Below, piece after piece: positions 1 through 64,000 of a stretch of DNA of 64,000 bases (position 1 is its first letter; every line of letters starts with the position of its first letter). Source of the DNA: Apostichopus japonicus. Taxonomy: Eukaryota > Echinodermata > Holothuroidea > Aspidochirotida > Stichopodidae. A model generated the notes under the pieces. It was not told the DNA's origin and did not search any database. It saw only the letters and a list, made by a program, of their open reading frames with translations. Made by a program: the position numbers and the translations under genes. The stretch spans positions 45,748,111 to 45,812,110 of the forward strand of contig NC_092576.1 in the NCBI RefSeq assembly GCF_037975245.1, read 5' to 3'.

Positions 1-1
1 C

Positions 2-346
2 GCAGCACATCACTTAGCTGATGCCGTAGAGAAGTTACACAGTAGCAGTGATGAAGGAGTTAGTGACGTATTGGATATTGTAGATCCATCCAAGCATCAG
101 TATGTGTTTCGATTTGCTTGCGGGATCAACCTTACTGCTGCTGACGTAATCATAAGATATTTGAGCGGACTGATTGGAAGAAGTGAGATTGTTATTATGT
201 GCATTCTTGAAAGAATAGGCTCTGTGGACAAGATTCTTGATGTCATGGAAAATCTGTGCTCCAATCCTATCCAAATCAAAGCGGATAACTCAAAAATACT
301 TAACAGATCAACCCTACAGCTGTTGGAAATTGCTGACTTAAAAGAG
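2..346 (+). CDS. NLR-A exon: end of the NACHT-associated helical region
   Basis: 115 codons open from base 2 to a GTAAAT donor after 346. The stretch FRFACGINLTAADVIIRYL aligns with FRFACGL... near 36.5 kb and FRFACGIN... near 46.0 kb, which fixes the frame and the exon end at phase 0. Confidence 0.82.
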
Positions 347-3300
347 GTAAATAAATCATCGAATTAAAACAAAATGGTAGCATTGTGTAGCTGAGAAACT
401 TAACGATGTAATTAGCTACAGGAAAGGCACATTTGTGCTGTTTTTGTCTTTATGTTTCTCTTTCTTGAATAAGAATTACTGCCAACAGAGTTGAAAACGA
501 TTTTATTGATTCTGGTTTTAGAAGTAGATCTGTTTAACTTTACACCATCTCGGGTCATGGTAGATATCATTACATGTGTGGAAACATCGTGGTAACTATT
601 TTGTTGTTTCATCCCTATAGGTTAGCGTTTCAAGCTTGATTGTCAGTGAATGTTTCCACGCTGTCGAAGAGTCCCAGAAAGCGATTCTATTGACGTTTGA
701 TCTTCAATTACCGATTCTTTCTACACTTAGAGAGCTTATAATTGATCAAAGTGGGAAAGAATTTCAGGAGGAGGAATTGAACGACGTGTTTACATACATT
801 GCTAACTGTATACAATTAAAAATATTGAAGTAAGAGAATGTGTTTCTATGCTTATTGCTATACATCAATCAATCGATCATTCAAAAAACATTTATATATC
901 GTTAATATCAACAACACTTGTTCAAAATGCACTACCAGACATATTAATAACACAACCGCAACTTATTTATCCATAGACACATTATTGAAACAGCAGCGAC
1001 TATGCTTGTTAAATGAAAGAGTTAATGACACTGGTCTAAGACAATCTACATACATAAAGCCAAAAATGTAAAACCTGGCTCATGAGTACAATTGGACGAG
1101 GTTAAGGAACGTCATATTTCTGGACTCACTCCACGATTAACAAGTATTGCTTAGTAATAAACTGTTTAGTGTCTGGCAGGTAGACAGATGCAGAACGAGA
1201 AATAAAGGACGTGCGTTCAGAAATGAACTGAATCAATGTCAGTAAACTTAACCTGCATAACTATGCGTAGTTACAGCACGTACCTGAAAATCGTGAATCA
1301 GAGAGTAGATATACTAAGTGAACTAACGAGCATAAGTTTAGTGAAGTTAACTAACTGTAGACAGTTATCTTTAAGAATGACAGTCATTTCTTGTAATACA
1401 TTAATTTCATTCATTAGGTTAAATCTGCATCTCTATCTTTGCTTTCTACTTAAAATAATATCATGTTATTGATGAGAGTATAGCAGTATCCACTGTCAGA
1501 AACAAGTACATGCCTTAAAATCAACAGTATATGTGATGTTGTTGGAGAAACTTCGCGTTTGGTATTTGATGTCGTTATTTTTTGTTTTGTTATTCATAGA
1601 TTTTCCGGATGCATTTTGCCTGACGTCATTAGGTCGACGTATTTGACAATTTTCTCTACAAGCGGTGCAACAGGTACTTTATGTTGATGTTATATCAGAA
1701 CACTGTTGTCTTCTATCATTGTGTTTTACATATTGATTTAAAATAAATATAAAAAATACTTCAGAATAAGAAGCGAGTCATCAGAATGAATTGTGAACAT
1801 AACATGCATGAAGCGCAAATAGCGAAACATAATGTCTGTAATGGACTATACAAGGCTTTGTTTAGATGCATAATTTTTTGCGGTATTATATTAAAAAAAA
1901 AACATCTGATTTAGAATACAAAAGTTTTTGTTTTGTTTAAAGTAAATACACAAGCGGGCACATAAACTAGCTGGCAATGTGATATACAACATATATTTCA
2001 TTTGTGTGATGATCACCGTACTTCACGTACGTGCATGAAACTCTGAGTAGCAGCTTAAGTTAGTCGTATATGTTAGTATGCATGTATATCTACTCTGTCA
2101 ACATGTCCGTTTCTTTATTTCAGTGTCTTGGTACCCACTGAATAATTGGTATTTTCTTGATCTGTCTTCTGGATACTGGATGGTAAGGAAAATAAAACTT
2201 TTTGAAAAATTATTCTGACATATTTGCCGAGATATTCAGTACATCGGTTATAATCTTGGTTTCCTTTTCATGGAAAGATGCAAAATTATATATTTCTTGC
2301 TCTATTTATACAGGGCAGGAAAGCGCAGGCCCGACTTTCTGATGAAGAATACGAAAATAAGGTAAAATGTCATATGATATATAGTATGAGGGAAAGGCTG
2401 CTTGGGAGAACATATTTAGGTGCGGTGTGCACAATCTTTTATAGGGCAAAATCGCACTTGTATTACTGAGCATCACACGACAAGTATGGGGGCTAGGGAA
2501 GACGCCCTACATCCCTTCCCAACACTCATCGCTCATCGCTGAACCATTTGATATAGAATTCAAAATTGTGAAGAAAAAGCTTTAGTTCCATATAACCAGG
2601 ATAATATATTCACAACTATCAAAGAGATATGTCGATCGATTTCGCGACCGTGTTGGCTTTTTGAGACCGACTACAATGTCAAACTGAGCAACAGTTCGAA
2701 AATAAACCAACAAAAGCGGCAACTTGTGGTACAATAACACAACTGCACACTATTATTGGTTGGTACCAAAGGGATCCAATAATACAACTGCACACTGTAA
2801 TTGGTTGGTACTGCAGGGATCCAATAACACAACTGTACACTGTTATTGGCTGGTACTGCAGGGATCCAATAATACAACTGCACACTGTAATTGGTTGGTA
2901 CTAAAGGGATCCAATAATACAACTGCAAACTGTAATTGGTTGCTACTGTAGGGATCCAATAATACAACCGCAAACTGTTATTGGTTGGTACTAAAGGGAT
3001 CCAATAATTCAACTGCACACTGTTATTTGCTGGTACTGCAGGGATCCAATAATACAACTGCAAACTGTAATTGGTTGCTACTGTAGGGATCCAATAATAC
3101 AACCGCAAAACTGTTATTGGTTGGTACTAAAGGGATCCAATAATTCAACTGCACACTATTATTGGTTGGTACTGCAGGGATCCAATAATACAACTGCACA
3201 CTACTATTGGTTGTTACTGCAGGATCCAATAATACAACTGCACACTATTATTGGCTGGTACTGCAGGATCCAATAACAAAACTGCACACTGTTATTGGTT

Positions 3301-4301
3301 GGTACTAAATGGATCCAATAACACAACTGCACACTGTTATTGGTTTGTACTGTAGGGATCCAATAACACAACTGCACACTGTTATTGGTTGGTACTGCAG
3401 GGATCCAATAATACAACTGCACACTGTAATTGGTTGGCACTGCAGGGATCCAATAACACAACTGCACACTGTTATTGGCTGGTACTGCAGGGATTCAATA
3501 ACACAACTGCACACTGTTATTGGTTGGTCATTCTATATCGCTCTTGATCCCAATTGAGCAATTGTGTAGTACAAAACATAGAAGGATTAATTCCACTTAT
3601 ATTTCTCTTGAATATACCTCATTGCGACACCCTGGAAGTCAAGCGTTTTGAGATATTTCGCTTTCTCTTAAAGAGAGATTGATGTACAAATTGCATGTGC
3701 GAGAAAGATTTTAGCTTTCATGGAATTTATTTTAAAGCCCTGTTCGGGGTGTCAAGTTGGGGGGGGGGGGGGGTTGAGTGGAATGTGGAATAAAAGTTAT
3801 CGCTGCAGTGCTTGCAAACATTCCTCATGTAGCCAATTCAACTTTAGCCCAAAAACAATTTTCTGACTATTCAATGTCATTGATACGTATTTCAAAGCCC
3901 CAGCTTTGATCCACGGCGTAAATCACAAGAAATTGTAGTATTTTATCAGTCTAATATTAACCACAGAAAGAAAAGATTGGGCGTAAAGGCGATTATGTGT
4001 TGTTTTTTTTTTACCGTAGCTGACTGGGATGAGAAGCAAGTGGAATAAAGTAACGTGGTTATCACTGTGCATCAAACATAGTTCTTATTAATCATCCTTC
4101 TATTAGCTTCCACACTGAATAACAAACTATGATAACGACATAATGTTTGTTAATAGAAGAAATGTACTTCATATATCACCATGCATATATGTAATTCACA
4201 ACACTCACAACTCGTAATCACATACATGTTAATTTAAAGTAATGTCACCTCGGACTTTTTTGCTCCTACAGGTTGAAAGAATTCGAAATATGCGCCAAAA
4301 G
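2..4301 (+). CDS. NLR-A: 3' part of a NACHT/LRR-like gene (partial, 5' end outside window)
   Basis: Exons read at 2-346, 621-829, 1600-1673, 2124-2182, 2314-2361 and 4272-4301. Each has AG/GT borders and the phases join (0, 2, 1, 0, 0, 0). The first exon opens inside the post-NACHT helical region (AAHHLADAV, then the conserved YVFRFACGIN stretch) and matches the ends of the NACHT exons at 36.7 and 46.2 kb. The following exons match their paralogues in length: 209, 74, 59, 48 and 30 nt. The Walker motifs lie left of the window. After 4301 the gene may stop by reading through the donor (TAA at 4311-4313) or splice to an exon I could not find. The 1.9-kb last intron holds a 45-bp minisatellite. 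As an NLR-type protein it would be an intracellular ATPase sensor; its upstream domains are unknown. Confidence 0.8.
621..829 (+). CDS. NLR-A exon: LRR-like segment
   Basis: 209 nt, phase 0 to phase 2, acceptor CTATAG and donor GTAAGA. It encodes a leucine-rich segment containing LRELIIDQSG and VFTYIANCIQLKIL, with the spacing of one degenerate leucine-rich repeat. Exons of exactly 209 nt occur at the same place in the two paralogues. Confidence 0.8.
1600..2361 (+). CDS. NLR-A small C-terminal exons (1600-1673, 2124-2182, 2314-2361)
   Basis: Three small exons of 74, 59 and 48 nt in phases 2-1, 1-0 and 0-0. The first completes the LRR-like repeat (FSGCILP). The second encodes the tryptophan/tyrosine-rich motif SWYPLNNWYFLDLSSGYW, matched by WYPSVVWYQLNIQSGHW in NLR-B and WFPSVNWYYLNLTSRTW in NLR-C. 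The third is charged (LSDEEYENK). Conservation of a W-rich motif in all three genes argues for a real C-terminal domain of unknown role. Confidence 0.75.
2729..3530. repeat. 45-bp minisatellite, about 18 copies, in NLR-A intron
   Basis: Tandem units of the form GGATCCAATAATACAACTGC followed by ACACTGTTATTGGTTGGTACT and a short spacer, with occasional 1-bp shifts. Because 45 is divisible by three, long open frames run through the array on both strands; they encode only the repeat and are not genes. It sits in the last intron of NLR-A. Confidence 0.93.
3762..3774. repeat. Poly-G tract
   Basis: A run of about 13 G inside the NLR-A intron, just downstream of the 45-bp minisatellite. Several similar C/G runs occur elsewhere in the window (15.09, 15.67, 16.72, 41.40, 54.08 and 58.32 kb). 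Confidence 0.8.
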
Positions 4302-4441
4302 GTATGTTTATAATAGTTTGTTTGCAAGCATTCCTAGTTATTATTAAATTATTATTAGTTATTATTAGAACAAACAAAATATGAGATCCTATTGACTGAC
4401 TTGTTTTTAGTTTGAGTTAGATTTACGTATAAAGACAAAGT

Positions 4442-4600
4442 TACCTCATAATACGGTATATCGTCCAACGACCAGTGTCATTTATGTTAACATTATGGAT
4501 TAGTTACGTCATATACTGTATATCGTGCAACGAAGAGTTATGTTAACATAATGAATCAGTAACCGCATAATACGGTGTATAGTGAAAAGTCCATGTCATT
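4442..4600. repeat. Degenerate tandem repeat of about 58 bp, three copies
   Basis: Three diverged copies of a unit with CATAATACGGTATATCGT followed by ATGTTAACATTATG. The third copy is truncated. No coding potential seen. Confidence 0.6.
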
Positions 4601-4856
4601 TTTTTCCACACTAACGCGTTCTTAGCTTTGCAATACGTGTCACATCGGTTGACGAAAAATTGTCTTAGCTAAAACCTGACATATTTAAAGGTGAATTATT
4701 TATGAGTAATGAACTGCTGTCGACGGCTTAATGTATCGTTTAGTTGCATGCTGTGTTCTCATATTATCTTTCGTTGTGACTGTTGAATATTGAGGGAGTA
4801 ACTGAGTCTTTCACTTTATCCCTGTGAAATGTAGCTGCAATACAACACATCGTCTC

Positions 4857-5393
4857 TCATCACGTGTCCTCTGCATGCTATTTAAAACACGCCTTCTCGT
4901 CATCACGTGTCTTATGCATGTAATTTATAACACACCGTCTCGTCATCACGTGTCTCCTGCATGTCATTTATAACACGCCTTCTCGTCATCACGTGTCATA
5001 TGCATGTAATTTATAACACGCCGTCTCGTCATCACGTGTCTTATGTATGTTATTTATAACAAATCTTCTCGTCATCACGTGTCTTATGCATGTCATTTAT
5101 AACACACCGTCTCGTCATCGCGTGTCTCCTTCATGTAATTTAAAACACGCCTTCTCGTCATCACGTGTCTTATGCATGTCATTTAAAACACGCCGTCTCG
5201 TCATCACGTGTCTCCTGCATGTCATTCATAACCCGCCGTCTCGTCTTCATGTGTCTCCTGCATGTCATTTATGACACACCGACTCGTCATCACGTGTCTT
5301 ATGCATGTCATTTATAACACACCGTCTCTTCATCACGTGTCTCCTGCATGTCACTTATAACACTCCGTCTCGTCATCACGTCTTCTGCATGAA
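4857..5393. repeat. 43-bp minisatellite, about 12 copies, each with CACGTG
   Basis: Tandem units of CGTCTCGTCATCACGTGTC followed by TTATGCATGTCATTTATAACACAC. The period of 43 bp was read from successive CACGTGT positions (4861, 4904, 4947). Almost every unit keeps the palindromic E-box CACGTG, and many also have ATGCAT. It lies downstream of NLR-A. Confidence 0.9.
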
Positions 5394-5533
5394 ATTGCAT
5401 TTAGCAAACAGTATTTGTTATTCGGGTGCTACTTTACGATAAATAAAAAACAAACTGCTGAAAAATGAGATCTGTAAAAGTGATACTCAGAATGTTCAAG
5501 AGTCTCTACGATCACTTCCAAACTAGCGAGATG

Positions 5534-5668
5534 GTCATCATATAAACATAGAAAAAGAAACAACATATATAATTCATGACGTCATCATATAAACAGAAAG
5601 AAAGAGACAAAATAATTCATGACGTCAACATATAAACAGAGAAAAGACACAAAAGTATTAATGAAGTC
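5534..5668. repeat. Tandem repeat of about 45 bp, three copies, with CRE-like TGACGTCA
   Basis: Three units of GTCATCATATAAACAGA followed by an A-rich stretch and ATTCATGAC. The unit junctions create the CRE-type sequence TGACGTCA or a one-base variant. No gene is adjacent, so a regulatory role is only a possibility. Confidence 0.6.
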
Positions 5669-5799
5669 ATGTTAAGGGCTTTTGCAAGTCATTTACGTAA
5701 TGGCTTTCGACAGATGTGCACACGCAGCAGCCTTTAATCACTGATTTACGTTTTTGTAATAATAGTCCCAACAATAAGTTTGTACTTATTTAAGTGCAC

Positions 5800-5803
<4 letters not shown>

Positions 5804-5841
<38 letters not shown>
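5804..5841. repeat. (TA)n microsatellite
   Basis: Uninterrupted TA dinucleotides over about 38 bp. Confidence 0.9.
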
Positions 5842-5844
<3 letters not shown>

Positions 5845-5879
5845 TGGTATATTTGTTTACTTCAACGCATGATAGCTGG

Positions 5880-5932
5880 GACTTAGGTTTACCTCGGGGA
5901 TAGGTTTACCTGACACCAGGTAAACCTAAGTC
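5880..5932. repeat. Perfect 15-bp inverted repeat (hairpin)
   Basis: Arms GACTTAGGTTTACCT at 5880-5894 and AGGTAAACCTAAGTC at 5918-5932 are exact reverse complements. The 23-nt loop contains a further direct copy of AGGTTTACCT. It could be a transposon-end remnant or a structured RNA element; nothing nearby decides. Confidence 0.7.
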
Positions 5933-5941
5933 TAGGGTCTT

Positions 5942-6795
5942 CTTGTTCAATCAATTTCACTTCCTTTGAGGAATGATAATTTCGAGTTAAGAGAAAACCT
6001 CATAAACTTTTCAATTCCGAAGTTACAAAAAAAAAATCGTTCATTTAAAGGGTAAAATTTCCCCTCAAAAGTGGAGGTAATTCCGAAGGGTATATAACAG
6101 AATTACGAACATGGTATATATGTTGATCCCAACTTTACACCTCGATTTTGACCAAATGCGGCAATATATAGTTCCGAAACTTAAAGGTTCCTCTAATTAC
6201 ACTGAAATCTTCGTAATTGTACTTTTTCTTCCATTAATTTGGGATATTTAAGAAAATAAGAGTTTCTATTTTAACTGGCAAATTTACACGTAACGAAACA
6301 ACGCCCCCACACATAAGCAGTTCTTTCTGTGTTCGGTGGCAGGGCAGTCGATCGGATCGTATCGTTGCTATCCCAATAGCCTACATTCAACGTTACTTTA
6401 TGTGGCCTAGCCATGTAGTCTACAAAGGAAAGTGCCGCAGGTTACCGTAAACGTTTCCCATTTGAAGTTGGCTTTTGGACTTTGGTGCAGTATATGCATT
6501 GTAAGTAAATTCCTTAAAAGTGTTCCGGATATATTAATAACATTTAGAGTAAATACCTTCATGCTGAACACAAATAAAGTAAGACCATGGTTAGAGTTAG
6601 AGTAGACTAGCCTAGGCCTAACGTTAGCCCTAAATTGGACCTATCAGTATTACTGGCTATGGTAAATCGCAGCTGCCTGCTACTGCCTTTGCTGATACTC
6701 GGAATATAAATGTGATACATAAATTAAAGTATATACTTGTAACAGACTGGTCAACCTACACATTTTGCAGCCTGGTGATCTTCCAGATCTTTTAA
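5942..6795. other. No gene seen
   Basis: Non-coding AT-rich DNA with many stops in all frames. CCTAGGCCTAACGTTAGCCC-type words near 6.60 kb look like simple unique intergenic sequence. No splice-bounded open frame was found. Confidence 0.5.
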
Positions 6796-7205
6796 AGTAA
6801 AGGCTTAATAATTGACGCACCTCCAAATATTACTAGGCCTAGGCCTACTAGTACTAGGCTACTATTACTATATACTAGCCTACTACTACTGTAGCTAGTA
6901 CTAGCAACTATACAGCAGGCAACCATAACTTTTTGCAGCCAAGCAGAGGTAAATATTTCATGAGTTTGAATCCATTTCAGGTATTTGCTGATCAAATTGT
7001 TTCTGTGCATGTTTTGGGGCATTTGGAAATCTTACTCCCTAAAAATAACCAAAATTACCTCAATATAATACCACTAATCTCTGGGACCTGACCTTTCTGA
7101 AGTTAGAGGCTCAGAGCATAGCAAACAGCATCCAAAGATAATGGATGTTTACTTAGGCCTTCACTACAGTAAGCTCATCGACAGATGTGTCAATTTAGGA
7201 GTATG
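6796..7205. repeat. Dispersed repeat copy 1 (pair with 22.58-22.98 kb)
   Basis: Starts at TAAAGGCTTAATAATTGACG and ends near GTGTCAATTTAGGAGTATG. It shares long stretches with 22582-22985 in the same orientation, for example ATTTCATGAGTTTGAATCCA and CTCAGAGCATAGCAAACAGC. The ends (AATTGACGCACC and the reverse complement of TGTGTCAATTT) look like poor terminal inverted repeats, so it may be an old MITE. Confidence 0.65.
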
Positions 7206-10043
7206 AAAGAACTTGCATTCGTGCGATGCAATTTTGAACCATTTTACGAAATATAAATCTTTGGGTATGTCTCAATCTCTCTGACATAAAATAAGGCAGT
7301 CAGAAAGTCACAACTCCACAAAAACAGATACACAAGCAAACGGAACACTACAGTAAAAGAAAGGGCCTGACAGATTCCATAAACGAGTTACAAAAGTAAA
7401 AAATGTGAAAACGTTTGCCGTCTCAGTACAATATTCATCCCCACAATATTCTCTATATGTGTTAGTGTGCATCACTAAGCCCTGTGCGTACAGTAGTAGT
7501 GGTGTGTCATTGGTTCTGATTCAGAGAACTAAGTCACACAGGGCCTCAGTGTAGCAGTGTACAACAATTTTTTGTACTGTAACATGAGTTTTTTCCCCCT
7601 GCACCTATGGGATGAATCATGGCTGAAGGTAAACAATTGAGTATTCATTTTAGAATAACAACGCAATCATGGCTAAGTAATTTAGGCATTTTGATATTAA
7701 CGTTATGATGTGGGTAGTGTTAATAGTGCTGAAGTAATAGCTTGATCAAAAGTATTCCTCAAAGTCCCACAATGCCTTTACAGGGTGACCTACTGTACAG
7801 TCACTTGAGCACTTAGGAGTTTTTGCAAAAAGAGCAAATTCCTTGTCCAAAATTGCTAGGTTTGATCCAGTTTTACGGAGTCCCATAACAAAAAAACACA
7901 GTCTGTGATATATCAATGGAAAAGTGTAAAGATTCAATGTAACATATTTGAAAGGATTAGAGTATGTTGAAAAACCACCAGCTATGCATTTTAAGGAAAT
8001 AAACAGTACCTCATTGAACCTTGCATTGTGTTCACACTAATGAGTTATGAAATTGTTATCAGTGTCTTCATCATTAAAAGCTATTAATTAGGTTGATCAA
8101 TGGTCTCACATATTACTGCAATCACAGAGGTTAAATTTCAATCAGGTTATAATGCCAAGGGAATCCAGACCTACTTCATAAAAAAAAATTTAAAAAAATT
8201 CATGGCTCCTATAAAAATCATTCATGATAAAAACCAGCATACTGTACATACAGTATGTGCAACTAAAGTAGTTTCATATTGGGTATCATGTCCAAATAAA
8301 AGCTCTTGATTGTATTCAGTTTTCATACTTTTAAAAATGACCATCTGTGTGCAGTAATTTGGTGTTAGTAAGTAACATGAAAACGCACAAGACTAATGTT
8401 CAACAGGCACTAGATAGTTCTCATGTCCATAGCACAAACCAGGGAGTTGTTCCATTACAACTCCCAGCACGAACAGGCTATTATGATCAGAGTTGTTATG
8501 GAACAAATAAAACTCCCTTGTATGATGTTAGAACTGTACTGTGTGACAAAACACTTATATGCATACATGTGGTAACATGTTGCTATGATCCGATACTACC
8601 TGGTTGGGTGTATAAATAGATCACCATTATGCAAACTTCACATGGTTTCCATTATGTAATAAGTTTCATTTTATGAATTTGTCAATCTGACATGTACGCT
8701 ACTGTATATGTGTAGGCTGCATGTACAACTTATTGTATCTTAATAATATACAGCAAAAAACTATTGAGAACTGTGATAAACAACATTTTCAAAGTGACAG
8801 TTGGGGATCTAAAAAGACCACTGAAAGCCTTCTGTAGCGATATAACATGATACTAAACATTATATATCTCTGCAAGCTAGTGTACCCTGCTTTGAGACGC
8901 ATGGTTTAAATAAGGTTTTCACAAGTTTGCCCTGTTGACCCAACCACTGGCCTAGACATACCAATAAATAGATCTATCCATGCTTCAAATTGAGTTTTCA
9001 CAATTTGACCATTTTTACCTAAATTACCTTTGACCTTCACCAAAAACAATAGGCTTCTTGTACTTGTGATGCATCTATACATACATACTGTACCAACTAT
9101 GAGATCTGTCCAATAAAGCTTACTGTCATGAGAAACTGTGTTTACAAGCTAGGATCACAAACACAGTACTCCTACCAATGCACACGCACACATATGCCAT
9201 CGTGAGTGGAAAGTTTCAACATCATTGAAACCAAACATTAAAAATGAACTCAGTCATAATGCCAAAGTCTGTGTACACGAGTAGTCCTGAGCTTAAACCC
9301 CAAATGATACGTTGAGGGACTAAATGTACCGGTATACATAGTCTAGGGTGCATGCAATTTTTTAGTAAATGAACTGCATGCGGGATGAGGCATTGAACCA
9401 TGCATGAATACTCAGTCAATCTCTTGAAGTGATTGCATGCTAAATTCCTGGGTACAACTTACATACCAAATAATAGATCAATATTCAAACTTAGTAGTGT
9501 GGCATTTTTCTCAATTGTTGCATATGCGGTTTCCATGAAAAAAGTGATAGCTAAATTAACTGAACTGACATGAATATTGGACAACATGTACACTAAGTAT
9601 TGACATCAAATAGGGAACTGCACTGTCAAGACTTCCACTTGCAATTTATGAAACAATTATCTGGACTTATTTATGTTCATTCTCTTGTCAGAAAAGATGG
9701 CTCAAATTTGAGGACTAGATGAGGACTAGATTTATATGTCATTGCTTGGAGCCAGGTACGGTGCATTCTATGAGTTTGAATTTTTCTTTTTAGTTTCTGG
9801 ACAGGTATATGACATGCAGCATACAAATTAAAATTTGTTAATGAATTTTCTTCCTTTACAGCATCATAAAATTCATTATTAATAATCCATTTATACAAAT
9901 TCTTATGTTGCTGTATTTGAGAGTAATTTTCGTTAGTAAAACAAAGATTTTAATCATATTCATTGCATTAACTATTATTCATGTAACTCCCTTACTTCAC
10001 TGTATCAAATAAAACATTGTTTCACCAATCCATTATTCCAGTT
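7206..10043. other. No gene seen
   Basis: About 2.8 kb of AT-rich sequence with only short random open frames, none bounded by convincing splice sites or showing a recognisable motif. Words such as TACTGTACAGTA recur through this part of the window. Confidence 0.5.
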
Positions 10044-11391
10044 GTTATACTGCTGGGAGGGGAGACACCAAGGTCTTTTAATACTTCAGTTACCCAATTA
10101 ATGCTAACTAGATGCTCAATAATGCTTCCCACAACGGGGATGTTGGGTCTAGCAAACCTTAAGTCTAGTGGACCCTCAATGTAATGGGCATCCTCCCCCC
10201 CCCCCATGTTGGTACTGCATGTGGTATACTTTTGTTAGTGAAACTAAGAGTTTCATCCTAGTCATTACATTGAGGGATGCTCTTTATTAAACTCCTTTAC
10301 TTCACTGCAGCGTATTGGTAATCAACTATTCTAGTTGTAATGTTGCTAGTACTGTATTTGAGAATCCTTTTGTTAGTGAAACGAAGAGTTTAATGCTATC
10401 CATTACATTTAGGAGTACTCTCTAAGTGTCTACCTTCACAACATCATATCATAAATTATTAACAATCCATTATCTCTTTATATTTATGGCAGAGCTGTAG
10501 TCGAGTCCAATTACCCAGAGCCCGATCCAAGTCCGAGTCCATCTTGTCTGAGCCAAATACAAGACCCCTCAAGTCCGAGCCGACTCCAGATACCAAAGAT
10601 CACCTTTGGTAAAAATTCTTGAACTGTTATGATAATTATGCACCCAGGAGGAAATTTACCTCATGCTATAATTTTTTCGGACCAGATAAGTGACAGCAAG
10701 CTCTTCCTGGTTCATAAATGTTATAAAACTACTGGGAGGGGAGACACCAAGGTCCTTCAATACTTCAGTTACCCAATAAATGCTAACTAGACGCTCAATA
10801 ATGCTTCCCACAATGGGGGTGTTGGGTCTAGCAAGTCTAGTGGACCCTCAATATAATGGGCATCCCTCTTGTTGGTACTGCATGTGGTATCCTTTTGTTA
10901 GTGAAACTAAGAGTTTTATCCTAGTCATTACATTGAGGGATGCTGTTTATTAAACTCCCTTTCTTCACTGCATCGTATTGGTGATCCATTATTTTAGCTG
11001 TAATGTTGCTAGTACTGTATTTGAGAATCCTTTTGTTAGTGAAACGAAGAGTTTAATGCTATCCATTACATTTAGGAGTTAACTTTCTAAGTCTCTACCT
11101 TCTCAACATCATATAATAAATTATTAACAATCCATTATCTTTTTATATTTATGGCAGAGCTGTAGTCGAGTCCAATTAGCCAGAGTCTGAGCCAAGTCCG
11201 ACCCCACATGGTATGAGCCAAATCCAAGACCTTTCAAGTCCGAGCCGACTCCAGATATTCAAATATGATCACCTTTGGTAAAAATTCTTGAACTGTTATG
11301 ATAATTATGCACCCAGGAGGAAATTTACCTCATGCTATAATTTTTTCGGACCAGATAAGTGGCAGCAAGCTTTTCCTGGTTCATAAATGTT
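10044..11391. repeat. Tandem duplication of a segment of about 675 bp
   Basis: Copy 1 spans about 10044-10722 and copy 2 about 10723-11391, in direct orientation. Matching landmarks are GGGAGGGGAGACACCAAGGT (10056 and 10736), TGCTTCCCACAA, GCAGAGCTGTAGTCGAGTCC and GCTATAATTTTTTCGGACCA. The offset falls from about 679 to about 669 because of small indels. No coding potential. Confidence 0.85.
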
Positions 11392-13550
11392 CAGCCCGGG
11401 CGCTCAACTTTCAAACCATGCAGGGAGAGGCAAAATCATATTCAAACCACGACCACCGCCAGGTTAGAACGTGCTTGTGAGAACCCTGCTCTACTAAAAG
11501 TGAAATTCTAGTTACATTTAGGATTGCTCATTAAGATTTTCAAATCATCATCATTGTCATGGTTGCTACTTTTTCTGATGTCATCATCATTTGTGAATTA
11601 TTGTGATTGTTGCCATGTTACATTTGCCAGTATCAATTTTGCTTATTGTTCTCTCAAAATTGCAGAGTAGAAGGAAGAAATGTTAGCTAATAGTTATTAT
11701 ACCATATGTTCTTGGTCTCTAAATTGTTTACGCTGAGGTCAGTATGAACAGAAGTGTTTATAATAGTTTTCCTTTCTGTTAAAGTATTTTCTGAATCATT
11801 TCATTAATTTTATATTTATACTGGAATTTTCAGTAGGTGTTGGCCTCATTGAGGGTCAAGGCTACTCAAGGTCAATAGAGTAACATAGAGCATCTAACTC
11901 AACAAGGAAAAGTTGGTAGTCATATGTAGTGCATATAGGTTTCTGACATTGAGTACTATTCTATAAACAGTATAGCAGAAGCCCATGTGAGATAACTAGA
12001 TATCTGAATCTGAAAGCCATGTTAACATGATAGTTCAATGTTGGAATGATGAATGGAAGTTTGTATGCAGGTGTATCATGTGCTGAGCTCTTAGCCAAGT
12101 CAAAGGTTATTTGAGGCCAATATAGGTAAAATCTGAAAACCTTCATGATCCCATACTATCTAGTATCTGACTAGTAGCTGCTTTAATAGCTGAATCTTAG
12201 GGCAATTAATATATTTATCAGAACAAGTAATGTACCTCAAAAGACTTCTTAAGCTCTTTTGAGCCCCATTCAATATTTCAGTGTATTAACTTCATCATTC
12301 TTTTAACAAATTTACTCCAAATTGCTAGTTTCATGTTCTGGCAATGAACCTTTGTCATATCATGTTGCATGAGTGCTTTAACTGGTTTACAAGCTTGCAA
12401 AATTCTTAAAAGGAGGATAGGGTGTTGGGATAAATAGTTCAAAATAATATTAACAAAATTGTACCATATTTTGCTTTTCTTTTTTCCCATATGTTGCCAC
12501 TGCTTGAATAAGACTAGTTGATAGGACTTTTTGTGAGCTCCACCTTTGACAACAAGGTACAGTAGACTTCAACTGCATCTTGTTGGCAACATCCTAGGAA
12601 AGTTTCAATAAACACAGATGTTTCTGTAAATGAGGAATCTGATGAACATTCCAATACTGCAAGTCTTTATTGGACATTTCAGCAGGAGGCAATAACCAAT
12701 TCTGCTATCGTTACATACTGTAGGTCCTTTATAAAATGCCACTTAAAGAACTGTATTACTTCCTTGGAAGGTGAATTTTATTGTCAAATACAACATCTGT
12801 CAAATATTTAGTTTCCCAACCTGTCCAACACCTCCCCCCCACCCCTCCATTTATCCCGAGTAGTTTACAGAAACTGGGACAGAACATTTTTTGTGGGAAG
12901 CAAGGTTAAATAATGTTGTTTGAGGTATTGAGCATTTATCAATATGTCCCTTTCGAAACTAGATAGGAGGAAGTAGCAAACAATGCAAGGAAAACATGAA
13001 GTTCAAGTGGATGCTTTAATTGCTTTTACCCAAAACATTGCTATATTCATTGATAAATATAATCCGCTTCAAATTCAGTACCGTTATACAACATGCAAAA
13101 GAGTTATGATATTGATGTACTTTCTGAATTTAGACCATTGCAGGTGAACATCTTAACATTGGTTTTTAATTTGACTGTATGTAGAAAACAAATGAACCTC
13201 AGATACAATGTCGTGCAAATGCATATTACTGCTAGGAGCTGTTTAACAAACAGTGAAAGAAAAATTTATTACTTGACTGTCAAAAGATTCGCAGAACTCC
13301 ACTCCTTCAACAATATTTACAGTGGTGCAGACTTCAAAGCAGTGCAAGGGCAACAACTGTCTATCTCTTTAACAAATTTCCAAGTGCTTTCATTTCTAGC
13401 ATTTGCATATGTTCAAAAGAAAAATGACAAATTAAAAGATGTGGTCTTTTCAACATGTTACCACATCTCCCCCCTCTCTCCCCCATCAAAAAAGTATTGC
13501 ATGTACAGCAGTAACCCTTTTTGTACATGTGCAATATATGGGGCAGAGCC
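11392..13550. other. No convincing gene; one unassigned open frame at 13093-13440
   Basis: Mostly stop-rich AT sequence. A plus-strand open frame begins at ATG 13093 and runs to 13623, but its end lies inside the transposon at 13551. The unique part (about 150 residues, e.g. RSCLTNSERKIYYLTVKRF) has no domain or motif I recognise. It could be a chance frame or an exon. Confidence 0.35.
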
Positions 13551-14180
13551 CAGGGGCGTAGCGAAGGGGTTTTTGTTGGGGGGTGTGGAGAATTTGATTT
13601 GCCGACGAATCTGGAAGTGGTGACTGAAATGGGCGAAGGGGTCTAAGGGGAGGGGGTGTCCCCCTACCCTTTGGCAATTTTTTAGTTTTGAAACGTCCTT
13701 AGATGCAATCTGGTGCATATTTTAAGTCAAATTTGATATGCCGACGGATCTGGAAGTGGCGACTGAAATGGGGGAGGGGTCTAAGGGAAGGGGATCCCCC
13801 TCCCCTTTGGCAATTTTTTAGTTTTGAAACGTCCTTAGATGCAATCTGGTGCATATTTTAAGTCAAATTTGATATGCCTACATATCTGGAAGTGGTAACT
13901 GAAATGGGGGAGGGGTCTAAGGGGAGGGGGTGCCCCCCTCCCCTTTGGAAAATTTTTAGTTTTGAAACGTCCTTAGATGCAATCTGGTGCATATTTTATG
14001 TCAAATTTGGCACGGAAGAAGCTCCCGTTCTCCTTTTCTCTATTCAGCTTTCCTTCTTTCTTCCCCTTCCGCTCTCTTCACCTTTTCTCATTTTGCCGAC
14101 AGACCCAAAATTTGCCGACAGCGACCAAATTATTGGGGGTGTGTGACACCCCCCCACACCCCCCGCTCGCTACGCCCCTG
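13551..14180. mobile_element. hAT-type MITE with 8-bp TSD
   Basis: Left end CAGGGGCGTAGCGA and right end TCGCTACGCCCCTG form a perfect 14-bp terminal inverted repeat. Both sides are flanked by the direct repeat GCAGAGCC (13543-13550 and 14181-14188). An 8-bp duplication and CAGGGGCG ends are typical of hAT-superfamily non-autonomous elements. No transposase frame is present. The interior contains three tandem units of about 137 bp. Confidence 0.9.
13602..14010. repeat. Three tandem units of about 137 bp inside the hAT MITE
   Basis: Units begin CCGACGAATCTGG (13602), CCGACGGATCTGG (13741) and CCTACATATCTGG (13877) and share GTTTTGAAACGTCCTTAGAT. The three copies are very similar, suggesting recent expansion inside the element. 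Open frames here are by-products. Confidence 0.85.
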
Positions 14181-14188
14181 GCAGAGCC

Positions 14189-15327
14189 TTATTCATGACT
14201 TGACCAAGCCCTTTATCCATTTGAATAGCACAAGTTATGTCAGTGGTATTCACATCAATGCCTCATTGAAAATGTGCCTCATGTTGAATTTTCTAGCAGA
14301 TAGCATGAATGTGAATGAGCTGTAGTTGTTGAAGTTGCTTTGTTTATATATTTCTGAAAGTAACATGAAATTTCATATTGATTTTTAATGAAAATATTTG
14401 CATTTATCAGTAATAAACAGAAAGAAGACATAATGATTTCTGCTAAAGTGTCTTATCTCTGCCTCTTATGTTACAAATGTGTTCATTGGTTGGTCCTTGT
14501 ACTTCGAACATATTGCTCCCTAACTCAGCAAACCCATATTCGATCTGAAGATGCTAATTCAGACAGCTTACTGTTCTAGCAAGTTCTCGACCAATTATAT
14601 TGATGAATTTGCATCTGGATGAATTTGCACTGGATGAATTTGAATCATGCCAACTATGTAAGGAGCCATTTCTTTAAACCTTGTTAAACCTTATCATTCA
14701 TTGGTCTGCATGGTATCGAATCTCCATGATGACCACTCATGAACGACCCTTCGACCGCGGACCGGCAGTAGGCTATAGTTGCTGAAAAACCTGACGTGAC
14801 ATAGCGCATAGGCCGAGATATGTCATGATATTTCAAAGCAACTTACCAGATTGTCTTTTTTCTTCTATTTCTCTAAACTATTTGATGACCATATCAAGAC
14901 ATGGGGATCTCAAAATAAAGGATGCTGTGAAACTTTAGAGCAGCTTACGAGGCCTGGGAAGTGCTATTTCCAACGATCTAGGAGGTCTTTATAGCTGAAA
15001 ATTTCCCGTATGCTGAGCGCCAACCCATATGGTGGCACTCCACTCAGGTAGTAACAAGACGCCCTCCCAGGAATTGTTCAAGCCCCCCCCCCCAAGCGCC
15101 CACCCCCTCCACTGGAACAATCCTGGCTACGTCACTGCATGTACCACAGGTTTATCTGATATCAAAGTGAAAGCGGCTTTCCACAAGAATAAAGAAAGCA
15201 TATCTACATTTTTGTGTAACACCTACACAACTCAATCCCCACGCAAACAAGACTACCTACGTATAGTTTTCATTGAGGATTCCAATAATTCCTGCAATTT
15301 CCTACCAATAACATATGGAAAGTCACT
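14189..15327. other. No gene seen
   Basis: Stop-rich sequence with a C-run near 15.09 kb. ATCCTGGCTACGTCACTGC near 15.12 kb resembles the end of another CAGTGACGTAGCC-type element, but I found no partner end. Confidence 0.45.
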
Positions 15328-15335
15328 CCTGTTAT

Positions 15336-15713
15336 CGTGGCGGAGCTAGGGGTATTGGTAAGAGGGGGTGAGAATGGTCTGTATGGGCGCTTTCGACTTT
15401 ATCTAAGCGGAGCGCCACCACAGGTTGGCGCAGAGCGTACAGAAATCTTTTGAGTAAAGATGCTCCCTATATGGCCGGAAATGACCCTTTCCGGGCCTTG
15501 CTAATTTGCAGATAAACGAAGATTAAATAGGTGTCATCGCCAACAAAATGTGACAAATGTCAATAGGTAGATGAGAGCGCCATAAAAAAGTCAATACTCG
15601 CGAATAAGTAAAAGAAGTGATCAATAGCTGAAAAGGGCGCCAGCAGTCCATATTAGTCCGTTGAGGGGGGGGGGGGGCATCCGCCCCCTGACTGTATTGA
15701 CGCTCCGCCACTG
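15336..15713. mobile_element. MITE copy E1 (CAGTGGCGGAG ends)
   Basis: 378 bp. The left end CGTGGCGGAG has lost one base of CAGTGGCGGAG; the right end CTCCGCCACTG is intact. Most of the body matches E2 at 17434-17761, including ATCTAAGCGGAGCGCCACCA and ACAAAATGTGACAAATGTCA. It has no coding capacity. The left flank is CCTGTTAT (15328-15335) and the right flank TTGGGAGC (15714-15721), so it lacks its own matching target-site duplication; see the composite entry. Confidence 0.88.
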
Positions 15714-17433
15714 TTGGGAGCTCAGTGTAGGAAGAGAAGGGGGGAGAGGGAGGGTATTTTTTAACGGTTTGGGTGAGCGTCTGCAATGATTCGTAATGAC
15801 ATGTTATCACAAGCGTTCAACATGCTCAAATAAAAAGAATGAATGAGGAGGAATTCATATCACTTTTCAATCATTTTTTGAAACAAATTGAGCGAATTGA
15901 TCGCTAGTAATCTTGAAATTGGTTTTATCACGGTGATTGTCATGTTTCTCATATGTACCTTTCTCATATAAAAGAATTCTGTACGTAATGTTATCAGAAA
16001 TACTTTTAAAATGACACCAAAGAGATTAAAAATTCTTTTCGAATTTGTTAATATTGTCTTTTAAGAGACACCGTAGACACGTTGCTCGGTTGGGTTTACT
16101 GCGATAGTGGCAAATGGAGACCAATATCCGCACTTAGTGGACCTAATGTTATAGTCGTGCATTGACCTTGAACAGAGGGGCCTACCGTGAAAACGTACGG
16201 AAAATTTATCCTTTTATATCTCAGCGAGACAATTCCACTGGATACAATAATACGACTCAAAAGTCCTTAGATGTGGTTATCATAACAATCACAATAAAAG
16301 ATATGTATGAAAAGCAGAACAAAGATATGATGGAAACTCAAATGTGGACCAAAAAACGATGTCCCTACGGATGCCGTTTAGTGACATTTACATAATTTGT
16401 GTGTAGTAGGTTCCGTAGCTCTTTTGTGGAAAAACTTTGTGATATGCTTAAAGTTGGTAGTTCATCCATGCTTTAGATTAATGAGAGACATAGATCATCA
16501 CGTTTTATGAGGAGGGAGGCTATTTTTAAAAATCTGGGTAATAGGTACTGTAACTCTTTTCTTGGAGAAAGCTTGGAATAGGCGGATAAGGAAGAAAGTT
16601 TCGAGTTCCTTCCACGCATTAGATAAATGAGGGACCTAGTTCATCACGCTTTGCGAGGATATCTCATATATTAGGTGTAAGAGAAGCGATGATTGTAAGG
16701 AGGGGAAGGGGAGAATGGGGGGGGGGGGTAAATGATGTTACCAGGGGACCTAATAATTTGTCCTAAATGAGATTTAAAAAATTCATTAATGTAAGTAAAT
16801 TTTATTACTGCCTGCTCTCGCTGATTTCTTTTAACCCTATAGAGCGGAGTGTGTGAGGTGAAGAAGGGTAGGGCAGGATGGGGGAGGGATGATAAATGAC
16901 GATGTAACCAGGGGGCTAATAATTCGTTCAATAAGAGATTTGAAAATATATATATATATGCAAGTTAATATCATTACTGCCTGCTCCCATTGATTTCTTT
17001 CAAACCTAAGTTACGCTTAATTATCGGAAGACTATACGCCGATAATACAATTCTTTAACAAGGAGATGCTTCTAATTTATTAAACTGTGTAACTTTCACT
17101 AATCTATTTGGAAAAAATATGCTTTTAAGTTGAAAGAGTCAGTAAGGATCAATTAAGTAGAACAAGGATCGTTGCGTGCTGCGTGTAACGATGAAGTTTC
17201 CTACATTGGGATGGAAGAGTATCAGGGAGTGTAAGATTGAGTGGGAAGTTAAATGACGGTGTAACTGAGAAATTAAAAAAAATCTTAGTGATAAAATCAT
17301 TATTGCTTGCTCTTTGCTGATTTAACATTAGAATAAGTGTCTCTAATCATTAGATATTCCTTTAACATACGAGGTTCGGTTGGGGAAGGGGGGGGGGGTA
17401 CTAGACGGATTGACGGGGAAGAAGATTGGGAGC

Positions 17434-17761
17434 CAGTGGCGGAGCTAGGGATATTGGACAGAGGGGCGAGAAAGGTCTGAACGGGCGCTTTCGACTTTAT
17501 CTAAGCGGAGCGCCACCACAGGTTGGCGCAGAGCGTACAGAAATGTTTTGAGTAAAGATACTCCCTATATCGCCGGAAATGACCCTTTAGGTATAGGTGT
17601 CATCGCCAACAAAATGTGACAAATGTCAATAGGTAGATGAGAGCGCAATAAAAAAGTAAATAATCGCGAATAAGTAAAAAGTGTTGAATAGCTGAAAAGG
17701 GCGCCAGCTTCCCATTTGAGTCCGCCCCCCCCCGCCTGACTGTATGGACGCTCCGCCACTG
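17434..17761. mobile_element. MITE copy E2 (CAGTGGCGGAG ends)
   Basis: 328 bp with intact inverted ends CAGTGGCGGAG and CTCCGCCACTG. It is the same family and orientation as E1. The left flank is TTGGGAGC and the right flank CCTGTTAT, the reverse of the order seen at E1. Confidence 0.88.
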
Positions 17762-17932
17762 CCTGTTATGACATTAGAAACAAATACTGATATGAGATGA
17801 GTGTGGTATATACCTACTGGCGACTGATAACAGTATTATAGTGCATGTTCTAGCCTTTTGACATCGTATGAATCTAGCAGACAACGTACAGGTACCGTCT
17901 GGTACCATTATCCGTTTTGAGTGATATTTAGG

Positions 17933-18804
17933 GGTTCTAGGACAAAATCCCCCGGACAAAATCCCCCCAGACAATATTCCACTGACCCATACAAAGCCTG
18001 CCTGCAACAACCAGCGATGGCCCAGGTGTGACAGTCAAGGCATGGGACATTGCACTGGTTAGGGTACCGTTCAGGGGATTGGTCAGGGTACTAGTGAGGG
18101 TACTGGCGAGTGTAACTGTGAGGGCTCCTGTTAGGGTACCTGTGAGGGTACCGGTCAAGGTACTGGTCATGTGACTGGTCAGGGTACCGGTCATCATACT
18201 GGTCACTCTACCAGTCAGGGTTCCACTCACTGTACTGGTTAGGGTACTGGTCAGGATACTGGTCAGGGGACTGGTCCGGAGTTCATTGAGGGTAATTGCA
18301 AGGCTACCTGTTAGTATGGCCATGGGATATAGCTCCATGTTGTGGCATTTAAGGGACCGGTCAAGGTACTGGTCAAATTACTGTTTATTGTACCAGTACT
18401 AGTAAGGGTACGTGTCAGAGTATGTGTCAGGGTGCCTTTCAGGATACCAGTTGGGATACCGGTCGAGGTACCGGCCGGGGTACAGGTCAGGGAGGAGCAC
18501 CGGTGGGGGTAACTGTCAGGCTCACTATTAAGGTACCGGTCGGGGTATGGTCGGAGTACTGGTCCGGGAACCACTGAGAGTACCAATGGAAATACTGGTG
18601 AGGGTACCGGATGACGGTACTGGATGACGATACCGGGGACCGGGATGACGCATTTTTGTAAAGAATTGATGGGATTTTTTTATAGCTTGGGGAGATTTTG
18701 GCTTGGGTGGATTTTGTCCTAGGGGGATTTTGTCCAGGGGGATTTTGGCTCTGGGGGATTTTGTCCTAGGGGGACTTTGTCTGGGGGATTTTGTCCTGTC
18801 ACCC
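17933..18804. mobile_element. Foldback-like element with inverted (GGACAAAATCCCCC)n ends
   Basis: The left end begins GGTTCTAGGACAAAATCCCC and carries two units of GGACAAAATCCCCC. The right end has several inverted units (GGGGGATTTTGTCC). The core is a 12-bp minisatellite. Direct repeats TATTTAGG at 17925-17932 and 18805-18812 look like an 8-bp target-site duplication. No transposase. The structure is that of a foldback-type non-autonomous DNA element carrying satellite DNA. Confidence 0.75.
18045..18625. repeat. 12-bp minisatellite (GGTACTGGTCAG-type)
   Basis: Degenerate 12-bp units GGTACTGGTCAG / GGTACCGGTCAG / GGTACTGGTGAG, about 45 copies, forming the core of the foldback-like element. 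On the minus strand the repeat gives open frames of Thr-Leu-Thr-X peptides, which are artefacts. Confidence 0.85.
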
Positions 18805-18812
18805 TATTTAGG

Positions 18813-21800
18813 TATTAGTATTGGACCAAAAACAGTATTAATGTCGGCACAAAACAAACGTTAAAGAAAGCTCAAATGTTGTTTGTCCATCTCTAACATC
18901 CCTGGTGGAACCATGGAAATATTTGAAAATTGTCAGCACTGTGGCAAGTCCCCAGACATTTTGATATGTTACCATTATAGTTAACAAATTGGGTAAGCCT
19001 GTTCAGGGAATGATGGTAAGCAGCCCCTCCACTTTTATGTTTTTGACAAAATACTATACACTCAAAGCCAGATTTTTAAAGCAAAAAAATTATGGCTCAG
19101 GAACTAATGGTATACTGGCAGTTTTGAACTAAAATCGACAGTGAATATTACATGAATTTCATCAGAACATAATTTAAGTAATGTATAAATGCATGCGCAG
19201 TTGCAACTGTTCACTGTATGTTTATTTTTTTTCACTCCTCAGAGGAATACTGCTACAAACAGTCAAACAACAAACAATTTTCAATTGATCAGGAATACAA
19301 CAGAAAGTGTCCCTTTCTGTACACTACTGTACAGTATACTGTGTTGCTGACTCAAAACATAAACAGAGATAGAGGCAGTGAATGTGATTGCTTAAAATTC
19401 ATCAAAAATTGTTGACGATTTGCTTTTTTAAACTTCTACCCAGAAATCTGGCTTATTACCAGACACATACAGTAGTGGAGATTAGCATGATATTAAAAGA
19501 CGAGACACAATAAAAATTGTACAATCATATTCAAGCAGTTGATTGTAATTTCAATCCCAGTTTATATTTTCCACAAGATTTATTTCACATAAACCAGGAT
19601 ACTTGCACTATTACATGACCTCAATTTACTGACCTCTCTCATACATGAGAAACATTTTGGGAACTAACTTATACCTCAAGTATTTATCTAGACTTACCAG
19701 TATAGGCTGTATCTAATACCGTAACCAATGCAAATTACCACAATATCATGGAGTTTCCATGCTTGGAGGGACAAAATTACACACAATACCCCTGGATTGC
19801 ACAATTTCATACCTATAGTTACAAATGTTGTGGTTTTACAGTATGTTTCATTGGGCTGCACTAGGTTTCCATGACATTGGTGCTAGTTGCATGTACCTTT
19901 GCTGTATTCACTCCCCTCAATTTTGAGGGGAAATAATTTAATTTTGTTTAAAGAATAAACTGGTTCTTGGTGTAATAAAAGACCACAAGCTTTCAGTAAT
20001 TAAGTCAGGCCTAACATTGTAAACTTTTCCCATAGCATAACCCCTGAACCCAACTTGTAGAATTGTGAAACTGTGGTTCAGGAACAATGCAGTGTACCCC
20101 TGGAGATTTTGAGGGATAAAAGTTTGAAAGATTTTTATAATAGTAATCTGCTTAACAAATACCCTTAGTCCTGCACAAGTACCTGTGTGGTGATTGTTGA
20201 AAATTACTGTACTATGGCTTGCTGATCTTGCTTGGAATACAAAATTAAAACATCTTAAAACATGAGAAATGCATTTAAGAACAGTTAAAGCAAGGTAAGG
20301 CAGCAAAATATCCAGTGACCTCAACACTTAAGCATCAGGACCACTTCAGTTGTATAACAAGTTCCATGTTCTTGACAAGCAGCTGCAAATGTTCCCTAAT
20401 ACTTACAAAAACATGTAGTGCCACAATGTCACCAAACTAAAATATTTCAAGAAGTACATTGCAAAAGAATGAGTCCATTTATACACTTAAATATGTAGAA
20501 GACTTCCCATGAAGACTGGTCTGCATTCTCTTGGTTCTGTCTGCTTGAAGCTTATAATATTAATTTCCTCTATCTTTTATATGGTGTAACAGTGTAACAT
20601 ATCCTGGAACTAGTTAGTTTTCTGTTACTGCTACTACATTTATGTGAAGCAAATACTACATTACTGTGCCAATCCAACAACTACTCCCAGCAACTTCCTA
20701 ACTCCATTGAAAGATGTGCTGTGTCCCAGAGGATATACATGAGATGTGTGAATCTACTTCGCGATTTACAGGACATACTTTTGCTTTGCTTGGCATCGGC
20801 TTCTATGCAAGCTTTTATGATTTGATTTGATTTGATGATTGTATTCACCCCACTGTAAACTGTGTGATAATCTTGCCTGGCATTTCTAATTAGAGCATAT
20901 CCTTTGCTGTATTAGCCTGTAGATCTATCCATCTGTTGGTACAAAAAGAAAAGCTTTCTCTTAAAGATATGCTGATTTGGTCCCAATTATAGCACGCGCA
21001 ATATAGCTTGGAATGTTTTGCGATTACCGATTAGACCTCACATGACCTCACACTCTACAAATGATGAAAACAATGAACTGCTTTACAAAACTAAATCTCC
21101 TGTAATTCAGCCAATATTTTAATCATCTCACAACCTTTCATATATACTATTTTCACTGTAAATTTCAATTCGTTTATCCATCCCATTTTGTTCCCATTAA
21201 TTCTTGATTCATCTTGCCTTGTATACAACATTACACATTTTATTTATGCAGCCATGCATTCAATTGGAGCTGAAACAGCTCCCTACCATAGCAAGTGCTT
21301 TTAAAAGTTGCAAGTCATTCAAGCTTTACCAATTGTTAAGATTTCAAAATTTAAATATACATGTACATTTTATGTGGACCTAGCCTGACAATTTGGTGTT
21401 GTCTTGCATTGACCTTTAAGATTAAAAACCAGAGAGTGGATATAGCTCTAGTGTAGTTAAATACTATGGACATAGAGGAAAAGATACAGTACCACCACAT
21501 TAACCAGATATACAAAAGTTTTCATCCCTTCTGATTGTTTCTTTCTTCATTCCATAACTTTGGAATAAATTACCTCAGTTGTTACTCGTATTTGAGATAA
21601 TAGAGTCCTATGGAATCAAGTTTATGCGATGTCAAACCTACAGAATATTAACTTACTTTTTGGTTAATTCAGAAAATATCTTCCATTTTGCTGTCAATGA
21701 TGCAGTAGGTCACCCCATCAGTTTGTCCCAGACGGCATCTGTGCTCTAGCTATGATTGCTACCGTTCCAACATTGACTTTTTCACTGCATGGCAGCTTCA

Positions 21801-22581
21801 TCGTACAGTGTTATTCCCTTGGATAGTGGGCTGTTGTCATTCATCTTGAGATTGAGAATGTTGATCATCAAATTTGTCTGAGAAAACATTAACAGTGCCA
21901 ATCAAATAAATATCAAATGGTCAGAGCGTAGATGTGCATTATTTCAATTTTTATTGTACACTTCTCTCCAATATATTTTGGGCAATACAGAGCTCAGATC
22001 TTTAACACTGAATATTGCACATTTAGTCAACTTGGTATTACTTATGGATCTAAATAGACTTAACAAAATGACTTACAGTATATGCAAGGGAAGGGATAGA
22101 AGGCTTTATCAAATTTTTGTGTTATATAGATTTTTGGAGGATGTTAACTTTTAATTAGGTGCACTCAGCTTTTGTAATAGTTACATTATGGAAATGTACT
22201 GACTCAATAACCTTTTGGATGCATGGCATTGTTATTTTGTACAAATTTTGGCTAGTTATAAATAAGACACTTGAAACACAATGCATCACTTGAGAGACTT
22301 AGATTAAAGGTATTCTGCATTGGCCCAAATTTGATGCTGGATTTTCTAGTGATATATCCTTTAACTGTTTTTATTGATACCCTCACTGGGATATTCAGAC
22401 ATCTTACAGTACAGTGGTGTTTAGAATGTCTGAGAATATTTTGGAGAGTAAAGACTTCCAAGAACCTTTTGAAAAGTTCTAACAATTATAGCATCTCTTA
22501 TTCAATACAGGCTACTTGTAAGTTACATTTGCATGGTGACTTCAGTCTCTAATAATCTAGGCATAGCTACTGTACAGTATA
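18813..22581. other. No gene seen
   Basis: About 3.8 kb of AT-rich sequence. The longest open frame (minus strand, 19938-20327) has no motif and no splice context. A short TGATT repeat at about 20.82 kb may mark the tail of an old retroposon. Confidence 0.45.
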
Positions 22582-22985
22582 GTAAAGGCTTCATAATTGA
22601 CGCACCTTCGTAATTGACGCACCTTAAATTATTACTAGCAACGATGCAGCAGGCCACCTAAACTTTTTTGCAGTCAAACAGAATTACATATTTCATGAGT
22701 TTGAATCCATTTGAGGTATTTGCTGACCAAATTGTGGTATTTTTTAAGCTTTTAACACCCTCCCCCCAGTTTTGCACGTTTTTTGGCCATTTGGAAATCT
22801 TACACCCTTAAAATACCCAACATTACCTCAATATGAAAACACTACTCTCTGGGACATGACCTGTCAAAGCTTAGTGGCTCAGAGCATAGCAAACAGCATC
22901 TAAAGTCAATGGATGTATACTAAGGCCTACACTACAGTTAGCTTATCGACGAATGTGTCAATTTAGGGGTATGAAAGAACTTGAC
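22582..22985. repeat. Dispersed repeat copy 2 (pair with 6.80-7.21 kb)
   Basis: Starts TAAAGGCTTCATAATTGACG and ends near GTGTCAATTTAGGGGTATG. Same orientation and order of matching blocks as copy 1, with indels. Possible MITE remnant. Confidence 0.65.
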
Positions 22986-23702
22986 ACGGCAGACATTTTG
23001 TGGTCAAATTCTGCTCAATTGTATGGTGCATAAGCACAGAACCTTAAATATTTTGAGATCAGAACATTTCTGAGGAACTACACATATGAAAAACACATAC
23101 AGTTGAGTAATTTGGATTTTTCCTTGATAGATATCATTGATCAAATCCTTAAGTGCGTCAATTATAAGCCCACCATGCTACAGTATTTGGTCATGATTAG
23201 TAACATAATAATGCTACAGTATATCGCAATGTACAGTAACATAATTGTCCAGCAAAATCTAAGGCCATATATGATACATACATGCACAGTAGGCTAAGAA
23301 GTTACGCTGACCTACTTGAAATCTAATTTCTCTGGCAGTTGGTATTAATTTGTAGCTCAAACTACAGACCAGTTTACCCTTGACCCAATGCTAAGGTATT
23401 GTTAGGACTTGGACTATGGCCCTAGGCTACAGCCGAACGTAGGCCTTACAAGTTTTAGGCTACAAGCTAGACTATTGAAATATGGGTATGAACAAATAAC
23501 GTGAAGGTGTATGCAACAACGTTATAATATCAACGTTATTAATATCACCAAACTTTATTGACTAATCTCATGGACCTTACCTGAAGTTGTTGGTGAGACG
23601 TTTTCGTGTTAACGGTACTTTTTTAAGAAAAAGTCAACAAGGAAAGAACCTGGGCACGAAAACCAAACTACCCGGCGAACGACTGACCCGATCTCAAGCC
23701 CA

Positions 23703-23705
<3 letters not shown>
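22986..23705. other. No gene seen
   Basis: Short random frames only, ending at the (TA)n tract. Confidence 0.4.

Positions 23706-23780
<75 letters not shown>
23706..23780. repeat. (TA)n microsatellite, about 75 bp
   Basis: Pure TA dinucleotides. A nominal open frame runs through it as Ile-Tyr repeats and is spurious. Confidence 0.95.
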
Positions 23781-23781
<1 letters not shown>

Positions 23782-23783
<2 letters not shown>

Positions 23784-26675
23784 AAATCAAGATGGAACTT
23801 ACGTTTATATTAATCGAATTTGTAAGTCTAGATTTTCTATTTTTCTTTTCAGGATGAGAAAGTATTTATTACATAAAGGAGGATCGTCCAGAGGGTTAAT
23901 TATAGGAGGAGTGTATCCCGTTAAAGATGTCCGATATCAAATGGGGTGCCACAGAATATTTTCTCTTCATATTAGTTCAAATGATAAAATACCAGACGTA
24001 CATGAGTAATATTTATTTAAGTTTACTTTGAATAGAAAGTATAAACCTTTTCATGATTTGGGGAACAATTGTTTATCTCATTAACCACTAATAACTCGCA
24101 TCGTGTGTTCCTCTAGATTAAAAGTAACACTTAACCCTAATATTTTAAACATATTCAACATGTAATGTTAATTTCCTTTTCATCCATGTTCCCTATCTAA
24201 TACTGGTATGACCTGTAACGTAAACAAAATGTTTATTACAACCTTACTTTGAATCTATAACATACTCTTGGTATCTGGAGTAGAATATCAGCTACCTTCG
24301 TTCCCGCTGTAACAATCTAGTCACGTGTCTGTGGCGTTACATTTCAAACTGTTTACTAGACAGGTACTGTGCGGTTATAAACCAAAACCATAAAACACAG
24401 GAACCCTAGCTTGAGTTCAATTTGTAAAGTAGAGTAAACATATAAGCCTACAGTAATTAACAGACGTAAAACAGTATATAGTCCAACTGCGACTAAACAT
24501 ACTTTTAATACATCTCGACAACAGTTATTTGTCAATGGCATGATAACTATGTCGGAAGTTCAAGCTGTTTGTCTTATTATTATAAAAATGTTTGAGGAAT
24601 CAGTAAGTCCTGTCAATAGGGACAATTTCCCTCTCATAATAACACACTTTACTGGCATCTTATTTCGTGCTCCGGCGCACTCGAAATGTCCATAGCATTC
24701 AGCATTGCATTGCTAATGCTCGCACAATCAATGCGGTTACTTTAAATCGTGACGGAAGAGAGTTTCCAATAATGTATGTTAATCCACATAATTTACGCCA
24801 TTCCAGGATACTGTGTGTGACTTCTAAACTAAAGTGTAAAGAATTTAGCAGTTTGCTATTTCAACTTTGACTGATACATATATATTTGGGGGGAGGGGAG
24901 CGGAGGGGGAGGAGAGAGGGCGTCTCTTTTATTTCTTTGTGTTTATTTTGCATCGTAAAAGACTCTTCTTAATAATTGAGAAGTTATTCTCTTCTGTATG
25001 GAAATAAACTGTTCACTAATAAATCCGATATTGTTAAAGTCCAAAATTCATTCATAAATATCATTAATGAAAACGTGATATCATATTCTCTAACATACTT
25101 TTTACGTGGTCGGTGTTTGTTCATATGATTTATTTCAATATTAGGAACTTTATTGCTTGTTTTCGTTCTATTACTTAGCTTCATTAATTAAGGAAGTGTC
25201 GATTAAATACAAACACGATACAACTTACTAAATAGACTTCGTTTACCGATATATTCCGATCACACTATTATAACAACTTACTTAAATATGTTTCTTACTT
25301 CGAAGAAAATGCAATAATAAAATAGTAATGAATACATACACAAAAAAAAATCCGATGTAAATATTAGGAAACCCCCTTATCTCGTCATATGCGACAGGTA
25401 GACAATGATCTAACAGTCTACTGCGACATCAAAATATATATATTCATATATATATATACTTTTGGAATATTTCATCCTTCGAAATTTTTGGATTACTTTT
25501 GGAATAGTGCCCGTAATTATATTTATCTTATTTGAAAATAAGTTGCCTGCCATGTGAATACTGTAAAAGTGTATTAACTAATCAGAATACTGCTTTTTAA
25601 CCACTATACTTTGCTTATACTCCAGCATAGGACCGTTAAACTAGATTGTAATATTTTGATTGCTATAAGGCTGGGTTTGTTCCGAAATGTGCAGATAAAC
25701 TTAAATGGTCTTAGATTTCTTTATAATTTGGTAGTTTCTGTTATGATATTGTTTTATATATCAAACTACATTATTAGCTGAACATCAATTAATAAATTAT
25801 CATATTAGGTCCGGAAACGAATCACAAACTACTGTCTATGGTAACCTAAAATATAAAAATGATTAATTAAACTGGAACAAACTGTACTTTTTGAAAATAT
25901 TTAATTAGTTTTAAACAACCGGAGAATCATTAGACCACTAATGCGGGTGTGTACGCCCCCCACCCCTTCCGCCTATTTTCCAATCTTACAGAAAAGTACT
26001 TATTCTCAAGAAATTGCATGTATACTTACTTACATAGGTCTCGTTTATAGCCTTAATATGGCCCAGAACGAGGCATTTGGCGTCTACCTTTTGAAGAAAG
26101 CCCCAACTATCACCCTCCCCCCTCCCTGTATAGGACACAGCTTCAATTACACCACATGGGCACCTTCTACTTTTTATACGTCCCTGATCCTGCTGTCATT
26201 ATAATTTATTAGCACAACCTTCCTTTTAGACCTTCTTTATAAATGCGTCCGCTATTAATATGCCTCAGAAGTACAGTTTGATGTTTGCAGTTTTTATTTT
26301 TTTAATGTTTTTAATTTTAATTTTTACGCACATCTCGCCCTCCCATAAATATTCTGGTCACTGTCTATGTAAGTCGGGAAGATTTAAGATTACTTACATA
26401 GCCCTAATTTATGGTCTCCATATGGCTCAGAATACATCATTTGACATCTAAAGTTTCATTTTTTCCTAGAGGAGAACCTCACGCTACACTACATAGCAGC
26501 TTCAGTGCCCCCAAGAAGACCCTTAATTATAACATCATCCCCTACCATACTCAGCTGGGAAAAATCATTTAATTTTCCTTGACTCTGAAATCTCGTGCAC
26601 GCTACAGTTCTACATCTACATCGGCAATTTTGAGTAATAAGGAAAATATGAAAAGATTTACCAAGATATACTTAC
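23782..26675. other. No convincing gene; possible downstream region of the minus-strand Ig gene
   Basis: A GATGAG... frame after a TTTCTTTTCAG-like acceptor at 23851 runs to a stop at 24009, but I recognise nothing in it. I found no exon to which the Ig exon at 26676-26997 clearly splices. G-rich and C-rich patches at 24.89 and 25.96 kb are low complexity. Confidence 0.35.
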
Positions 26676-26997
26676 CTTCAACAACCAGTGTATAATTTGT
26701 GATCGTTAAGTTGTTACAAATGCATTTGTAAAATCCTTCGTGAACTAATGTCACCGGATTGATTTGAAGAGTACTTTGATGGTCCAGTGAAATTGAATCT
26801 TTTAAATTACTGTTAACGATGACAATTCGATTGAAAGATATGAAAATATTTCCAAATGTCCAACTTGTGTTCTGTCCACGTTTACAACAACCTTTAAAGC
26901 TCACTTCATCGTACATGTTAACGAAACGTAAAGAACTACCCAGGCTTAAACACACAAAGCAGCAAATTAGTAACATCTGAAAACATGAGGAAAACAT
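26676..26997 (-). CDS. First exon of an Ig-domain gene (signal peptide plus one Ig-like domain)
   Basis: On the minus strand the frame opens at ATG 26997, with a second ATG at 26976 just after TTTTCAG. It encodes a hydrophobic leader (MLLICCFVCLSLGSS) followed by an Ig-like fold: a first Cys region (SFKGCC), a Trp (NTSWTF) and the ending LVHEGFYKCICN, a clear D/E-G-x-Y-x-C strand-F motif. The exon ends GTTGAAG then GTAAGT, phase 1, the same phase used by every ectodomain exon of NLR-B. Nothing recognisable follows on the minus strand within the window, so the rest of the protein is unknown. It is divergently oriented to NLR-B, 4.3 kb away. Confidence 0.6.
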
Positions 26998-27328
26998 GTT
27001 AATTTCTGTTAGATTATGATCAATTTGTTTAAAGAAAATAGCCGCTAACAGAGTTTTCTCTCATACACACAATATTGCAAAATGCTAAACAAGGATTTGA
27101 GTTAAATCAATACGAAGGAATAATATACGGAGGCCGGTAATGACCGCGTACTGATAAAACCATTAATTATAGACTAACAGACTGACAAGCTGTTCAAAGT
27201 TATTCAAAGTTTATCCAGCAGAAATCGCTGAGAGAACAGTTAACATGAGTTGCATTTCGCCCTTATATAATTCAATCTAAAAGAGAGATGACAAACAACA
27301 TACTCATCTACTGCCAAATGTCTACAGT

Positions 27329-27331
<3 letters not shown>

Positions 27332-27427
<96 letters not shown>

Positions 27428-27431
27428 ATAT
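27332..27431. repeat. (TA)n microsatellite, about 100 bp
   Basis: TA dinucleotides with one interruption at about 27.415 kb. Ile-Tyr open frames across it are spurious. Confidence 0.95.
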
Positions 27432-30400
27432 CCTTACATGATCTTGTTTGGGTGTATGTGACGTGCCCAATCACTTTACATATATACGTGAAAGTATGCA
27501 ATTTGAGATTTATTGTACCCTTAGACAGTTTATACGGTAATAAAATGCAATGCTGAATAAAATCCCGTTCTGCTACAGATACCACAAAATTCTTTATAAG
27601 GAACAGGAAAGATTTAGACAATAACCATTGATGTATCCACACATAATTCTTGTTTGTATTGAAATTTGAGAGAAATACGTATACAAATTCAGTTTCTATA
27701 TTTATGTTTATTGTAAAAAAATATGCATAACGATAGCATGATATAAAACGATCAAAAGACATAGTTAATGCAATAGGATATCTTCAGCTAATCCAGTTAT
27801 TGTAAATCATTTCACGTGTTTAAATAATGCTTTATGTATATTGTGTGAAGGTGACTAACAAAGGTTCACGTTATGATGAAAACATGTTTCTATAAATAGG
27901 TAAATTTAGGTAAACAGAAAACTAAATTCATAACCGTTATATGCAGACAGAATATGGACTTTGATCTTTTTGGTTGTAGCTCTGAATCAACGACAGCACA
28001 GTATAAAGTATTACTATATGTAAATGGTATACAAGTTACGTGTAATCTTCAATATTGTTTGCCGTTCACGAAAGTCGTATTGAACGATTCAACGTTCGAG
28101 AGAAATCGGGCTCAAATGAATCACGAACATCCTACATAAATGTAAGTTATTGAACATTCATTTATTTAAAATAGTAAAGTGAGTAAAGTTACCCATATAG
28201 TAAAGTTACCCAGATATCCAACAGGTAAAACATAGGAGCGTTAAGGTGTGGCATGTAGTTGAAATGTTGACGTAGTCTCACTAGCCTAGGATTTACTAGT
28301 ACACTAACTTGAGTATGTTTCGTTAACTATAACATGCCGTTACTAAGCGAATGTACCAAGTTCTTAATATAGCTTGCTATTCTCTGAAATTGAATTTTTT
28401 CAGGATTCATCAGAACATAATTTTCCATATTGGCCATCAAAATACATTATAAATAGTTCATATAGAAAATATTGAGTATTTGTATTGATTCTTTCATCAT
28501 GATATCATTTCGGCTTATAGATGTTCATAATATTATTAGTCAACACGGTATCGGGTAACAAGCATCATTTGCTTTAGACTACATGCAATGCCCCCATGAG
28601 TAGTGATTTTGAGCATTAGCATGTAGTAATTCTGTGTTCTTCATATCATGCTTGTTTTTCGACTGTTCTGTGTGTTATGTTTCTGAACGACAATTCGAGA
28701 AACAGTTTGAATGAAATTGCTAAACAGGTAACAACAGTGAAAATGCTGCATATAGCAGTTGAACAATTGTTCAGTATTACAGCATAACTTAACGAAGATA
28801 GCAATTGTAAAGTATATCTTTCCTTTGAGAATCACAATGGTTATTTACATAGTTACACTTTCATTGAGGTACAAGGTTATAAATATCACTTTCATATTTC
28901 ATTTCGATACTTCATAAACAACGATATAAATGGAAATTAAAACAAAGCCAAAATGAGCGATGCAGTTAAGGCATTTGTTACAAGTTTAACAGGTTTATTT
29001 TCAAAGAACTCTAAATGTCCATCGCGAAACCTTTGTGTCACATTTCCATATTCAATATATGCATTCTGGAATTTGGAAGTGAGCATTACTTAACTCTGAT
29101 ATGGTAATTGGCATTGTTTCTAGTGATCAATGAGTTACGAATGGGTGAAAATACGTATCCGTAAAACCATACCGTTCATTAGGTTAGTTACAAATCACAA
29201 TTGCTGGAAATACATACAAAGGGCTATCCAAAGAAAGGCATACTGAGGTATTGTTTGGTAACATAGGCGATACTAGACAATATAAAGACTGTTATATGGA
29301 AATAAATGAAATCATAAACGTAGCCTACTAACACATAATGGCGATGTTTATATAAGTGCTACTTTTGCAATCTGTATAGTTTGTGAGGTCAGTTTATGTA
29401 AAAAGGAGCACCTTAAGAGAGAATTGCTTCCTTAAAAGCACGATGGAAATCTGTGCAAATTGTGCAGCACGATTTGTAACTGTGCTTACTTTAGAACATA
29501 ATAGGTAATACACACTTCTTTACCTTAAAGATACTTTACATGATTATCAGCATCGTACATGGTATGGTACCGGAAGGGATGGACACTTCTGTTCAGCCTT
29601 CTTAGAAGCACCTACTACAGTTATAAGCAACAGTTATTTATGATACATACCACACAGAATGAACTGTACTTTACAGCGTTTAAGGTAGCATAGAGTACGG
29701 TAGGTTGCACACGGAATGAAATATGCTTGACTCTATTACACGGAGTCGGACGAAACTAATCACAGTTGCCGCAAAAAAAAGGAAAACTTCAAACACTGAG
29801 CGTACTAAATAGAAGCATAAGTAATGCATGTATTAAAAAACCATCGACTAATACCAAAGTACTACGGAAACCTATACAATTTGCACTGTAATCATTACAA
29901 TGTTGTTGTGTGTGTGATAATCTCATTCTAATCTGTTCAAATTTGTCGATAAGCTATATTTAATCACGAAATATACACATTTGAAACTGATAAATCTGGA
30001 CAACTCATTAAATATGTAGAAACTACAACGTCGAGTGTTGCATTTATCAAAATTTCATATTTGAGTTCCCTCATACATCGTTTCAATAATGTGATGTTCC
30101 TCTTTTGAAAGAATGTTATGAAAATCACTTTAGGTCACAGACTTGTATTCAGTGTTGTGAAAAAGGAAAAACATAACAGGAAGAAGACAGCGACTCCCTT
30201 TACATCATAGTTGTTCATAATAAGCTAATGCTTATTCATAAACAAAGTAATACTAGCATAAGAACAAAATGTAAACTAGAATTTTGATTGGAGCTATAGC
30301 TATGTTCGTGATGTCTAGTGCAAATTAGTGTGGCTTAGGACTATGTTGTTAAGAGGTGTCCGTAGACCTTCACATTTAAATCTATTATATATGGAGCCTT

Positions 30401-31279
30401 CCCGGTACTCGCAGATTCAACACGACCCTTGTGTGACTTAAGATACCGCTACAAATATGATGACGTCATCATATGCAAATGATCAATTGTTGGCCACAGG
30501 AGCTACAAATCTATGGCCCGTTGTATATATGTTTTTTAACCTTTTTCTTTGTATCAATGTCAATCCCAATACATCTATAACGAACGGATTAAAATTGTAG
30601 GACTTGAATCGATTCGATTGCCGATTAACATTTGCGTAGTCCTACATCCTAATGGTGACTCTCCGCGTTGATAAAATAACAACAACGTAAGGATGGCAAT
30701 GCGTACTAACCCTAAACAGACAAGCATAAGTACAATCCAATTCAACAGATATAACCTTTTCACTGACATTCGACATATTTAGTATTTGTTATCAACTACC
30801 TACATTAAGTTATTGTTTTCATCGTCAAGCAACCAAATAACTAACCGGTTCATTGTGCACTTACAAGTTGGAATTAAAGTTTTACAATTCAACATAGACT
30901 TGCTGTTTACTTTATCGCAAGTAACTGAAATAGATAAAACAGGTTCTGGCAATACTCACTGCATAGAGCTAGTAAAGATCTTACTTATAGATATATTACA
31001 ATGTGTGCACTTTGCCCTGTATATTGTACACGACTAAAACGAAAGTTGACATAAGGTATGGCTGTAACTGCTTGCAAAGATAAAGCATCTTACTGCATGT
31101 CATGGGAATCACGTTCAAAGATTAACAATAACTCAATAGCACTTCACAAGATTTACCATTAACACAGGATTATTTAAAGGGTAGTTTATGTTAATGACTG
31201 AATCACATTCGTTTCCAACATATTTTAATATTTCACTTCACAGATTACTTAACCAATTAATTTCCTTTGAGCTGTGACG
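27432..31279. other. No gene seen; intergenic region with upstream sequence of NLR-B
   Basis: About 3.8 kb between the divergent Ig exon and NLR-B with only short random frames. A possible 5' UTR acceptor (TTTCACTTCACAG) lies at about 31245, so the NLR-B leader may itself be spliced. Confidence 0.45.
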
Positions 31280-31334
31280 ATGTTCGATGCAAAGATAATC
31301 TTCCTTTTCCTAGTTTTTTCAAGCCTTTCTGTGG
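31280..31334 (+). CDS. NLR-B exon 1: signal peptide
   Basis: ATG at 31280 gives MFDAKIIFLFLVFSSLSVG, a short charged N-region and a hydrophobic core typical of a secretory signal. The donor GTAAGT gives phase 1. ACG before the ATG leaves A at -3, an acceptable start context. Confidence 0.8.
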
Positions 31335-34300
31335 GTAAGTTTGAAACGTCCGTACTTACACAATATAGAAGTTAGTATTTGTTTGCAGTTAAATTCTCTA
31401 GAACTTTTGCATTGCTTGTAACTAGAAGGAGGAATGGGGATTGGCACAAGAGGAAGGAGGACCACTTACATTTGAGTATACACAGCATAAAATCTCTCAA
31501 ACCATACAATGCTTCTTACAAGTCTTCTTCACACGGGGAATACAGAAACGTAATTTATGTATTTAAAAACATGTCATTGTACTGTATCAGGTACAATGAA
31601 GTGATATTTGGTTTATTTTCCTTCGCAGGTGTTGCTAAAGGTGGCAGATGTAAATCTCCTCAGTCCCTTGAAGTCGGAACACGAGGCGTAGTATCGTGTC
31701 AATTTACTGATGGATTTACAAGTATTCATTGGTATAATTCATCAGACTATATCAGTGATCTGCCTGTCGTTAGTTATGAAAATACAAAGAAATCTGGAGA
31801 AGGGTTTGAGTCCGGAGAATTCGATATTCAGGAGGACGGATCGTTGGTCATCAATCGAGTTGCAATAAAACATGAAACGACGTTTTCAGTTTTACAATTT
31901 AAAGCTGGAGAACAAGTTCCAAACATTTATCAAATAAACATACAGACCAAAAGTAAGTCCATGTCGGTTTTTCCTCACCAAAGTTTCAATGTTGATATGA
32001 AACCATTTTGCTTTTAAGGTTTTGACATTTTAAAACACAAATTGAAGTTGTTCATATGAATTATTCATTTCAAAATATACATACGAGCTTCAGAATATGG
32101 AGATATTATCATGTATAGTGCTTATACTTATTTAACATGCTTCATCTGAAATCCACAGTCACTCCACAAGAAATATGTCCAGTTATCAACCGGTGTGGTT
32201 GCATTGAAGATGTATGTTACAACCCGGGCATCGTAAGCAACATAGAACTAATATGCAAGGTAGAACGGAGCAGACCGCCAGTAGTCCTGACATGGAAATT
32301 AAGGACTTCCGAGGAAGACATAGAACTCGAATCAGTATCTTCAAATGATAGTGACAGTGTTACAACTTCAACAGCTGTTGGTATTTCATATGGTGGCCAT
32401 AATTTATCCTACGTAACGATGTTGGTCTGCGATGCAAATGATCAACTGAACTTGTTGACGAAAAGTCAATCTTTAATCATTATGCGTAACAGAGGCAAAC
32501 CTGTATCAACCGAACCTATCAATTTAACATTGAAGAAATCCACAGACATGAAACTATATTGTAGTGGAGCAAGTATTGTAGTTTGGGAAAAGAAACTTAA
32601 TGATGGCTCAATTAAAACTTTAATAGTTTCTTATGCTACAAGAAACTTTACAAAGATTTATGACAATGATTATTCGTTCGGGCAAGACGATTCTCTCTTG
32701 CTATATAATATTGACATTCATCATGAGGGGTTGTACAGCTGTGTATTTGGGAACCACAATACAGATGAAGTAAAGATATTCAACGTTTCAGTATATGGTA
32801 AGTATGTGATACAAATATCTTCTCTTTAACAGTTATATCTAGATACATTCAAAAAGGAACCCTTGAAAATATATTATATTTTCTGAGCATATATGAAATA
32901 AGATTGAGAAAGTTTAGTTTATATGAAGAACAAAATCGATGTTCTTGAATTTCATAACCGATGTACATCTATTTCTTAAATTCGCTGCCTATTTCATGTT
33001 ACTAATATAAGTTGCAACTTCATATTCCTCGTACAATAGTTGACCCCGTTCCCAGCTATCTTGTCATCGATGGTTGCGACCATACCAAATACTGTACTCT
33101 GGATGCACAGTTACACGAGGGAAGCCTTACCTGTTCTGTGTCAGGTATACGACCAGCCATTGAACTTGAATGGAGGCCGTTCCATACAAAGTCCCTTGAG
33201 ATTATGACTTTAAGCAATCAGCAATCTACAATCACGACCGAAAGTGGAACGTCAACAGTAGTCCACACTACCAAGTATATCATAAAGAAAGCGACTGATG
33301 AGAGACTAACCTTAGAATGTCGTGTGGTTGGAGAGAACGCTGGACTGTTTCCATTATCTTCCAAAATTGACTTGCTGCTGCCTCATAGTAAGTAGACTCA
33401 GCCTTTGCAATTAAGGTATTGATGCATATGACGTAGCATTCAATTATAAAAGGATGTAATATATTATCCTTCGATCGATATAGAGCCATCTATGGTTTAT
33501 TGAATCGGAATGTTTAAACTAAGAACCGTTCCGAAGATGTTAAGTTTTTTCCACACAAATGTTTCAATGACATGAAAACTGCATGGGGCTAATAGTCATG
33601 CGAGTACTTCAAATCTTTTTTCTTGATAACAAGAAAGAAATTATTGGTAAAATCCTTATAATATAATCATGATGAATATCATTTTCCATCAGCCATCCCA
33701 ACAGGTAGAGGGCAGCACACAACGTTGTTTCCGAGGACAGAACAGACAAACCCTCAACCTATAATCATTGCTGTAATTGCATTCGTCATCATTGTTATGA
33801 TCATATTAGGTCTGACAATCTTTTTCAAGAGTAAGTTCGATCAATACTCCTTCTATATGTATTGTCATATATAACAAAAAGTGACTTTGGTCAGTGAACT
33901 GTCTTCAATATCTATAAGTATACGAGATATAAACGATTACTTTTCAGAAGCGTCTACAATATCTTTCTCGAATAAGCAAGAAGTTCCTAATTAGCTTTTA
34001 ATTACTTTCTTGCCTATTAAGTTTAAAGTACCGCACTTAAGATTAAAGCTCCTTAAACACACACGTTCTATATGATTATCTCATAGGGTGTTGGTCGAAG
34101 ACAACTCATCACAGTGACATCTACGAGGTAATGACATATTAATCAAGAATATTCTCACTTGATAAAGACAACTTATGTAATATAACATCGTAACGATTGC
34201 ATAACTGCGTCAATTTGATTCGATATTTTAGGGGGAGGGGAGGGTTGGCTGGGGACGTGATTCAACAACATGATGGTATATGGAATGAACTCCATTACAA

Positions 34301-37300
34301 AGTCTATATTCCCATATTGAAGTATTTCCCTTATCACATTCAATACCAGAGCGAATTTACAATTATTCAATGACTCAGATGTTACATTTTGGTTATTTCA
34401 CTTAGTATGTATTTTAACTCTTAATTGGATGTCATCACATAAATATCTGTATAGGTATATAGCAATGTGTAAATTTTCGTACTATTCTTTAAGCTGACAC
34501 ATGTTCCTTCGTTCATTGATTTTTAGAAAGTGCCAATGATTCCCCAGGAACCAGGTAACTATTTAAATTCTTGAATATTGATCATACAAGCAAATACTAT
34601 TGGAATAACGATCGAATTCTCCAAAGCATGCGATTCATCCACATTCCATGTTTTTTTTCCTGTATGGTCCGAGTCTTACTTAAATGAGTTTGATTCCCTC
34701 ACGGATTACTGTAATTTTGAATTGTTTTTCATTTTACTAATATTTCATGATCAGTTTCACTAATTTGTCTATAATTGTAAACAGGTTACAAAAATTGTCC
34801 ACCCCAAACACTGATTTCTTTCGTATTGACCAGCTTTTATACAAACTGTGCAATAATTGCTATTTTCAGACATCCAGCAACCCACACACACTTTAAATGC
34901 ACATTCTTAATATGAACAACTGGGTACATGTTTCTCGATTTACAGATGGCCCTTGACTTCTGAGCCATCATACACTAGCCTGATTTACAAACTACATAAT
35001 CATACAATGATAACAATAGTTTTTGACCACACTTCCAACTGTTATCCTTTATAATTCCGGTTACCGATTGTTAACATGTGGAATGTAAAATGTAGTCAAT
35101 TTCGCCTACCCCCTCTACAACCTCTTACCCCCCCCCCTCCAACAAGGAGAAGAACAAATTAACATACAAAAGTTTTGTATGTGAGATCACTATTCAATTT
35201 TCTCTGATATTCTTGTCTTTGCAGAACATAAATCGATATTTATTAAGCAATTGAAACAAACCTATGGAGAATTTTACAGAACGGTCCAGCCAATACCATA
35301 TCTAATGGACAGAAAATATGCTATTAATGAACTGTTTGTTGAAGTTGGTACCGAATGTTTAATAAATGATGACAAGACACAGAGAGACAAAAGGTGGGTG
35401 TCTTTAGGGCCTCACCAAAATATCTTTATAGATCAACGAGTAAAGTCGAGACGTCGCATTATTGAAGCTGAGCCAGGGTATGGTAAGACTACATTGGTGA
35501 TGCAATTAGCATATGAATGGTGCGTGGGTCTAGCCGGACCCGCCACATCGAACATACTTATCGTAGTTAAGCTAAGACAGCTGCAAGGTGTATCATCTAT
35601 ATATGACGCCATTAGGAGGTTCTTACTACCAAGAGAGTCTCAGCTGAAGATTGAGACCATTAAGGATATTCTTGCTAAAGAACCCTCTGTGCTTTTGATC
35701 TTAGATGCGTTTGACGAATACCCGGATTATGAGTCGTTAACGCAAACAGATATTTTGGCCATTCTACAGAAGCAAATGTTCCCAAACTTCGATGTTATCC
35801 TTACTACCCGTTCAGCATACCTCCCCAGGCATTTTGCGCCTCAAACTAAGCGCATTCGATTGACGGGATTCGACAGTTACGCGCAAGACGAATATTTAAA
35901 GAAAGCTGTGACAAAGGATGACGAGAACGCTGCTGATAAGATTAAAGAATGGCTCCAAGATAACCCGGTGCTTGGTGATCTGTGTCAGGTTCCGCTCTTC
36001 TTTGTATTGTACGCTCATCTTAGCCTGGAGAATGACAACCTGAAGGACTGTTCCTCGGTTACCGTATTCTTCCGTTATATGGTTACTTGCTTTCACAGTC
36101 ATTTAACAAGGAAAGTTTACGATGAAAATGTTAAACCTCTTCACAGTTTTGAAGAAAATCATACAAAACTGAACAAGTTGGCTTTTGAAGCCCTATCTAA
36201 AACCGCCAAGAATGTAGAATGGACAAGAAACCTATTAGAGGAAACTCTGGGAAAGGCCTTTGTGGAGCGATACTTACAAATTGGTATTTTGAGAGAAGCA
36301 GAACACACTGAAGTCAATGACGAACCAGGCACTCTGGCCATGGACCACATTAGAATTGTCAAGAAAGTGAGATTTTATCACAGTCTTTTCTGTGAGTGGT
36401 ATGCAGCCCATTATGTAGCATCTATTATTTCTAGTAACTCACCCGGACAAAAGCCAGAAGAAAGAGCTTCTGAGATTTTGGAAGATTTCGACTTGTCCAA
36501 GTTCCAGTACATGTACCGGTTTGCGTGTGGGTTAAGCCCCACAGCTGCGATACATATCATACGCTATGTACAGGGAGCTGAAGGTAGTGACAAATTTGCA
36601 ACTTTGTGTATTCTGGAGCAGAAAGGGGCGGTAAATGACGTCATCAACACTGTGAAGGAGCTCTGTTCCAAGACAATTCATATCTCCAATGTGGATTCTA
36701 GACTGCTGCAGAGATCCGTTGTTCAACTCCTAGCTATCGCTTTCTCGAAGAAAGTAAGTGATTTGTAAATAATTTATTCAAAACTCCCTTCGTGTCGGGT
36801 ACTCTCCGTGTGAATCATCTACATTAACATTTCTGGCAAAATTTAATGATGTGCGTCTTAGTGTTCTTTATGAATGGTTTATAATTATACGGTTCTATTG
36901 TCCGCCATTTTTAATATAGGCATATTACATTGTGAAATCAATATGTTTTATTTTTACGTCTTATTCCATAGCTCATCATTCCTAGTCTCATCTTACACGA
37001 GGCATTCTCTTCTGTTGATACTGTAAGAGCAGAAATCATATTAAAATCTGGCCTGCGACTGTCGACTCAGAATACGTTTAAGGAGCTCTGGATTGAGCAG
37101 AATGGAGCGAGAATAACCGAACAAATCCTCACAGATGTTTTCTTGTATATTTTAAAGTGCGAGCGATTGTCGAGCATCTCGTAAGTGTGGCTGACGAGGT
37201 GAATTAAACTGTGTATCCAACTTTGAATTATGTGTATCTTGGTTTGTCTGCTGTAACTTCTTGTGTGTTCTGATTAGACGCTTTCGGTACATTATTATTA

Positions 37301-38764
37301 TCATATTATTATCATGATATTTCTAACAACCACATTGTAGATAGAAACACTTAACAAAGCATGATAAAAGAGAGCATTAGAAACTTGTATTCTACACAGA
37401 ATCAAATAATAAATAATAAAAATATCAAATTACACGCAAGGAAAAATGTTGCTTTATTTTTTTGAAGAAGAATGTTTTAACAGTTTTATATATGTAGTGT
37501 TTGCAATTTTATTTGTAAAACAAAACTTAAACTATATAACATTTTGTTTTCACACAGATTTTCTTATTGTCTACTACCATTGCACTTGAATAAAACGAGT
37601 GTGCTGTCGAAATTACAGGAAAAAAATATTGAAGGTAATAATTAACACCTAATTGGTGTCTGATATGTAATTAGTAATAATAAATATTGCTTTTGCATTC
37701 ATAAAAATATAGTACATAATTAAATAAATCAATAATGCATGTAAAAATAAATTTCGTTTTTTTTTGTCTTTTAGTTCTTTGGTATCCATCAGTTGTCTGG
37801 TATCAGCTCAATATTCAGTCTGGTCATTGGCAGGTTCGGAATAATTAAATAATTACTGCAATTCTGCTTACTGACAAGTATAAACTACTTACAACGTGTT
37901 TGATAATTACCTTCCGGTCTGGTTACTATCATTTTAATTGATCACTTTAGTGCATCGCTATTGGAAGTTATGTGTCTTTGAAAGCAACGGACTTAATATA
38001 TTATGATGGGTTACTCAACATAAGCAACGTAATGCATAACAATAGTTAGTTTGTTGTTCTAAAGAAAAGAACGAATAACACCAGGTTTAAAATTCACTAA
38101 ACTTACTGCCTCATATCGAAGCCAAATATTCATTAAATATAGAACATAGTGTTTTTGAAAAAGTGATATAAATAACTGCGATAATGATTGGCGTTGCAAT
38201 CATAATATTCAGTATAAATAAGGAAAATGTATAACTTGTTCATATAATCGTTGTGCTCAAGTTAGATTTGTTAGGGATGCTTGAATTGTTAGAATGTACT
38301 GTTGTCAGCGTTTGATAATTACTGTTTTTTGCAAGAATGATACCTTAAGCAAAATTAATTATTTTTTTTATCAAATAAATTGTTTTCGTTTCAGCATAAA
38401 ATTGGTTACAATGATCTGACAGAGGAAGAATATAACAAAGAGGTAAGGATTGAAATTTTTAAATGATTGAACAGATGTTTTTTGGGTAGATATTTGATCG
38501 GAATGAATTTAAATTTAAAGTTTTGATGAATGTTACCGAATTATTTTGCCATCCATCACCATGCTGTATGACGTCACTTCCGTTTCCATATCTCAGTAGA
38601 ACAGCGCGCTTTTCCAGTGAGCTTGAATTTAATACCGCTTTTATTGACATATATTTGTCCTTAAAATTGGCGCTCGTGTACTAAATTACTATTTGCTACC
38701 ATTTTTTAAAATCATTACGTATTTGCTTCACCAGATTCTTATGTTTGGAGAAATGAAGAACCAG
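31280..38764 (+). CDS. NLR-B: Ig-type transmembrane receptor fused to a NACHT ATPase
   Basis: Thirteen exons read as one frame: 31280-31334, 31629-31952, 32159-32797, 33040-33387, 33693-33830, 34087-34127, 34527-34554, 35225-36753, 36972-37180, 37558-37634, 37775-37833, 38395-38442 and 38735-38764. They sum to 3525 nt (1175 codons) with no stop. Order: signal peptide; Ig-like domains 1-4 (to about residue 455); stalk; helix at about 479-500; short cytoplasmic linker with YEKV (Tyr514); NACHT with Walker A GYGKT at 609-613 and Walker B LDAFDE at 684-689; LRR-like segment; W-rich tail. The last splice is unresolved; candidate 3' exons lie to 42391. NLRs normally have an adaptor domain at the N-terminus, so an Ig/TM front end is unusual. 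Every junction agrees in phase, but no transcript confirms that one mRNA spans them all. Confidence 0.78.
31629..31952 (+). CDS. NLR-B exon 2: Ig-like domain 1
   Basis: Phase 1-1 exon. VVSCQF supplies the strand-B Cys and IHWY the core Trp; DGSLVINRVAIKHETTFSV is the E-F region. The usual second Cys (Y-x-C) is replaced by FSV, so the canonical disulfide cannot form; an extra Cys (GGRCKSP) near the start might substitute. Confidence 0.75.
32159..32797 (+). CDS. NLR-B exon 3: Ig-like domains 2 and 3
   Basis: 639 nt, phase 1-1, encoding two Ig-like domains without an intron between them. Domain 2 has ELICKVE, VLTWKL and TMLVCDA; domain 3 has MKLYCSG, VVWEKK and HHEGLYSCVFG. Several N-x-S/T sites (NLS, NLT, NFT, NVS) are consistent with an extracellular location. 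An extra Cys pair before domain 2 (CGCIEDVC) resembles one before domain 4. Confidence 0.82.
33040..33387 (+). CDS. NLR-B exon 4: Ig-like domain 4
   Basis: Phase 1-1 exon with SLTCSVSG, LEWRPF and LTLECRVVGE. The preceding GCDHTKYC repeats the extra-Cys motif of domain 2, pointing to internal duplication of Ig exons. Confidence 0.8.
33693..33830 (+). CDS. NLR-B exon 5: stalk and transmembrane helix
   Basis: 138 nt, phase 1-1. A Thr/Gln/Pro-rich stalk (TEQTNPQP) is followed by about 22 uninterrupted hydrophobic residues (IIIAVIAFVIIVMIILGLTI) and then FFK. This is a single-pass type I anchor placed between the Ig domains and the NACHT exon. Confidence 0.85.
34087..34554 (+). CDS. NLR-B exons 6-7: juxtamembrane linker (34087-34127, 34527-34554)
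   Basis: Two tiny exons (41 and 28 nt) restore phase 1 before the NACHT exon. Together they read RCWSKTTHHSDIYEKVPMIP then QEP. The HSDIYEKV stretch places a Tyr with hydrophobic +3 residue just inside the membrane, a possible SH2-type docking site. Small exons are the least certain part of the model, but both have good splice sites and correct phases. Confidence 0.62.
35225..36753 (+). CDS. NLR-B exon 8: NACHT ATPase domain
   Basis: 1529 nt, phase 1 to 0, the same length as the NLR-C exon at 44691. In order: IIEAEPGYGKTTL (Walker A); VLLILDAFDEYPD (Walker B with the D-x-x-DE pair); VILTTRSAYLPRHF (sensor-1 region); NPVLGDLCQVPLFFVL (GxP-type segment); RFYHSLFCEWYAAHYVA (winged-helix end region). 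All residues expected for nucleotide binding and hydrolysis are present. The frame is open well before the TTG at 35251, so the exon begins at the acceptor GCAG at 35224, not at an internal start. Confidence 0.9.
36972..37180 (+). CDS. NLR-B exon 9: LRR-like segment
   Basis: 209 nt, phase 0-2. FKELWIEQNGARITEQ and VFLYILKCERLSSIS fit one degenerate leucine-rich repeat, completed by FSYCLLP in the next exon. Paralogous to 621-829 and 47015-47223. Confidence 0.8.
37558..38764 (+). CDS. NLR-B exons 10-13: C-terminal tail
   Basis: Exons 37558-37634 (77 nt), 37775-37833 (59), 38395-38442 (48) and 38735-38764 (30). They encode FSYCLLPLHLNKTSVL, WYPSVVWYQLNIQSGHW, HKIGYNDLTEEEYNKE and ILMFGEMKNQ. 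The pattern W-x-P-S-V-x-W-Y is shared with NLR-C. The last exon ends in a good GTAATG donor. Confidence 0.75.
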
Positions 38765-41700
38765 GTAATGTTGTTAAATTATTTAAGTGTTGATTGTCGA
38801 TTCTTTCACTTGAGTGGCATTGAATTGGATGTCGGGTTTGTCCAATTATAGACAAGACTCAAGTGTACATCGTCATCACACATATTATATACATAATGAA
38901 AATTGCTGTGGTTATCTATTAGCGTGTGGTACATATGTGTGACATAGAATATGATGATACGGTAAGGAAGCAAGAATATATATCACTCGGCATAAATACG
39001 AGAAATGAAATAACATGAGAAATGCATATGTATTTTAGATCCTCCTGCAAGCAGGATCTCGCGAAGAAGGCATCGTTGCCTTATCAAAGCCGCAAGCTCA
39101 CCGAAGCCAGTCTCTTAGATTCATATGTAACGTCAATGATTGTGAATTGTCAGTTGTCAACAACTCTGTAACTGGACGACATACATTAATCTTGGAGTGA
39201 CTCGAACTCGGGACCTTCTGATGGAAAGGCACCGGCGTTCACCACTGAGCTAACACTCCCATATGAAATGAATGAACATATTGCTGTAAGGTTAAGCTAA
39301 AATAGTAAAAGATTATACCATAAGTTATATTAATGCGCAAGAAACACCGCTGTTGTAATAATTTAAAGTATTGTGTTTATCGATATTGAATATGTTATTC
39401 GAGTGTATATGTAAAATTCACACCACAATTTTTGTTACCATATTTTGTTGAACTTTCACTCCATAGAATCACACCAATTGATTGTGAACGGTTCGTCGCG
39501 AGTGATGTATTTGGACAATAACCAGGGACATAGCTTACTACAACAGCTAGCATTACAAAATTGGATCTGTTTCAAATCCAACATTGTGGTGCCAACCGGG
39601 TCTGAGGGTGTAACCTAGAAATGAACTGCACGGCACTACTTGTTTACACTCATTGATTTTCTCTGATTTTACTTGGAGCCGCTCTTCATATACCAAGGAA
39701 AAAACTATGGGACCCGTTACACAAGGCATTAGCTTTCGTTGATACTGAAATTGCACTCAAGTATGATCTTTGACTTGAATCTCGAAGTCGTGTTAGGAGA
39801 TAAGGATTGCAAAATTGCTATATAAACCATCAAGATGGACGTTTGTAAATAAATTTAATGAAATTCAATAAACAACATCGTACTTCTATATAATATATAT
39901 TACTATACGTCAACAACGCTTGAAATTATGAAAACAATGTTGCATCTTAACATACATATAGTGGAAAAAAATTACCGCTGTTTTAATACATGGTTGACGG
40001 AGTACACAGGAGGTATAATAAGCGTTAATCCAACGTTTTGTTTTGAGCTTAATAAATTAAATTTACTACAATGTTCTACCATATAATCTGCAATGTACTT
40101 CACACTAACAACGCTTGAAATAATAAACCATTCTCAAGACAATCAGATTACTTGATGCTTGTCCAGAATAAGTGTGATGGCAAGAAACACCGCTGTCGTA
40201 AAGAATGTTCGAAGCTTACTTTATTTAAAAACTGAATGGACTTGACAAACTTTTTTTATGACCAACTAGTAGTGGTAATGTTTGCATTAATGTGTTATTT
40301 AACTTTACAGACAGTAAATGCACATAATTGCAATCTACATTGGTGTGTAATGCAGATGCTAAGGCTGATAATGTTAAGCAAAAGCCAAGTAATTAACAAC
40401 TTCAAGCCTAAAGAACAAATCCTATTATGCATCTTTTATCAATCAATTGTAAATACTGTTATGAATTTTAATAAGTTTCACTCTAAACTCATCATGCTGT
40501 AAATATAAGGCTATTGTTGATTATTACATGGAAAATTCCGATAGGTTGCTTGAGTTTACTTTCCTTTCCTTATTTTGTTATTCGTGTTGTATGAGCTATA
40601 ATGGACCTTTAATGTAGATGGTCAGTAACTAATTGCTATAACGGCAGTGGTGTGTATATGATCTGAAAGGTATTTGGCGGGAGGGGTTAGTTATAATGCT
40701 CAAATTATGTTCGTATTACCAACTAAAGCAGTGTCCCATTACGGTAATGGGACTCATTCTGGTTGTTATCCTGCACCCGATCGCGACCTTCTTCCACACT
40801 AAGGATTGCTCTGGCTTAGACATCAATTACAAATTTGCAACAGTAACATATTTGTAATTACCAGGTAATCAAGATGACAAGATGATCTTGACAAATACAG
40901 ATCAGGTAAGTAATAATCTGAATATGGAAATGGTTATTAAGGACATCCATAACTGAAAGGTTAGTTTCAAGTGTTTGCACTACCTCGAATAGAATCAACA
41001 ATAGAAACCTGTCGCAAACAGAGATTTATTTGGCAGTAGAGCTCCGAACAAAAAATCGAGAATGAAAGGTGAATTGACTGAAACTAAAACAAAAATTACT
41101 TCTAAGAAGTAAATGCTTCTAAACCAGATACTTTCCCAGGGTTAAAGAATAGATGATATAATAAACAGACCGAGTGTCGCCATAAATTACTAACATATTC
41201 TGAGTATTTTTTTATAAATTGAACTTGAAGATCTATGATCCTTATTTTAAGTTATTTATATATATATTATTTTTCTTTGCTATATTTCCTATTGTATGCA
41301 TTGGTATTACTCTATCATTGATTGCTGAATGTCATATGTTCTTGGTCTAGTTGTTTTGTTATATAACTAGTTTGTTTGCTTCTTCTACAGAAGGGGCTGG
41401 GGGGGGGGGGAGGGGGTTCCTAAGTCTTCTATTGCGTTTATTATATGATATATTTATGATTTTTGTAAAGAATTTTAGGTTTTTAGAATTTCTAATAACG
41501 TTTCTTACAAGAGAATGGCAGGAAATACATAACTCCAATATTTCTCACAGACGTATAAGTACATTTCAATGAAGAAAACGAAAATTAAATGAAAATTAAA
41601 GAAATATCACGTTTTGGAATGCTGCTGGACAAAATGTGGTTTCGTTTTAGTTCGTGTATCATTACGGATAACTGTAACACATCGGGGCCATATAGACAGC

Positions 41701-44236
41701 TTCATCGCTTCTGATGACACGACCATACCTCCTCGTATATGTACTATCCTACGTGATAGATTGAGAAAAGCCACGTTTGTTCATTGGTCTCTCACTTTTA
41801 AAGCGTACTGCTTATATCCAATTGTGTAACAAAACATGGGAATATTGGGAGTGATTGCAATGAGCTGTAATACACCAACATCATTGAGGGCGCATCACTA
41901 TTCGTAAAATGTTGTGTACAATTGGTGTGCTAATAGAACGTTAACATTTCATAGCAGAAAATGCGTTGCAATGATATTTTTAGAGCGCCATCACAGCGTA
42001 ATCTCTTAAAATGTAATTCCGTAAGTTTCGTAAAGACTTTAATACAATAGAACCTTTCAGTACTGCATTAAAATCAAATCCAGTGTGGTTTTTCAATGAA
42101 TAATTTCCGGCTGAGTTAAAGAAAGCAAGAGGCAGTAATGTAATTGAACTATATTTCTGAATTATAGGAAACGATTGACAACGTCTTTATGATACATGTA
42201 ACATTTACTTTGTACGGTACATGAGATTTTTATTCGAGAATACCCAAGCTGATGTATAATTTTTGGGCAATTACACTGTCTGGACGTATACGACACTACA
42301 GCTATAAAACCATGTGTTACAGGAAACTATCAGCAAGGTTGAACAAGATTTCCAGCAAACAATCAGCAAACAGGTCATCAGAAATAGATAAGGTAGAGTG
42401 TTGGTCATAATCGCCTCTCAAATAGGTCTGGTAGTAATGTAAGGATTAACCAAAATTGTATCTGGCAATTGGTGATGTTAGGACATATTGCACGGTATTG
42501 TCAACGTAGCAGAAATGATCAGTTTCACCGTAGGGGCGTGGCCACGAGTGGGAAAGAGATTTGTACACTTTATACTTCTCTAAACTACACAGATCCAGGA
42601 CTACGGGGAAGAGAACTGGATTTTAGGCCACATTCTTAACGTTCTTAAACCATGTGTCATAAAGTAAATGTTAGTTAATTGACTCACGGTACTTCTGAAT
42701 ACGTATAAAGTTATTGCAAGGTGAAGATAAATAATGTTTCATGTTCGGCCCATGTAGATACCGGTGCTGCCATATGTGTTGAAAACGCCTCAATAATAAA
42801 ACACTCGTCCATGGTAAATACTAAAATTCTGAACTAGGATAAAGGCTTTATCAGAACTGTTCTTAAGAATGAGGGTAGCTGTAAATACATTGATTTTAAA
42901 TACTTTTGCAGATTAAATTGTATCTTGCACATGGGCTCCAAACTGATTCCATCATTAGCACCGATTTCCTCCAGGCTAAATAGTTTTTTAAGATGTTAAA
43001 TAAGACAAATATGAATTTTCATTACAAGAGGTTATACCATTGGCATAATACGAATTTAACGATGTGCTCACCGTTTGAGGTGATATCAAATTACCTAATA
43101 TTAACATATTGTCTAGTGGCAGAAACAACGAATCCACAGATCGACACGTTATTGAGTTTTTAAAGATACTTCAGAAAGAGTTGACCGTAATGCAGATAGC
43201 ATAACGGCTTCTCAATGAATCAGTTGGTGCCGATGGGGCGTAAGCTCGGTGAAGTATTATTAAACATACGATATGTATAGATCAAAAAGCAGAGGTTTAA
43301 AGCATGCATGAAAGACAAGCCGACTATTTACATAACAAAAGTTACATATCTTGCCTAACTATATATACAACATGTTTCATTATATATACTGAACCAGTCG
43401 CATACATTGTTCTCATATTTTAGTGTGTTTGAAGCCATGAACACATGAATGACTCACAATAACTGATTGTCTTTGTCACTTAAAGACTTCATGTACCTAA
43501 CTGGTACCCAATGCTTCAGTGGTAATGATGCAGTTGTGCTATCATGACACCCCCACCAAAAATTCAAATGTCTTCAGTCGAAAGCGGTGTTCGCAGGATT
43601 TCAAAGATAGCGTGGGTTCCTATCACTCCCTCCCCCCTATCCCCCGTTCTTAGGCATATTAAAATGATGGAAAGGCGAATGTGGGATTTGCAAAGAAGGA
43701 TTGTAGCACCTTGGTTTTTGAAACCGACTCCCATGAAGAGTGGTGAGGTGGCCCTCTTAACCCCCAACCCCTCAAAATAAGAGGTAATATAAAATTGTAA
43801 TTTGTTCTAATCCTTTTTTGGCTTATTATATCTAATAATAATGGAAATTAATTCTTCTCGACTCAATGAAAAAAAAAAACCAAACTGAACGATTTTACCC
43901 TGACTCAATATGTGACGGTGTGCACGCTACAGCTCCACAATAAATGTATTTGAGTTGAAGATTAACATAGTACGAACATGCAATACGTATTTGTATTATC
44001 GCCATGCTCTCGCACAAGACAATCAAACCACCAGAGGAGACCAAAGTCCTTGGTGATAACAACCAAGTCAGGGTTTGCATAAATAGTTTAATATCGTTAA
44101 ATATTATTTTATGTTTGCTCTTTGTTAAGTGGCTCGCAATGTAGAATACAAAGTCCATCTTGGTATGCACTGTACAGTATCAAGGGGATGGTTGTCGTTT
44201 CTGTATGTGAACACACCTACTGCATAAGCAACCAAG
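38765..44236. other. Region between NLR-B and NLR-C; possible NLR-B 3' exons
   Basis: Two weak terminal-exon candidates. At 40879-40902 an eight-codon block (MILTNTDQ) lies between AG and GTAAGT. At 42323-42391 a frame after TGTTACAG encodes ETISKVEQDFQQTISKQ with a stop at 42389; it would join in phase 0 to exon 13 and looks like a short coiled coil. Apart from the SINE-like block at 39.0-39.3 kb the rest is stop-rich. Confidence 0.4.
39038..39262 (-). repeat. tRNA-derived SINE-like sequence
   Basis: On the minus strand the 5' end GGGAGTGTTAGCTCAGTGG carries a consensus box A (TAGCTCAGTGG, plus 39242-39252). GTTCGAGTC (39199-39207) is a consensus box B 34 nt further on, as in Pol III promoters. 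The cloverleaf T-stem does not pair, so it is not a functional tRNA gene. About 140 bp of unrelated body follows and ends in the self-complementary ATCCTGCTTGCAGGAGGAT. No clean target-site duplication seen. Confidence 0.65.
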
Positions 44237-44242
44237 ATGGCT
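44225..44242 (+). promoter_or_regulatory. Strong translation-start context of NLR-C
   Basis: AACCAAGATGGCTGAC: A at -3 and G at +4. This supports the nine-residue leader exon as a real start rather than a chance ATG. Confidence 0.55.
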
Positions 44243-47200
44243 GACGTCAAAATATCTGACGGTAAGTTCCTCTCTGTTTCTGCGTATTGTGTTTTGATCT
44301 GTTTGGGCTTTAGTATAGACTTTTGTCCGCATTATCGTCTACGAAACTTTAAAGAAGTACGTTTAATTTCTTCTGACGGATATAATAAAGAAATACTCGA
44401 ACAGATTGACCTTGCTTTACATGAAATGAAAACTGCGTTATCGATGTCTTATATTTATCGTTTATAACAATTGTAACAATGGTATTTGTTACATAATTAT
44501 GGATAATGATGCAGCGTATAGTTTACTAACTTGCATGATTATGTTATTAACTATCACAGTCCAGATAATTAGGGTGACGCCATTAACAATTATTACAAAT
44601 GTACCTGTAATACGTAACATAATTCATCTCCTTCTTCTGTTACTGATTGAACTGGGTTTTTATATATTTTTTCTTATAATTCTATTATAGGAAAATACAC
44701 TAGATTCAAGACTGGTTTGAAAATACATTACGAGTCATTATATAGCACAGTGCAACCAGTTCCATGCATTGGCGGAAAACGTTACCATGTAAATGATTTA
44801 TACCAGAGCGTTGGTGTTGTATACCTTAAAACCAATAGGCCTGCTTATAGAGGCCCGCTATGGGATCGACTCGAATCATATCATAGTATTTTGAATGACG
44901 AAAGAGTCAAATCTGGAAAGCGTATCATCGAAGCCCCTCAAGGATATGGCAAAACAGTACTGGCTCTTCAATTTGCTTTTGATTGGTGTAAACAAGTCAA
45001 GGATTCTCCAATGAAAGATGTCGATATTTTCATATTTGTTCAAGTAAAGAAATTAAGTTATGTAAAGTCTTTCCCAAAATTAGTCAAAAGAATGTTTTTC
45101 CAACAAGACTCTAAAATTACTGAGAAGAACGTCCACAACATTCTTCTCACGTCGAAGTCAGTGTTGTTGCTGGTTGATGTCGGTAGAGAAGATATCGGTA
45201 ATTACATTAAAGAAGGAAGTGACTTGGATCGCATCATTCAAGGAGAGGTGTATCCAAATTTCGAAGTCATCCTAATGACGAGACCGTTATCACTAGAGCT
45301 AGAACCGCAAGTGAAACGTCTGAAACTTATTGGTTTTGACAAGAAAGCCCAGGAAAATTACATTTCTAAATCTTTACTGGACAGTAATCAAGCTAAGCTA
45401 GAGAAGACGAAAAAGATCATTCTAGATAATCCGGTTCTTGGTGATTTATGTAAAGTTCCTCTACTGTTTGCAGTGTTTTCACACCTAGGACATGGGAACG
45501 ACAACATCTCTAACTTTACCACCCTTACCAACTTTTTCAATGAGATCATAAAATCTTTCCATCAGCAATTTCGAAAACACGGTGCGTTAAGTGAACAGTT
45601 TAAGCACATGGACTTATTCGAAGGTGCCCATCTGAAACTAAACAAAATGGCTTTTGATAGACTTGTAGAAGACAACGATAATGCTGAGTGGGAACTTGAT
45701 GAAATAAATAGTCTCTTGGATCGCAACTTTATCGAAAAATACTTGAAAACAGGAATTCTCCAGCTGGATGAGAATATCCTTGTTGAGTTAGATTCGACGA
45801 GCGATGGAATGCAATACGAGAAGACTGTTAGGTTTTATCATAACATACTAACTGAGTGGTACGCGGCCCATTATTTGGTGGAGTCTGTACACAAAGCCGA
45901 TGAACTGAAGGAAGAGCTTCAAGAAGGTTACGTCTTTGACGTATTGGACAACTTTGAGCCATCTCAAGTACAATGTCTGTATCGGTTTGCTTGTGGAATC
46001 AACTCTGCGGCAGCGAAACACATCATCAACTACCTGCAGGAATATGAAGACAATGTACAGTTCAGTATGTTGTGTAGAGTGGAACAGACAGGAAGCGTGG
46101 ATGGAATATTGCAGAACATCAAAGAAATGTTCGCACGGGAATTCCAAGTTCATGACAGGGATTCCGCATTCGGTCAGAGAACCTACATACAGTTAATGGA
46201 AATTGCAGCCAGAGAAAAGGTAACTTATTTGATGTTTGTATAACGATTCATTCATTGTAATAATGGATCCAATTTGTATAATTAACGTATGACACATTAT
46301 GTGTTGTACATGAATATGATACATGCATGCAGAGTACATGCAAATATTACTAATTCAAGTCGCTCTGTATTCTTACTTTCGCCTTTTTTACATACTATAA
46401 ATTAAACATAGATACCCTAACACGTCGCAGAAAACGTTCCTTTCAATCTTGTTTTAAGATACATTTGATTGCAAATGCTTGGTAGGTAAAGTATCCACCG
46501 AATAGTTATCAACCACCCAGAAACGCCTTACATAATGTACACCCGAGGCATTGCTTTAATTTCACCTATATAAAGTGTGTAATGTACCATAAAGTCAGCC
46601 CAGGATTGTTCTTATCTGATCAAATTGTTTGCATTTCCATCGCCTCAGGAGGGTAATTGTCAATCCCCAAGACGTTATCAAAATAACTGCGATAATTACC
46701 TGATAACAAGAAACGCTTTGAGACACGAAAGGATATTCAAGATTAATAGTCGCAAGCAATATCTTGCATTGCTATTTTCCTTGATATCTTTGTTTCAAGA
46801 CCGTAGGTAATTCCACAGAATATTACCTAATATTAACTAATGTTCGGTTTAAAAGTTTTTAAATTTTGTTAACTCAACGATAATTGGAGGACAATTATGA
46901 TGATTTTTAATTAACATTGGCTGTTTTCATATTATTTTATTCGTATTTTATCATTTATCATATTTTTTAATTCAAAGTATTATTTTAAGTGTTTTGGCTA
47001 TTTGTCTTTGACAGATATGTATCTCGCGCCTCTATCTCAATGAAACATTCAACACAGTATGTATGTATACGGGTGATATCATACTTAACACACATGTTCG
47101 TCTCCCACCTCTGCAAACTCTGGAGAGTATTTGGATTGAAAAGAGCAGGGTTTATTTCCTAGATGAAGACGTCGATGGAGTATTTTTCTATGTATCCAAC

Positions 47201-49472
47201 TGTCCTAATATCAAGATCATTTAGTAAGTAACTTGGTTTGAAGTAGGATATACATGGACGAGTGATTGGTTTCTCCACATGGTGAAATACCACAGTCACG
47301 TAGTGAGGTACACTGAATAATTGGGCCTCAATAATCCCAGTGACCCTACTGCATATTATTTCCTGATTACAAGGAATCCATTCCGAGTCCCCACTGATAC
47401 CAATGGATTCGATGAAATCTCATTATTATGCTCACGATGACGTGAATGGTCGTATACTTCCACTTCCCTATTTGTTTTTAATCAAAACAGAACAGTTATT
47501 AAGTAAATTATCTAGCAAACATAATCAAGACATGTTGAACTTTACATCCAAATGTTATTAACATTGGTAGTTTTCAGAAACTGTATAGATGCTTTACAAC
47601 GATGCTTAGAAACAAAATGAATTACTATGTAATACTGCTGACTGTCGTCGAGTATAATACCTTTTGACGTAATCTACTACCAGTAGGATATTTGTGTCGA
47701 TCTCTAAGTGTTACCATAGGGATAGGATTAAGGTCAGTCTAACACTAAATATCACACATGTACGCATTAGGTATCAGTCGTTGAACTTTTGTTAACCTAG
47801 TGTTTATCATTTAATGTACAATTTAATAAACATTTAACGTAATATTTCCCTATTTTCCATCCAGTTTCGGCAATTGCTTTCTCCCACGGTCTATCAAGGA
47901 AAGTCCAAATCTTGCAATACTTCGAGAGAGAAATGTCGCAGGTACAGACAAAATGTTCCTACTGAGATGTTAAAACTTACAACTTGACGTCACGATTTGC
48001 AATACATACCACATTAACATAGATTGCCATGTGTAGTTTCATAGGTAGATTGATACATGTGGCAAGTAATGTATAAGATAATGGATGCTCCACCAATAAT
48101 ACAAGTTCGTTTGATGCCTTATATATGTCGAGGGATGTATAAATTTGTGTATTTCTCGACGTATGTTTTAACAAGTGAAGGCTCAGTTGTAAAAATAAAT
48201 GATGTTACCATATTACCTGATACCACGATCCTTTTACAACATTCATACATTAATTTTTTTTTTTCAGTTCATTGGTTTCCTTCGGTAAACTGGTACTATC
48301 TTAACCTAACTTCGAGAACTTGGGAGGTATGTTATCAAGATGACATTACATACAAAAACATTGAACATTAGACTTCTTGAAAGTTCTTATATCTGTCGTT
48401 AATCTCCTAAAAACACTGTTCCTCTAATTTAATTCATACAAGTGATTAGGTGACGTTATCGATAATTATCACCATGTTATGGTAGGGAAATGTTATTTAC
48501 ATTATAAACATTTACAAAGTCGTTATTGTTATCATAAAAGATCTGTTAAAACATTGTTTTTTTCATTATATACCGAGGACCACCAGATCGTTATTATAAA
48601 TTAGTTAACAAAGTTTCCGGATATTTACCCTTGAATGGGAAAGCCGTCCAAAGCAATGTCAAAGGTCAATAACTGGGAAGACTTTAGGAGCTTTATGTAA
48701 CGTATCTTGTATGATATAATCATAATGAACACACAAATCATCACGTGATTTGTCATTAATTATTATATTGTAGAGAATAAATAACATTTTTGTTGCTAAG
48801 TGTTGTAATCCAGCCACTGAAACTGTAACGATCATGTTTTCATATTTCTCTTTCAGCGAAACTCAGCTCGCAATCCGCTGGTTGACAGGGATTATGATAG
48901 AGAGGTGAATCACAGTTACTTTCAATTATTATCGTGATTGTGAATTTGTTAAAAAAGGTTTGAATGGTTGATAAATATAGTAGAAACCCCAGAGGACAAA
49001 CATTTTGCACTATCACTAGTCAGTGCTACTAACATTACTGCTTGCAGTACAATGTGTTTATCGAGTTAATCAACATTTAACAACAACAATTTTTTTCGTA
49101 TATCGCCTTATTTGAGTATCTAATGCTGTGAAGTCATCTTAAATTCAACTCAGTTACCAAGTATAGTACCAGTTTCTTCACATATTGAAAACTGATCATT
49201 TTTCCTGGATTATAAAATTAAGGGCCTGGAAGAGTAATCACAGAAATGCAACCACAGTCCAGTGTATATTCATGTCCAATCTGATTTGTATCATTGCATA
49301 TTATTTTTAATACATAAATCAGTAATACCTGTACATATAAGCTTTAATCATAAATAGGTAAACCTAGATACTAGTTGGTAGTAATCATAAATGTAATGAC
49401 TAATTCTTGCTTTCTTTCCAATTTTCGTCGTATTTGCAGAAAGCTGATTTTGATGTTTTGCTGAAGCTTTAA
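44237..49472 (+). CDS. NLR-C: soluble NACHT ATPase with LRR-like tail (complete)
   Basis: Seven exons: 44237-44261, 44691-46219, 47015-47223, 47865-47941, 48268-48326, 48857-48904 and 49440-49472, giving 1980 nt or 659 residues plus TAA. The start is ATG in a strong context (AAGATGG). The leader exon encodes only MADVKISDG and joins in phase 1 directly to the NACHT exon, which is the position where NLR-B has its ectodomain, TM and linker exons. No signal peptide or TM segment, so probably cytosolic. Walker A is GYGKT at 93-97. The Walker B motif is altered: LLLVDVGRED, so D-x-x-DE becomes D-x-x-RE. It may bind nucleotide but hydrolyse poorly. Confidence 0.88.
44691..46219 (+). CDS. NLR-C exon 2: NACHT domain with altered Walker B
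   Basis: 1529 nt, phase 1-0. IIEAPQGYGKTVLALQF (Walker A), LLLVDVGREDIG (Walker B, one acidic residue replaced by Arg174), EVILMTRPLSLE (sensor-1 region), NPVLGDLCKVPLLFAVF and RFYHNILTEWYAAHYLV. Co-linear with NLR-B exon 8 over its whole length. Confidence 0.92.
47015..49472 (+). CDS. NLR-C C-terminal exons
   Basis: Exons 47015-47223 (209 nt), 47865-47941 (77), 48268-48326 (59), 48857-48904 (48) and 49440-49472. They encode LESIWIEKS..VFFYVSNCPNIKII, FGNCFLP, HWFPSVNWYYLNLTSRTW, NPLVDRDYDRE and KADFDVLLKL followed by TAA. This is the only one of the three paralogues whose stop codon is plain in the last recognised exon. Confidence 0.85.
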
Positions 49473-52425
49473 GTGAGTAAATTATTGATTAAAAATATTG
49501 AAGTTTCGATAAAATTAAAAAAACTATTCGTACTTTCTTGAAATTTTACTTAATATTCAGAAAATACTAGTAACAATCTTTCTCTTTTTTTTCAGAGTCC
49601 TCTAGTCTAAAGTCTGCTTCCACATTTTCTTTTCTAAATTTGGAGACTACCCTTAGTATATTATTATTACAAAAAAATATCCAATATAGTTGGATATTTT
49701 TTTTTTGAAGGAGGAGGAGGAATAATGAAAAAGATGGAAGCGAAAATATGTTTTCGGTAGTTCTCTGTGCATGACCAACTTTAGTCACGTGATATCAACA
49801 AACCTGGATACTGGAGTGAAATAAGTACATCACGGGTACATTTGGAGTCCAATAACGTAAATAATGCAAATGCTTTCATTACATAATCGATGACTGACGT
49901 CACGCTGATCATTCAAGAGGATTTTTATTGTATAAGTAACGAACGTTTTACGAATGCTTTTACAACAGGTCGTACCATATGTATTTCTTCCAGAAATTTA
50001 CACTATCATACGCCTTACAGAAAACAGCTTTATTTGAAAAAGAACCATTTAGCAGAGAACGGAGATAACCGTTATCAAGTTATGGATGTATTCTAACAGG
50101 ATATATCATTTCGTTGCTCACTTTATTATTATCTTTCCATAAAGAACGGATGATCGAAAAGGGCATCTCTTTAAGTTAGTGGTTCGGGATTTGTATGTTG
50201 CAGTAATCGTTAGTTTTATTTAACAATCATTACCATTATTCACTGAGTAGAGTAACTACATACAAAATCAATGTTGTATGTGTGAATTATATCCATCAGC
50301 AATGAAACCTATCTCGTGTGGTGTTTCTTGGATCTTCACGTTTGTATATATTTCACTGTGTTTTCCCATCATCATTTTGTTTGTTAAATCGTGACATATG
50401 ATTTCTAAGTTATGCTGTATTTTGTGTATTCCTGACTAAGCCGCGTAACTTTTGCGAAATATTTGATAATATAGCTGAACGTATGTGGCAGAGGAAACAT
50501 GGGTATCATTATTAAATTGATATTTCGTTTGAAAATGTTGCACTTTCCATAATTTCATGATGAACAAAACTAATTTTAGATACAATCAATTATTGCCAGA
50601 TATGATTGAAATGTGATCAAATAATACATTAAACGTGGCACATTAGGATTAGGTAAATACGTTGTGATGCTCGATATAACATGCTAACGATCATTCCTAT
50701 AGATATATATCATATCATAATGCAGTTGTTGCTCAACAAGATCAGGCTCGTCCTTTTATACTAGTATTGGATGATCAAGTTGTTTGACTGAAAAGCTCGT
50801 TAATATATATCAGCTAACATGAATATTGTTTCACTCACTAAAAGCTTTATGTAAAAAGGTAAATAAGCAGTCCAATTAATGTTATTATTTTAAATAATGT
50901 AATTGTCTGCATTTGTTTTATATCAACTCAACGCAATACTTCAACACTCTACTTCTTATTTGATTTATCACTTAGCCGTTTATTGGGAAACGTTGTGTAT
51001 GTTGTAGGGTTTGGTTAAGTGGTTAAACCTAACCCTACATTTTAAGAATTGGTTTCGAACAGTTCCCTTCAGTAATAGCAAATGCTAGTAATAGTACTAA
51101 TTACAGCTCTGATTTAATGTTTTTTTATTTTTTCGAAAGTAATGAACCGAACAACGAATTTGCAAAAAAGGCAAAGTTTCTCTCAATTCCTAACTACTGA
51201 AAGAAAATAGGTGGAAACTAAATGACGAAATGACAGAAAACCTAGAATGTAGCAAGATCAATATATAGACTGGAACATCCGAAAAGGCTTTAAAATAACA
51301 GTGTGCAAACAATTTCCGTCCGTTGACGAAATTGCGCTTTAAAATAATCAATGTAAATACGTGCGAAGTTCAATAGGTCAAATAAAAATCAGTTGTTTAT
51401 TAGCTATTCTTCTCTTGGCAAATAAACCATCAATACAGTCTTCTCAGACACACATATAACCTTTATATATATTTCGTTTCTTTTTGAATAGGCGTGTTGT
51501 TTACTGATCGTTCATAGTTCAATTGCTTGTCAACAAACGCCACGGTTTTTTGAGACTAGAAAGCCTACTCCAAACGGATAAGAGTCTATTAAATATCTTA
51601 CTAATATTAGTCACCCTGGAACTTTGTTATTTACATAGCATAACTTTTGGGTGAGTTATTGACTCCGACTTGGTTTGTAAAATACCTTTGTACTTCATTA
51701 AAGAGTATCGCCTCCATTTTGTAATCATTTAAATATGCGTATATTGAAAATTAGGTTAGTTAACCACTTGAATAATGTTCACAATAAGCTTAAAGTTGCA
51801 GCTAATGTTATCAAAATCCAACTAATAAAATACCGGAAGATGAGAAATTAGAAAGACCATGGAATTGTAATCATTTATTTTTCTTGAACAGAATAATACA
51901 TCATTCAGTATTGATAGCAACGTTATGTGACATTCCTGGGGGCAGTCAACGTTATCTTAGTTGCAATACCATTTGCATATTTTTATTTTATTTCCTTGAT
52001 TCATCGAATGGTGCATCCAAAATTATCACACTTCTTTTTTCCTAAGAGCCCCTTAGGGCTTCCGAATCCTTGGAGCTCATTTTATACGTTTAATTAAATT
52101 AAATATTATGACGAATTGTGTGTATTATATATTTGTATTGAGTAAATTGGTATATGTACATTGTCCACAGTTGCATCATTTTTCGGTGCTCAATGTTAGT
52201 GTAATAGTTCTCCACTTCCAATACAAAGTGCGTATCGGTGTAAGTTATTGCTAACAATAATATGAACAATGAAAAAAGTTGTAGTATTTTAATGTCACGT
52301 CATTATCGAACTATAATATTTCGCAATGAATAAAATCAACGTTGACATGGAAAAAACATTTTGATTACTACAGGTTACCATTCCTCATTCCGAATAACAT
52401 CGTCATAAAATACCGTTCTAGAAAC
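49473..52425. other. No gene seen; convergent intergenic region
   Basis: About 3 kb between the 3' end of NLR-C (plus) and the 3' end of the pseudokinase gene (minus). AT-rich, with no splice-bounded open frame. It should contain both 3' UTRs, whose ends I cannot place. Confidence 0.45.
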
Positions 52426-52554
52426 TCAGTCGTTAGTAGAGGGCGTCCCTCCACTTCCTGTACTCGACGTGGCTCCTTTCATAGGAACATAAAGATCCAT
52501 TAAGGTACTCCTGCGTACTTGATACGTCTCGTCTGTCCTCACAGATTCAAACAC
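52426..52554 (-). CDS. Pseudokinase last exon: C-terminal tail
   Basis: 129 nt, phase 0, from the acceptor TTGTTGCAG to TGA. It encodes VFESVRTDETYQVRRSTLMD, a segment with Tyr residues (TYQV, LYVPM) that could serve as docking sites, and a Ser/Thr/Gly-rich end. Confidence 0.78.
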   Translation of the reverse strand: MFESVRTDETYQVRRSTLMDLYVPMKGATSSTGSGGTPSTND

Positions 52555-55500
52555 CTGCAACAAAACGCACGAGAGATGAATATTTAAAAAAAAGTCATAT
52601 ACTTCGGTGTGACGTTGGGTGTGGTGTTTATGTGGGTACTTTGATGTGATGTGGTGTGGTGTGATATGGTGTGGTTTGTGGAGGAATGGGTGTGTACTTT
52701 GATGTGGTGTGTGATGTGGTGTGTGGCTGATGTGGTATGGTATGTTGTTTGTGTGTGATTATTGGGTAGCGTCCAAGAATAGTTACATGGTTCGCTTTCA
52801 CAATCTTGTATCAAGCTGTTCCCAGAAATATTTGCATGTCTGAAACAATATTAAATTTATATTACCGCCTCAAATATATTGGTGGAGGCAACTTTGCACT
52901 GCGCATACCGTTTCTGCGTAGTTTTATTTATTAGCTATTTAAGAAGCGATTACTTTAAAGACATTTCCATTTATCCGGTTTGTTATGTTCCTTAAACGAT
53001 ATTTGTTCCTACCCATCTTATCCACGTCATCACTAAGACGGCATAATGTCTCGTAAATAAAAAAAATTACCTGCAAATATGATATTTTCAAATCATTGAC
53101 TGTTGGTCGAAAGTAAGCCTCCGCATCCCAACAAGACAACAACAGCTCGTTCCTGAAGGATAAAACACATTAGAGTCTGTGAGATCATCACTTACAAGTA
53201 CCAAATGCCCAACATCCATTACTAAGGTAATACATAGCTATTCGCCATTGTTGAATATCTCTATGCAACAAGGAGTACATTCTTAATATGCCTCCGATAC
53301 TCAGTTTAGTATCTTAAAATGAAGCACTAACGTACTGGAGAGACTTCAGGTGACTCGGCCATACGGATTCTGGATTGGGGACGTTGTTGGCATAGTCCGT
53401 GGCTCCTGCGTCAGAAACGAACGGGGGTATACCTTTAAAAAAAATGAGAAAATAAAAATGAGATGTAACTCAAATTGGCAGTCATGGGGTTTGTGTGAAG
53501 TCGTATGCAAATCATGGAGTCATATTGTAAGAACTTGTAAAACGTCGATTGATAAATAATCGGCAACTTGCTTGTTAATGCAAAGGTTTGAATATTGTGA
53601 GCGCTTGACTAAAACTAACAGATTTGTAAAAACGTCTCTTTTAGGGTGGTACCAAGTCACACCAAAGTATCAATTTATGAATCATTCTTAGTGACAGAGA
53701 CGACACTGCAAATGAATTAATTAATTTGCCCGTCTGACAGCTCCTACAAGTGCACGGGTACCAATAGTATTATACAATATCACATGTTGAATGGCTGATT
53801 GCAGTTATTTAGATTCAACGCTGCGTTTAACAATATTTTACTCAGATCTCTCACCCCCTGAGAAAATTTCCCAAATGAGAACAGCTAGAGACCATACGTC
53901 ACTCGCCCAGTTGTATTCATTCCGCTGTAGGGCTTCGGGTGCCAATTGATTCACCGACGATAAACCCTGAAGCATGAACAAAAGTAAGAGTGACTCTCAT
54001 TGGCTAGTGAACATCACGTGATAGCAATCTATTTTACACTCACATACAAGCAATGGCGGCGGAAGCACTTTTAATCTGGGGGGGGGGGGGGCACCGACAT
54101 CAAAGGGCACTTTGCAGAAATTCGATTGGAATGATACAGCCTTATATTTAGTACCCTTTATAACTCTTATTGTATTATCTTATTTGCGTATACACATCAC
54201 TCCATCAACGCTCCCCCCCCCCCCACCCTCAAGGAAAATATGCATACTAGCACTGCAATATCCAATGCGCAAATTGGGAAACAAGGAACAAGTTTTGTTT
54301 TGAGTAAAAACGAGGTGAAATCATGCTAGTTGCTAATGTAGGAATCTTCCGAATAAGAGTTTATTTCTTGATAATATCTTAACAATTTTTTTCCATTCGA
54401 AACAGCTTTGAGTTTGACCCGCAGAAATTCATTAAAAGTCAGGGGCGTAGCCAGGATTTGAAAGTTGTATACACGACTATCTGAGCGGAGCGCCACCATC
54501 GGTTGGCGCGGAGCGTACAAGAAAATTGTTGGTTTTACAAACCCCTCAGATGGCCGGAAACTTCCCTTCCCGAGTGTACATTCTGGTTCCCTGGCCTCTT
54601 GCTAACTTGAGACACCTCAATTTTTATGTAGAAAAAGGGCACATTTTTAACCTGAGGAAAAGTGGGGGGGGCACGTGCCCCCTGTGCCCCCCCGGTTCCG
54701 CCGCCCTTGCATACAAGATCCTCCAATAGGGTCAGTGACATCAAGCAGACGCTCAGACGGACGTGGCTCGAGGAGCAGAGCATCCCGAGCCGCCATTTGC
54801 GTTCGAATAAGTCGATGATCAGTGAGTTCTCCAACGCACATGAATTCTCCTATCTAACTGCTTTCTTTAAAACACATAGCCATATCCGTGATAATAAAGT
54901 GAGTACAGGAGAGTTGCAGTTTCCTTGTCATTTGAAATGGTTAGAAATAAAGATAACTGTCTTTGACCCCAGTTTTCATTTTGTTAAGAAAAAATCATTG
55001 AACTTTGGCTTTTGTATACGATATGCTTAACGATAATTAAAAGCAACACACGTTCATGCTTGTCACCACGTCATTATTAACTATATATATGATACGGTGG
55101 TGTCATTGCATACCTTCGCTTTCTTGACTGGGACTACTTTAACTGCATCTTCTGAGAGGCAAAAGTCATAAAGTTTACAAATTCCCTGCTGGCTAAGCAA
55201 GATTTTCTTTGTTGATAATCCAGGATGTAGAAACTGTAAGAGAGGAAACAAACAAATGCTTATAACAAACCACCTTTTCAATATTTATTTGGATTACTTT
55301 GGAAATAAGTTTAGTTTAGTAGAAAAAAAGGATCAGGAGGGACACCTAAGTCCCCATCAAGGACCCTATAGAGAGAGGAAAAAAACTGAAGACACAAACA
55401 CTCAGACCCGATTACAATGCTTAAAGTGCTTGTCCAAAGCATTCTTAAACCCATTGACACTACTTGCAAGTACAACTTTCTCAGGTAAACCATGCCACTC

Positions 55501-58500
55501 ATTCACAAGCCTATTAGAAAAAAAGTTATGCCGAATATTAATTCTACTATGTGACTTTTGGAGTTTAAGACAATGACCTCTTGTACAACTACTGTTAGCA
55601 AACATGAAAAAGTCGGTAAAGGATAAATTGTCGAAACCATACACAATCTTGAAAACCTGGATCAAGTCCCCACGTAACCTCCTAAGCTCCAGTGTGGTGA
55701 GATTCAACAGTTGTAACCGCCTATAGTAAGGAACCCATTTTAAGGAACTAAGCATCCTAGTAGCCCTCCTCTGGACCTTTTCAAGTACTTCCTTATCCTT
55801 AGCAAAATAAGGGTTCCAAGCCTGCACAGCATACTCCAGATGAGGCCTAACCAACTGCTTATAAAGCCTAACGACGATGTCCTCTTTCAGGAAACTGAAG
55901 TTCCTGTTGATCATACCTAAAACCCTATTACCTCTTTTAGCAGCTTCAAGACAATGTTTAGAAGGTTGCAGAGATGAGTCAATGAAGACACCTAGGTCTC
56001 TTTCAACAGAGACCTCCTGTAACTCCACACCATTAAGATTGTATGTAAACTTGCGGTTACTACTACCTATGTGCATTACCTTACATTTATCAATATTAAA
56101 AAGCATTTGCCACCCCTGAGACCAGGAAAAAATCTTATCCAAGTCCGCTTGAAATTTCTCAGAATCGCTTATGGAAGAGACCTCAGAATACAATTTGGTG
56201 TCATCGGCAAACTTCTTAGCTGTACACAAAATATCTCCGTCGATGTCATTTATATAGGCAACAAACAACAAGGGACCTAATACAGACCCTTGTGGAACCC
56301 CACTAATAACGTTCTGCCATGAAGAAGCACAGCCTTTAATTACCACCCTCTGTTCCCTATTACCAAGCCAATTCCCGATCCAAGACAGTAAATTCCCTAT
56401 GACACCTATGCTCTTCAGCCTAAGTAATAGACGCTGGTGGGGAACTTTATCAAAGGCCTTCTGGAAATCCAGGAACACAACATCTACTGACTTCTGCCTA
56501 TTAAGTGAGCTTGTTACGTCTTCCATAAACTCAAGGATATTAGTGAGCCAAGACCTTTCTTGACAAAAGCCATGTCGAGACTCCCTGATCAAAGACTGAC
56601 TGCTGAAGTGACAGACCATAGACTTTTTTACAATAGACTCCATGACCTTACAAACTACACTAGAGACAAACCGGCCTATAATTACAGGACTTAGACTTAT
56701 CACCCTTCTTGAAAATTGGGGTAATATTAGCACATCTCCAGTCCCTAGGAACATAACCTTCATCCATAAATTTACTAAAAACCAACGAGAGTGGAACGCA
56801 GAAATGTTGTGCAAAAGTCTTCAACAAATACGGATGGATTGCATCCGGTCCAGAAGCTTTAGAAACATTTAGACGAAGCAGCTCCTTTAAGACAACCTCT
56901 TCCGAAAATAAGACCGTATCCAGTTTAGACCTATCACTGCCCCCCTGAAAATCTGGAATACTACTCGTATCTTCCCTTGTGAAAACCGACACAAAATAGT
57001 TGTTCAAAAGATCTGCAAGATCCTGACTATCAGTAACTATGTTATCAGCCTGTGGTGCCCTTAGAGAAACAATTGCATCTTTAACTTTCTGCTTTGACCT
57101 GACATAAGAAAAGAAGGCTTTTGGGTTATCCTTAATTTGTAGGGCAATGCTTTTTTCGAAATTCAATTTTGCATCAGAGACTAAGCATTCTACTTTCAGC
57201 TGATGAATTTTGAACTTGGCCAAAAGAGATTCAGATTTAGTCCTCCTAAACAACTTCCACATTCTACGTTTTTGCCTAATTGCACATCTAACTTTCTTAT
57301 TCATCCAGTGAGGCATACTGTTTTTACGACGACGATTCTTCCACGGAACATGATTTTCCATCATTACCTTTAATTTATCAGCAAAACAAATCCAAGACTG
57401 AGAAGCACCCATATCTCTAAACAAATTAATCCAATCTGTACCCTTTAGTAAAGTTTCAATTGCCTCTGTATCTGATCTCGAACAATCAGGGAATTTTTCA
57501 TTGCTAACAGAATTTACGACTTTGCAAACAACATCAAAAGCTAGTTTATCATGATCACTGGTTCCTAGTTTTCCTAGACCCGTCAAATCAACAACATTGC
57601 TTGGATTAGAACTCAAAACAAGATCCAGGATGTTATCCCCCCTAGTAGGGAAAGTAACATGTTGATGTAAAAAGCAATCTTGCACAACATCTAGAAAATT
57701 ACTACCCTTCCTACTACTAGAACCATCTATCCAATTAATGTCAGGAAAATTAAAGTCGCCCATTATAACAACATCACCTTTAGCAGCCTTTCTAATTGAA
57801 TCAAACAGCACGACATCATTATCATCGCTGCTGTTAGGAGAGCGGTAAACAACACCCATAACGTCCCAGGACCTCTTGGAGTTGTTTGTGGACAACTCGC
57901 ACCAGACAGAATTAACAAAAGCCCCTTGCAACTGAGATTTCTCGACACTTACAATGTCATCCCTAACATACAATAAAACTCCCCCACCAACCCCATTATG
58001 AGTATCCCTTCTGTCCTGACGATACACAACATACCCCGGGTGAGAAACCTCAGCACTATCAATGTCCTTCCTTAACCAAGATTCGGTGATACCAAACACG
58101 TCCGGTTTCAGATCCTCAAGAAGCACAGTAAATTCAGCAAATTTTTTACGAATACTTCTAGCATTGGTAAAGACAATCTTCAGCTTATCCCTGAATCTAT
58201 GTACCTTAGCATGCCTCCTAAAGTTAGAACTATGACTATCACTTTTCTTGCTTTCAAAACGCCTAAAATCGCCTCCACTAGGAACATAATCCTCATCCAA
58301 AATTATTCCTGACCTCATCGCCCCCCCCCCCCCCAATTTAGTTTAAACATAGCCGTTCAACAGAGTAATTCACCATCCTACCAAACAACGAGATCCCAGT
58401 ATTAGCTAAGTGCAAACCATTCCTGGCGAACAAATCCCTTCTACCCTGGAAAGATGACCACATGTCAACAAATGTGAAGCCGAAGTCGGCACACAGACTA

Positions 58501-61500
58501 TACAATAAACCATTCAAAGTTACAATCTTTTCTGACAGAACCTTGTTGTCAAATCTTGGCAACAAACTACATATGACATCTTTAGCCCGAGTTGATGCTA
58601 GTCGACACATCAATTCGTGGTACCTAGACTGAATAATGTTTTGTGGCTCCTTCTGCACATTATTGGTGCCTACATGGACCACAACCACCTCCTCATCTGA
58701 CACGATTTTGTTTACCCTTTTACTGACATCCTGGATTTTAGCACCTGGCAAACATACCCTGACCCTTTTTGCCTTATCCGCCCTGCAAGAAGTCTTTAAA
58801 CCTAATATAATCCAGGTTTACCTACTTGTTGAACATTTGACTTGTCATAAGTTGTTATACAACGATACGAATGGTAGCCGTTTAAAATTAAATGCATTGA
58901 TGGAAGCACATAGCAGGTTTATCGTTTGTGCTAAACATACCCCATAGGAATGGATGGCAACCATGCCCTCTGTTATGTCCAAAACGTATCTTTTAATCTC
59001 TGCCATATCAAGGGGTGCGTGAACATGTGTAGCACCCTCTGTTTCCAGACTTGTGTTAACACGTACATCCAGAGTTTCGCATATGAAGTGTTCTTGAACA
59101 AGATATAGATGGGCTGAATAATAGCAAATATTCATCAATATTAATATAAATTATATTATGAAAATTTAAACTTAAGAGAAAGGAAATGATATAAACAAGA
59201 AAACTGATGATGTCTTCCCGACATCGAACTAAGACGGTAAGCGTTAAAGTTATTTTAATTTAGTGTTAAATGTGGCAACTTTAAAATAACGAGACAAAAC
59301 AACAACAGTGAACGAGAGTTTAAGCATTCAGCCTGCCATACTTTTTATTGGATAGTACGATTTAGCTCTACTGGTACATTGCAATGGTGCTCACACGGAT
59401 GAAGTGTCATAAATATCGTCAATCTTGTGAGAATGTAAATTATTTGTCTGATTATCAACGGTTACCATAGAAACAAACACACAGAGAACTGTTGACTCTA
59501 ATATAAGACACATCTTTCATTCCGTTATTTGTTACGTGGTGTTTCTGTGTCATATTTACATACGAATTCCGTACGAATGTTCATACATTTCTCTAATTGC
59601 ATGCTCATTTAGTATTTAACCATTGCTTTCACCTGCATCGATGCATATCCCTTCTGCTATTGGAAGATTTCTGCTATTCGGCATTTCAAGCACTCGTTTA
59701 ACATAATCATCCCAGTGAAGCTCTTTCTTTTGCAAAGATTTTTCTATTGAGAGAAAAAAAGAAAAAGGTGACTAATACTCCTTTTTATATATGGTAAATA
59801 ATATGTTATTTTGACAAGTAAACTAAATTGTAATGTAATTGAATAGAAAAGACCTTCAGAATTTACAAATTTACAAAGTTATATCCAATTCTTAACCAAT
59901 TAATGATTAAATATATGTATATATGTGACCCCCTAACCAGACACGGTCGTAATTAGAACACATTTTGTTTTATCAGTAGAGGCTCCGATAGTTCCCATCC
60001 ATCTGTTGTGAAAGTCCCCCATCTTCATATTCAAGATCAGCCTCATGTCCTTGGCGTAGAATATTCTTCCCTGTGTAGCAGTCTCCTTCACTGAGGAGTA
60101 GTACACTACGGAAACAAAGAATTGTAAAATTGAGTTAAGTTACCTACGTAACCACCACTGAGGCCAATGTACTGATGGCGGTATTGGAAACATGGTAAGA
60201 AGAATATATCGTTAAAATGGTGGTAATGCGGTTACGGTATGATCGAGATGGTTTCTCTGTCATCTTCAGACATAACGTTACGTAATTCTGGTGTCTTTGC
60301 TGTAAAGTCAACATTAACAAGGTGAGTTGGAAAATGTTTATCTCTCCATTTAAGCTGAACTTTTAAGTTCAAACCCAGTTTGATAGTAATATATGAAAGT
60401 AACCATGAAACGTAATGACGTATTATCAGCCAAAGATGTTCAATAATTCCCAGCAGAATGAATCTTGAGAAACCATTATCGAACATATTGCAGGGGCGTG
60501 TTCAGGGGTAAGTAGGGCGCACCCCATTCATTAACCCGACACCAATTAGTAGCTGTTAACACAACATTGACCTAATTGTCGACCTAAGTTTATAGCAAGA
60601 TGTTTCCAAATGCACCGTAAATGTTGTTTTTTTCTCTTGGAGTAATCACACATCCATCCACATGATAATCGGTTAGAATCACACAAGAGCCACTTCCTTC
60701 AATGATTGCTTAGTCCGTTATCCGCCACTGCATATCGTGCATCATATATTTTAAATGCTAGATAATGAGTCATTCGAATTATTGCATTAAATATTTCAAA
60801 ACGATACCAACCCTATATTAAAAGTAAACACAGAAACAGTTCCAAGCATCTTCTACTTACCCCGTCTGAAGAGGGCGCAATTAACTAATTTGCAAAGATT
60901 TTCCCCGCTATGTACGTGCTAGTTTACAGGTCACCAAACCATACTTATCAACTGTTCATCATTGTTTGTTCTTACATGTTTGTTTTATGAATGATATGAT
61001 AAACGCACGTTAGTAAAAACTATTTCCTTCAAATAACAAGGAGGCCCTCTAATTATTTACGTCAGCCAGTACGTCGGCAAGTACGTAATCTGTCTCTCCA
61101 GTGAAAAGGCTGTCTTTACAATGGATTTACAATAGAGTATATCATAATATTTAAATTGTCAAAAACCCATACTTTGTATTCCAAGACTCTTTGCCTCGTT
61201 TTTTTTTTAAATATGTCATCCTTGCGCTTTTCATTAAGCTTACCGTCGTCCGCGCTCTCTTCAACAGAACAGCTAACCATTCCAGCTGTTATTGGAATAT
61301 CAGGCAATTGCAAACTGCAAATGAAAAATATTTTGATCATGATTTATATCCAGATTACAGGAATATGTCAGAAAAGATAAATTATCCTGTTAGGTTATGT
61401 CATCATAACTAGAATATCATTATTATATATCAGTATGTTGAAAAGAAAAACCTTACTCAGGTGGTCTTGGACTATCATCATCTGTGTGAGCTGTTAAGAA

Positions 61501-63486
61501 GAAAAATAACATGATATAAATTTGAGCTGAGCATGATATGTCCTTTCATATTGGATTCAAGATATGCTAATTTCATAGCATATTATAATGTTTAACAATT
61601 GTTATGTTAGATAATGCTCTAAGGATTAATGTGGAATTAGTAAATCATGAGCAACATATTATTATTTCTCTTTGATATATTAAGAAAAGTGAAGACGTTC
61701 TTTCAGTACCATAATATCTAACAATCATAATTATAAGACAAGTTTAGTATTCGATTCAGCTTAGTAGACTTTATCTAGCTTAACATATCATGTATTTGGT
61801 TAAGTTAAGCACAGACTAGCCGTAAATAAGTTCCTTTGATTTGTTTTCGCTTTTGTAGTCCTATACAAAAGGGGATAAATCACTCAACATACCAGCGAAT
61901 GACTTCTCCTTTTGTGATTTCACCGAGAATCTGCTACTTTCCATTCTATAGAGTCAAAGGGAACATTGGAAAGTTGTCAAATAAAAATAGATAGTGAAGG
62001 CAATGGAAGGTATTAGGGTACATGATAAAAATGAGAATAAAAAAACAAAACTTCAAGAAATAAAGCTGTTTGGTAGTATTAACAGAACAACTGGTAAACT
62101 TGATTAAATGCGACAAGAATATGAAGTAAAATGTTTATCCGGCGATAATAGCTACTTACACCGACATGGGTTCATCCTCCAAAGCTGCAAAAGAACCGGG
62201 AAAATGTTATAGTTCGTATAAGGTTCATTTCATGTCTGTCGACTATTTGGTGCAAGCATGCCATTACTTGCAACCGTTTAATTAGATTACTGAAGTGTAT
62301 GCAACTGATCCATAGTTTACAAACACAATTTGATTAGAACCGAATATATAATAAATTGATTGCTATCTTTGCCTGTTCAGTATAGATCAACTATTTCAAC
62401 GATTCTATGGGATGCCGTTATATTTCCTACACTGAGCGTAAAATCTCAATAACTTTGACTAATCAAAATGTTACAAAACAAAGCGTAGGCTTCGGAAACC
62501 TAACATGTGGCATTTTTGCAAAATGCGTTCGGTATCGTGCGGCGATTTAAGACTAAAACTGCGCAGTTTTAGTTAATATAACCAAGTTTTGCATGTTACC
62601 TAAACGACCAGCGGTTGTTCATAGAAGACAGTTCTTCAGTGCGCTAAACATTCGTGTTGTGTTGGGGGTCAGTATGTAACTTATAAGGTTTTCACGACAA
62701 ACGAAACATGGGTCTCGTTGGTCGAGTTAAGTTAGATGGCGTGCAGTATTGTAAGAATGAACTGTAAGTACTTGTTTTGATATTAGCAAAACACAACTCA
62801 GGTCTGTCGGAAAGATATCTACTTTAAGCTTTTTTTTTATAATTACTAGGCCTACCCATATCGTGCTTCATATTGGCGACACGCAGTGTAACTCAACTTC
62901 TTCGTGTATCGTACAGGGGTAATATCGTACAGGGGTAATATCGTACAGGGGTAATATCGTACAGGGGTAATATCGTACAGGGGTAATATCGTACAGGGGT
63001 AATATCCTACAGGGTAATATCCTACAGGGGTAATATCCTACAGGGGTAATATCCTACAGGGGTAATAATAGATAATCGAGCAGTGTTCGTATGCTTTCAA
63101 CCATACCTGATCAATATTTATCCATGTATGGGTCGTCTCATGTTAATTAATTTCAATTCAACAGTTAGCGATTTCATCACTAGCGGCCGTATTCGTCCAG
63201 TATTCGGCGGTTCACGCCTACAACTGACCAGTTACATCAAATGTAGCCAATCAGAAAAGGGGAATTCGTTCATATGTGACATAAGCGAGGACATGTTGTT
63301 GGCAAAAAAAACCACAAAAACAGGTATTGGTGAATATCGACAACTATTTTGGTAGCATTGAATTCATCTTCCCAGTTATCTTTAGCCGGAAAGTGTGATA
63401 CCAGTTTATACTTACACGTAGACTGGTTGAGTGTGCCTCCTTTAGTTCTGTTTTCCTTTGATATATCCATGGGAAGTTCCTGGTTG
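52426..63486 (-). CDS. Receptor-type tyrosine-kinase-like gene, probable pseudokinase (5' end not found)
   Basis: Thirteen minus-strand exons, in transcript order: 63416-63486, 62160-62184, 61893-61945, 61457-61490, 61244-61314, 59938-60105, 59633-59743, 58941-59113, 55114-55233, 53855-53966, 53336-53432, 53071-53152, 52426-52554. All have AG/GT borders and matching phases, giving 414 residues to a TGA. The first five exons are charged, juxtamembrane-like (KSQKEKSFA, HTDDDSPRPP). A kinase fold follows: MKMGDFHNRWMGTI (glycine loop), KCVLITTVSG (beta-3 without the usual Lys), KRYVLDITEGMVAIHSYG (helix E), FLHPGLSTKKILLS (catalytic loop), KLYDFCLSE (DFG region), LAPEAL, SDVWSLAVLIWEIF, SCWDAEAYFRP. 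HRD is HPG and DFG is DFC, so catalysis is very unlikely. Any ectodomain and TM segment would lie upstream. Confidence 0.82.
52612..52760. repeat. GTGGT/GTGAT-rich low-complexity stretch
   Basis: Irregular TGTGGTGTGATATGG-type sequence in the last intron of the pseudokinase gene. The His/Thr-rich minus-strand open frame across it is spurious. Confidence 0.8.
53071..53966 (-). CDS. Pseudokinase C-lobe exons (53855-53966, 53336-53432, 53071-53152)
   Basis: The first encodes NQLAPEALQRNEYNWASDVW and SLAVLIWEIFSG, with the APE motif and helix F Asp intact. The second encodes a GIPPF...VWPSHLKSLQ linker. The third encodes ELLLSCWDAEAYFRPTVNDL, the CW...RP motif of tyrosine-kinase helices H-I. Structural motifs are kept while catalytic ones are lost, as in selected pseudokinases. 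Confidence 0.85.
54440..54709. mobile_element. MITE-like element, CAGGGGCGTAGCC end
   Basis: The left end CAGGGGCGTAGCCAGG and right end CCGCCGCCCTTG are weak inverted repeats. The body shares GAGCGGAGCGCCACCA and GGAGCGTAC with E1/E2 at 15-17 kb, so it is a related element. It lies in a pseudokinase intron. No clear target-site duplication. Confidence 0.6.
55114..55233 (-). CDS. Pseudokinase exon: catalytic loop and DFG region
   Basis: 120 nt, phase 0-0. FLHPGLSTKKILLSQQGICK then LYDFCLSEDAV. Against the tyrosine-kinase consensus HRDLAARN...DFG, the catalytic Asp is Gly, the loop Asn is Lys and the Gly of DFG is Cys. The splice sites and frame are intact, so this is divergence of a conserved exon, not a broken one. 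Confidence 0.87.
55402..56814 (-). pseudogene. LINE reverse transcriptase, C-terminal frame
   Basis: Carries VFLDFQKAFDKVPHQRLLL, GVPQGSVLGPLLF and FADDTKLY (the catalytic F/Y-x-DD block), followed by a thumb and C-terminal region ending in a stop at 55402. The first part of the open frame is out of phase with the true protein, because it lies before the frameshift near 56.66 kb. Family placement (CR1/L2/jockey-like) rests on these motifs. Confidence 0.85.
56660..58336 (-). pseudogene. LINE endonuclease and start of RT
   Basis: An apurinic-type endonuclease is recognisable by FTNARSIRKK, ITESWLRKD, GDFNFPDINW and LGTSDHDKL. It is followed by a linker and the RT fingers (WRCANITPIFKKGDKSKSC). 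The frame ends prematurely at NYRPVCL, where the intact protein of related elements continues. Confidence 0.85.
58338..58751 (-). pseudogene. LINE ORF1-like SGNH hydrolase domain
   Basis: VVVVHVGTNN (the G-x-N block) and ARNGLHLANTG (the catalytic His block) identify an SGNH/GDSL-esterase fold of the kind found in ORF1 of CR1/L2-type LINEs. The start of the domain with the catalytic Ser is missing, in keeping with 5' truncation. Confidence 0.75.
58941..60105 (-). CDS. Pseudokinase N-lobe and hinge exons (59938-60105, 59633-59743, 58941-59113)
   Basis: Exons of 168, 111 and 173 nt in phases 1-1, 1-1 and 1-0. They encode the glycine-loop region (MGDFHNRWMGTI), a beta-3 strand with no Ala-x-Lys (CVLITTVS), a helix-C segment (WDDYVKRVLEMPNSRN), the hinge (LYLVQEHFICETLDVRVN) and helix E (EIKRYVLDITEGMVAIHSYG). 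Confidence 0.82.
60491..60730. mobile_element. Probable MITE remnant in pseudokinase intron
   Basis: The left end CAGGGGCGTGTTCAGGGG and right end TCCGCCACTG are imperfect inverted repeats of the CAGNGGCG class seen elsewhere in the window. No target-site duplication was recognised, so boundaries are tentative. Confidence 0.45.
61244..63486 (-). CDS. Pseudokinase juxtamembrane exons (63416-63486, 62160-62184, 61893-61945, 61457-61490, 61244-61314)
   Basis: Five small exons (71, 25, 53, 34 and 71 nt) that read through in frame: NQELPMDISKENRTKGG, LEDEPMSV, MESSRFSVKSQKEKSFA, HTDDDSPRPP and LQLPDIPITAGMVSCSVEES. Hydrophilic, Ser/Asp/Pro-rich, no TM segment. Each is weak alone; the agreement of phases across all five supports the chain. 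The most upstream exon starts in phase 2, so at least one further exon exists. Confidence 0.6.
62908..63067. repeat. 16-bp minisatellite, about 10 copies
   Basis: Tandem ATCGTACAGGGGTAAT, changing to ATCCTACAGGGGTAAT in the last copies. It lies in a pseudokinase intron. Confidence 0.93.
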
Positions 63487-63680
63487 CTATGAAGAATATA
63501 AGCGTTATTGACATTTAGAATAATTACATGACGTGTTTTTACTATCATACATATCCCGGATGAAATAATACATGCTTTTACTATTTTTAAACGAGCCAAA
63601 GCTACTTCAGTTCAGTTTGATTACAATATAACCGAATGGACTCCTCTATATAGACATTTGGGAGGTGGCATTATTCTTGC

Positions 63681-63791
63681 TCACAACCCATCGTTTAACC
63701 CAATATGCTTGATTACTGCCCAACCATGGTCTTTACACAACTGGATTGCTTCGTCATCACCGGACTGATAAGCAGGTTCTACCTTTCCAAG
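63681..63791 (-). CDS. Possible last exon of another minus-strand gene
   Basis: After a TTGTTTAG acceptor, 36 codons run to TGA: LGKVEPAYQSGDDEAIQLCK then DHGWAVIKHIGLNDGL. The composition is protein-like, but I do not recognise the family. Only this frame is open. Its phase (0) and stop do not fit the pseudokinase exon at 63416-63486, so it either ends a separate gene lying right of the window or belongs to an alternative transcript. Confidence 0.35.
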   Translation of the reverse strand, partial: LGKVEPAYQSGDDEAIQLCKDHGWAVIKHIGLNDGL

Positions 63792-64000
63792 CTAAACAAT
63801 TTATTTTATGAACACGGAGATATATTTGAACCATAAAATTGGTGATCACTGATCGTGTCCGCATGAATCACACACCTTATGCCTAGCTATGACATAAATT
63901 TATTAACCCACTTGAATCGCATTTTGGTATTCGAGAAGAATACTTCATGATTTTGTTATTTGTCTGGCAAGCTACCGCGAAAGCCTTGAAAGTTTATCAA

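What the first reader, a model, noticed from the sequence alone, without database searches (positions are those of the whole stretch)
31280..38764. Ig-ectodomain transmembrane receptor with an intracellular NACHT ATPase
Exons with matching phases join a signal peptide, four Ig-like domains, a single TM helix, a short linker and a complete NACHT domain with intact Walker A (GYGKTT) and Walker B (LDAFDE) into one 1,175-codon frame. Known animal NLRs are cytosolic or nuclear and use death-fold or similar N-terminal adaptors; I know of no standard class in which an Ig receptor drives a NACHT directly. If real, ligand binding outside the cell could trigger STAND-type oligomerisation under the membrane.
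Basis: partly seen in the sequence, partly recalled or inferred. Interest (0 to 1): 0.88.

Follow-up and report, generated by a model that had tools for sequence, protein, structure and literature searches.

The report
Sea cucumber Ig-NACHT membrane receptor
A sea cucumber gene encodes a cell-surface receptor with antibody-like domains outside and an NLR-type switch domain inside; this kind of receptor has already been described in the same species, but many relatives of this copy share a short motif that looks like an endocytosis signal and could be tested as the way such receptors are pulled into the cell.

Summary
The DNA is from Apostichopus japonicus or a very close source; the annotated protein P0001 has the same joins. 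Twelve unnamed contigs (3.7-6.2 kb) carry the architecture as one uninterrupted frame, best read as cDNA. "No known class" is wrong: AjNLRC4 (PMC8699970, 2021) is an Ig-TM-NACHT phagocytosis receptor of this species. Gene A is a new member of that kind, in a large holothurian family. Possibly new: (i) the hypervariable linker carries [DE]xxP[LM]+hydrophobic in 37 of 64 TM members (shuffled mean 0.4), like CD74's EQLPML; clathrin-inhibitor data in two papers disagree about whether it matters; (ii) the tail is modelled like the start of an NLR LRR; (iii) two unnamed contigs encode Ig-TM-NACHT-tail-Death; (iv) family-wide signals favour Ig outside and NACHT inside, against a 2026 paper on one paralog. 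Mechanism: ligand clustering, uptake, NACHT switching; uptake through the motif and NACHT switching are inferred.

The parts
31280..31334 (+). exon 1: start codon and signal peptide
   Evidence: hydrophobic N-terminus
31629..31952 (+). exon 2: Ig domain 1 (phase 1-1)
   Evidence: four Ig in model of relative P0003
32159..32797 (+). exon 3: Ig domains 2 and 3 (phase 1-1)
   Evidence: Pfam V-set 248-338
33040..33387 (+). exon 4: Ig domain 4 (phase 1-1)
   Evidence: Pfam C2-set_2 367-435
33693..33830 (+). exon 5: stalk and transmembrane helix (phase 1-1)
   Evidence: hydropathy 3.34 over 19 residues
34087..34127 (+). exon 6: juxtamembrane linker, ends with the acidic residue of the E-KVPMI motif
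34527..34554 (+). exon 7 (28 nt): KVPMIPQEP, rest of the candidate sorting motif
35225..36753 (+). exon 8: NACHT, HD1, winged helix, HD2
   Evidence: Pfam NACHT; fold of relatives
36972..37180 (+). exon 9: tail, LRR-like
   Evidence: model of relative P0003
37558..37634 (+). exon 10: tail, LRR-like
37775..37833 (+). exon 11: end motif of the tail module
38395..38442 (+). exon 12: C-terminal segment
   Evidence: same residues in P0001
38735..38764 (+). exon 13: last exon of the open frame, no stop; 3' end unresolved
   Evidence: same residues in P0001 and P0002
44237..48326 (+). gene B, sibling for comparison: leader 44237-44261, NACHT exon 44691-46219 (1,529 nt as in gene A), 47015-47223 (209 nt as in gene A), 48268-48326
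2..2191 (+). end of an upstream family gene (matches P0017), for comparison

Best explanation
Gene A encodes a type I membrane receptor of the holothurian Ig-TM-NACHT (AjNLRC4-type) family. Four Ig domains outside the cell bind a ligand, one TM helix leads to an intracellular STAND switch (NACHT-HD1-WHD-HD2) that ends in a short LRR-like tail. Proposed working: ligand binding clusters the receptors; a juxtamembrane acidic dihydrophobic motif (E-KVPMI, encoded across two micro-exons) engages sorting adaptors and helps to bring the receptor into the cell; clustering lets the NACHT modules oligomerise on the cytosolic face and recruit effectors. Shown here by sequence: architecture, topology signals, intact switch residues, motif conservation. 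Published for a paralog: ligand binding by the Ig part, dimerisation and internalisation on infection, NACHT-actin binding. Inferred: adaptor binding, NACHT-driven oligomerisation, and that gene A behaves like its paralog.
Against: In the AjNLRC4 paper only cytochalasin D blocked the uptake promoted by AjNLRC4 overexpression; the other three inhibitors, by the methods text including the clathrin inhibitor chlorpromazine, had no significant effect (section 34): against a clathrin-adaptor step for that paralog. The strict [DE]xxxL[LI] form is not enriched (2 of 64, shuffled mean 1.9) and 14 of 64 lack even the loose form. For P0003 the charge measure is 0 on both sides and sequons are 1.32 against 0.91, so that paralog alone says little about topology. 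PMC11932488 has AjNLRC4's Ig domains binding caspase-1; PMC13133943 has NACHT outside in AjNLR-new. Rows are paralogs, not independent. No transcript of gene A seen.
Confidence: 0.58

Rival explanations
1. Two genes, not one: the Ig-TM exons end before 35 kb and the NACHT exon has its own leader, as in gene B.
For: Gene B, the neighbour, is a NACHT gene with its own 25-nt leader exon and no family Ig exons in front; 71 of 146 family rows had no TM by the scan.
Against: P0001 has the same joins; uninterrupted Ig-TM-NACHT frames on 12 short contigs; linker and phases fit without a gap.
Confidence: 0.04
2. Inverted topology: NACHT outside, Ig inside, as claimed for AjNLR-new.
For: PMC13133943 section 4: a TM prediction, surface binding of recombinant NACHT, membrane localisation of a TM-NACHT fragment.
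Against: Sequon and charge statistics, paired cysteines in the Ig part; N-terminal hydrophobic stretch typical of a signal peptide in 46 of 64 TM members against 10 of 71 without TM. The published tests do not by themselves place the NACHT of the full protein outside (my reading). P0003 has the reported length (1,197) and mass (136.5 kDa), pI 5.15 against 5.34 reported, and may be that protein; the accession was not checked.
Confidence: 0.05
3. The receptor is right but the NACHT is a passive scaffold (for example for actin), not a nucleotide-driven oligomerising switch.
For: AjNLRC4: dimerisation is ascribed to the Ig part and NACHT-actin interaction is reported; gene B has lost one Walker B acidic residue.
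Against: Switch residues identical in 39 of 39 rows; NACHT core is the best conserved region (mean pairwise identity 0.555).
Confidence: 0.25
4. The linker motif is not a sorting signal but a structural or other binding element of the NACHT N-terminus.
For: Methionine in the first hydrophobic place and no enrichment of the strict form; chlorpromazine does not block AjNLRC4-promoted uptake; P0149 and P0150 lack it.
Against: It is rarer in members without TM, 9 of 71, some of which may be truncated models, and matches the CD74 form EQLPML.
Confidence: 0.4

Closest known systems
AjNLRC4 (A. japonicus; GenBank MN607598 as given in PMC11932488)
   Same: Extracellular Ig part, TM 483-503, intracellular NACHT 600-757, no CARD. 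Gene A: TM about 479-501, NACHT 603-753. The reported 177-LRTD-180 lies three residues from gene A's 174-LRTS-177; R and T there occur in 37 and 30 of 39 rows.
   Different: Its sequence was not seen; LRTD does not occur in the first 500 residues of any of the 164 proteins held. The paper counts two Ig domains and two TMs. Its second TM (776-795) falls at a NACHT-core segment that is equally hydrophobic in members without TM (1.47, n=58) and with (1.50, n=59).
AjNLR-new (PIK48001.1, PMC13133943)
   Same: Same species; Ig, TM and NACHT; 1,197 aa.
   Different: Reported with NACHT outside and Ig inside, which the family-wide signals do not favour.
NLRC4, NLRP3, NOD2 (vertebrate NLRs)
   Different: Cytosolic, with N-terminal death-fold domains and a long LRR (recalled); gene A has Ig-TM and a short LRR-like tail without a Pfam LRR match.
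CD74 (invariant chain) leucine-based signal EQLPML
   Same: Acidic residue, Pro at -1, Met first: EKVPMI in gene A, EDLPML in P0004, EILPML in P0021.
   Different: Unrelated protein; a short linear motif only, adaptor binding untested.
Chiridota heheva NLRs with Ig V-set (PMC8913654)
   Same: Ig V-set and NACHT in one holothurian protein (passage).
   Different: Order, TM and sequence not seen.

Membership tests
NLR / NACHT STAND ATPases | NACHT domain above curated cut-off | tested here: met
   58.1 bits, cut-off 26.7; 39 of 39 relatives at E 0.01 or better
NLR / NACHT STAND ATPases | Walker A, Walker B, winged-helix His | tested here: met
   present in gene A; conservation (roles of the residues recalled)
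NLR / NACHT STAND ATPases | NACHT-HD1-WHD-HD2 fold | tested here: met
NLR / NACHT STAND ATPases | C-terminal LRR | tested here: inconclusive
   modelled tail reaches NLRC4 residue 722 in one model but the NLRC4 match ends at 599, before the tail, in the other, where NOD2 and NLRP3 rows span it; no LRR family in the Pfam tables
NLR / NACHT STAND ATPases | N-terminal death-fold effector domain | tested here: not met
   Ig and TM instead, no death-fold Pfam match in gene A
AjNLRC4-type Ig-TM-NACHT receptors | Signal peptide, Ig part, one TM, NACHT, in this order | tested here: met
AjNLRC4-type Ig-TM-NACHT receptors | Sequence homology to MN607598 | not tested
   no call returned that sequence; only published positions compared
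AjNLRC4-type Ig-TM-NACHT receptors | Binds microbes, internalised on infection | not testable with these tools
   published for AjNLRC4
Immunoglobulin superfamily | Ig domains above curated cut-off | tested here: met
   C2-set_2 30.6 (cut-off 21) and V-set 28.8 (cut-off 26); two of the four Ig domains rest on cysteines and model of a relative
Acidic dileucine sorting cargo | [DE]xxxL[LI] | tested here: not met
   gene A has EKVPMI, Met instead of the first Leu; strict form 2 of 64 in the family. It may still work like one, as CD74's EQLPML does
Acidic dileucine sorting cargo | Adaptor binding and motif-dependent uptake | not testable with these tools
   needs experiment; published inhibitor data conflict between paralogs

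The most novel reading that the evidence does not exclude
Holothurians have built a membrane-anchored NLR system. The Ig ectodomain clusters on ligand, a conserved acidic Pro-Met motif carries the receptor into endosomes, and the NACHT modules assemble there on the cytosolic face as an inflammasome-like platform. In some members (P0149, P0150) C-terminal Death domains would let one polypeptide run from extracellular ligand to death-fold output. In gene A the motif sits on a frame-preserving 69-nt pair of micro-exons, so splicing could switch a receptor between surface-resident and endocytic forms.
Probability: 0.25. Interest if true: 0.78.

Novelty: new member of a known kind. Interest (0 to 1): 0.45.

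Why it matters
Most NLRs known to me sense in the cytosol; this family puts an NLR switch directly behind an extracellular recognition domain, in one large holothurian gene family. Gene A gives a clean genomic model of it and raises points that can be tested at once: a candidate uptake signal, an LRR-like tail where papers say there is none, a version with its own Death domains, and a published contradiction about which side of the membrane the NACHT is on.

Tried and rejected
Two-gene model: rejected (see rivals). Gene B sharing gene A's Ig exons: no family Ig match between 38.8 and 44.6 kb, and gene B has its own phase-1 leader; sharing by splicing is not excluded by sequence, since the phases match. 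Death domain behind gene A: tblastn of the P0149/P0150 C-termini found nothing significant in the window (best E 1.3). AjNLRC4's caspase site LRTD: gene A has LRTS and the fourth position is not conserved, so not built on. ITIM-like reading of exon 12 (IGYNDL): not tested, dropped by eye. AjNLRC4 itself among the proteins: LRTD in the first 500 residues in 0 of 164. Relatives outside holothurians: searches listed all their hits (48 and 37); the weakest rows (E 1e-9 to 1e-6) are two cichlid Ig proteins and four unnamed 'ena' NACHT proteins; one search listed 120 of 478, and all three scored only the candidates sharing most words. So absence elsewhere is not shown. NACHT tree (FastTree, 144 rows, 29 with short N-termini set aside): at least 16 switches between TM and no TM among 115 scored rows; not used, because truncated models and long branches inflate it. 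Ctenophore genome paper PMC11797021 (passages): no Ig-NACHT combination in the passages seen. tRNA scan: none.

Full report
What is there. Thirteen exons on the + strand, 31280-38764, join in phase into 1,175 codons without a stop; all twelve introns are GT-AG. Exons 2-5 (Ig domains and TM) are phase 1-1, the 41- and 28-nt exons run 1-0 and 0-1, and the 1,529-nt NACHT exon enters in phase 1. Introns 1-7 meet a stop within 21 codons if read through. The frame has no stop at 38764; P0001 and P0002, the closest annotated proteins, go on differently after exon 13.

Whose gene. [quoted passage not shown] Against P0001 gene A has 7 substitutions in 458 Ig-part residues, 1 in 22 linker residues and 5 in 396 aligned NACHT-exon residues, with 114 residues absent from P0001, which I take for an annotation skip.

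Family. Search one returned 48 proteins, search two 478, of which 120 are listed, search three 37. The named ones are A. japonicus or Holothuria leucospilota, except for two weak cichlid rows. Of 146 rows held after the first two searches (145 proteins and gene A), a hydropathy scan put a TM before the NACHT in 65, of which I dropped P0058 as a false call, found none in 71, and no anchor in 10. Rows without TM can be truncated models (P0036 looks like one). Of 15 unnamed 'lgn' rows encode 1,072-1,220 residues with TM and NACHT (11 of the 12 also with an Ig Pfam domain in the listing) on contigs of 3,698-6,179 nt, the frame filling 59-98% of each. Gene A carries 2,372 nt of intron before its NACHT exon, so these read as cDNA. 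What 'lgn' means and which species these are, no call says.

Tail. In the P0003 model residues about 1050-1161 alternate strands and helices with strands near 1050, 1083, 1113 and 1140, and the NLRC4 alignment runs to model residue 1148. In the P0036 model the NLRC4 row stops at 531, before the tail, while NOD2 and NLRP3 rows span it. No LRR family appears in the Pfam tables. I read it as a short divergent LRR-like module; this is inference. A pattern for its end motif occurs five times in P0028 and six in P0051 and P0052, mostly about 152 residues apart.

Linker motif. Linkers are hypervariable (mean pairwise identity 0.205; NACHT core 0.555), yet [DE]xxP[LM][LIMVF] occurs in 37 of 64 TM members (26 of 50 non-redundant); 500 shuffles gave means 0.4 and 0.3, maximum 4. 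Members without TM: 9 of 71 (4 of 31), still above their shuffles (0.6 and 0.2). The loose form [DE]xxx[LM][LIMVF]: 50 of 64 (mean 6.8), and without TM 16 of 71 (mean 12.1). The strict [DE]xxxL[LI]: 2 of 64 (mean 1.9), not enriched (all). PMC2882754 (passages) names EQLPML of the invariant chain as an internalisation signal weakened by EQLAML, and Pro at -1 as improving AP binding. Published inhibitor data conflict: AjNLRC4-promoted uptake was blocked by cytochalasin D only (PMC8699970 section 34), AjNLR-new-promoted uptake also by chlorpromazine (PMC13133943 passages). Gene A's EKVPMI spans exons 6 and 7, together 69 nt and frame-preserving; the annotated model P0020 lacks the linker, so a motif-less isoform is conceivable, not shown.

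Topology. In 39 rows (one of 40 failed the scan) sequons average 1.59 per 100 residues on the Ig side and 0.45 on the NACHT side, higher on the Ig side in 38; net charge after the TM averages +3.97 against +0.10 before, higher after in 34. For P0003 alone the charges are 0 and 0 and sequons 1.32 and 0.91. A hydrophobic N-terminus is seen in 46 of 64 TM members and 10 of 71 without. The family fits Ig outside, NACHT inside. AjNLRC4's reported second TM falls at a NACHT-core segment equally hydrophobic with and without a real TM (1.50, n=59; 1.47, n=58).

Literature. PMC8699970 (abstract, passages, sections 31 and 34): AjNLRC4, Ig outside, NACHT inside, microbe binding, dimerisation and partial internalisation on Vibrio infection, actin binding. 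PMC11932488 (abstract and passages): internalised AjNLRC4 activates caspase-1 through its Ig domains; its overexpression used ORFs without the signal peptide, which could put Ig domains into the cytosol, though co-immunoprecipitation from coelomocytes is reported as well. PMC13133943 (abstract with start of the introduction, passages, section 4): NACHT outside in AjNLR-new. 'Dileucine' and 'sorting' occur in the main text of none of the three. [quoted passage not shown] PMC5371871, PMC12731121 and PMC11797021: passages only. Nine paper searches listed no title or abstract start that describes the linker motif or an Ig-TM-NACHT-Death protein; two searches listed 20 of 37 and 20 of 317.

Death-domain variant. 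P0149 (1,497 aa, contig 4,868 nt) and P0150 (1,624 aa, contig 5,164 nt), 88% identical, show an Ig part with one more Ig-like repeat by eye, TM, NACHT, tail and one or two C-terminal Death domains (Pfam E 1.2e-11 and 4.5e-23). A Death piece of P0150 matches ankyrin-3 (E 3e-6) and RIPK1 (E 2.6e-5) in the PDB. Both lack the Pro-Met motif. Two contigs with the same order argue against chance assembly but do not exclude it. Nothing like it follows gene A.

Neighbours. Gene B has a 25-nt leader exon (44237), then a NACHT exon of 1,529 nt and a next exon of 209 nt, the same lengths as in gene A, entering in the same phase 1. No family Ig exon was found in front of it. The first 2.2 kb of the window is the end of another family gene, P0017. 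A shared phase-1 entry fits exon shuffling between Ig-TM and NACHT cassettes (inference).

Verdict. The gene model is sound, the architecture is already known in this species, and this copy is a new member of a known kind. Interest lies in the motif, the tail, the Death variant and the topology question.

Noticed in passing
P0149 and P0150 (unnamed contigs): Ig-TM-NACHT-tail proteins with one or two C-terminal Death domains; not seen described in the paper listings searched.
   Followed up: partly
window 44237-48326 (+): Gene B: NACHT sibling with its own leader, exon lengths 1,529 and 209 nt as in gene A, Walker B reading VDVGRED.
   Followed up: partly
window 34087-34554 (+): Exons 6 and 7 form a frame-preserving 69-nt pair that carries the Pro-Met motif; the annotated model P0020 lacks the linker.
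   Followed up: partly
P0037, P0040, P0042, P0056, P0071, P0073, P0074, P0077, P0112, P0140: Ten NACHT members without a detected TM begin MGxxx[STACGN], like N-myristoylation starts.
   Followed up: no
P0028, P0051, P0052: The tail module occurs in five or six tandem copies, mostly about 152 residues apart.
   Followed up: partly
P0048, P0113: Family members with weak N-terminal death-fold matches (DED E 5e-4, below cut-off; Death E 0.004, below cut-off) before the NACHT.
   Followed up: no
window 26602-27060 (-): ORF with signal-peptide-like start and a weak Ig match (Ig_3 E 0.0027, below cut-off): perhaps another Ig gene on the other strand.
   Followed up: no
window 39020-39260: By eye a tRNA-like stretch on the minus strand, beside the residues with which P0001's annotation ends: perhaps a SINE taken up by gene prediction; ARAGORN finds no tRNA.
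   Followed up: partly
window 55402-58817 (-): Overlapping ORFs that read by eye like endonuclease and reverse transcriptase of a non-LTR retrotransposon.
   Followed up: no
window 54747-54900 (-): Marginal Rfam match to 5.8S rRNA (42.6 bits, threshold 42).
   Followed up: no
window 2732-3528 and 4844-5381: Two minisatellites (45 bp x 17.7 and 43 bp x 12.5 copies).
   Followed up: no
PMC11932488, overexpression methods: AjNLRC4 was overexpressed without its signal peptide (passage), which bears on the reported contact of Ig domains with caspase-1.
   Followed up: partly
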